A stretch of 41,815 bases of DNA. Source: a virus. Position numbers and translations under genes: made by a program. Below are positions 1 through 41,815 of the stretch, piece after piece. The stretch lies in IMG/VR virus record IMGVR_UViG_3300037493_000909, positions 1 through 41,815 of that record, one strand, 5' to 3'. The notes below the pieces were generated by a model. That model ran no database searches. It saw nothing but the letters and a program-made list of their open reading frames with translations, and was not told where the DNA came from. Each line of letters opens with the position of its first letter. Position 1 is the first letter of the stretch.

Positions 1-2
1 CA

Positions 3-62
3 GTAGCAGCTAATTTTACACAAGCTGGTACAGATCCTGGACAGAATAAATCACAAGAATGA
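3..62 (+). CDS. 3' end of an unknown upstream gene (partial)
   Basis: Only the last 19 codons are in the window. They read as a hydrophilic tail ending in GQNKSQE and stop at TGA. The TGA overlaps the ATG of the next gene as ATGA, which suggests translational coupling within the late operon. The product cannot be identified. By position, just before an IHF-like gene and the tail genes, it is probably another virion or morphogenesis protein. Confidence 0.5.
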   Translation, partial: VAANFTQAGTDPGQNKSQE

Positions 63-583
63 TAAGAAAAGGTTCTAAAAATAAGTTTAGTGTTCAAAAT
101 ACTTATGAAGATATTTATAAGCATTATAAAACAGCTTCAGATAATCCTATAGATAAAGCAAAACATGCTGATATTATAGAGGATACTTTTGAAGCTTTGA
201 TGCATATGATAATTAAAGATGGGTTTGCCCTCAAGCTTCCTAATAAGTTTGGTGCTATTGAAATACAGAAAAAGAAACAACAAATCATTTATAATGAAGA
301 TGGTTCTATTAATAGAATAGCTTATAAGATTGATTGGGGTGAGACTAAGAAACACTGGCAAACAGTTTATGGAGATATTCCTTTTGAAGACTTAAAACAG
401 ATTAAGAATAAACCTAAAATCTATTGCAAGAATAAGTATAGAATGAAGTTTAAATATATTAAAGATAAGGCACTATATAAAGGTAAGTCAGCAGTTATGT
501 TTATACCAAGTAGAAAGTGGTGTAGAGAGCTTGCAACGCATCTTAAAACAGATCCTTATAGAACAGATTACAGAGAACAATAA
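59..583 (+). CDS. IHF/HU-like DNA-binding protein (crAss-like IHF subunit family)
   Basis: This 174-residue basic protein has an HU/IHF-like core. An N-terminal helical half is followed, near residues 56-70, by a glycine-containing beta segment (GFALKLPNKFGAIEIQ) that resembles the body of HU-family proteins. The C-terminal third is very rich in Lys, Arg and Tyr. Crassvirales genomes carry a conserved IHF-like gene next to the tail genes, so context supports the call. The expected role is DNA binding or bending during packaging or inside the virion; this is inferred. The start is the ATG overlapping the previous stop. The assignment rests on a short motif, so a small basic structural protein of another family remains possible. 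Confidence 0.55.
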   Translation: MIRKGSKNKFSVQNTYEDIYKHYKTASDNPIDKAKHADIIEDTFEALMHMIIKDGFALKLPNKFGAIEIQKKKQQIIYNEDGSINRIAYKIDWGETKKHWQTVYGDIPFEDLKQIKNKPKIYCKNKYRMKFKYIKDKALYKGKSAVMFIPSRKWCRELATHLKTDPYRTDYREQ

Positions 584-600
584 TTATAAAACTAAGTATT

Positions 601-870
601 ATGGCAGATAATAAAAAAAGGTGGGAGAAATCAGAAACTGCTGATGGAATCACCAAAAAAGTATGTGTTGAACAAGTAGAGAATGGTTACATTGTAACTA
701 TGGAAAAATATGGTAGAGCATCTATAGATGAAGATGATGATAGCAAATATACTAATGATTGCAAGAAATATATCTCTAAGAAAAATCCTCTTGAAGGTAT
801 GGCACCTAAAACAGAGAAAGAATCTGTAGAAGATAAAATTCTTGATGGATTAGAAAACTTATCCTTTTAA
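601..870 (+). CDS. Small acidic protein of unknown function
   Basis: This 89-residue protein has no family I recognise. The N-terminal half reads like a beta-rich strip (VCVEQVENGYIVTMEKYG). It is followed by an acidic run (IDEDDDS) and a charged C-terminal tail. It sits 17 bases after the IHF-like gene and 5 bases before the tail-tube gene, so it is almost certainly co-transcribed with the virion genes. It could be a small head or tail accessory protein. The ATG at 601 follows an A/T-rich leader without a Shine-Dalgarno sequence, as elsewhere in the window. Confidence 0.6.
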   Translation: MADNKKRWEKSETADGITKKVCVEQVENGYIVTMEKYGRASIDEDDDSKYTNDCKKYISKKNPLEGMAPKTEKESVEDKILDGLENLSF

Positions 871-875
871 TAACT

Positions 876-1841
876 ATGGCTACTTCAGGTAAACTTGTCA
901 GTTTAAAAACTATTGTAGAGAGAGTCTACATGGATTTTGGATTTAATTATTCACTATCATTCACAGAAGCTGCTGAATGGGCTGGCAGTTTACTTGCATT
1001 ACTCAAGGCACCTTTGATTTTAAAGCACCATGTTGAAGAGATTGTAATTGATGAAGGTAGAGGTAAACTCCCTTGTGACTTAGAATCTATTATTCAGACA
1101 GCTAGAAAAGTACAAGGTGTTGGTGATGGTTGTGCTACTGGTGTAATTGCTACTTTAGATAGAGGTACACAGTATGTAGAAATCTCTGCTATTGATATTG
1201 TAAATAGAAGAATGAGACTGTGTGGATGTAATGCATTTACTACTTGTGATGAGTGTACTACTATTGAAGGTCCTAATATTGAAAATAATATTCCTTGTGA
1301 ACCTCGTACTCCAATTATCAGAAGATATGGTGGTGGTACAGAGAAACCTAACTTTAGATTAGAGCCTATGAGATGGGCTACTGATTCATTTAATAATAAT
1401 ATGCATTGTACTGATAATGATTTTGGTTGCAAATCTGCAAACACATATACAGTCAATGGTAATTATATATTTACATCTTTTGACCATGGTTCTGTAATGA
1501 TGGCTTTCTTAGCTATTCCTACAGATGAAGAGGGTTACCCTTTAATTCCAGCAGATGAATGGTGGAGACAAGCAGTGCAGTATGAGATTGCTTATAAGAT
1601 TGCAATGAAACTATTTATTCAAGGTAACATTGCAGATAAAGTATATCAGCATATTGAAAGAGAAAGAGATTGGAAAGTAGCACAAGCTGTTAATAAATCT
1701 AAAATGCCTTCTATTGATGAGATGGAATCATTTAAGAATCAGTGGCTTAGACTTATTCCTAATTACAATAATCATAATACATTCTTTAAGAACATGCAAG
1801 TTCCAGAAAGAATGTTTAATCATCCATACAGATACTTTTAA
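876..1841 (+). CDS. Tail tubular / ring protein (P22 gp4-like role)
   Basis: The protein has 321 residues. Its size, position before a very large tail protein and helix-rich N-terminus (residues 1-60, with the segment SFTEAAEWAGSLLALL) fit the head-to-tail adaptor or tail-tube ring proteins of crAss-like phages, which play the role of P22 gp4. A cysteine cluster near residues 113-138 (CGC, then CDEC, then a later Cys) is unusual for such a protein and could bind metal. The C-terminal part contains a helical region (WWRQAVQYEIAYKIAMKLFIQGN) and an aromatic tail (NHPYRYF). It starts 5 bases after the previous stop and ends 3 bases before the next ATG. The function is inferred mainly from context and family layout. 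Confidence 0.6.
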   Translation: MATSGKLVSLKTIVERVYMDFGFNYSLSFTEAAEWAGSLLALLKAPLILKHHVEEIVIDEGRGKLPCDLESIIQTARKVQGVGDGCATGVIATLDRGTQYVEISAIDIVNRRMRLCGCNAFTTCDECTTIEGPNIENNIPCEPRTPIIRRYGGGTEKPNFRLEPMRWATDSFNNNMHCTDNDFGCKSANTYTVNGNYIFTSFDHGSVMMAFLAIPTDEEGYPLIPADEWWRQAVQYEIAYKIAMKLFIQGNIADKVYQHIERERDWKVAQAVNKSKMPSIDEMESFKNQWLRLIPNYNNHNTFFKNMQVPERMFNHPYRYF

Positions 1842-1844
1842 TAT

Positions 1845-4800
1845 ATGCCAGTCAGTAAAAATACATGGAATAAGGGACTTAACTCTGATTTATCTAAACT
1901 CAAAAGCCAGCAAGATAGTTATCTTGATGCTAAGAATATCAGAGTAATGACAGATGAAGGTTCATCTACTTTTGCTATAGAGAACATCAAAGGCACTGTA
2001 TTTAATTTTACTTTACCAACTGTTGAAGCTACTTATAAGATAGACTTCACAAATGCAACTGGTACATTTCAATTTGAAATTACAAGAGGTATTTACACAA
2101 TACCTATTACTTTAACTAATGTATCTCAAAAAGATAATATTTCATTATCACAAAGTATTAATGATCAAATACAATTAAATATTACAGTACCTGGTTATCA
2201 ATACATTAGAGCATATTATAATTCTAATTACATAGTTATATATGATTTTAAACCAGAGTCTAGTACAGCAGCTACTATTGCTTTAGTATTAGTTTCTGGA
2301 GATGCTGTTATAACTACAAGAACTGATAGAATAATTTCACATACTATTTTAGGTTGGGGATATTACAATAACAACCTAGTATTAATTAGTTGTTCATCTA
2401 CTAGTAATGATGAGGACCCTATTAATACTGAAGGGTTTATATGGGATATTGAGTATGACAATCAAACTAATGAAGTTGTACTTTCACAAATTGATGGTAT
2501 TAATTTAAATCCTGATACTACATTAAAGTATGCAGGTAAATTAAATTTATCAAGACAGCATGCTATTTCTAAACACTTAAAATGTAGATTTGAAAATATA
2601 TCTATCACAAGAGTTGTATGGACAGATTGGAATAATAATCTAAGGACTTGTAATGTATTGGATCCACAGATCTGGGCAACACCAGAATCATTACTTTCTT
2701 ATATACCACAATCTTTTGGTCAAAAACCTGTTGTAAAGTTAGTAGTATCAGGTGGTACATTACCAACAGGTAAGTACCAATACTTTTATCAGCTATATTC
2801 TGCACAAGGTGCTAAGTCTACATTCTCTCCTTTAAGTAATTTAATTACTTTATTTCCTGGAAGTCTATCTGATTACACAACACCAGGAGTAGCAACTGGT
2901 ACTAACTCTCAAAAATCTGTAAGTATTAACATTCAAAATATAGATACTAATTATGATAGTATTAGAACAGGTTACATTGTTTACCAACTAGCAGATTTCC
3001 CAGAAGCTTTCTATTTTGATGAAAGAGCTGTACCTGATACAGGTAATTTAACTATTGTACATAATGGTAATGAGAATGATATTCCATTAGACTCAACAGA
3101 AGTTGCTAACCTTAATAGAACTCCAGAAGTATTTAAAACTATTGATGTAGCAAGAAATAGATTATTTGCTGCTAATGCTATTACTAAATACTTTGATCTT
3201 ACAGATCAATTTGATTCTAGAGCATATAGATATAACTCTAGTTTTATATCTAACCTTTATAATAATGATGATACTTATGGAAATGCATCTGTAGTTATTG
3301 ATTCTTATTTTGGTACTATAAGTATTAATGGTGATCCAGCAGTACCTTTAGATTATGCATTAATACCAGAAACCTTTGATTGTATTAATTCTTTTAATAA
3401 AGAGAACAATGATATAACTACAAATCCATTTTCTAATGGAGACTGGGCTACTAATTCACAGTTTAAATATGATGCTTTAGGTACTACCATTGGTGGTACA
3501 GGACCTAACATTAGTTATGAATTCTGTACTGTAGATCAAGTAGCTAAAGTTGGGAGTAGTTGGTCTCAACATACTCCTTATATAAATCCAGCTATTAATT
3601 TTAGCAGCCCAGAAGAAAACGGTCTTATATTTTCAGATACTTATACTTACCCAGGTGGTAGTGGTTCTGCATTAGATACTATGAAAAGTCCATATCTTGA
3701 AACTCTTTTTACAGGGTATTCAAGAGGTGAGGTTTATAGATGGGGTATTGTATTTTATGATATTTATGGTTATCCGTCTTATCCATTGTGGATAGGTGAT
3801 ATTAAATTTCCATTTGCTTCTGATCAAAATGGTGACTTTGGACTTACTAGATTGGGAGATTTTGATGCTCAAGGTAATAATGTAAGAGTAATTCAAATGG
3901 GTATTAGATTCTCTTTAGATACTAATACAGATCAATTTAAATCTATTAAAGATAAGATATCAGGTTACTCATATGTAAGATTAAGAAGAGACCTTGTAGA
4001 TAGTACTAGATTAGGTACTGGATATATTCAGCCTACTTACTATAATGATATGAGTACATTTGCTGGACTAATTCCATTTTACAATGAAGTTTCTTTACCA
4101 TTAGAAAATAGATGGATATATGATGCATCAAGATGTATTGAAGCAGTACAGACTTTTACAAGTCCAAATCTTTTATCTAGATCTGTTGGTTCTTTTGGAG
4201 AACTAGATTATTTAAGATTTATAGGTAGAACTAATACTTATGGTAGTAGAGTTCAATATGCTACAAATATTACAATACCTGACTTTGGTATTAACTCAGC
4301 ATACTATATAGCATCAGGAGATTTTAACTACACATACAGTGATGAAAGTTATACAGCATTTGCTGATTGGACAGCTGCAGATAGAAAGTTTCCATTATTA
4401 GATAGATTGTATGTAGCTTATTCAAGTAATAAGAATTCAATACCAACAAGTACATTAGTTACTGATGCTTCTTTTCCTGAGTTTATTAACATGAGTAGTA
4501 AACTTGATGCTGATTATAATTTAAGAGCTTTTGGTGAATGGGGGGCAGAAACAGAATTACTATCTTTTGATAGTGGTAATTCTAACTTTGGCAATATACC
4601 ACATCCTGATACACATTTAATTTATGAAACATCTCCTTTTACTGGTGGTATGTGGTTACCAATGTACCTAGCTTCTTATGAAAGATTTCTAACAGAGCAG
4701 TACAAAGGATGGACTAGAGCAGATAGATATGCAAATGAGTATATTCTAGCTAATCACTTCATGCCAATAAATGGTATTACTAGTGTTAGTACATATAAAA

Positions 4801-6239
4801 ATGATGTGTATGGTGGAGATACTTATGTAAATTATTTTGATTGGCAAAGAACTAATGTCAATTATCTTGCTGGTAGTGGTTGGGAACCAGCTCCTGATGA
4901 TGGTAATAATATAGCAGTAGCTATTTTCTATCCAGCTGAAGTAAGATATAATACAGAATTAAATATACAAACACAACACGCTTCTGTAAGAGAAACTACA
5001 AATACAGTTACTCAAGGTAATTATCAATACAATTATGCATACTCACAGCAAAATACCAGTAATGTATTTATTGCTAAAGCTTATTTACAATCTAGTATTG
5101 TAAGAGAACCACATACTATCTATCCATCAGAACCTAAACTTGATGGAGAACAGTTAGATTCTTGGAGAAGCTTATTAGTTAATAATGCATTATCTGTTAA
5201 TGGTAACTATGGTGAGATTAATAGAGTAATACAATTTAAAGATAAACTATTTTATTACCAAAATGATGGTGTAGGTATTGCAGCAGTTGATGAAAGAGTA
5301 CTTGCCAATGAAGGGGATACTACACAAACTCAATTAGGTACAGGATCTGTATTACAAAGATTTGATTATGTATCTACAGAGACTGGTTGCAAGCATTCCT
5401 TTGCTGTAGAATCTACAGGCTCATCTATTTATCACTATGATTCTTTTATCAATAAATTATTTAAATATGCTGTAGGTAAAACTAAAGATGAGATATCAGG
5501 AATGAATCCACTAACTGATGTTAAAGGATTATCTGGATTCTTTAGAACTGCTTTTGTTGGTAGTACTCTTAAATCAGAAGATAAGATTTTAAGAAGTGAT
5601 AACAGAGTAGGTATTGTATCTTCTTTTAACTCAGAATATAATACTGTTTACTTTACATTCTTTGACCAAGCTAGTAGTATTGAACACACTATATCTTACA
5701 ATGAATTACTAGATGCATTTGAATCATTCTATGATTTCCACCCATCTATGTATATTAATATGAGAAAAAGATTCTTATCTATTGCACCAACAGGATCATA
5801 TACAAATGTATATACTCATAATATTGGAAGTAGAAATACTTTCTATACTACATACTATCCATCAAGTATTACATTTAGAGTTAATGAGAATTCTGACTTT
5901 GTTAAAACCTTTGATAACTTTCAAGTTAACACAGAAGTTATACTAAATAACTTACAGTTAGCAGAGACAATATCTACAATGACTATTACTAATGACTATC
6001 AAAATGTTTCACAACCATTTGTTAACTTTACACAAAAGATAAGAAGCTGGAGATTAGCTATTCCAAGAGATGAAACTAATCCTGCCTTGACTATTAAACC
6101 TAGAATATCAGATAAGTATATGGATGTTACATTTACACATGATGCTAAATTAAAGGCACCAATAGATGTTAACAAAGTATTTAGACTACATGATGTGATA
6201 ACAGAATATTCAATGAGAAGTAAAATTGTACCTAAGTAA
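1845..6239 (+). CDS. Giant tail stabilisation / muzzle-type protein (P22 gp10-like role)
   Basis: The protein has 1464 residues and is rich in Asn, Thr, Ser, Tyr and short beta strands, as expected for a large beta-propeller-like tail protein. The N-terminus (NTWNKGLNSDLSKL, then SYLDAKNIRV and a Gly/Ser turn) matches the opening pattern of phage stabilisation proteins that play the P22 gp10 role, here greatly enlarged as in crAss-like phages. There is no signal peptide or clear membrane segment. It lies between the ring protein and the xGG repeat protein. It probably closes the distal end of the tail and contacts receptor-binding proteins; this is inferred from family layout. Confidence 0.6.
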   Translation: MPVSKNTWNKGLNSDLSKLKSQQDSYLDAKNIRVMTDEGSSTFAIENIKGTVFNFTLPTVEATYKIDFTNATGTFQFEITRGIYTIPITLTNVSQKDNISLSQSINDQIQLNITVPGYQYIRAYYNSNYIVIYDFKPESSTAATIALVLVSGDAVITTRTDRIISHTILGWGYYNNNLVLISCSSTSNDEDPINTEGFIWDIEYDNQTNEVVLSQIDGINLNPDTTLKYAGKLNLSRQHAISKHLKCRFENISITRVVWTDWNNNLRTCNVLDPQIWATPESLLSYIPQSFGQKPVVKLVVSGGTLPTGKYQYFYQLYSAQGAKSTFSPLSNLITLFPGSLSDYTTPGVATGTNSQKSVSINIQNIDTNYDSIRTGYIVYQLADFPEAFYFDERAVPDTGNLTIVHNGNENDIPLDSTEVANLNRTPEVFKTIDVARNRLFAANAITKYFDLTDQFDSRAYRYNSSFISNLYNNDDTYGNASVVIDSYFGTISINGDPAVPLDYALIPETFDCINSFNKENNDITTNPFSNGDWATNSQFKYDALGTTIGGTGPNISYEFCTVDQVAKVGSSWSQHTPYINPAINFSSPEENGLIFSDTYTYPGGSGSALDTMKSPYLETLFTGYSRGEVYRWGIVFYDIYGYPSYPLWIGDIKFPFASDQNGDFGLTRLGDFDAQGNNVRVIQMGIRFSLDTNTDQFKSIKDKISGYSYVRLRRDLVDSTRLGTGYIQPTYYNDMSTFAGLIPFYNEVSLPLENRWIYDASRCIEAVQTFTSPNLLSRSVGSFGELDYLRFIGRTNTYGSRVQYATNITIPDFGINSAYYIASGDFNYTYSDESYTAFADWTAADRKFPLLDRLYVAYSSNKNSIPTSTLVTDASFPEFINMSSKLDADYNLRAFGEWGAETELLSFDSGNSNFGNIPHPDTHLIYETSPFTGGMWLPMYLASYERFLTEQYKGWTRADRYANEYILANHFMPINGITSVSTYKNDVYGGDTYVNYFDWQRTNVNYLAGSGWEPAPDDGNNIAVAIFYPAEVRYNTELNIQTQHASVRETTNTVTQGNYQYNYAYSQQNTSNVFIAKAYLQSSIVREPHTIYPSEPKLDGEQLDSWRSLLVNNALSVNGNYGEINRVIQFKDKLFYYQNDGVGIAAVDERVLANEGDTTQTQLGTGSVLQRFDYVSTETGCKHSFAVESTGSSIYHYDSFINKLFKYAVGKTKDEISGMNPLTDVKGLSGFFRTAFVGSTLKSEDKILRSDNRVGIVSSFNSEYNTVYFTFFDQASSIEHTISYNELLDAFESFYDFHPSMYINMRKRFLSIAPTGSYTNVYTHNIGSRNTFYTTYYPSSITFRVNENSDFVKTFDNFQVNTEVILNNLQLAETISTMTITNDYQNVSQPFVNFTQKIRSWRLAIPRDETNPALTIKPRISDKYMDVTFTHDAKLKAPIDVNKVFRLHDVITEYSMRSKIVPK

Positions 6240-6240
6240 T

Positions 6241-9200
6241 ATGGCAGAGAAAAATTCACTTTGGAAAAATATAAGAGCTAATAGAGGTTCAGGCAAAAAG
6301 CCTACTGCAGAAATGCTTAGACAAGAAAGAAAGATTAAAGCTAAGTATCCTGATGGTGGGCCAGTAAAAGATGGTTATTTAAATACTCCTGTAGAGCAAG
6401 TAAATACAGGATCATTATATAATCCTGTTAGTAATAGAATACATTCAGATCCCAGTGATCCATCAGATGCTTTACCCCATGAGTATTACCATGCTTGGCA
6501 ACACCAAGAAGGTAGAGATAGACTACCTGAATTATATGATGGTCCATTAAGACAACCTCAAACTCCTTATGTAGATGAATTAACAGCTGACTATTATAAT
6601 AGAAGAGGGTTTGAAGAGAATGCTATTAACAGTGAATTTAAAAGTGATAACCCTAGTTTTAATTTTGTACCTGATAATGTAATGTATGATAAGTATACAA
6701 ATGCTGAAATGTACAATAGACCATATACTTTAGAAGGGGAAGCTAGAGCAACAGAATCTCCTGAAGGTAGAGAGTGGTTAAAAAACGAAGGTATGTTACC
6801 TGAAGGTATTGAGAATATGTACAATGCTACAGGTGGACCAGTAAAAAGAGGATTTCTTGAAGAGAGAGAATTTAGAAAAGAGTATGATAAGTATGCTGAT
6901 GCTACAGGTAATGCTACTAATCCATATGATGTAGAACACTATTATAACTATTCAAAGCTATATGATGAAACTGGTGGTATAATGCCTCATTTATCTGAAG
7001 GCCATTTACCTTCTGAGTATAAAGAACTAGGACATCCTAATCTTTATATTGAAGGTAGAAATACTAAAACATTTGCTGGAGGTGGTCCTACTAAACCTAT
7101 CTACATATCAGATCCTAATAAATTTAAAAAAAGAGAACAGGCTTATAAAGATAGTTCTGATGTATATAATGCAGTACAGTTTTTAAATAAAAATATACCT
7201 ACTGCTACTAATGCATTAATGACTAGCAATACTTGGGAAGATCCTATAGTTAAAAAAAGTGAAGTAGTATCAAATAGAACAGGTATTAATCCTACAAAAA
7301 CAGGTAAAAGAATTCCTCAAGCATATTCAGTTAACACAGGAAGTAAAGATTATTATGATCAATTGTATTTAAAAAAACCTACACCAGTAGCATATAAACC
7401 AAATCCTGTTGCTGTAGAAAATCCACATTCTACAATTAATACTGAAAGATTAGAACCTTTAGGATTTACAAGTATTAATCAACAAGAAGAGTTAGGTCTA
7501 AAAGACTTCCCTAAACAAAAAGCATATATTAATAGAGGTGCTAATAGTGGGTATGATGCCAATGGTAATCCTTTAGTTAGTGAAATAAATAAAGGTAATG
7601 GTAAAGGGTGGGAGCAAGTTCCATATAATACATTAGATCAGTATGAAGAAATAAAAGCTCAAGGAGGTTATTACCCTACACAAGGCCCACCAAAAGCATT
7701 ATTTAAAGGTTATGCTGAAGGTGGTTATACTAATCCATATAATATGTACCATAAAGATCCACACTTACAATATGCTAATGGTGGAAGAACTTGGAAGAAT
7801 ATAGGTGCTGGTGCTTTTGGTGCTCTTGAAGGTATTGTAGATACAACTTTTGGATGGGTTCCAGGAGTTGATATGGCTACTGATATGGCTTATAAAGGAT
7901 TACAAAAATTAGGCAGATCTACAGAAGATGAAAAAAGAGAGCAAGATTCTATCCACGGTTATGGGCAAACAGCAGGTGCAGTTGGTAGTGCTATTTTAAC
8001 AGGTGGTGCTACAACAGCAAGTGCTATTTCAGAAGGTTCTCAAGGATTAGGGCAAGGTATATCTAGAGGTAATGAAACTAGTGATGTTGCAAGAGGTATT
8101 GGTACAGGATTAGGTATTGCAGGAGGAGTTGCTGGTACTATTTATGGTAGTACTGAAGGTGCCAAAGAAGCAAAATCACAATTTAAAACAAGTGAAGCAG
8201 GTAGTCAAGGGTTAGGTAAGTTTGCAGCATCTGCTCCTATAAAAGGATTTAGTGCTGCTCCTAAAGGAACTATGCAAGGAGTACTTGATGGAAATGCTGT
8301 AAGCATGAAACCTGGTACTGATGTAGCAAGTTCTGTTAAACCTACACCTTCTACAGGGTATTTTTCTAACCCAAGTGCTGCTAATAATATTAACAATCCT
8401 AATACTTTTAATAAAGTTGGAGATGTAACAAATCAAGTTGCTAGCTTGCCTAAATCACAAGAACAGCCACCAATGGCACCGCCAGTAGCTGTAACTCCTC
8501 CACCTGCATTACCACCACAAGTTGACTACAATCAATTTGCAGTAAATCCTCCTACTTTTAATACAGGAGTACAACCTCCAGATTATAATTTTGGAGCAGC
8601 CCCTACAAATAACTATTTTTCACAAGGAGGAAACATAACAAATAATTCATTAAATTTGCGTAATACTATGAGATACAAGAAATTTGCCAAAGGAGGCACA
8701 TTTGATCAATATGGAATAAACTATATTCCAGAATCAGCAGGACTGCATCATGAGAATGCTTATGGTGGTGTACCTATTGGACCTGATGCTTTAGCAGAAG
8801 GTGGTGAGATTAAAATGGATACTGGAGATGGTGGTCAATATATAGTATCAGATCAAGTAGATGGTGCTGAATCTCAAAAGGATTTTACTTTCTCTAAAGG
8901 AGGTAAGTACAAAGAACTTAATAGAACTTTAGCTGATGGTATGAAACAAGACCTTAAAAAATATTCTATGGGTAATTTAGCTACTAGTGATAGAGTTAAA
9001 GATGATTTAAGAAGACCTAATGATTCTTGGAATAGTATAGATCAAGTTAAAAAAAGATGGCAAGAAAAAACAGAGTATGCTAGACAACGCAGCCAGCAAG
9101 AGCAAGCTATTGCACAAGCAGAAGAACAAAAAAGAATGGCAGAAGAGCAGTACATAGCTGCTTACGGTGGTAAAATTAATCCTAAGAAATACCCAGGATT

Positions 9201-11580
9201 AAATTATGCTAAAGGTGGTATACATATTAAACCAGAAAACAAAGGCAAGTTTACTGCATCAGCTAAAGCTGCTGGACATTCTGTTCAAGAACATGCCGCT
9301 TCTGTATTAAGAGATCCTAATGCAACACCTCTTCAAAAAAAGAGAGCTAACTTTGCAAGAAATGCTGCAGGTTGGAAACATGCTGATGGTGGTTATGTGT
9401 ATAACCCAATGACTCAACCTATGTTAGCTGAAGGTGGTCCATTATATGGAGATCCTGCATCACCATATACTTATACAATGGGTGGACCTAATAAACCTTG
9501 GACTGCTCCAATTCCTATTGGAAGTAATGTGCAGCAGGGTTCTAATAGTACATTATCTGTAGGACATGGTAATATAGATAATACACAATTTGGAAGTAGA
9601 ATTATAAATGAATATGATAATGGATTACCTAATGATACTTCTTACATTTATCAATCACCCAAAGAAGATTATTTTTATAATACAGGACAAAATACACAAA
9701 ATGGTAAACCAGTATCTAATTTCAATTCAGGTTCTGCTGCACCTCTTGGGAATAATATATATCAAGATAAAATTAAAAAACTAGCAGGTTATGCTAGAGG
9801 CGGTATGTATGGTGATCCTTATTACAGAGGTGGAGAAATAGATTACACTAATGATATGTATGCAGGTGGTGGTCCAATGGTTAGTAATGTAAATCAACCT
9901 TTTAAAGGACCTGCTGCACAGAACAGGGGTGGTATGTATATTTATCCTGATGGTGGTATGATGCCACCAGAACAGCAAATGATGCAAGAGCAGCAAATGC
10001 AACAACAAGCACCACAAGAGCAACAAGGTGGTCAAGATCAAATGATGCAAATGGTTCAGCAAGTTGAACAAATGTTACAGCAAGGCGCACAGCCTGAGCA
10101 AGTAATGCAACAACTTGTACAATCAGGAGTACCACAAGATATGGCTATGCAAGCTGTCCAAATGGCTATGCAAGATATGCAAGGTCAACAACAACAACAA
10201 CCTATGCAGGGTCAAGAACAACCTATGCCACAAAGTATGGCTAATGGGGGTATTATGTATCCTGATGGTGATAGAAAAGTATACACAGATCTAAAAACTT
10301 TTCAAAATGCTAACACTGCATATAAAGATAGTTTAGATACTTACAGTAATGTTAATGCAATTAATACAAGAATTAATTCGCAGATAGCAAAACCTGCTAA
10401 TCAAAGATCTTTTTCAAATCAATCACAATTTAAACCTTGGATGAAAGGGTTGGTAAATAATGCAGTTAGTAGTGGTGATATAAATCCTAGTCTTTTGCAA
10501 AATGCACCTGTACAGCAAATTCAACATGTTAATGGTCCAGTTACTAATTACACACCAGTAACTGCTACTAAACCAAAAGTAAGACCAATATTTCAACCAC
10601 CAGCACCTATTACTAATTCACCTGCAGTAACACCTACACCAGTACAAGCTACACCAGTGCAGCCTACACCTCAAATGCAGTCTAACCCAGCAGCACCTAC
10701 AAATCAACCAAGTAGGGTTTATGATCCAGGTGGAAAAGGAAGACCAGGTAGATGGCTTGATTTAAATGATGATAGTCAAAGAAAACCAGCGTTATTGCAA
10801 AATAAAGCTAATCAAGTTAGTTCAGGTAATGTTAATATGTTACCTCTTATTAAAGCAGAAGGGGGTTACTTTAATGGTAAAAAACAATATTCTGGAATGG
10901 ACAATACTGTACCACCAGTTATTCCACCTACTAATCCTGTATTTAGTCCATTAGCTGATGAAAGTACTATGTCACAAATAGCAGGTTTAGGACAAGCTGT
11001 TGTACCAGCACTTACTTCAGCATATGCTTTTAATAAACTAAGTAAAAGAAAACTAACACCATCTTTAACACCTGAAGTAACAATAGATTATACTCCAGCA
11101 AGAACAGCTATGATGGAAGAAAATAGACGTAATGTTTCATCAGGGTTAAATGCTATGAGAAATGTAGCACCTACATCAGGTTCTTTTATGGGTAATGCAA
11201 GAGGAGCTGTATTAGATGCTAATAAACTTTCAGGCGAGCAGATTGCTAAAAGCTGGCAAGACCAAAAGAATAAACAAGCTGAGTATGATTATGGTGTTGG
11301 GTCAACTAATGCAGGCATTAAAAATAAAATTAATGAACTTAATGAAGAGATGTACCAAAATGCTATGCAAACAGGATTTGAATCAGCAGGCCAAGGTGTT
11401 AAAAATGCAACTGAATACTATTCAGATCTAGAAAATAGAAAATTACAAAGATGGCAAGCACAAAATACTTCTGGTGAAAACTGGACTTGGACCCCTAAAG
11501 GAAAAGCATTTAGAAATAAAGACGGTGTTTATATGATAAATGGCAAACCAGTAGACCCTAGTACAGGAAATCCAACTTAA
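6241..11580 (+). CDS. Giant xGG-repeat virion protein with an N-terminal zincin motif
   Basis: The protein has 1779 residues. I chose the ATG at 6241 (MAEKNSLW) over the in-frame ATG at 6226, because the latter overlaps the previous stop. Near the N-terminus HEYYH (residues 80-84) followed by E113 in DELTADYY forms an HExxH...E metalloprotease signature. About 20 short motifs of the type YAxGG, FAxGG or LAEGG recur along the chain, spaced irregularly by linker-like sequence. A basic segment near residues 990-1047 (GGIHIKPENKGKFTASAKAA, ending ANFARNAAGWKHADGG) resembles a module I recall from many phage structural proteins. Residues about 1240-1335 are Gln/Met-rich. The C-terminal 250 residues are helical. 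It is probably an internal or tail virion protein; its exact role is unknown. Confidence 0.6.
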   Translation: MAEKNSLWKNIRANRGSGKKPTAEMLRQERKIKAKYPDGGPVKDGYLNTPVEQVNTGSLYNPVSNRIHSDPSDPSDALPHEYYHAWQHQEGRDRLPELYDGPLRQPQTPYVDELTADYYNRRGFEENAINSEFKSDNPSFNFVPDNVMYDKYTNAEMYNRPYTLEGEARATESPEGREWLKNEGMLPEGIENMYNATGGPVKRGFLEEREFRKEYDKYADATGNATNPYDVEHYYNYSKLYDETGGIMPHLSEGHLPSEYKELGHPNLYIEGRNTKTFAGGGPTKPIYISDPNKFKKREQAYKDSSDVYNAVQFLNKNIPTATNALMTSNTWEDPIVKKSEVVSNRTGINPTKTGKRIPQAYSVNTGSKDYYDQLYLKKPTPVAYKPNPVAVENPHSTINTERLEPLGFTSINQQEELGLKDFPKQKAYINRGANSGYDANGNPLVSEINKGNGKGWEQVPYNTLDQYEEIKAQGGYYPTQGPPKALFKGYAEGGYTNPYNMYHKDPHLQYANGGRTWKNIGAGAFGALEGIVDTTFGWVPGVDMATDMAYKGLQKLGRSTEDEKREQDSIHGYGQTAGAVGSAILTGGATTASAISEGSQGLGQGISRGNETSDVARGIGTGLGIAGGVAGTIYGSTEGAKEAKSQFKTSEAGSQGLGKFAASAPIKGFSAAPKGTMQGVLDGNAVSMKPGTDVASSVKPTPSTGYFSNPSAANNINNPNTFNKVGDVTNQVASLPKSQEQPPMAPPVAVTPPPALPPQVDYNQFAVNPPTFNTGVQPPDYNFGAAPTNNYFSQGGNITNNSLNLRNTMRYKKFAKGGTFDQYGINYIPESAGLHHENAYGGVPIGPDALAEGGEIKMDTGDGGQYIVSDQVDGAESQKDFTFSKGGKYKELNRTLADGMKQDLKKYSMGNLATSDRVKDDLRRPNDSWNSIDQVKKRWQEKTEYARQRSQQEQAIAQAEEQKRMAEEQYIAAYGGKINPKKYPGLNYAKGGIHIKPENKGKFTASAKAAGHSVQEHAASVLRDPNATPLQKKRANFARNAAGWKHADGGYVYNPMTQPMLAEGGPLYGDPASPYTYTMGGPNKPWTAPIPIGSNVQQGSNSTLSVGHGNIDNTQFGSRIINEYDNGLPNDTSYIYQSPKEDYFYNTGQNTQNGKPVSNFNSGSAAPLGNNIYQDKIKKLAGYARGGMYGDPYYRGGEIDYTNDMYAGGGPMVSNVNQPFKGPAAQNRGGMYIYPDGGMMPPEQQMMQEQQMQQQAPQEQQGGQDQMMQMVQQVEQMLQQGAQPEQVMQQLVQSGVPQDMAMQAVQMAMQDMQGQQQQQPMQGQEQPMPQSMANGGIMYPDGDRKVYTDLKTFQNANTAYKDSLDTYSNVNAINTRINSQIAKPANQRSFSNQSQFKPWMKGLVNNAVSSGDINPSLLQNAPVQQIQHVNGPVTNYTPVTATKPKVRPIFQPPAPITNSPAVTPTPVQATPVQPTPQMQSNPAAPTNQPSRVYDPGGKGRPGRWLDLNDDSQRKPALLQNKANQVSSGNVNMLPLIKAEGGYFNGKKQYSGMDNTVPPVIPPTNPVFSPLADESTMSQIAGLGQAVVPALTSAYAFNKLSKRKLTPSLTPEVTIDYTPARTAMMEENRRNVSSGLNAMRNVAPTSGSFMGNARGAVLDANKLSGEQIAKSWQDQKNKQAEYDYGVGSTNAGIKNKINELNEEMYQNAMQTGFESAGQGVKNATEYYSDLENRKLQRWQAQNTSGENWTWTPKGKAFRNKDGVYMINGKPVDPSTGNPT

Positions 11581-11599
11581 TAAATTAAATAAAAGATAT

Positions 11600-13834
11600 A
11601 TGAAATTATTTGAATACAAACCAACAGAATATGTTGATGTTCATCCTGATCTTCCGTTAGAATGGATGCAGCAAGAGATTGATAAAACTCAAAATAAATA
11701 TGATGCTAAGCTAGGAGCTGTTAATGAACTTAATAAGCAGTTTGCTGACATGAAAGCAGGAGCACAAACTCAAGAAGAGCTTAAAACAATTAATGACGAG
11801 TATTCAAAAAGAATTAATGACATGGTATCTGGGTTAACTACAACTGGTTATATACCACAAACTAGTGCTGACCTTGCTAAATTTATTAGTGAAGTATCAT
11901 TTGACCCAAGAGTTAAACAAATAAAAGATGATAGAGAAGCGTATGAAATACATCAAAAAAATCTACTAGATCCTCAATATGCAGGAGGTGTTGATATGCT
12001 GCAGTACCGTAAACCTGGAACGCCGTATGATCCTAGCCACTATAAAATTATTCCTGCGTCAGATAGTGTAGCTAAATCAAGAACTGTTGCACAAACAATG
12101 CATCCTAGTACTATTGATGGTGGTAAAACTTGGACTGTTACTGATCCATTTACTGGACAAACTGTAACTAGGAATTCTTATAGTGATGCTGTAGGTGTAT
12201 CTAAAGAAAGAATTGCAGCATACACTGATGCTAATTATGTTAACTGGAAAACAGATCCAGATTCATATGCTGATAGGGTACAACTTTCTGGTAATGATAT
12301 GTCTTTTTGGGATAAACCTGAAGGTAAAGCATTATATGATCAAAAGATGAAAGCTTTAGAACCACTTGCTTATCAAACTGACACGACTCCAAAAACTGCT
12401 GCACCAGCTGCTAAACCAGTTAAACCTGCAGGTGAAGAAACAGATGGGTTGCCTAAAACAATTAATAAAAGTCAAACTTACGGATATACAGAAGGATTAG
12501 GTATTAACTACGAAGGTAACTTTATGAATAATTACACTGAAGTAGATAAACAATCTAGGTATCATAATGATCAAATTTCCGCATTAGAAAATAATTATAA
12601 TAATCTTGTAAGAAGTGGGTTAAAAGATAGCGATCCTAGAGTAAAAGAAGCAGCTAAAAAATTAAGAGATGTTGTTGATGAATCTGTTATACATGAAGAT
12701 AGAAGAAGAGCAATAGAAGGTAAAAATTATGACAAAGATTGGTCTGTAGATGTTGAAAAAGCTAAAGAAGAAAATTCTCTTATACAGAAATATAATGATA
12801 TGGCTAATAGTATTAAAGAGCATCCTAAGCAGCATTTATTTTTTAATGATGAATCAATTGAGAAAGCTGTTAGTGAATATAAAGAACTTGCGCAAAAAGA
12901 ATTATATAAAACTTTAAAAGAAATGAACTCTCCAGCAGGAGATGTACTAAAAGCATATGAAGAATATGCTGATTTTCAAACTACTGGCAGGTCTTATGTA
13001 GTACCTGAAGAGTCTAAATACCTTGTAGGGGATTTAGTTAAAAGTTTACTTAATGATAATGTATCAGCTAAAAATATAATAAGCGATTTACCAATGGATG
13101 CAGAAAAGCAAAAGAAACTATTTGCATCTCTTTACAATAAAGAAACTGGTGAATATGATTTTAAAAGACTTTCACCATCTATAAATTTAGATGATAAAGA
13201 TGGCCCAGTATTAATATTAAGCGGTCTTTTAGATGGAGATGAACATGTTAGTCTTGAATACAAATTAGAAGATACTCCAAATATTAGAGAAGTATTATAC
13301 AATATAGCCCCAGAAGAAGAACATCAAAAATTAAATTATTATGTAAATGCTACCGAGTCTTTGAAAAAGACAGGTGGTAGAAAAGGAGAATTTTCAGTTG
13401 ATAGATATGACGGTACTAAAGATAATTTTGAATTTACAAAAGTAGCTTTAGGTAAAGGTAAATGGGGTTACAAAGATTCTAAAGGCGTTGTTCATGGTAG
13501 TATTTCAGATCTTATAGATGGAAATATGGCAAGTATAACCAGTATGGATATTATAATGAAAAGATTAAATGAAGAGTTACAAATTTCACAAAATCCAAAA
13601 ACAGGAAATCCAGAAAAAGCAGCTGAACTACATAAAAAACTAACTAATTTAGTACACGCTGATAGAATAGAAAGAGAACTGCATCCTATAACAGGCAAAC
13701 CTATGACAACTGCAGATAGAGAAAAATATATAACTAGAAAAGAACCTGTAGAAAAACCAGAAGCAGTACCAACAACTACTAGTGCTTTGGGAAAGCAACA
13801 ACCTCAGACTCAGAGCAACAGTCTGGGGTGGTAA
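11600..13834 (+). CDS. Internal/cargo-type virion protein; zero frame of a putative -1 frameshift pair
   Basis: The 744-residue product has no enzyme motif that I can recognise. Its N-terminus (MKLFEYKPTEYVDVHPDLP) is followed by a charged helical, coiled-coil-like region (residues 20-75), then mixed segments and an Ala/Pro-rich linker near residues 255-275. The C-terminus is a flexible Pro/Thr/Gln tail. It lies among the large virion genes, so an ejected or cargo role is likely. Its last 14 codons carry a G GGA AAG slippery site and a stem-loop. A -1 slip there would fuse the first 732 residues to the downstream hydrolase, giving about 1104 residues. The zero-frame stop lies just after the stem. 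Confidence 0.65.
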   Translation: MKLFEYKPTEYVDVHPDLPLEWMQQEIDKTQNKYDAKLGAVNELNKQFADMKAGAQTQEELKTINDEYSKRINDMVSGLTTTGYIPQTSADLAKFISEVSFDPRVKQIKDDREAYEIHQKNLLDPQYAGGVDMLQYRKPGTPYDPSHYKIIPASDSVAKSRTVAQTMHPSTIDGGKTWTVTDPFTGQTVTRNSYSDAVGVSKERIAAYTDANYVNWKTDPDSYADRVQLSGNDMSFWDKPEGKALYDQKMKALEPLAYQTDTTPKTAAPAAKPVKPAGEETDGLPKTINKSQTYGYTEGLGINYEGNFMNNYTEVDKQSRYHNDQISALENNYNNLVRSGLKDSDPRVKEAAKKLRDVVDESVIHEDRRRAIEGKNYDKDWSVDVEKAKEENSLIQKYNDMANSIKEHPKQHLFFNDESIEKAVSEYKELAQKELYKTLKEMNSPAGDVLKAYEEYADFQTTGRSYVVPEESKYLVGDLVKSLLNDNVSAKNIISDLPMDAEKQKKLFASLYNKETGEYDFKRLSPSINLDDKDGPVLILSGLLDGDEHVSLEYKLEDTPNIREVLYNIAPEEEHQKLNYYVNATESLKKTGGRKGEFSVDRYDGTKDNFEFTKVALGKGKWGYKDSKGVVHGSISDLIDGNMASITSMDIIMKRLNEELQISQNPKTGNPEKAAELHKKLTNLVHADRIERELHPITGKPMTTADREKYITRKEPVEKPEAVPTTTSALGKQQPQTQSNSLGW
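13789..13828 (+). promoter_or_regulatory. Putative programmed -1 ribosomal frameshift signal
   Basis: The heptamer GGGAAAG (13789-13795) is read as G GGA AAG in the upstream frame, the sequence used for the lambda gpG/gpGT frameshift. It overlaps a second X XXY YYZ site, T TTG GGA (13786-13792). After a 6-nt spacer (CAACAA) comes a stem-loop: 5' arm CCTCAGACT (13802-13810), 9-nt loop, 3' arm AGTCTGGGG (13820-13828), 9 bp with one G-U pair. The -1 frame is open from just after a TAG at 13780-13782 through the hydrolase gene. The elements and spacing fit a classical -1 frameshift cassette; its use is inferred. Confidence 0.75.
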
Positions 13835-14913
13835 CTACTAGCTCAACAGATAAATACAAAAATTATAACACTGCTGTATCAGGTCCTGAGTCAGGAGATA
13901 GTTATACTATAGTAAATAACTCTGAATATAAAACTGTAGATAATAAAAAAGTTAAAACTGAAAAACCTGTAGAGCAATGGGCTATTGGTAGATACCAACA
14001 TTATTACAAACATCAAGAAGATAAAATTATAGCCGCTTTAAAAGAACAGGGTGTAGATACAGCAAGTCTTAATAAAAAAGAAATAGCTAAAGCATACAGC
14101 AATTCTCCAAAAGCACAAGAAGCAGTACAAGCCCAATTAAATGATATAAATTTTAAAATTGCTGAAAAGCAGATTGAAAAACATGGACTAAAAGCCCCTG
14201 TTGAAGAAGTTGCTTTTTTAAATCATTTTTTAGGTAATGGTGGTGCTAATAGATATTTAGGTTACTTAAAAAAATATGGTCAAGAAAAAGCAGATCAAAT
14301 AATGGCTTATGGTAATGATCCTGAAGATCCTAATTTTAAAGGTATTGGTGGGCCTAATTCTTCTAAACCAAATACTTTAGTATCTGATCATATAGTATCT
14401 TTTAGAAAAGGTAACACTACTACTACTGATAATAAAATTGCTTCTAATGAACCTAAAGTTGTTGCAGCAGAAACAGAAAAACTTTTTGATGATGTTGTTA
14501 GTAGTTACACAGGAGTTCAAGAAGGTAATTTAAATGGTATAGATGAATTACAATATACCCCTATGGGTTGGGGAGCTAATAGAGGTGTAAAGAAAAAAGG
14601 TCAAAATTGGCCTGGTCATGGTGATCATATACATATAAGTTTTACAGATCCTCAAATTGCTATAGCTATAATTAAAAAAGCAGAGGAGATAGGATTAAAT
14701 GCAGATGAAAATCTTTACTCAAAAGGTAAAGTAACTAAAGGTGCGCATTCAGTAAATAGCCATCATTACAAACAATTTGAAGGAGAGTATGATGGTAAAC
14801 AATTAAGTAAAGGTCTTGATATAAATAAAAATGGTACTAAATTAACAGCAAAAGAAGCTGATGCTAAAATGAAGCAGCTTTATAAATGGATTCACCAAAC
14901 TTATTCAATATAA
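13828..14913 (+). CDS. Virion peptidoglycan hydrolase: lysozyme/transglycosylase-like domain plus LAS-type peptidase motifs
   Basis: As an independent gene this would start at GTG and give 361 residues, but no ATG precedes it in frame and that GTG is the last base-paired position of a stem-loop, so it is probably made as a -1 fusion to the 744-residue protein. Residues 16-61 (AVSGPESGDSYTIVN ... AIGRYQ) match the catalytic-Glu and GRYQ pattern of lysozyme-like transglycosylases, with E21 the likely acid. FLNHFLGNGGANRYL near residues 129-143 supports this. GHGDHIHISF (H267, H269) is the HxH metal motif of LAS/M15-type peptidases. HSVNSHHY...GLDI (H312/H313, D331) looks like the other half, in reversed order. 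It probably cuts the cell wall during entry. Confidence 0.65.
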   Translation: MVTTSSTDKYKNYNTAVSGPESGDSYTIVNNSEYKTVDNKKVKTEKPVEQWAIGRYQHYYKHQEDKIIAALKEQGVDTASLNKKEIAKAYSNSPKAQEAVQAQLNDINFKIAEKQIEKHGLKAPVEEVAFLNHFLGNGGANRYLGYLKKYGQEKADQIMAYGNDPEDPNFKGIGGPNSSKPNTLVSDHIVSFRKGNTTTTDNKIASNEPKVVAAETEKLFDDVVSSYTGVQEGNLNGIDELQYTPMGWGANRGVKKKGQNWPGHGDHIHISFTDPQIAIAIIKKAEEIGLNADENLYSKGKVTKGAHSVNSHHYKQFEGEYDGKQLSKGLDINKNGTKLTAKEADAKMKQLYKWIHQTYSI

Positions 14914-14930
14914 CCTATTAAATAATGTCT

Positions 14931-14938
14931 TATATTTG
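14931..14938 (+). promoter_or_regulatory. Candidate Bacteroidota-type -7 box upstream of the vRNAP gene
   Basis: TATATTTG matches the Bacteroidota TAnnTTTG -7 element and lies 22 bases before the ATG of the giant polymerase gene, in the only sizeable intergenic gap of the late block (47 bases). The same octamer in the context TCTTATATTTGTA occurs before the phosphoesterase gene on the other strand. No convincing -33 TTTG is visible, and in AT-rich DNA the box alone is weak evidence; one copy also occurs inside coding sequence at 16961. Confidence 0.4.
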
Positions 14939-14960
14939 TAAACTTAATTTTTAAAACTGT

Positions 14961-17900
14961 ATGGATGATTTAGACACCCTATTAGCTGAAGGTAAAATAA
15001 CTGCTTCTGAGTATGCTACAAGGTTACTTGAACAAGAACAAAGACAACAACAATCAACTGATGTAATTGATTTTGAAGCAGGCAGGCAAGAATCTATAAA
15101 AAGAAATTTAGGTACAGATCCAAATTTATTACCTGATAGCGGTGTAGAATATCAAATGAATATATCTCCAGAAGAAATGGAGACTTATACTTCAAGAGGT
15201 ATAACACCAAATACATATACTGATTATGTAGATGCTAGGGCACAACTACAAACTACTTCTGATAAATGGGGTAATGGTGTTGCTAAAATGCTTGGTAAAG
15301 CAGCTACTGCTACAGTAGGTGGATTAGGCATGTTAGGTTCTGTAGCTATAAATGCAGCAGGACAACTAGAAGATGCTGTAATGGGTACTGATGTAATGGG
15401 AGCCAGAGAAGGTGATACCTCATTTCATGAAATTTATGATAATGATTTTTATACAGCTTTAGATAAAGCCAATAAAGCAATGGATGATGCTTTACCACAT
15501 TATGTGACTAAAGCTAGAGAAGATGATAGTTTATATCAGTCTTTAGGTTCAGCTAACTTTTGGTCTAATGACTTTTTACAAGGTGCCTCATTTGTTGTAG
15601 GTGCTATTGCTACTGAAGGTTTAATAGGCGCAGTATCTAAAGGAGCTGGAATAACTGCAAGAATGAATAATATAACTAAATCTCTAAATGCTGTAGAAAA
15701 TGCTACAGCATCAGGAGTAAGTAAATTATATAAACCATCTGCATTTTTACAATCTGGAAAAGAAGCTGTAATTTTAGCTAGGCAAATGGTTACTAGTGCA
15801 GGTTATGAATCTGCAGTTGAAGCTAATTCTTTTGTGCAAGATGCTAAAGCACAATGGATTTTAGATTATCAAGAAACTCATAAAGATTCTTTTGGTAATC
15901 CTTTAGAACCATCTCCTGAAGAAACAGCTGCAGCAATGAAGGAAATTTATTCTGTTGGTAATGGAGTATTTGGTATGAATCTTATTGTTACAGGTCTTAC
16001 ACAAGCTAAAACATTGCCTGGAATGTTCTCACCTAAATTAGGTAAAGTATTTGGTGCTACGGATGAAGTAGCTAAAAGTGCTAAGAATATGGTAAAAACA
16101 TCTGAACTAACAAATAAGCAATTAACAAGAGCAGCTAAAAGATTAAATAAAACAGTTGATGAAGTTAAAAAAACTCCTTTTTTACATAAAGAAGCTGCAT
16201 TTACTAAATTAGGTAAATTTACATCTAGAGCAGGTAAAGGATTAGAAGGTGCTGTATTTGAAGGTGGGCAAGAAGGATTACAAAAAGCCATTAGTTATAG
16301 TGCTATAGATTATCTTAATGATAGATTTGATGGTGCTGGTACAGAAGATATAATTGAATCAGGGTTAAATGGGTTATCAAAAGCTTTCGGTAATAATGCT
16401 GAAAGTTGGAAAGAGATATTTATTGGTGCTTTATTAGGATCAGCAGGTGGCCCTGGTGGCCCTAAAGGTGCTAGATGGCAGGGTGGTATTATAGAAGCTT
16501 TTAGAGATCCAAGTAAATCACCATCATTTCAAAAGACGCTTGATTTAGCTAATAAGTATGCTACTAATGAAAAAGGGTTTTTAAATAATTACTTGAAGCA
16601 TGTTGTATTATCAACAAATGTTCAAGATAAAAAAGATGGTGCTCTTGAAAAAGGGGATATCTATGATTACAAATCTCAAGAAGCTAAAGAAGTATTTGAT
16701 TACTTTAACTTCATGTCTAAAATGGGAAGACTTTCCGAAGTTGAAGATAAGCATTTAAAACAAATGCAAAGTTTAACTAAAGAACAATTTCAAGAAAATT
16801 ATGGTTATGAAAATTTAAGTGACGAAGATTTCTTAAAAAGAAAAATAGAAATAGCCACTAATATTAAAAAGCAAACTAAAGATGCAAACTATGCTAGAGA
16901 AACAGCAGCATCTATTTACAGAGGTGGAGATCCTGATGTACTAGATGGTATTGCTTATTCTATATTTGCTAATAGAAATTTAGATCATAGAGAATCTACT
17001 ATGGCAAAAGAAATATCTGATTTACTTGGTAGAGCTGTACCAAATAATCTAAGAGATGTTTCTGATATGCCTAATTTAAATGATGTTAGAAATTTAAAAG
17101 CGTCTATTGAAAGTTTAGAAAATGCTAAAGTAGATCCAGTAAGTGATCAAGCTAGACTAGACCAAATAGAAAAACTTAATAATCAATTAGATAGAGTCTT
17201 AGCTAGTAATTACGAAAAACAAAAGAAAATTGATAAAACAACTACAGCTACTACTAAAATAGAATATAAAAATTCAGCTGATTTTGCTGTATATAAAGCT
17301 TCTGTATTAGCTCAAATAGATGTATTAAATGAAATAGCAGCTAGTGAAAATATAGACCCTATACAAAAAGCAGATATCGAAAAAAAACTAGGGGATCTTA
17401 AAAAGATAGCTAATGAAAGAAAACAATATGTTGGGGATTTTAATAGACTTTTAACTAAAAGAGGCGTTGATGAATTAGAAAATCAAGTTAAATCTTTAAG
17501 AGATGAATATCTTAAAGAAGAAATAGATTTACAAACTAATGCTGTTTTAGAAGCTAGAAGAAAAGCAGATCCATCAGAGCAAATATATAGAGCACAAGAA
17601 GAGGCTTTTAAAGCAAAAGCAGCTAGTGTAAATTATGCAATTGATATTAGCAATCAAGTAGCTGCTACAAAAGAACAGCTTGATGAAATTGATACTATTA
17701 TACAAGGGCTAGAATTAAAGGATAAAGAAAAACTAGATATTATAAAAAGATGGTTTACTAATTTTCATCAGGCATTAGCAATTTATGATACTCTTCCTAC
17801 TGAAGAAGCTAAAAAGAAATTTTTAGAAGAAATGCTAAAACCTGCAATGGCAGAACTTAAATTTAGCTTACTTAATTTAAAAATGACTAATCCAGAAGAC

Positions 17901-20900
17901 TATGAAAAATTAGTGGCCTCTGGTATGTATAAAAGATTAACAGCACTTGTAGCATCATTAGGTATTAATCCTATTAATACATCTACAGCATTAACACCTG
18001 TTAATTCTGATCCAAGACAGTTACAAACTATGACTTGGGTACCTGAAGATAGTCCAGCATATACTCCAGAAGTTGCTGCTATTAGAAACAATGCTACTGA
18101 TATTGAAGATCATGTTAGTTTTAGAATTGTAAGAGAAGACCTTATTGATGCTGATGGTAATGTAAAACCAGATTTTGTAGAACCTAATAATCAAGTAAGT
18201 GAAGAGATGGTTGGCACTGGTGTTAAAGTAGCCATGTGTATCCCTGAATTAAAAACAATGCTTAATGATACAGAACCTGGAGTTAAATATGTAGTACAAG
18301 TATTTTATGATAATATTCACATTGGTTTCTTAAACACACCTAACAAATATAGATTTGGTGATACAATGGATGAGTTTAATGGTAGTGTAGAACACTTAGC
18401 CATGCTAAATCCTATGTATGTTAAATCCTTAGATGATGGTACTGTTGTAGCAAGTGCTGCAGGAGTTAATTTTACTAACATTTATAAAAACTCAGCAGAA
18501 TCATTTAATAAACTATTGAATCAAATTAAAGACGGTAATAAACTTGATTTTACTAACCAAGAAGTAAAAGCAATTTATGATATACACTTTGATTTCTCTG
18601 GAATGAAGAAAGACTCTGTAGGATTGTCTTTGCAAGATTTAGCTCAAGTAGCTAATGGAAATACTGTATCTAATTTAGAAGACATTTTTACAAATGTTCC
18701 TGATGGGTTACCTACAAAAGGTATTATAATTTATAATTCATTTTTAAATAAATACTATGTATTTGATCCTATAACACAAGAAGCATTTGATATTCCTGAA
18801 GGATATAATTCTGATATAAGAAATCATTTTGCTCCAGCTATTTCTAAAATAGGTGAATCTTATTTTGCATTAAGCGCATTATATAATATTAACGGTAGAT
18901 CTTTATTTACTGTAATAAAAGATGAAGCTATAGATGCTAATAGTATTGATTTTACAAGCGAACTTTCACAAGATTTAGATGATATTGTAACTAAAATACA
19001 AGATTTAAAAAATAAATCCGCATTAAGTGGTTTATATAAAAACGATTTTGCTAATCTTGATTCTCTTGTTAGTAAAAAATATAGATTTACATCTCAAGGA
19101 AGACATTATACAATAGGTTATGTTACTAAAAGAGATAAAGCAGGCGAGCCTTATATTGAATTACAATTATCAATTAAAACAAAAGATGCTGCTAACTATA
19201 CTAATGTATCTTTAGGATTTTATAACCTTAAAAAAGAATTCATAACTTACAAAAAAGGTGATAAGCCATCGGCAACTAGTCAAGGTATAATAACTTATAA
19301 CTTAGGGTTTCTTTTTACAAAAGATGGATTAAAAGTTGACGGCAAAGTACTTAAAACTCCAGGAGAATTAGTAGCTGCTTTAAATAAAAAAGTAGATAAT
19401 TATCTTTCTTACAGTAAGAACAAATTAACTAAAAATCCAAATGACCAGTATGCAAAAGATGCTGTTACTAATTTATCTTATGTAGATCCTGCAACAGGAA
19501 AAGCTGTACCAGCATCTATAGAGAATGTAAAACAAAATATGTCTTCACAAGATATAGCAGCTAATTTAAAAAACTTTAAAACATTAAGAACTCCAGACTT
19601 AAAAGTAACCTTTACAAAACCAGGTGGAGTAGTTGTTAATGAAATTGAATTTGCTATAGATAGAGCTTTAGGTGCAACAAGTGCTTATAGTGAAAGAGCA
19701 TTGCTAGATGCTATCCAAGTACTAAAGGATACATTTACAGCTCAAAATAACGATACACAAAATAACTATAGAATAAAATATAATAATGCCTTAAATCATG
19801 TTAATGCTCTTATTAATAATAGACCACCAGCTGCTACACCTACAACTATAACTGAAGGTAGATTTGTAGCTAAGTTAGAAAATGGTGTTTGGAAATTATA
19901 TGACAGTTTAGGTGAAAGTCTAGGTCTTTCTTATAATACAAAAGAAAAAGCTATTCGAGAAATAAAACTTGCCGTACTAGCTGAAAAAATACAAGAAATA
20001 ATATTTTCAGAAGATAACTATAATAATTTTAGTAACATAAGAGACCATTCTGATGATGCTCAATTTGAAGATGCCATTGATTTTGTTTTTCAAAGTATGG
20101 AAGCAGCTAATCAAAAAACACCAAGCCCTCTTACGGCAAATGATATAAAATCTATACTAGACCAACATAAAGTAACTAAAAATAGCAATATACAAAATGC
20201 TGTAATTCCATTAATAATAGAATTACAAGAATTAGCAAATTCAACAAGTACTCAAGCAGCACAACCAACTTCTGCAGCTCCTTCAACACCATCAGGATTA
20301 GGTGCTTATTCTACCAGTGATGTATTATCAGAAGAGTCCGAAGAAATATCAGAAAAACAATCTAGATTATTAGACTTATTACCTGATTGGGTATCTATTA
20401 GAGATATTGAAACTGTTAAAGAAGGGCTATCTAAAACAGGATTTACATATGGTATGTTTAAAAATGCTGCTATTTATTTAGCTAGAAATGCTCCTAAAGG
20501 TACAGAGTACCATGAGGCATTCCATGCTGTAATGAGAGTACTGCTTACAGACAATCAAATTATAAAGCTTTTAAATGAAGCTAAGACTAGATATGGTAAA
20601 CCTACTAAAGAACAATTAAATGAACTAAAAGGTAAATCAGGTAAGTATAGTAAATTATCAGTGGCTCAACTTGTTAATCTATGGTATGAAGAGCAAATGG
20701 CTGATGACTTCATGGATTACATGAATAACAAAAAAGAGATTGAACCAACTTCTTTTATTAAAAAGATGTTTGATAAAATCATCAAAGCTATTAAAGGGTT
20801 ATTTGGTAATACAGATGGTTCTGGTGTTACAGGTTCTGTAATAGATGAACTATTTAAAGATATAGCAGAAGGTAAATTTAAAGAAGCACCTAAAGTAAAA

Positions 20901-23900
20901 CAATCTATTATACCATTAGATGTTGAAGCATTCAAACTATTAAAGAATGATGATAATAGTTTTATGAATGTTGAGACTACTAACAACATTATGAATAGAG
21001 TTTTCTTTGAGTCTTTGAATTTTAAAGATGCAAATGGATTTATTACTGGTGATGAAATTGATTCTATTATAAATAGTATTAAAGAAGAGATATACGCTCC
21101 TAGTAACTTTATTATTATGCTAGACAGTATGGCTGAAACAAATCCATCTGAAGCTCTTAGAGTTAGAGATAACATACAAACTATGTATGATGGTATGAAT
21201 AGTGAAGTTAATAAAAAAGATATTATTGAAGTTATACTTAATATGATGTCATTATATAAATTTACTGACTTTGATATTGATATTGATATGGAAGATGATA
21301 AAGGTGTAGACCTTATTCAAAAATCAAATCAAAGAGTAGGTGGAATGGATTCTCTTGGAAACAAGCTGAAACAATATATAATGTTTACACCTACTATATC
21401 TGATAACTTTGGATTTAAATTATCTAAAGAAGAGTTAGAAGCATTAGTAGATAATGATGCAGTACCACTTTCTTTAAGAAAAGCATTTGTTAATTATGTA
21501 GATGGTTATAAACTACATAACTCTATGGAGAGAATGTTAGTTAATACTAAAAGGGAAGACCTTTTAAATAAACTACATAGTTTAACAAATGAAAATATAG
21601 ATTTAAATGCATTCTATACTAGATTAGTTGTAGATATTTACAATGATTTAAAAATTGAATTACCTGATAACTTCAGAAAAGAAGTACTTGATATACCTAT
21701 TACAACATTAGCTAAGTCTACACATTTTAGAATGTTTGCTGCTGGTTATAATAAGCATAAAGTGAATTCTATCATTAACAGGGTAGATAAGAAAACAGGA
21801 TTATCTAAACTACACAGATCTAATTTAAATGATGTTCAAGACAATCAGTTAAAAATGTGGTACAATGATTTTAGAAGTTCTAATTTCATGAGTATGTCAA
21901 AAGAAAATATTACAAATGCATTCCAAGATATTAGCGATGCTTTATCTATGGTTAGTCCTACACAGTTTCAAGCTAGATTTGAAATTATTAAAAGAACTAT
22001 GAGAGATGTCTATAAAATAAATCTTAGTGACAATTACATTAAACTATCTCTGTTTCATAATAATGTTGAGCTATTTCAAAATGTACAAGAAGGTAGTGAG
22101 CTTGAGGCAATTAAAAAACTATATGAATCTTACAAAGATATAGAGTACTTAAATAAAGAAATAATATCAGCTATTAATTCTTCAATTAGATTTAATGCAG
22201 ATGGTCAATTAATAACACACCATTTTACTAAAAGTAAAGAAGAGCTTGATAAAGATAGATCTGAAGATGTACAAGATTCAGAATTAGACATATCTAATTT
22301 AGGAGCTGTATCTAGAATTAAAGAACTAGCTTATGGTAATTCAATGTTTGATTCATCAGCATCACCATCAACTTTTACTAATGTAAATAATGAAAAGGTA
22401 TACAATCACTTGTATCCTAACTACTTAACTACATTTGCTTTAGCTGTAAGAAATAGTATGGCTAAAACTAATTTTGATTTTATAGATGCTTATGATTACA
22501 ATGAAGGATTTGAATCATTTAAGAAATTTATGTTTGAAAATAACTTAGCATCTCCATTAGAAGATGATTTAGTTTTAAACATATACTATAGACAATTAAG
22601 AAACAACCCTATCCTTAATAATAAAAACATCAGAGAAGCTTTTGTAAATAACTTTGAATGTTTTATTAATGATGGTTTAAAATCACAGTCTTTTGACGCT
22701 AGTTTTAAAGGCATTGAGTTTGCTGATTCTTATTCATCCCTTGACCCTAGAGCAAAAGTTCTATTTAATCTTAATCAATTTGCAAACCAAGAAGAAAATT
22801 CTATTGATAAAGAAGTAAAAAATAATAACAATGGTGAAATAACTGATGTAAGGTTATATCCTATTACTTGGGTTGAAAATGGTGGTAAGAGTACACAGTG
22901 GTCAGCATTAGTACCAGACCTTAGTTATATTAATGACTTAGGGTTACTTAATGAAGCTGCTATTACATCTTATTCTGCTTTATTAAAATCAGAACTTGAA
23001 AGAGTTAAAGAAGAATTTCAAACTATTATTAATGGTGAAGGTGTTGTTGATGGATACAATACTATATCTACAGTTGATATGTCAGCTGATAACTATGAAA
23101 AATTAGTTGAAACACTTAAAAACCCAGCTTCTAAAGAAGAGTTTATGAAAGCTGTTTCTAAATTTAGAGCACTTAAGTTAGCTAACTTTGAAGTAATTAA
23201 AGATATTAACTCTGATTTATATGAATCATTAATTATCAATGCTATAAATGGTGATACTAAGTTTGATGGTAAAGCTATTGCTGAACTAGTATCTGATTAT
23301 CACTTTAAAGAATTCATTGAGTTTTTAGAAAGTCCTGACATTAGAGTTATTAGTAATAAAGAAAATATGCTTCCTGCATATTATACTAAAGATGGTGGTC
23401 CTGATATGAATCTACTAAAGCAGTTTTTCTTAAACTACTTTATTAATGCAGCATCATTAAATAACTTATTAGTTGGTGACTTAAATGCTAACTACAAGAG
23501 TCCTACTGACTTATTTAAAAGAATGGCAGGATTAAATGCTGCTGGCCCATCTCAAGGGTTTGGAGAAAGTAATATTGCTATTGTTGATGATATTATAGTT
23601 GATGATCCTAAGTTAGGTAAAATTAAAACTACGGATGGTCAATCAGAAGCTACTATATGGTGGTATATGAATCAATATTTACCTACAGGTGGTAAATGGA
23701 ATACAGAAATTGAGAGAATTTATGCCAAGATTTTAAAGTTAGAAGAGCTTACACCAGATGAAGTTACTATCTTACAAGATACAGGAACATTATTAAATCC
23801 TAGAAAGACTTCTGGATATGCATTTAACTTTTATGGTAAAACATCTACAGCTGTTATTACAAGAAAAGAAACTTCTTATGTATCTGAGCAAGATAGAGAA

Positions 23901-26900
23901 GAGTTTGAAAGAGAAGTAGTAAAACTTTTACCATCATCGGGATTAGTTTATGGTACTCAAGCATTTCAAGACCAAGTATTATTAGTACAGTCTTTTTACA
24001 AACCTAAAAGAGCTACTGAAGACTTGCATAACCGTTTAAATAAAATGGAGCAATCTAATGTAGATTTACTTTTTTATAAGTCTGCTGTTAAAACTCTTAA
24101 AGCTGGCATGCAAAATGTTAATGATGCTAGTTATACTTTTATGAAAATAAACAATGAGTTCATTAGAGAGCAAGTTGTAACTGATAGTGTTAAAAATGAA
24201 GTCATTCATGGTACTCAGTTAATGCAGTTAATTTGGAGTGAGCAGAATGATTCTACTGAAGTTATATTTAATAAAGAAAAAGTTACTATTGGTGAACTTA
24301 GAAAATCTTATAAAAACTTATTAGGTTGGAGAGTTAATGAAGGATTTGAACAATTGCAAAAAGCTATTCTTAAAAACGATAAAGCTAATTATAAAATATT
24401 ATTAAAAGCATTTCAACAATCTATCATTGAGCAAGGTGCTGATCCAACACTATTAGAGTTATTTAATTCTTTAGGTGAAGTACCTGAGTATAATCTAAAC
24501 AATCCTAGAACACTAGGGATGTTTGAAAAAATGTTTATGTCTTTTGTTAGTAAAAGTGTATTCTCTAAAAAAACAGCGGGGCACAAGTTTACATTAAGAA
24601 CAGACTATGGGCACAATGTACTTAGAAGAGATGATGGTAGTGTAATATCTGGACAAGATTATAATGCTAATCCAGAAGCGTATAAAAATGCAAAAGTAGA
24701 TAAGCTTAGAATTTTAACTGATCCTAATAACCCTAATATTAAATATGCAGAATGTAAAATACCAATTCAATTAGCATCTATGTTAGAAGTAGATGAAAAT
24801 GGATTCCTTACATCAGAAGCTGCAGAAATGTTAGGTATTCGTATTCCATCACAGGATAAGCATTCAATGCTTTATTTAAAAGTTGTTGAAGTTTTACCTG
24901 CAGAACTAGGCCCACAAATTATAATGCCTAATGAAGTGATTGCTTTGTCTGGAGCTGACTTTGATATTGACTCTGAGTTTGCAAGAGCTCTAGAGCACTT
25001 TATGTCTAATGGTAAGATTATATCATTTGGAGGATACTTAACTAGTGATAATCCTGTAGGTATAGCTTATGATGAATACTTAGAAAGTAAATACAACTCT
25101 AAAGAAGTTAAAATCCAAGCTGACTATTTACTCAAAGACAATTTAGAATACCAAGAATTACTTAAAGATTACGAAAGAGCAAAAGGACAACTTAAGAAAA
25201 CTGATAGAAAAGATAGAAAAGCTTTTGCTGAAGCTAAAGAACTTAGAGACTATGTAAAATCTCTTGTTAAATCTTATAAAGATGCTGCTAATGAAAATGC
25301 TTTAAAATATTTTGGTTATGCATCTAACTTTACTGAATTTAGTAATAAGTACAGTGCTCAAATTTTAAATAATGTTAAACAATTTAGAGATCAGAAAATC
25401 TCTCAAATAACTCCATTAACTATGGAGGAGGCTAATAACCATTTATTAAATATTGAAAAGACATTTGTACATAATGCAGGTAATGGTACAATAGCAATGA
25501 CTCCAGCTAGTGATACAGCTGCTAGAACTTTCATGAGTAATTTCTATGATACTATAAAAGATCCATTGTCAGCTGTAGACTATGCAACACCGCAAGCTGT
25601 TATTAGAGGTTCTAATGCTAACGCTATTGGACAAGACAATATTGGTATTGCCGCACTTGCTAATATCATGTTTCAATATTTTAAAGATAACAATGTTGAA
25701 ATTGAAGGGTTAGGTGCTGTAAATTCTTTTACTGCAGAAAACGGCAGCAGGATAAATGACTCAATTTCTACAGTTGTAACAATGGCTGTGGATAATGCTA
25801 ATGAACAGTATGCAATTAGATTTAATCTAACACCTGCTACACAATCAGTATTTGTAAGTATGTTAATGCTACAAAATAATTTTGATTATGTATCAGCATT
25901 AATGGTTCAACCAGCCCTTGTTGAATTTGCAGCAATGGAGGCTTTTAAAAAATCCCCTATAAAAAATAAAAAAGAAGAGGGGGAGGCAGATGCTGGAAGT
26001 TTATCCCTATTAAAAGGAGAATATGAAACTGAAGCTAATAAAACATATGAAGACTTATTTCCACAAGGCGTAGATTATAAAATTTTAAAGCAAGCTAAGT
26101 TATATGACCAAAAAATAAAAAATGGTCAAACTTTAACAGCAGATGATTTAACAGCAGAGCAGTATAAAGCAGTACAAGCATTTGCTTTAAATGAGTTTGA
26201 AAAATATAAAAATCAAACAGATTCTTTATTCCATTTTTCAAGAGTACTTTCTTTAATTAAAGGATTAAAACCATCTGTAGGTGATGTAATTACTACACAA
26301 GAATCATTAAAAAAACTAGGTCTTGAAGTAAAAAACAACACTATAGTACATACTGATGAATATAAAGAAGCATTGGGAGATCCTGAAAACAATGATTTTC
26401 CAATTGATTACTTAAAAATATTTAATGGTAACTCATTCTTAAAAGCTGAAGTACTTACTTACACTAGATTCTTAAACTTATTACCTAAGTTTTTTGTAAG
26501 TAGAACACCATTAGCACTGTCAATATATGATGATGTTGCTAACAACATTAAGTACATGAAAGTAGAAGACTCTGAAAAATTAACTAGGCTAATTAATGGT
26601 TATTTAACTACAGTAGGTTTTAAAAATAAGTATGATAAAGAAGGCAAGCTTATTAATTTTAATGATTTAGTTAGTGATGAAACTACAGATTCTTTATTAA
26701 TTGACCTTTTGAAAAAACTAAAAAAGAGTGATAACCCTTTAATTAGTAAAAATGAATTTATTAGATTCTTAGATTATGATAAAGTAACCTATGAAAATAA
26801 AAAGAACAACTCATTAAACAGTAAAACTACTTATACTTTAAAAATAGATTCATTTGCTAAGTTAACACCTAATCAGTCTAGAGATTTAGCTAACTCTTTT

Positions 26901-28355
26901 GCACAATTATATACATCAACAGATCCATTAGCTAAAGAATTTGCTCAAAAGATTATATTTCATGTATTAGGTAAAGATTTAGGTATGTATAAAAACAACA
27001 GTTACTTATCATTTATACCACCAACTATATTAAAGCCATACATTAATCAGATTAATGAAATGCATGAAGAGTTATTAAAACCAACTCCTAACTACAAGGC
27101 AGTATTTAATATGACTAAAGAAGAACTTATCGAAGACTTTACTGAAAAGTACATTAGAGATATTAATAATACAATGTCTATTAAAGGTGGTAGAAGAGTT
27201 GTTATTGGTAGAATGACTAAAGATGCTATGCACACTGCATACTGGAAACTTAGCCCATCTGATAAAATGTTAGTAGAAGCAGATCCAGCATTAGCACCAA
27301 TTATTGAAAAAATAAAAGAAAAAGCTACATTTAGCGAACAAGACTATGAGCAAATGTGTCCATTAGTCTTTAATAAAGAAGGTGATGGATTTGAAATTGA
27401 TATCTTTAATAACTTCTTTACAACAGAAGGTAAATTAAAAAACCCAGCAATTATTAGATTTAATAAAAATGTATTAAAAAGAGTTGGACTATTTGGTTAT
27501 GAGATTGTTGAAAAAGATGGTAAATATTATTCAAACATATTGTTTCCTAAAGGATTAAACATTTTATATGAAGATGGTAAAAAATTATTCTACAGAACTA
27601 GTTTAACTCCAGGAAAAGGAGCAATAAGTATTAATCCTAATGCTGGTGTTAAAGCTGTTTACAAACAAGTTACTACACTTGGAAGTAAACTTGTATCACC
27701 ATACGCATTCCTAATAGCAGACCAAGTTAGAGAAGCAGTTAAATCTGGAACACTTACTCCTGCTGTTGCTACATCTGTTCCTGGTACACCTGTTATTAAT
27801 ACAGCTAAACCAGGACTACAAAGAGGAGCTGCTCAACCACAAGTCGTAGTTCAACAACCAATACAAATAACTAATTCTGGTACAAAAGAATACTATAAAA
27901 GCCTTGCTCAAAACGGAGTTAAATTTCAAATAACATATAATGACGTAGCATATGACTTTATAGTAAATATTGGTAAAACTAGTGTTGGAGATAAATATGT
28001 TGACTTTATAGAAAATGTTGCAACAGGAGGTAAACTATCTGTTGGAAATTCAAAACTACAGGCTTATACAATAGCAGAATCATTTGTTACTACTATTTTA
28101 AATATAGATAAAGAAGATTTTACTGAATTTCAAAATGATGTTATATTATATAAATTTTCACAAATAGGAGCACCTGCTGTTTCTTCAGTAAGTAATGATG
28201 TTGCAGAAAAAGCAAAATTATATAGAAGCAAAATGCATTATTTAACTATAACAGAGAAGCTAAAAGATGGTGGTATTAATTCTTATGAAGAATATTTAAA
28301 ATGGGCTAACAGTGTAGCGGATGATAAACTTGTGTTTGCAACAGAAAACTGTTGA
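14961..28355 (+). CDS. Giant virion RNA polymerase polyprotein (crAss-like vRNAP) with an internal zincin domain
   Basis: The protein has 4464 residues. D3333-F-D-I-D3337, in the context NEVIALSGADFDIDSE, matches the metal-binding DFDID of the crAss-like virion RNA polymerase (phi14:2 gp66 type) and resembles the NADFDGD loop of multisubunit RNAP beta-prime. Residues 1851-1855 (HEAFH) with E1910/E1911 (YEEQMAD) form an HExxH...E zincin signature. The N-terminal region has Gly/Ala-rich hydrophobic stretches (about residues 113-133 and 205-235) that could touch membrane, then a long charged helical region (about 710-980). It is about twice the length I recall for gp66 (near 2,200 residues), so it probably carries extra virion domains and may be cleaved. 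The polymerase is expected to be ejected and transcribe early genes. It ends in tandem stops TGA TAA. Confidence 0.85.
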   Translation: MDDLDTLLAEGKITASEYATRLLEQEQRQQQSTDVIDFEAGRQESIKRNLGTDPNLLPDSGVEYQMNISPEEMETYTSRGITPNTYTDYVDARAQLQTTSDKWGNGVAKMLGKAATATVGGLGMLGSVAINAAGQLEDAVMGTDVMGAREGDTSFHEIYDNDFYTALDKANKAMDDALPHYVTKAREDDSLYQSLGSANFWSNDFLQGASFVVGAIATEGLIGAVSKGAGITARMNNITKSLNAVENATASGVSKLYKPSAFLQSGKEAVILARQMVTSAGYESAVEANSFVQDAKAQWILDYQETHKDSFGNPLEPSPEETAAAMKEIYSVGNGVFGMNLIVTGLTQAKTLPGMFSPKLGKVFGATDEVAKSAKNMVKTSELTNKQLTRAAKRLNKTVDEVKKTPFLHKEAAFTKLGKFTSRAGKGLEGAVFEGGQEGLQKAISYSAIDYLNDRFDGAGTEDIIESGLNGLSKAFGNNAESWKEIFIGALLGSAGGPGGPKGARWQGGIIEAFRDPSKSPSFQKTLDLANKYATNEKGFLNNYLKHVVLSTNVQDKKDGALEKGDIYDYKSQEAKEVFDYFNFMSKMGRLSEVEDKHLKQMQSLTKEQFQENYGYENLSDEDFLKRKIEIATNIKKQTKDANYARETAASIYRGGDPDVLDGIAYSIFANRNLDHRESTMAKEISDLLGRAVPNNLRDVSDMPNLNDVRNLKASIESLENAKVDPVSDQARLDQIEKLNNQLDRVLASNYEKQKKIDKTTTATTKIEYKNSADFAVYKASVLAQIDVLNEIAASENIDPIQKADIEKKLGDLKKIANERKQYVGDFNRLLTKRGVDELENQVKSLRDEYLKEEIDLQTNAVLEARRKADPSEQIYRAQEEAFKAKAASVNYAIDISNQVAATKEQLDEIDTIIQGLELKDKEKLDIIKRWFTNFHQALAIYDTLPTEEAKKKFLEEMLKPAMAELKFSLLNLKMTNPEDYEKLVASGMYKRLTALVASLGINPINTSTALTPVNSDPRQLQTMTWVPEDSPAYTPEVAAIRNNATDIEDHVSFRIVREDLIDADGNVKPDFVEPNNQVSEEMVGTGVKVAMCIPELKTMLNDTEPGVKYVVQVFYDNIHIGFLNTPNKYRFGDTMDEFNGSVEHLAMLNPMYVKSLDDGTVVASAAGVNFTNIYKNSAESFNKLLNQIKDGNKLDFTNQEVKAIYDIHFDFSGMKKDSVGLSLQDLAQVANGNTVSNLEDIFTNVPDGLPTKGIIIYNSFLNKYYVFDPITQEAFDIPEGYNSDIRNHFAPAISKIGESYFALSALYNINGRSLFTVIKDEAIDANSIDFTSELSQDLDDIVTKIQDLKNKSALSGLYKNDFANLDSLVSKKYRFTSQGRHYTIGYVTKRDKAGEPYIELQLSIKTKDAANYTNVSLGFYNLKKEFITYKKGDKPSATSQGIITYNLGFLFTKDGLKVDGKVLKTPGELVAALNKKVDNYLSYSKNKLTKNPNDQYAKDAVTNLSYVDPATGKAVPASIENVKQNMSSQDIAANLKNFKTLRTPDLKVTFTKPGGVVVNEIEFAIDRALGATSAYSERALLDAIQVLKDTFTAQNNDTQNNYRIKYNNALNHVNALINNRPPAATPTTITEGRFVAKLENGVWKLYDSLGESLGLSYNTKEKAIREIKLAVLAEKIQEIIFSEDNYNNFSNIRDHSDDAQFEDAIDFVFQSMEAANQKTPSPLTANDIKSILDQHKVTKNSNIQNAVIPLIIELQELANSTSTQAAQPTSAAPSTPSGLGAYSTSDVLSEESEEISEKQSRLLDLLPDWVSIRDIETVKEGLSKTGFTYGMFKNAAIYLARNAPKGTEYHEAFHAVMRVLLTDNQIIKLLNEAKTRYGKPTKEQLNELKGKSGKYSKLSVAQLVNLWYEEQMADDFMDYMNNKKEIEPTSFIKKMFDKIIKAIKGLFGNTDGSGVTGSVIDELFKDIAEGKFKEAPKVKQSIIPLDVEAFKLLKNDDNSFMNVETTNNIMNRVFFESLNFKDANGFITGDEIDSIINSIKEEIYAPSNFIIMLDSMAETNPSEALRVRDNIQTMYDGMNSEVNKKDIIEVILNMMSLYKFTDFDIDIDMEDDKGVDLIQKSNQRVGGMDSLGNKLKQYIMFTPTISDNFGFKLSKEELEALVDNDAVPLSLRKAFVNYVDGYKLHNSMERMLVNTKREDLLNKLHSLTNENIDLNAFYTRLVVDIYNDLKIELPDNFRKEVLDIPITTLAKSTHFRMFAAGYNKHKVNSIINRVDKKTGLSKLHRSNLNDVQDNQLKMWYNDFRSSNFMSMSKENITNAFQDISDALSMVSPTQFQARFEIIKRTMRDVYKINLSDNYIKLSLFHNNVELFQNVQEGSELEAIKKLYESYKDIEYLNKEIISAINSSIRFNADGQLITHHFTKSKEELDKDRSEDVQDSELDISNLGAVSRIKELAYGNSMFDSSASPSTFTNVNNEKVYNHLYPNYLTTFALAVRNSMAKTNFDFIDAYDYNEGFESFKKFMFENNLASPLEDDLVLNIYYRQLRNNPILNNKNIREAFVNNFECFINDGLKSQSFDASFKGIEFADSYSSLDPRAKVLFNLNQFANQEENSIDKEVKNNNNGEITDVRLYPITWVENGGKSTQWSALVPDLSYINDLGLLNEAAITSYSALLKSELERVKEEFQTIINGEGVVDGYNTISTVDMSADNYEKLVETLKNPASKEEFMKAVSKFRALKLANFEVIKDINSDLYESLIINAINGDTKFDGKAIAELVSDYHFKEFIEFLESPDIRVISNKENMLPAYYTKDGGPDMNLLKQFFLNYFINAASLNNLLVGDLNANYKSPTDLFKRMAGLNAAGPSQGFGESNIAIVDDIIVDDPKLGKIKTTDGQSEATIWWYMNQYLPTGGKWNTEIERIYAKILKLEELTPDEVTILQDTGTLLNPRKTSGYAFNFYGKTSTAVITRKETSYVSEQDREEFEREVVKLLPSSGLVYGTQAFQDQVLLVQSFYKPKRATEDLHNRLNKMEQSNVDLLFYKSAVKTLKAGMQNVNDASYTFMKINNEFIREQVVTDSVKNEVIHGTQLMQLIWSEQNDSTEVIFNKEKVTIGELRKSYKNLLGWRVNEGFEQLQKAILKNDKANYKILLKAFQQSIIEQGADPTLLELFNSLGEVPEYNLNNPRTLGMFEKMFMSFVSKSVFSKKTAGHKFTLRTDYGHNVLRRDDGSVISGQDYNANPEAYKNAKVDKLRILTDPNNPNIKYAECKIPIQLASMLEVDENGFLTSEAAEMLGIRIPSQDKHSMLYLKVVEVLPAELGPQIIMPNEVIALSGADFDIDSEFARALEHFMSNGKIISFGGYLTSDNPVGIAYDEYLESKYNSKEVKIQADYLLKDNLEYQELLKDYERAKGQLKKTDRKDRKAFAEAKELRDYVKSLVKSYKDAANENALKYFGYASNFTEFSNKYSAQILNNVKQFRDQKISQITPLTMEEANNHLLNIEKTFVHNAGNGTIAMTPASDTAARTFMSNFYDTIKDPLSAVDYATPQAVIRGSNANAIGQDNIGIAALANIMFQYFKDNNVEIEGLGAVNSFTAENGSRINDSISTVVTMAVDNANEQYAIRFNLTPATQSVFVSMLMLQNNFDYVSALMVQPALVEFAAMEAFKKSPIKNKKEEGEADAGSLSLLKGEYETEANKTYEDLFPQGVDYKILKQAKLYDQKIKNGQTLTADDLTAEQYKAVQAFALNEFEKYKNQTDSLFHFSRVLSLIKGLKPSVGDVITTQESLKKLGLEVKNNTIVHTDEYKEALGDPENNDFPIDYLKIFNGNSFLKAEVLTYTRFLNLLPKFFVSRTPLALSIYDDVANNIKYMKVEDSEKLTRLINGYLTTVGFKNKYDKEGKLINFNDLVSDETTDSLLIDLLKKLKKSDNPLISKNEFIRFLDYDKVTYENKKNNSLNSKTTYTLKIDSFAKLTPNQSRDLANSFAQLYTSTDPLAKEFAQKIIFHVLGKDLGMYKNNSYLSFIPPTILKPYINQINEMHEELLKPTPNYKAVFNMTKEELIEDFTEKYIRDINNTMSIKGGRRVVIGRMTKDAMHTAYWKLSPSDKMLVEADPALAPIIEKIKEKATFSEQDYEQMCPLVFNKEGDGFEIDIFNNFFTTEGKLKNPAIIRFNKNVLKRVGLFGYEIVEKDGKYYSNILFPKGLNILYEDGKKLFYRTSLTPGKGAISINPNAGVKAVYKQVTTLGSKLVSPYAFLIADQVREAVKSGTLTPAVATSVPGTPVINTAKPGLQRGAAQPQVVVQQPIQITNSGTKEYYKSLAQNGVKFQITYNDVAYDFIVNIGKTSVGDKYVDFIENVATGGKLSVGNSKLQAYTIAESFVTTILNIDKEDFTEFQNDVILYKFSQIGAPAVSSVSNDVAEKAKLYRSKMHYLTITEKLKDGGINSYEEYLKWANSVADDKLVFATENC

Positions 28356-28388
28356 TAAATTTCGTAATTTTACAAAAATACTATATAG

Positions 28389-31300
28389 ATGAAGTGTGTA
28401 AATAAATCATTACCTGAGTATAAGGATTTAAAAAGAAAAACTGGTATACCTGATTTTGGATTGTCGTTAATGATAATGGAATATCAGAGTAATTTTAGCA
28501 CAGATGAATTTCCATCTGTAGGGTATTTAGTTAATAAACCAGCATTCAGCAAGAATGAAGAAATGCAAAAATTCTATGTTGATGGTTCAGGTCAGACTTT
28601 TTATATTGGATTAAAAGATAAAGAAAAATTTGATATACTTAAAAAGTACAGAGATAAATATCCATCATTAGATATTAGATTTGAAAAAGGTTTTGATAAT
28701 TCACATTTAAGGTTAGTTGCTTACAATAAACAAAGCACTGAAACTATTATTTCTAGAGAAGCATTTTTTAATCTTGTAAATGATTTATCTAAAAGATTAA
28801 ATATACCTTATGAAGAAATTACTAAAGAAAAGGCTAAAGTAATTCTTAAAGGCCATCCATATAATGGAGAAAGTGCTTTTTTCTTTAAAGGTAAAGTATA
28901 TTTTACAGAGCTAAATCTTGATGATGCTATTCACGAATTTGCACACCCTTTTGTTAGAGCAATAGCTAAAGCAAACCCCGATTTATTTATAAATATTTTA
29001 GAGCAAATAGTAAAAGAGCATCCTGAAATATATGCAAATGTTGAAAGACTATATCCAGAAGAATTTGAAAATGGAAAACCTTCAATGCTTGCTTATGAAG
29101 AAATGGCTGTAGCAGCTTTAACTAAACTAGGGGTAGGTAATATTGATACTAAGACAGGTAAATCTGTATTAGAAAGATTATGGGATACTGTATTACAAAT
29201 AATAGAAGGCCTTACAGGTATATCAGTTAAAGATTTAAAACCTACTGCTACATTACAAGACTTAGCAGATTTACTTACAAGCTATAAAGGTACTATTGAT
29301 GTATCTGATAATGCAAATTTACTTATTGAACAACCAGCATTTACTAGAAGTGCTCAACCTGCTACTATATCACTAGAACATTCTACAGCTATTGAAGCAC
29401 AGAAAGCTAGATTAGGTGATAGTGTTACACAAGCACAATTAAGTACTGTTTATAAGTTAGCTGATTCATCTATTAAATTACAAGAGTTAGATGCAGGTAC
29501 AGCACAACAAAGAACAAGATATGTTCAAAATGGTGTAGAATATGTTAGAGGCACTGAATATCTAAAAAGTATTAAAGGCCCTGATGAGCAACCAGATTAT
29601 TATGTATTTAATGAAGAGGATGAAACTAAATATGCTGAATACAGAGAATGGGGTAACCAGTATGATGATTTAGTTAAAGCTGTACTTATGGGGTACACAT
29701 TTGACGAAGCCCTTTTATTTGTATCTAATGCTCATGAAGATAGAGTAGATACAGTAGGTGATTCTATTGAAGGTGTATCAATACCTGAATCAGAATTACA
29801 AGCTGTATATGATAGTATAACTGATGTAATTGAAAATGAACTAAAAGGTTATATGTTAATACCACAAGTTGTTTTTAAATCTGATAAAAATAAAATTGCA
29901 GGTACAGCAGATATTGTAGCTATTTCACCAGACGGTAAAATTAAAATACTAGATGTTAAAAGTTCTAAAATATCATTTGAAGATTTTAAATACAAAGCAG
30001 AATATAAAAAGAATGGTGTTGTAGGTGCTTCTAAATTTAATAGATATACTGCACAGGTTAGTCTATATAAAGGTATGGCCCAAGAAGAAGGTTTTGTTTT
30101 TGAAGAAAATAATGAACTTGGTATTTTTAATATTTTATCGCTAAGTGCTAATAACAAAGTAGTAGATAGTGCAACACCTGAAGGATTGTTTTACATCAAT
30201 GGCTTTAGTTATATAGCAAACAAGTTTACAAATAATGCAGATACTAAATTAACTAAAGATGAATTAGAGTCTATTAAGAAAATCAAAATGGCTTTAGAAG
30301 AACAGCTATTTATATTAGAAAAAAACTCTAATGTTAAAGCAGGCGATTTTAAAAAGTATCAAATAGAGCAACTTAAAGTTATGCTATCTAGCATAGAACA
30401 AGGTAAAGCTTTATACGCTTTTATTGATGAAACTTATAAAACATTTATACAAAAAGAAATTGGAGGAGGTAAAGTTATTTATGGCATTAAATACAATATT
30501 AGAACACTAGCAAGTAAAATACAAGCTGGTACTGTAACAGACCAAGAAGCTTTAGATGAATTGTACTATTATAAACAACTGGTAGAAATATATGGTCCTA
30601 TTATAGATGACATCAGTGCTATATTCTCAGATAAAGATTCACCAGAAATGGCTGGTAAAATAGGAAATATTGTAGAGGCGTTTAATCAAATTAGATCAGA
30701 CTATAAAAAATCTGCTATTCCACTAACTGCTGAGATTTTATTCAACCAAGTAAATCCAGAACTTAATAAAACAATTAAAGAATTTATAAATCCTATTAAA
30801 AGAGATCTTGAAGAAATTAAAAATAAATACGGAGAAACTTCAAAAGAGTATAAAATAAAGGCTTTGTATTTAGACAAGCAGCTCACAAAATTAAAGTCAG
30901 AAGAGGGGCTGACTAAAGAAGTAATTATAAGAACCCTACAAGAAGGTAGCCTTGAAGATATCTCCACTATAGATATGTGGACTTCGCCAGCAATAAGTTC
31001 TAACAATGAACTTATATCTTTACTAGCCAAGCATTTTAAGGAAAGATCAGAAAATGCTAGACAAGAATCTATTGATTTAGAATGGACAGCTAAACAGGCT
31101 TTTGAAGACTATGTAGGTAGTGATAACTCTTTTGACCCTACAGGAGTTAATAGACCATTTTATGAATCTGTTAATGTATTTACAGGTAAATATGATGATA
31201 CAGGTAATCCTATATATGAAGAACAAGCTTATTTTATTTCTGATACAGACTACAGTAAATATGAAAAAGCTAGAGCAGATGCTTTAGCTAAATCTATTAC

Positions 31301-33473
31301 TATGGGTGTAGATGGTGGTTCTTTTATGAAAGAATGGTACAGAGCTAATACACAACTTAGACCTAAAAAAGATGTTACTGTTACTAATCCATATACAGGA
31401 GAAACTCAAATACTTGAAAAAGGATTAGATACTTTATTAGCAGAAAAAGAAGACCTTAAAGAAAGAAATATTATTACAGAAGGGGAGTTTAACTCGTTTA
31501 AAAAATCTTTAGAGGGTAGAGAAGAAAATGGTAAAGTATATTACAATAGTAATTTAACTATACCTAATAAATCTGTTTTTGGTAGTAACAAAGTTAGTTC
31601 TTTATCTCCAAAACAAAAGAAGTATTACAACTTCTTAATATCTACATATATCAAATCTCAAAATAGAGCACCAATAACTAGAAAAAATCAATACAAGTTA
31701 CCATCTGTTGTAAAACAAGGTGCTGAAAGAGCAGGGCAAAATGGATTAGTAGATTACTTTAAATACAATGTTTCAAATGCATTTAGTGTAATGGAGGAAG
31801 ATTTAGATAGATATGGTGAAAGATCATCTACTGGTGTTAGAACTATACCTATTCTATATTCTCAGAAAATGAATGCTTCTGATGTATCTAAAGATTTATT
31901 AAGGTCTATAATGTTATTTGATAGTGCTTCATTAGTATATGAAGCTAGAACAGCTACATTACCATTAGCTAAAACATTGATAGATTTATCTAGCATGGCT
32001 CCACCATTGTACAGAGATACTCTATTAAACAAAAGTGCTAATGCTTTTGCTAAATCAGCAGGTATTGACAATGAGTTTTTAAAAAGCAGTACAAATAATA
32101 TAGCTAAGTTTCTAGAAGCTTGGACTAATACACATTTGTTTGGTGAAAGTAATTTTGAATCTAAAACATCTTTCTTAGGTAAAACATTATCATTAGATAA
32201 ACTAGCTGATAGTATTAAATCAATTGCTTCTTTTACACAAATTGGAGGTATAAATCCTATTAATGCAGTAGCTAACTCTTTACAAGCTAATGTTCAATTG
32301 CTAATTGAAGCTCATGGTGGGCAATATGTTAATAAAAGAAAATTAGCTAAAGGAAAAGCTGAATATTACAAAGCACAAGCTAGTGGAGATTTTATTAAAG
32401 ATTTTAATAATGGAATAGCTACTAGTAAACTTGGTCAATTAGCAACTATATATGATGCTATGCAAGGTGAGTACTTAGATAAGTATGGTCATAAAATTAC
32501 AGGAACTACAGCTAAAAAACTATTTAGTACTGATACTTGGTTTTTTGGTCAATATCAAGGAGAACATGCAGCTGCTTTAACTATGATGATAGCATTTTTA
32601 GATTCTGTTGAGGTTACACAAAATGGAGAAAAAATTAGTCTGTATGATGCTTATGAATTAGGTAGTAACGGTAAAATAAAATTAAAAGATGGAGTTATTT
32701 TGCCTGGAAAAACTACTTCAAATAAACTAATATCTCTAACTGCTCAAAATAGATTACATGCTATTAATAAAAGAATGCATGGAGTTTATAACTCTGCAGA
32801 TAGACCAGAGTTAAAAAAATATTTTTTAGGTAGATTATTATTTATGTACAAAGATTTTGTTGTACCTGGTCTTAAAAAGAGATACAAAAATATAGGCGCA
32901 GATAATGAATTAGATGATATTACTGAAGGATTTCATACTACATTTTTTAGAATTTTAAAAAATGATTATAAAAAAATGGCTAGGCAACTCATAGGGCTAG
33001 AAAAAAGTGATTTACAGCCTTGGGAAAAAGCCAATTTAAGAAAAGCAATAATGGAAATGGGTGTAGTATGTCTTACAGGATTTGCTGTAATATTATTACA
33101 AGCACTGTTTGAAAGTGGTGATGATGATGATAAAAAATATTTAAAGCATTTATTGTTTTTAACAATGAAGTTAAATCATGAAATGGGTATTTATTTTACA
33201 TTAGGAGATCCACAAAATAAAGGACTACCTAGTGCTGGCGAAGCTTTAAAAACAATTAAACAGCCATTTGCTATTATGGGTATAATAACAAGATTATTTG
33301 ATTTTATTGATCAAATAGCTAATGATCCAACAGAAGTTTATAAAACAGATTCTGGTATATTTCAAAAAGGAGATAGCAAAGTAATGGCTAAAGGTTATAA
33401 ATTAATAGGTATTACTGGTATAAATTTTGACCCAGAACCAGCAATTAAATACCAACAAACCATGTCAAAATAA
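28389..33473 (+). CDS. Giant ejected-type virion protein: zincin, RecB-like nuclease and C-terminal hydrophobic segment
   Basis: The protein has 1694 residues. HEFAH (182-186) with E237/E238 (YEEMAVAAL) repeats the zincin layout of the vRNAP polyprotein. GTADIVAI (D508), then ILDVKSS (D522, K524) and QVSLY (Q556, Y560) form a PD-(D/E)XK core with the QxxxY motif of RecB/Cas4-type nucleases. A long helical middle follows. Near residues 1558-1575 GVVCLTGFAVILLQALF is a likely membrane segment, directly followed by an acidic run (ESGDDDDKK). It begins 33 bases after the vRNAP gene, in the same frame but separated by several stops, and ends at the hairpin closing the late block. It is probably packaged and ejected with the polymerase. 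Roles of protease and nuclease are inferred from motifs. Confidence 0.7.
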   Translation: MKCVNKSLPEYKDLKRKTGIPDFGLSLMIMEYQSNFSTDEFPSVGYLVNKPAFSKNEEMQKFYVDGSGQTFYIGLKDKEKFDILKKYRDKYPSLDIRFEKGFDNSHLRLVAYNKQSTETIISREAFFNLVNDLSKRLNIPYEEITKEKAKVILKGHPYNGESAFFFKGKVYFTELNLDDAIHEFAHPFVRAIAKANPDLFINILEQIVKEHPEIYANVERLYPEEFENGKPSMLAYEEMAVAALTKLGVGNIDTKTGKSVLERLWDTVLQIIEGLTGISVKDLKPTATLQDLADLLTSYKGTIDVSDNANLLIEQPAFTRSAQPATISLEHSTAIEAQKARLGDSVTQAQLSTVYKLADSSIKLQELDAGTAQQRTRYVQNGVEYVRGTEYLKSIKGPDEQPDYYVFNEEDETKYAEYREWGNQYDDLVKAVLMGYTFDEALLFVSNAHEDRVDTVGDSIEGVSIPESELQAVYDSITDVIENELKGYMLIPQVVFKSDKNKIAGTADIVAISPDGKIKILDVKSSKISFEDFKYKAEYKKNGVVGASKFNRYTAQVSLYKGMAQEEGFVFEENNELGIFNILSLSANNKVVDSATPEGLFYINGFSYIANKFTNNADTKLTKDELESIKKIKMALEEQLFILEKNSNVKAGDFKKYQIEQLKVMLSSIEQGKALYAFIDETYKTFIQKEIGGGKVIYGIKYNIRTLASKIQAGTVTDQEALDELYYYKQLVEIYGPIIDDISAIFSDKDSPEMAGKIGNIVEAFNQIRSDYKKSAIPLTAEILFNQVNPELNKTIKEFINPIKRDLEEIKNKYGETSKEYKIKALYLDKQLTKLKSEEGLTKEVIIRTLQEGSLEDISTIDMWTSPAISSNNELISLLAKHFKERSENARQESIDLEWTAKQAFEDYVGSDNSFDPTGVNRPFYESVNVFTGKYDDTGNPIYEEQAYFISDTDYSKYEKARADALAKSITMGVDGGSFMKEWYRANTQLRPKKDVTVTNPYTGETQILEKGLDTLLAEKEDLKERNIITEGEFNSFKKSLEGREENGKVYYNSNLTIPNKSVFGSNKVSSLSPKQKKYYNFLISTYIKSQNRAPITRKNQYKLPSVVKQGAERAGQNGLVDYFKYNVSNAFSVMEEDLDRYGERSSTGVRTIPILYSQKMNASDVSKDLLRSIMLFDSASLVYEARTATLPLAKTLIDLSSMAPPLYRDTLLNKSANAFAKSAGIDNEFLKSSTNNIAKFLEAWTNTHLFGESNFESKTSFLGKTLSLDKLADSIKSIASFTQIGGINPINAVANSLQANVQLLIEAHGGQYVNKRKLAKGKAEYYKAQASGDFIKDFNNGIATSKLGQLATIYDAMQGEYLDKYGHKITGTTAKKLFSTDTWFFGQYQGEHAAALTMMIAFLDSVEVTQNGEKISLYDAYELGSNGKIKLKDGVILPGKTTSNKLISLTAQNRLHAINKRMHGVYNSADRPELKKYFLGRLLFMYKDFVVPGLKKRYKNIGADNELDDITEGFHTTFFRILKNDYKKMARQLIGLEKSDLQPWEKANLRKAIMEMGVVCLTGFAVILLQALFESGDDDDKKYLKHLLFLTMKLNHEMGIYFTLGDPQNKGLPSAGEALKTIKQPFAIMGIITRLFDFIDQIANDPTEVYKTDSGIFQKGDSKVMAKGYKLIGITGINFDPEPAIKYQQTMSK

Positions 33474-33481
33474 AGTTAAAA

Positions 33482-33502
33482 GAGGGGCCTAATTAGCCCC
33501 TC
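33482..33502. terminator. Shared hairpin terminator between convergent blocks
   Basis: GAGGGGC and GCCCCTC form a perfect 7-bp GC-rich stem around a 7-nt loop (CTAATTA). It lies 8 bases after the stop of the last late gene and 4 bases beyond the stop of the last early gene. On the minus strand the stem is followed by TCTTTTAACTTTATTTT, a good U-tract. On the plus strand the run is weaker (CTATTTACT). It should end minus transcription well and may slow or end plus transcription. Confidence 0.8.
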
Positions 33503-33506
33503 CTAT

Positions 33507-33731
33507 TTACTCTATTGTAACTCCATAATCACTTAAAAGACCACTGAGCATATCTCTAACAGTTTGATAAGCAAGCTCAGTTTGATTATCTATTGTATCA
33601 TCATGCCTAATTTTACTTCTTAATTTTTGATCTAACTGACGAAGTACCTCTTTATAGTCTGATGCATGTACTGCATCCATAAACTCCTGCTGTTCTTCAG
33701 GCAAGTTAAATGTTATAGTAGCCTTTGCCAT
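33507..33731 (-). CDS. Small conserved-type phage protein of unknown function
   Basis: This 74-residue protein begins MAKATITFNLPEEQQEFMDAV and continues with a pattern YKEVLRQLDQKLRSKIRHDD. This strand-then-helices layout, with the LPE and LRxxI motifs, is familiar from short hypothetical proteins in many phage genomes, but I know of no assigned function. It is the last gene of the early block, starts 1 base after the stop of the preceding gene and ends 4 bases before the shared terminator, so it is co-transcribed with its neighbour. Confidence 0.75.
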   Translation of the reverse strand: MAKATITFNLPEEQQEFMDAVHASDYKEVLRQLDQKLRSKIRHDDTIDNQTELAYQTVRDMLSGLLSDYGVTIE

Positions 33732-33732
33732 A

Positions 33733-34062
33733 TTAATGAATATTATAAAGCCACTTAATAAACTTAGGAAGTCTAGCTATCTGTTCATAAGCATGCTTAC
33801 AATTATAATCTAGATTATTATGTAATGTGCGTACTCTAACATTATCTGCCTTTAGTTCCATTACTTGTTTAGAATACTCTTTAATTTTTTCATTAAGAGT
33901 ATCAAGCATTTTCTCATTAGCACTAAGCCCATTCTGTAATGAAACAATTTGAGAAATTTTCTCATTCATCAATTCAGAATGCATACCAATAATTGGTGAT
34001 ATTGGTTTAATGTTGTCTGCTGCTGCAGGCTTACGTGACTTTCTTGTTGGTTTATTTTCCAT
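33733..34062 (-). CDS. Coiled-coil protein of unknown function
   Basis: This 109-residue protein has a basic, Pro/Ala-rich N-terminus (NKPTRKSRKPAAADNIKP). A long heptad-like helical region follows (about residues 28-85: IVSLQNGLSANEKMLDTLNE and onward), ending in an aromatic tail (FIKWLYNIH). The layout suggests a small oligomeric coiled-coil protein. No enzyme motif is visible. It is the second-last gene of the early block, directly coupled to the 74-residue gene. Confidence 0.65.
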   Translation of the reverse strand: MENKPTRKSRKPAAADNIKPISPIIGMHSELMNEKISQIVSLQNGLSANEKMLDTLNEKIKEYSKQVMELKADNVRVRTLHNNLDYNCKHAYEQIARLPKFIKWLYNIH

Positions 34063-34065
34063 TGC

Positions 34066-34188
34066 TTATTTATTTGGTTGTTGTTTATAAAGATTACTTT
34101 CAATAGATTTAATTAAAGCTAGCATTTGTTTTGCTATTTTTCTAATTTCTACACGATAAAGTAAATTATCTAATTCAATTTTTTTTAT
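34066..34188 (-). other. Open 40-codon stretch in frame with, and directly after, the HNH stop codon
   Basis: Immediately after the HNH gene's TAA, the same frame stays open for 40 codons (KIELDNLLYRVEIRKIAKQM and onward, ending KQQPNK) before TAA at 34066-34068, 3 bases before the next ATG. The composition looks like a real helical protein tail. There is no ATG, GTG or TTG near its start; the only ATG would give 19 residues. It may be a remnant of a gene cut by the HNH insertion, a former C-terminus of the HNH protein, or chance. Confidence 0.3.
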
Positions 34189-34713
34189 TTATACGTCTTT
34201 ATTTATTTTTCTATTTTTCATAATCATTTGTAATGTTGGAGATAGTAATTGAAATTCTTTATAAGTAAATACATCAGATTTTAATCTATTGCATATCCAA
34301 CAACAACAAACAACATTATTTTTTTCGTACCCTTTTGTATTATCTTTTCTATCTAGCTGATGTGCTCTACTCAACCCCTTACCCCAATTTTTAGAATGTT
34401 TATTATAAACAAGTTCTGTTTTACAATAATCACAAACTGCAATTTTTATAACATTTAAAAATTCTTGAAAAGTTAATTTAAACTCAACTTTTAAATTTCT
34501 ATGATTTTTTAATTCATTATAAATATGAGCATAATCTTCTCCTTGCTGAGAACAAGATCTACATTTTCCAGAATGTGTTTTAAATGAAGAAGATTGAACT
34601 TTAAGTTCTTCATCACAACTTTTACATTTAAAAATAAATACATAATTATATTTATTTTTTTGTTTATTATAAATATTTTTTTCTTTACGAAGTGCTGTTT
34701 CTTTAATTAGCAT
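34189..34713 (-). CDS. HNH endonuclease (probable free-standing homing type)
   Basis: This 174-residue protein has an N-terminal zinc-ribbon-like part (C30, C33, C51, C54). The HNH core is CDYC (C94, C97), AHQLDRKDNTKGY (H118, D121), NNVV and CWIC (C138, C141), so the treble-clef zinc ligands and the catalytic His region are present. Such genes commonly move between phage genomes. Here it lies between the ribonucleotide reductase gene and two small genes, with its own candidate TATATTTG box 25 bases before the ATG. Its reading frame continues open for 40 codons past the stop. Confidence 0.85.
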   Translation of the reverse strand: MLIKETALRKEKNIYNKQKNKYNYVFIFKCKSCDEELKVQSSSFKTHSGKCRSCSQQGEDYAHIYNELKNHRNLKVEFKLTFQEFLNVIKIAVCDYCKTELVYNKHSKNWGKGLSRAHQLDRKDNTKGYEKNNVVCCCWICNRLKSDVFTYKEFQLLSPTLQMIMKNRKINKDV

Positions 34714-34738
34714 TATTGCAGGTTTTTGATTTATACTG

Positions 34739-34746
34739 CAAATATA
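34739..34746 (-). promoter_or_regulatory. Candidate promoter of the HNH gene
   Basis: On the minus strand TATATTTG matches the Bacteroidota TAnnTTTG box, with GTTG 20 bases upstream as a possible -33 element inside the end of the reductase gene. The ATG lies 25 bases downstream. Spacing fits the host-type promoter; activity is inferred. Confidence 0.4.
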
Positions 34747-34753
34747 CTAAAAT

Positions 34754-36673
34754 TTATTTAATTGGACAACTACCATTATCACAATCTTCAATATCAAAAT
34801 CTTTTTCTGAAACTTCTACTGTAGTAATAGGTGTTGTATTTTTAATCAATTCTTCGTATTTTTCTTTAGTTATGGTTTCATAAGGAGCTTGTACAAATCC
34901 ATGACCATGGTATAATAAAAAAGAAAGGGTTTTAAAATTATCTTGATAGTTAATTTTTAAATATTCTTTAATATCGTCTAAATCTTCTTTTTTATAATAA
35001 ACCGTACAACTAACAGAATTATCACTCCATTCAGCTTGCATTCTTTTTACCATTTCTAATTGTTGTAGCCAAGTATAATTAGCAGCAACAGGTGTTGTTT
35101 CTGGTAATTTACAAGGAAATTCAACTACCATAGTAGTATTATCGTCAGTACCATCAAATTTTTTAACAGGCTCAATAAAATAACCATGCTTTTTACATAC
35201 TTCAATTAAAGGCGAGTTTGTAGCTATTCTAATTCTTCTTATATAATAAGGTCCTGCTGGATTAGGGTGTACTCCTGGAGTTACTCCTGGTAAAAGAGAT
35301 AATGTTCCAGATGGTTTAATTGTAGTTAATTTAATACTTTCTGGAAATCCATGTTCTTTAGAATATTGTTTATCAAATTGTCTTAACCAAATATATGCAT
35401 CTTTTAACCAATCTCTTTGTTCTTCAGTAGCTTGTAAAATACCTGTAACACCAATACCCATCCTCATATTTTTATGAACAATAGATTCTGTTTCTTTTAA
35501 AGAACATTTTAAAGCTAAAGAATGTTTATTTACTCTATAAGTTAGAGGTAATATTTCTAATAGTTCTTTATAAGAAGTAATATTAGGTAAATATACTTCT
35601 GATAAACAACAAGTTTCATAATTATTTAATGATTGTTCTGCACAAGGATTAAAAATTACAACATCATTATCAGGGTAATCAAATTCATTTGTTCTACCTA
35701 TTAACCTAGCTAATCTAAGATTGATCAATCCATAAGGTTCTCCCTGTTCATAAGTATCCCAAAATTCTTTGGGTAGTAATTCAGTATTATCACAAGCTAC
35801 AGAATTATTAGACATAGCTCTCCAATTAGGTATTGGTCCTATATCCCATCTTTTTGCTTTTAAAAAATCCAAATCGTCAAAATCTCCAACAGCAATTTGA
35901 GCAGATCTTCTAACATTTCCACTAACAACGATATAACCAATAATATTCATAATATCTAAACAATCAATAGGCTTAACTTTTTGATTAGATCTATTATTAA
36001 GAATTTTACTAATTTCTGCAATTCCCCAACATAATTCTTCTGGACCACTTGCCAGACCTCCAAAGCTTTTGATAGCAGCTCCTTTACTTCTAATAAGTTG
36101 AGTGCTATAAGTAAATCCTTCTCCACTATAAAAATGTGCTTTTAATACTTTAGCTAAAAATTTTACCCAACCTTCTCTTGTATCAGGAATAATAAAATCC
36201 GCTGATGAATTATCAACCCTTTCAATTTTAATTTTCTTTTTTACTTTAGGAAGTTGATACACATATTCTTTTTGAATATTATAACCAACTCCACTACCTA
36301 GCATTAACATGTCAAAAGCCCAAGTAAAAGGTCTAATTGGTGAATCTACTACAACTCCAGCACAATTCTGTAAACTAGGTAACCCCAATCTATCAACAGT
36401 TTTTGTACCTAATTGCCACATAAATCTACCAGCAACAGACCATTTAAGACTCATTCTAGTATCATAATAAAACTGTTTTTCTTGAGTAGTAAAATTAATA
36501 CCTAACTGTTTTTCACAAGCATTTAATTCTCTTAAAACAACTTGTGAAAATTCTTCTGTTTTAGAAGAAGGATTGTCTTCATTTAATCTTCTAGCATAAG
36601 TTCTTTTAAAGGTAATATATCCTATTTCCCCCCAATTTACTTTTTTACCATCTGTTTGTACTTCTATATTCAT
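34754..36673 (-). CDS. nrdJ: Adenosylcobalamin-dependent (class II) ribonucleoside-triphosphate reductase, monomeric type
   Basis: The enzyme reduces ribonucleotides to deoxyribonucleotides for phage DNA synthesis, using a B12 cofactor and no oxygen. In the 639 residues, C104 (LQNCAG) and C355 form the redox pair. N342-P-C344-A-E346 carries the radical Cys with Asn and Glu. The spacings N-C-E and C344 to C355 equal those of Lactobacillus RTPR (N406, C408, E410, C419). The C-terminal C631...C636 (CDNGSCPIK) matches the RTPR shuttle pair. The KPSGTLSLLPG loop is also present. It is about 100 residues shorter than RTPR (739) but keeps all the catalytic residues. It is preceded by a terminator and a promoter-like box, so it forms its own unit. 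Confidence 0.92.
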   Translation of the reverse strand: MNIEVQTDGKKVNWGEIGYITFKRTYARRLNEDNPSSKTEEFSQVVLRELNACEKQLGINFTTQEKQFYYDTRMSLKWSVAGRFMWQLGTKTVDRLGLPSLQNCAGVVVDSPIRPFTWAFDMLMLGSGVGYNIQKEYVYQLPKVKKKIKIERVDNSSADFIIPDTREGWVKFLAKVLKAHFYSGEGFTYSTQLIRSKGAAIKSFGGLASGPEELCWGIAEISKILNNRSNQKVKPIDCLDIMNIIGYIVVSGNVRRSAQIAVGDFDDLDFLKAKRWDIGPIPNWRAMSNNSVACDNTELLPKEFWDTYEQGEPYGLINLRLARLIGRTNEFDYPDNDVVIFNPCAEQSLNNYETCCLSEVYLPNITSYKELLEILPLTYRVNKHSLALKCSLKETESIVHKNMRMGIGVTGILQATEEQRDWLKDAYIWLRQFDKQYSKEHGFPESIKLTTIKPSGTLSLLPGVTPGVHPNPAGPYYIRRIRIATNSPLIEVCKKHGYFIEPVKKFDGTDDNTTMVVEFPCKLPETTPVAANYTWLQQLEMVKRMQAEWSDNSVSCTVYYKKEDLDDIKEYLKINYQDNFKTLSFLLYHGHGFVQAPYETITKEKYEELIKNTTPITTVEVSEKDFDIEDCDNGSCPIK

Positions 36674-36696
36674 TTATATTTTATTTTTAAAGGGAG

Positions 36697-36704
36697 CAAA
36701 TATA
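36697..36704 (-). promoter_or_regulatory. Candidate promoter of the ribonucleotide reductase gene
   Basis: On the minus strand TATATTTG (TAnnTTTG) lies 23 bases before the reductase ATG. A TTTG 18 bases upstream (36723-36726) could be the -33 box and is embedded in the 3' arm of the terminator hairpin. This is one of the better-matched promoter candidates in the window. Confidence 0.5.
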
Positions 36705-36712
36705 ATAATAAA

Positions 36713-36750
36713 ACCCACACACCAAACATTTGATTGTCTGATGTATGGGT
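36713..36750 (-). terminator. Long rho-independent-type terminator after the phosphoesterase gene
   Basis: In minus-strand RNA, 16 consecutive pairs form between 36735-36750 and 36713-36728 around a 6-nt loop, followed by a U-rich run (TTTTATTATTATATTT). Three pairs are G-U wobbles, which would become A-C mismatches in plus-strand RNA, so the structure is selected for minus-strand transcripts. It lies 10 bases after the phosphoesterase stop and overlaps the candidate -33 box of the reductase promoter. Confidence 0.85.
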
Positions 36751-36760
36751 ATTTTTATTA

Positions 36761-37627
36761 TTATAAGCTCATTGGTATATTGATTGGCAGTTTGCCATTT
36801 AAAATAACTGCGCAAGCCACTACTGGTTTACGAGTATTCTGTTTGCCATAGGCAAAAGCATACTTCTCATGGTCAATTCCACAACCTACTGAAACACCAA
36901 ATATCAAATCTTTAAAAGATGCTAGATATCTAACATTACATACAGTATGTAAGTGACCAATTACTGTAGACTGTCTGTTTTCCCTAGCAGCATTAATAGC
37001 TGCTAATTCACCAGATAATCCAGTACCATGTTGATAAATTACTCCATTAATTTCATGAGTAAAATCCCATTCCCATGTAGAAGGACTCTGTAATAACTCT
37101 TGATAAGTCTTTAACCAAGTCTTAGGTAAACCAGCTGTAAATGCTTTTCTGAATGGTAATGCATCATGATTTCCAATGCAAACTTTTGCAACAGGAAATG
37201 TGTAATACCATTCTTTCATTTTTAATAGAGCTAAGTTAAACTCATCTCCTGCTGACATGCCTTCAGGATCTTTTTCATGGTAACTAACAGCATGATTATC
37301 AACTGCATCACCAATATGAACTACAGTACCACAATCATACTCTTCTTGTACTGATCTGCAAAATGCCATATACCCTTCAAGAGTAAATGGTTCATGTGGA
37401 TCCCCAATAACTAAAACATTATCTGGATTTCCACCCAAATAAGGCTCTAGTCTACTGCTTGTACTTTTAGTTGTACTACGATATAATTCTTTTGCTAACC
37501 TGATTACCTCAGAATTTTCTTCACCAGTTAATTCACTGATAATTTCAAATGATTTCTTTAGATAACCAGGCTTAGCAGAGAAAAACTCATATACAAAATT
37601 AATCCTTGCATTATAGTTTTTAGCCAT
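36761..37627 (-). CDS. Calcineurin-like metallophosphoesterase
   Basis: This 288-residue protein carries the full metallophosphoesterase signature: GDPHEP (D76, H78), GDAVDNH (106-112), GNHD (152-155) and GHLH (224-227), which bind two metal ions and hydrolyse phosphoesters. The N-terminal 65 residues are helical and basic, with a possible helix-turn-helix-like or docking function. Phage enzymes of this type act as nucleases or phosphatases; the substrate cannot be read from sequence. It is the last gene before the long terminator and has a TATATTTG box 15 bases before the ATG, so it may form a single-gene unit. Confidence 0.88.
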   Translation of the reverse strand: MAKNYNARINFVYEFFSAKPGYLKKSFEIISELTGEENSEVIRLAKELYRSTTKSTSSRLEPYLGGNPDNVLVIGDPHEPFTLEGYMAFCRSVQEEYDCGTVVHIGDAVDNHAVSYHEKDPEGMSAGDEFNLALLKMKEWYYTFPVAKVCIGNHDALPFRKAFTAGLPKTWLKTYQELLQSPSTWEWDFTHEINGVIYQHGTGLSGELAAINAARENRQSTVIGHLHTVCNVRYLASFKDLIFGVSVGCGIDHEKYAFAYGKQNTRKPVVACAVILNGKLPINIPMSL

Positions 37628-37642
37628 ATATTTTTATTTATA

Positions 37643-37650
37643 CAAATATA
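37643..37650 (-). promoter_or_regulatory. Candidate promoter of the phosphoesterase gene
   Basis: On the minus strand TCTTATATTTGTA contains a TAnnTTTG box 15 bases before the ATG. The 13-base context is identical to that before the vRNAP gene on the plus strand. No clear -33 TTTG is visible. Confidence 0.4.
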
Positions 37651-37664
37651 AGAATATACCTTTC

Positions 37665-38249
37665 TTATATAACCTCTTGTTCATTATTGACCTTATAATT
37701 AATAAAATAGGTCTCTTCTTCTATAGCAGGAATAGATGATAATTCAGCATCTGACGGAAGTTTCATGCCAATTTGCTTCTCAATTTCTAACCTTCTCCAT
37801 TCTTTCTTGTAAAGAACTCCAGATGGGCCAAACATATCAGAAGATGTGGCAGAATAAAAGTCAAGAATCTTCTTTTTATCTTCTGCTCTAAACTTAGAAT
37901 AAGAACCTTTATCAAATAAGGATAATGTATTTAGGCATTCAAAAGGTATTTCATAAATTAACATAACAGAAACTTTATCAAAATCTACAAATGAATGGAA
38001 GTTAGGATTCTTCTTCATTCTAGTTATAAAAGCTTCAAAACCTGCAATTGGACTATATTTATATACAACAAATATATGTTGAGTTAACTCAGGAAATTCT
38101 TCGCAATACCTAAAAGCATTAATAAAATTACATTTAGGGAAGAACTCATCTTCCTTAAAGTCAGTAATCTTACCATTTTTAGGTGTTACTAGTGGCAGTA
38201 AATATGCTACTGTTTTAGTTTTGATATTTTTAATTTCATCTAAAGTCAT
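37665..38249 (-). CDS. Protein of unknown function in the replication cluster
   Basis: This 194-residue protein matches no family I recognise. It reads as a mixed alpha/beta protein (VFVVYKYSP-like and VSVMLIYEIPF strands) with a C-terminal acidic tail. Its ATG overlaps the stop of the 5' exonuclease gene as ATGA, indicating coupled translation, so a role in DNA metabolism next to the exonuclease is likely but not shown. The segment KFRAEDKKKILDFY is a charged helix. No metal-binding cluster or nucleotide-binding loop is visible. Confidence 0.65.
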   Translation of the reverse strand: MTLDEIKNIKTKTVAYLLPLVTPKNGKITDFKEDEFFPKCNFINAFRYCEEFPELTQHIFVVYKYSPIAGFEAFITRMKKNPNFHSFVDFDKVSVMLIYEIPFECLNTLSLFDKGSYSKFRAEDKKKILDFYSATSSDMFGPSGVLYKKEWRRLEIEKQIGMKLPSDAELSSIPAIEEETYFINYKVNNEQEVI

Positions 38250-38989
38250 ATTACAAGATTATTTACATCTAAGATAATAGGTTCATCACCATTAAAATAC
38301 TCCCCATCCATGATTTTTAGGCACTTATAATTCTGATAGAATTTTTCTATGCCTTTATATTCACCATATTGAATAATATATTCTTCAAAGACTATATATC
38401 TTAAAGATTCTACATCATCAATATCCATAAGAAGTTTAGTAGCAAATGCTTTACCCTTACCTTCAAGGCCTTTTACATTATCTGCCGAGTCTCCAATAAT
38501 CATGGATTGCCAAAAAAATAAATTAGCCTCTTGTTTACTAGTTGAGACCCATTCATTAGTTTTGTAATTGTAGTGAGTTCCCTCTAGTTGTAGTAAATCT
38601 TTGTCTATTGCACATATAAATGAATTGTCAAATTTAGTTCTCACCATATTAACTACATCATCAGCTTCTATACCATGTAGTGGTATAAATCCCCAGTGAT
38701 CTACCATATGCTGTTTTGCCTCCTTGTAAAAAGGAAGAGGCTCCCTGTCTTTTCTATTGGCTTTGTAATCAGGATAAGCATCATATCTAAATTGTGCTCT
38801 AGTATATCCTACATACCCTAAATACTTACTTGCTTTAGTGTTAATTAGTATAGAACTAACCAAACTATCAATAGATTGTTTAATAGCCTCTAATGGCTTG
38901 TCATAGCTTTTATTGTCACTGTCCCAGTGGGCTATAAAAACTATAGAATCAGCATCAATTAAGGCTGTACCTTCTGAGGGTAATTCCAT
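38246..38989 (-). CDS. FEN/T5-type 5'-3' exonuclease
   Basis: This 247-residue protein shows the acidic metal-binding residues of the PIN/FEN superfamily in order: D12 and D14 (LIDADSIVF), YKANRK (75-80, the arch/helical basic motif), EADD (108-111), DKDLLQL (129-135) and GDSADN (166-171), followed by a helix-hairpin-helix-like GLEGKGKAFATKLL. It should remove 5' flaps and RNA primers during phage DNA replication, or degrade DNA from 5' ends. Its start overlaps the end of the PD-(D/E)XK nuclease gene by 35 bases, and its stop overlaps the next start. Confidence 0.92.
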   Translation of the reverse strand: MELPSEGTALIDADSIVFIAHWDSDNKSYDKPLEAIKQSIDSLVSSILINTKASKYLGYVGYTRAQFRYDAYPDYKANRKDREPLPFYKEAKQHMVDHWGFIPLHGIEADDVVNMVRTKFDNSFICAIDKDLLQLEGTHYNYKTNEWVSTSKQEANLFFWQSMIIGDSADNVKGLEGKGKAFATKLLMDIDDVESLRYIVFEEYIIQYGEYKGIEKFYQNYKCLKIMDGEYFNGDEPIILDVNNLVI

Positions 38990-39395
38990 GTTCTAGCAGT
39001 TTTTTAATAATGAGGTAGAAGTCTCTCTTTCTAAGAACTACAACTTCCTCATTTTCTTTTTTATGAAAAACCACATTAACATAGACATCTCTATCTGGAA
39101 CCATTTTAGGAATACATTCTTCCATGTCCTCTAAAACAGTAAATACATTTAAGCCAGTTTTTACAGCTTTACACTGTATATTATATGGAACACCATTGAT
39201 ATCAATCTTGGCATCATCCATTATTTTACTTGTAGCTCTTGTAGTAGCTGCTGTAGAGAGACCTAGTTCTTTTAATTCCTTAACAATCTTCCGCTCATAA
39301 TTATGACCTATTCTTCTTACATTGGGTCTAGCCTTTGCTTTCTCAGAAGATAGTTCATTCTTATTTTTAATCTTACGTCTATTTGGTTCTCTCAT
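38955..39395 (-). CDS. PD-(D/E)XK nuclease, Holliday-junction-resolvase-like
   Basis: From the ATG at 39395 the protein has 146 residues. An upstream ATG at 39434 would add a hydrophobic stretch resembling a signal peptide and overlap the previous gene by 56 bases, so I prefer the later start (MREPNRRK). The core reads RRIGHNYERKIVKEL (E34), KIDINGVPYNIQCKAVK (D65, Q74, K76) and fits archaeal-Hjc-like or small phage PD-(D/E)XK nucleases. The N-terminus is very basic. It probably resolves branched recombination or replication intermediates, working with the neighbouring Sak4-like ATPase and SSB. Confidence 0.7.
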   Translation of the reverse strand: MREPNRRKIKNKNELSSEKAKARPNVRRIGHNYERKIVKELKELGLSTAATTRATSKIMDDAKIDINGVPYNIQCKAVKTGLNVFTVLEDMEECIPKMVPDRDVYVNVVFHKKENEEVVVLRKRDFYLIIKKLLEHGITLRRYSLN

Positions 39396-39570
39396 CTTGT
39401 TTATTATTAGTAAGAAGACTGACAACTTCATCAAATGCTTCTACTTTACCTTCATAGAATTTAATAACTAAAGGATCCTGGTCAAGAGTATCTAACTCAG
39501 TAGCTACTCTATCACAGGCATCTCTTTTTTTATAAATGACTTGAAGGATTGTTTCTGTTAACTTATCCAT
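39379..39570 (-). CDS. Small acidic helical protein, unknown function
   Basis: This 63-residue protein (MDKLTETILQVIYKKRDACD and onward, ending NNKQDERTK) is mostly helical by composition. It ends with TAG, the only TAG stop I found for a gene here, and overlaps the nuclease start by 17 bases, so translation is probably coupled. It sits 13 bases after the previous gene. No family is recognised; it may be an accessory factor of the replication cluster. Confidence 0.55.
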   Translation of the reverse strand: MDKLTETILQVIYKKRDACDRVATELDTLDQDPLVIKFYEGKVEAFDEVVSLLTNNKQDERTK

Positions 39571-39583
39571 AAGTCAACGTAAG

Positions 39584-39892
39584 TTATCCCGCTACTGGGT
39601 AGCTTTCTACAATAGAATCAACAACAGCATCATAAACACCATCAACAGCTGCTGCTGGAGTAATGGTATCAAAGCTATCAACTTTATTAATAATAAAATC
39701 AAATACTGGATTGATTACATAATCAACACTAGTTTTTGTTGGTTTAGCAAAACCAAATTTAATTAGGACATCACGCATTTCTCTAACTGTAATGCCAAAA
39801 TGGTTAGCCATTGTTTGTGCATCTGTTTTATATGCTCTCATTGCTGCTACTTCTTTCTGAGAGATGCTGATTGTTTTTACTTCTGTATTCAT
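39584..39892 (-). CDS. Small protein with a possible helix-turn-helix, unknown function
   Basis: This 102-residue protein contains a helix-turn-helix-like segment near residues 26-48 (AQTMANHFGITVREMRDVLI), suggesting DNA binding. The second half is hydrophobic and Val/Asp-rich (VFDFIINKVDSF, then VYDAVVDSIVESYPVAG) and may form an oligomer interface. Its ATG overlaps the end of the primase gene by 4 bases. It could be an early regulator or a replication accessory protein; neither can be shown here. Confidence 0.6.
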   Translation of the reverse strand: MNTEVKTISISQKEVAAMRAYKTDAQTMANHFGITVREMRDVLIKFGFAKPTKTSVDYVINPVFDFIINKVDSFDTITPAAAVDGVYDAVVDSIVESYPVAG

Positions 39893-40950
39893 ATTAAATA
39901 ATCTTTTAAATTTTTTGTTAATTTTTTTGTTTCATCATATCCCTTTATGGATATATAATCTGAAATATCTTTTATCCCATCAGGAATTACAAAAGATTTT
40001 ATACCAAACTGTTGAGAGTACTTCCTCATAAACTTCAATCCTGTTTCATCATTATCATAGTTGATTATTATATTTTTAAATCTCATTGATAACATTTGAA
40101 ACTGATTTTCATTCAAGAAAGAACTCTCGCTTTGTGGGGCTAAACTGTTAAAACCCAATAGCCTGAAGACCATACAGTCTTTTAGTGACGAAGTGACAAT
40201 CATCTGATTGTTTTGTTTATCTAATTGGTGCCAACCACTAAAGATACCTCTTGGTATATTGCTTATCCATTTGTATTGCTTCTCAGCAAGTGGTCTAAGA
40301 ACCTTTCTCATTCCCTTACCATGCTCATAACTATAAGCAGGGTCATTCACACTCTCTGTATAAAGGTTTACTAGTTCACCGCTTTTCACGCTAATCCAAT
40401 AGTCTGTTATTGGAATGACGTTATAAAAATTTAAGAGATCTCTATCAATGTAATATTTATCCCAATAGGAATCATAATCTTTCCAGTCTCTTTTTTTTAT
40501 ACGAATTACTGAAGTAACCCTATCATGTTTGTCAGGTAGTCCTAAATAGTTTAAAGATGGTATTATTTTCTTGTTTTGAACTTTCTTGATAAAACCAAAA
40601 TCTGTTGCTATAACTTTTAATACTTCATGGTATGTTAACTCTTCATTGAATTTATATCTCATGTACATTTGTACATATGCGAAACAGTTATAACTTTCAT
40701 TGGTACCAAAATCTTTATAGTATAACCCACTTGCGTAGGCTCTAATACTACATGATGGAGTTTTATCCATCCTCATATCAGAGCAAAATGGTTTATCAAG
40801 GTCTAAAAAGTTCTTACAATAAAACTTAAAAATTTGATACTCAGACACATTGCTGAGTATCAAATCTTTAGTTAAATGTATTACATCAACTCCTCCAAAT
40901 TTAGAACTGGAGTCCTTCACTTGCTGGTCCTGGTTTGAAGAAATCATCAT
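39889..40950 (-). CDS. DnaG-family TOPRIM primase
   Basis: From the preferred ATG at 40950 (another ATG follows at 40947) it has 353 residues. The in-frame ATG at 40983 would overlap the SSB-like gene by 83 bases. Numbering from 40983, a degenerate CHC2-type zinc region is visible (KPFCSDMRMDKTPSC, C67 and C78, and C100 in YNCFAYV). A TOPRIM domain follows: VTSSLKDCMVF (263-273) and NYDNDETGLKF (308-318, D310 and D312). The usual acidic residue of the first TOPRIM motif is replaced by Ser, as I recall in some phage primases. It should synthesise RNA primers for phage replication. Confidence 0.75.
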   Translation of the reverse strand: MMISSNQDQQVKDSSSKFGGVDVIHLTKDLILSNVSEYQIFKFYCKNFLDLDKPFCSDMRMDKTPSCSIRAYASGLYYKDFGTNESYNCFAYVQMYMRYKFNEELTYHEVLKVIATDFGFIKKVQNKKIIPSLNYLGLPDKHDRVTSVIRIKKRDWKDYDSYWDKYYIDRDLLNFYNVIPITDYWISVKSGELVNLYTESVNDPAYSYEHGKGMRKVLRPLAEKQYKWISNIPRGIFSGWHQLDKQNNQMIVTSSLKDCMVFRLLGFNSLAPQSESSFLNENQFQMLSMRFKNIIINYDNDETGLKFMRKYSQQFGIKSFVIPDGIKDISDYISIKGYDETKKLTKNLKDYLI

Positions 40951-41464
40951 CAGGTAGTTTTGCCAATTTCTTAACATCAACATCAGGGCTAAATGTCATT
41001 TCAGTGACAGCCACTACTGGATATTCAGCACCTTCTTGGATTGCTTCTGCAAATGGTGGATAACCAATAACAGCGCGTGTACCTGTAGTACCATCTTGCT
41101 TAAGGTATTCTTCACCACGGAATTTAATTCTTAGTGATTTACCTGCAAGTTTACTATTATAAACATCACCCAATGTTTCAATACTATCAGCTTTAGCTGC
41201 AAGGTATTCTGCATCTGTAGTTACTTTAGTAAAGATGTGACGGATTTTCTTATAAGTAGATTCTGCTGCTTTATCTGAAAGATAAAAACGGATATCTGTT
41301 GTTGCATCAGGTTCTCCAGCTGTTAAGTGCATAGCAACTGTAAGAGTAGGATTACCATTAGCATTAAGTTCTCCCTTTAATGATTTAATTGTTACCTCAT
41401 GAATTCCTGGACGGATATACTTAGGTTTACTGATTTCTTGAACGTCTTGTCCTCCAAATGTCAT
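40901..41464 (-). CDS. Putative single-stranded DNA-binding protein
   Basis: This 187-residue protein reads as a beta-rich OB-like domain: GIHEVTIKSLKGELNANGNP, LTVAMHLTAG, and KSLRIKFRGEEYLKQDG. The C-terminal tail contains an acidic-aromatic patch (LPDDDFF), reminiscent of SSB tails that bind partner proteins, although extra residues follow it. It lies between the Sak4-like ATPase and the primase, the expected position for an SSB in this kind of module. It overlaps the primase gene by about 50 bases. The call rests on fold-like pattern and context. Confidence 0.6.
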   Translation of the reverse strand: MTFGGQDVQEISKPKYIRPGIHEVTIKSLKGELNANGNPTLTVAMHLTAGEPDATTDIRFYLSDKAAESTYKKIRHIFTKVTTDAEYLAAKADSIETLGDVYNSKLAGKSLRIKFRGEEYLKQDGTTGTRAVIGYPPFAEAIQEGAEYPVVAVTEMTFSPDVDVKKLAKLPDDDFFKPGPASEGLQF

Positions 41465-41492
41465 AATTATAAAATTTAGTTATTGTTTTTAT

Positions 41493-41815
41493 TTACACAA
41501 ATATTTTATCCCAACTTGCTACAAGATTCCCATCTGTAAATTCAGTTAAAATAATTTCTTGGTTTTTTAGATGATCTGGTCTAGCACCACAAGTAATCTC
41601 ATCAGATGTTTTGAAATTCAAAATAACTTGATTACCTTTTCTACTCAATAGACCAATAGCATCTGCTTTAGCACATACTAAAGCTTTAATTTTACCTGTA
41701 AGGTCTAAATCTACAGCAGCAACTTCTTTGCCTGCTATATCAATATTCTTATCTTTTAAGTGACCTAGTAGAATAATACTACCATCATCAGGTACTAATG
41801 TTTCAATGTAATCTA
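41493..41815 (-). CDS. C-terminal part of a Sak4-like RecA-type ATPase (partial)
   Basis: The gene runs off the window end; 106 C-terminal residues remain. They include VAAVDLDLTGKIKALVCAKA, then LLSRKGNQVILNFKTSDEI and CGARPDHLKNQEIIL, which resembles the end of phage Sak4 / AAA_24 nucleotide-binding proteins (RecA-like core, single-strand annealing partner). The Walker A motif would lie beyond the edge, so it cannot be checked. The gene ends 28 bases before the SSB-like gene, consistent with a recombination pair. Stop is TAA. Confidence 0.6.
   Translation of the reverse strand, partial: DYIETLVPDDGSIILLGHLKDKNIDIAGKEVAAVDLDLTGKIKALVCAKADAIGLLSRKGNQVILNFKTSDEITCGARPDHLKNQEIILTEFTDGNLVASWDKIFV

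What the first reader, a model, noticed from the sequence alone, without database searches (positions are those of the whole stretch)
13780..13834. Textbook -1 frameshift cassette linking a cargo-type protein to a cell-wall hydrolase
Seen: G GGA AAG in the zero frame (the lambda G/GT heptamer), overlapping T TTG GGA, a 6-nt spacer, a 9-bp stem with 9-nt loop, and a -1 frame open from 13783 to 14913. The downstream gene has no ATG start, unlike the other genes here, and its only GTG is the last paired base of the stem. The predicted products are 744 and about 1104 residues. A frameshift-controlled minority form would place a lytic domain on only some copies of a virion protein. I know of no description of this in crAss-like phages.
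Basis: partly seen in the sequence, partly recalled or inferred. Interest (0 to 1): 0.9.

Follow-up and report, generated by a model that had tools for sequence, protein, structure and literature searches.

The report
Frameshift-attached wall-cutting domain in crAss-like phages
In a group of crAss-like viruses of bacteria, ribosomes appear to slip back one base at a conserved spot so that only some copies of an internal virion protein gain a cell-wall-cutting tail, and the tail itself is swapped between viruses while the slip signal stays.

Summary
Comparison turns a single-sequence guess into a strong case. Eight further crAss-like genomes, as little as about 15-20% identical in the upstream protein, have the same layout at the same gene position: in-frame G_GGA_AAR, a stem 4-7 nt later, 0-frame stop 46-61 nt after the heptamer, and a -1 ORF usually without its own start. 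Of 9 in-frame GGGAAAR heptamers in 56,458 codon positions, 7 are this site. The stems show double-sided compensatory changes. The upstream protein follows a cargo-protein-1 homologue, the place of crAss001 cargo protein 2. Seven of nine -1 extensions carry a lytic-transglycosylase-like domain (remote homology to phiKZ gp144), one carries M23 endopeptidase, one is unidentified. Sampled described crassviruses lack the cassette. Best reading: a programmed -1 frameshift loads exchangeable wall hydrolases onto a subset of an ejected cargo protein. Frameshifting is close to certain by comparison; efficiency, virion incorporation and enzymatic activity are untested. New variant of a known kind.

The parts
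11600..13834 (+). ORF B, 744 aa 0-frame product (cargo-type virion protein, position of crAss001 gp46/cargo 2)
   Evidence: synteny; homologues
13789..13795 (+). slippery heptamer G_GGA_AAG in the 0 frame
   Evidence: conserved as GGGAAAG (8) or GGGAAAA (1) in nine genomes
13786..13792 (+). overlapping T_TTG_GGA heptamer (not conserved in relatives)
13796..13801 (+). 6-nt spacer
   Evidence: spacers of 4-7 nt in relatives
13802..13828 (+). stimulatory stem-loop, 9 bp (10 with A13801-T13829) and 9-nt loop
   Evidence: about -15 kcal/mol; compensatory changes
13795..14913 (+). -1 frame extension C (372 aa added after residue 732 of B; fusion 1104 aa)
13849..14340 (+). lytic-transglycosylase/lysozyme-like domain of C (invariant Glu, GRYQH, HFLGNGGA motifs)
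   Evidence: hhalign with phiKZ gp144 family, 95% for all eight rows, 88% for window+L020 (50 columns), controls at most 0.4%; AlphaFold and Foldseek inconclusive
14610..14825 (+). second, C-terminal region with GHGDHIHIS and SHHY...GLDI motifs, reminiscent of M15/LAS zinc peptidases
   Evidence: Motif reading only, recalled not tested; no profile or PDB match
6226..11580 (+). ORF A, cargo-protein-1-like (context)
   Evidence: Homologous to L020 ORF A, which has a sub-threshold crAss_CARG1 match, E 2.9e-5
1845..6239 (+). muzzle protein (context, shows crAss-like identity)
   Evidence: PF25731 E 2.5e-130
14961..28355 (+). next gene, 4464 aa, own ATG; position of the giant RNA-polymerase-associated cargo gene
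   Evidence: position as in crAss001 gp47; no domain match

Best explanation
The site is a programmed -1 ribosomal frameshift cassette. Most ribosomes finish ORF B and make a 744-aa cargo-type protein. A fraction slip from G_GGA_AAG into the -1 frame, helped by the stem-loop 6 nt downstream, and add 372 residues that include a lytic-transglycosylase-like domain. B is most likely packaged and ejected with the other cargo proteins. The fused copies would carry the wall-cutting domain into the periplasm on the same ejection route and open the peptidoglycan for cargo and DNA, much as the hydrolase domain of T7 gp16 does; the slip rate would set how many copies per virion carry it. Shown by sequence and comparison: cassette, its conservation, domain exchange. 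Inferred: slip efficiency, virion location, enzymatic activity, role in entry.
For: Nine independent genomes have the layout (L037 and L038 are the same sequence). In-frame GGGAAAR: 9 in 56,458 codon positions, 7 at this junction. Heptamer to end of 0-frame stop 46-61 nt in all nine. Stem after a 4-7 nt spacer in all; in five of the seven genomes tested the region is in the lowest 0.5% of local folding energies of its record. Compensatory changes at stem pairs 6, 7 and 8 (G-C/A-U, A-U/G-C/C-G, C-G/U-A/G-C). No ATG or GTG start for C near the 0-frame stop in L016, L030, L031, L032, L037. Extensions: LT-like in 7, M23 in L015; in 14 records these two domain types were found only in the cassette. 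A search for any such cassette over all loci held then found only this one. Synteny with crAss001: muzzle, cargo 1, cargo 2, RNAP-associated. A separate M15 endolysin-like gene exists in cassette genomes G005, G012, G014.
Against: No protein, ribosome-profiling or reporter data. B has no detectable sequence homology to gp46, so cargo status rests on gene order. The LT match is remote (Pfam, PHROGs and phmmer negative, Foldseek not significant). L032's extension has no identified hydrolase domain and its stem is weak (5 bp). L040 has an ATG 6 nt after the 0-frame stop in the C frame. The host and its ribosome are unknown.
Confidence: 0.78

Rival explanations
1. C is a separate gene started at GTG 13828 by translational coupling to the end of B; the heptamer is incidental.
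For: A GTG overlaps the 0-frame stop in the window; GTGs also lie in the overlap in L015 and L020; L040 has an ATG just after the stop.
Against: Five of nine genomes have no ATG or GTG in the C frame from the heptamer to beyond the stop; the heptamer, its distance to the stop and the stem are conserved although nothing in this model needs them.
Confidence: 0.05
2. The frameshift is real but serves lysis: the fusion, or a fragment of it, is the endolysin rather than an entry enzyme.
For: The domains are of kinds also used by endolysins.
Against: Cassette genomes G005, G012 and G014 have a separate M15-type endolysin-like gene; C sits among cargo genes, joined to a long B protein; homologues of the domain occur on T7-type internal virion proteins.
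Confidence: 0.1
3. The frameshift is real, but B-C is an assembly factor like lambda gpG/gpGT and is not in the mature virion.
Against: The gene lies among cargo genes of a crAss-like genome, not before a tape measure gene; the extension is a wall-hydrolase-type domain, exchanged between genomes; B is about 720-840 aa.
Confidence: 0.05
4. A decayed or mis-assembled fusion gene: one ORF broken by a real or sequencing frameshift.
For: Metagenome contigs, not checked by reads.
Against: The same break at the same heptamer in nine independent contigs with intact diverged proteins on both sides; no one-frame fusion was found.
Confidence: 0.01

Closest known systems
Lambda G/GT -1 frameshift (tail assembly chaperone)
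   Same: Heptamer G_GGA_AAG, -1 shift near the end of the upstream gene, a longer form made in small amount
   Different: gpG/gpGT are assembly chaperones absent from virions (PMC5009743); here the extension is a wall hydrolase on a cargo-type protein, and a stable stem follows the site
Frameshift-extended virion proteins: Lactobacillus phage A2 head protein, SPP1 tail protein, 936-phage TpeX
   Same: A recoding event adds a C-terminal domain to some copies of a virion protein (PMC5009743, PMC6669499, PMC6105707)
   Different: There the additions are surface, adhesin or capsid domains on major structural proteins, by -1 or +1 shifts; here an enzyme-type domain on an internal cargo-type protein
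T7 gp16 and other ejection proteins with a transglycosylase domain
   Same: Ejected internal virion protein carrying a lytic transglycosylase (PMC8954989); gp144-family homologues sit on T7-type internal virion proteins
   Different: In T7 the domain is N-terminal and encoded in the same frame; here C-terminal and added by frameshift
phiCrAss001 cargo proteins gp45/gp46
   Same: Gene order muzzle, cargo 1, cargo 2, RNAP-associated protein
   Different: No frameshift or hydrolase extension in crAss001 or in the other described crassvirus loci sampled

Membership tests
Programmed -1 ribosomal frameshift cassette | X_XXY_YYZ heptamer in the 0 frame | tested here: met
   GGGAAAG; conserved in nine genomes
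Programmed -1 ribosomal frameshift cassette | Downstream structure at about 5-9 nt, conserved by compensation | tested here: met
   weak in L032
Programmed -1 ribosomal frameshift cassette | -1 ORF overlapping, lacking its own start | tested here: met
   one exception with an ATG, L040
Programmed -1 ribosomal frameshift cassette | Both products made in a fixed ratio | not testable with these tools
   Needs proteomics or reporters
Crassvirales cargo protein 2 (gp46) | Gene position between cargo 1 and the RNAP-associated gene | tested here: met
Crassvirales cargo protein 2 (gp46) | Sequence homology to gp46 | tested here: not met
   hhalign probability 0.1%; B is therefore called cargo-type, not gp46
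Crassvirales cargo protein 2 (gp46) | Present in virions | not testable with these tools
   Uncultured virus
Lytic transglycosylase / lysozyme-like superfamily (phiKZ gp144 type) | Profile similarity covering the catalytic Glu and the HF.G.GA region | tested here: met
   95% for the 8-row profile, E 3e-8, controls at most 0.4%; window+L020 alone 88%, but only over the 50 columns of the HF.G.GA region
Lytic transglycosylase / lysozyme-like superfamily (phiKZ gp144 type) | Lysozyme fold | tested here: inconclusive
   Good model for L030 (pLDDT 83) but no significant Foldseek match; T4 lysozyme recurs among weak hits
Lytic transglycosylase / lysozyme-like superfamily (phiKZ gp144 type) | Peptidoglycan cleavage | not testable with these tools
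   Needs enzyme assay
Lambda-type tail assembly chaperone G/GT | Short chaperone upstream of a tape measure gene | tested here: not met
   B is 744 aa and lies between a cargo-1-like gene and a 4464-aa gene in a crAss-like genome

The most novel reading that the evidence does not exclude
A conserved recoding module used as a socket: the ejected cargo-type protein and its slip site stay, while the enzyme attached by the slip (transglycosylase, M23 endopeptidase, transglycosylase plus a peptidase-like region, or others) is exchanged to fit the host wall, with the slip rate setting the dose per virion.
Probability: 0.55. Interest if true: 0.85.

Novelty: new variant of a known kind. Interest (0 to 1): 0.73.

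Why it matters
Crassviruses are abundant, and how their cargo and DNA cross the wall is not known; the phiCrAss001 structure paper assigns ejection roles but its text does not mention a lysozyme. If true, this gives a candidate wall-penetration enzyme for one crAss-like lineage, an example of recoding used to dose an enzyme inside a virion, and a testable rule: slip efficiency should match the copy number of the fused form. Annotation pipelines would call C a separate gene with a poor start and miss the link.

Tried and rejected
Direct homologue searches with B and C in viral contigs and phage records found nothing; relatives came through the muzzle protein. B against gp46: no homology. The overlapping T_TTG_GGA site: not conserved. 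Pfam, PHROGs, NCBIfam and PDB sequence searches of the window's C: nothing significant. AlphaFold of the whole window C: pLDDT 54, no usable fold match. Foldseek with the L030 domain: no significant hit. Genome-contig scan with the LT-like profile: no relatives. MAFFT alignment of stem arms shifted two rows, so pairs were counted by script; the swap test there is biased because arms were chosen as stems, so only the per-pair compensations are relied on. A chance cassette was considered: the generic finder run over all loci then held, including the described crassvirus loci L033-L035 and L046-L053, returned no other cassette lacking an ATG.

Full report
What is in the sequence. The window is a whole IMG/VR record of 41,815 bases. 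It is crAss-like: tail ring protein 1 at 876-1841 and muzzle protein at 1845-6239. After the muzzle come ORF A (6226-11580), ORF B (11600-13834, 744 aa), the -1 frame C (13783-14913) and a 4464-aa gene with its own ATG (14961-28355). A -1 slip after Lys732 gives a 1104-aa protein.

Relatives. Direct searches with B or C found nothing. The muzzle protein led to relatives, and longer stretches were fetched. B homologues lie at the same place in each. Two types appear. In one (L017, L018, L019, L025) the protein begins M.RFYKP..REYVST and, where the end of the gene is held (L017-L019), it is followed directly by a large gene; L025's copy runs off the contig. In the other, B ends in the same cassette: L015, L016, L020, L032 (= L021), L030 (= L024), L031 (= L027). 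A search with the domain of C added L037 (identical to L038) and the more distant L040. L040 has a muzzle protein just upstream, so it too is crAss-like.

The cassette in nine genomes. All nine have G_GGA_AAR in the 0 frame (AAG in eight, AAA in L016), with the 0-frame stop ending 46-61 nt from the heptamer start and C in the -1 frame. In-frame GGGAAAR occurs 9 times in 56,458 codon positions of the first genomes surveyed, and 7 of the 9 are these sites. Each has a stem starting 4-7 nt after the heptamer. Stem sequences differ and stay paired: pair 6 is G-C or A-U, pair 7 A-U, G-C or C-G, pair 8 C-G, U-A or G-C. L032 is the weakest, with 5 bp. A script that looks for any in-frame heptamer near an ORF end with a long -1 extension, run on both strands of all loci held at that point, returned this cassette and no other that lacks an ATG.

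Independent start. The C frame has no ATG between the heptamer and 90 nt after the 0-frame stop, and no GTG in the overlap or just after it, in L016, L030, L031, L032 and L037 (L030 has a TTG 33 nt after the stop). The window, L015 and L020 have one GTG each inside the overlap; L040 has an ATG 6 nt after the stop. Coupled re-initiation therefore cannot be the general explanation, and it would not explain the heptamer.

What C encodes. L015's C has a clear M23 endopeptidase (PF01551, E 6e-29). Seven others (window, L016, L020, L030, L031, L037, L040) share one domain. Its profile matches the lytic transglycosylase family of phiKZ gp144: 95% probability over 99 columns, with the motifs E-S, G-K-Y-Q and H-F-x-G-x-G-A aligned; window plus L020 alone 88% over 50 columns; reversed and unrelated controls at most 0.4%. 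The invariant Glu aligns with the Glu at position 115 of gp144; that this is its catalytic residue is my recollection. Relatives of gp144 include T7-type internal virion proteins. Structure comparison was inconclusive. L032's C is unidentified. The window's C has a further C-terminal part with HGDHIHIS and SHHY..GLDI motifs that look like M15-type zinc ligands; this is motif reading only. In 14 records, the LT-like and M23 domains were found only in the cassette. C domains are shuffled: L020 and L031 share a near-identical C-terminal part behind different N-terminal domains.

What B is. In phiCrAss001 the order is muzzle gp44, cargo 1 gp45, cargo 2 gp46, RNAP-associated gp47. ORF A of relatives L003 and L020 has a crAss_CARG1 match (E 3e-5, just below the curated cut-off), and the window's ORF A is homologous to L020's. 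B therefore holds the place of cargo 2. It is not detectably homologous to gp46, so I call it cargo-type.

Mechanism. Most likely B is packaged and ejected, and the frameshifted minority carries a wall hydrolase on the same route. The ejected T7 gp16 with its transglycosylase is the functional parallel (PMC8954989). A role as the lysis endolysin is less likely, since a separate M15-type gene exists in cassette genomes G005, G012 and G014. The slip ratio, the virion location and the activity are not shown.

Comparison with known systems. Frameshift-extended virion proteins are known in phages A2, SPP1 and the 936 group. I found no paper in the searched library on ribosomal frameshifting in Crassvirales virion genes, nor one on frameshift attachment of a virion hydrolase; the library is partial. 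[quoted passage not shown] by its title it is a lysin, not a virion protein. Crassvirus loci fetched from described phages have no such cassette.

Verdict. New variant of a known kind; interest 0.73.

Noticed in passing
L016 3102-3107; L040 5989-5994; L015 3231-3236 (AGGAGA): AGGAGG-like (Shine-Dalgarno-like) sequences starting 15 nt before the slip site in three of nine genomes, a known stimulator position in some bacterial frameshift sites; absent in the window.
   Followed up: partly
C-terminus of ORF B in L016, L030, L037, L040 (and L031): The 0-frame tail ends in a shared (G/D)PLGLG(R/K)-like peptide although the rest of B is very diverged; partly imposed by the RNA stem, possibly also a function of the short form.
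   Followed up: no
C-terminal parts of C in L015, L020, L031, L032: A further long region after the hydrolase domain, near-identical at its end in L020 and L031 (ANNGKITPAQLAI.RNQEPQAGAAEILLNE); similar-looking in L015 and L032; no family match.
   Followed up: no
ORF A of relatives (L003, L004, L006, L007, L008, L020): The cargo-1-like protein varies from about 1640 to 3010 aa between relatives; L020's copy has a metallopeptidase-like N-terminal part (PF14891 sub-threshold).
   Followed up: partly
G001, G003, G004, G005, G011, G012, G013, G014: Each has a 171-178 aa Peptidase_M15_3 gene upstream of the ring and muzzle genes, a probable separate endolysin.
   Followed up: partly
L045 2900-4387 (Leptolyngbya phage Lbo-JY46): A 496-aa hypothetical protein carries the same LT-like domain at its C-terminus in one frame.
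   Followed up: no
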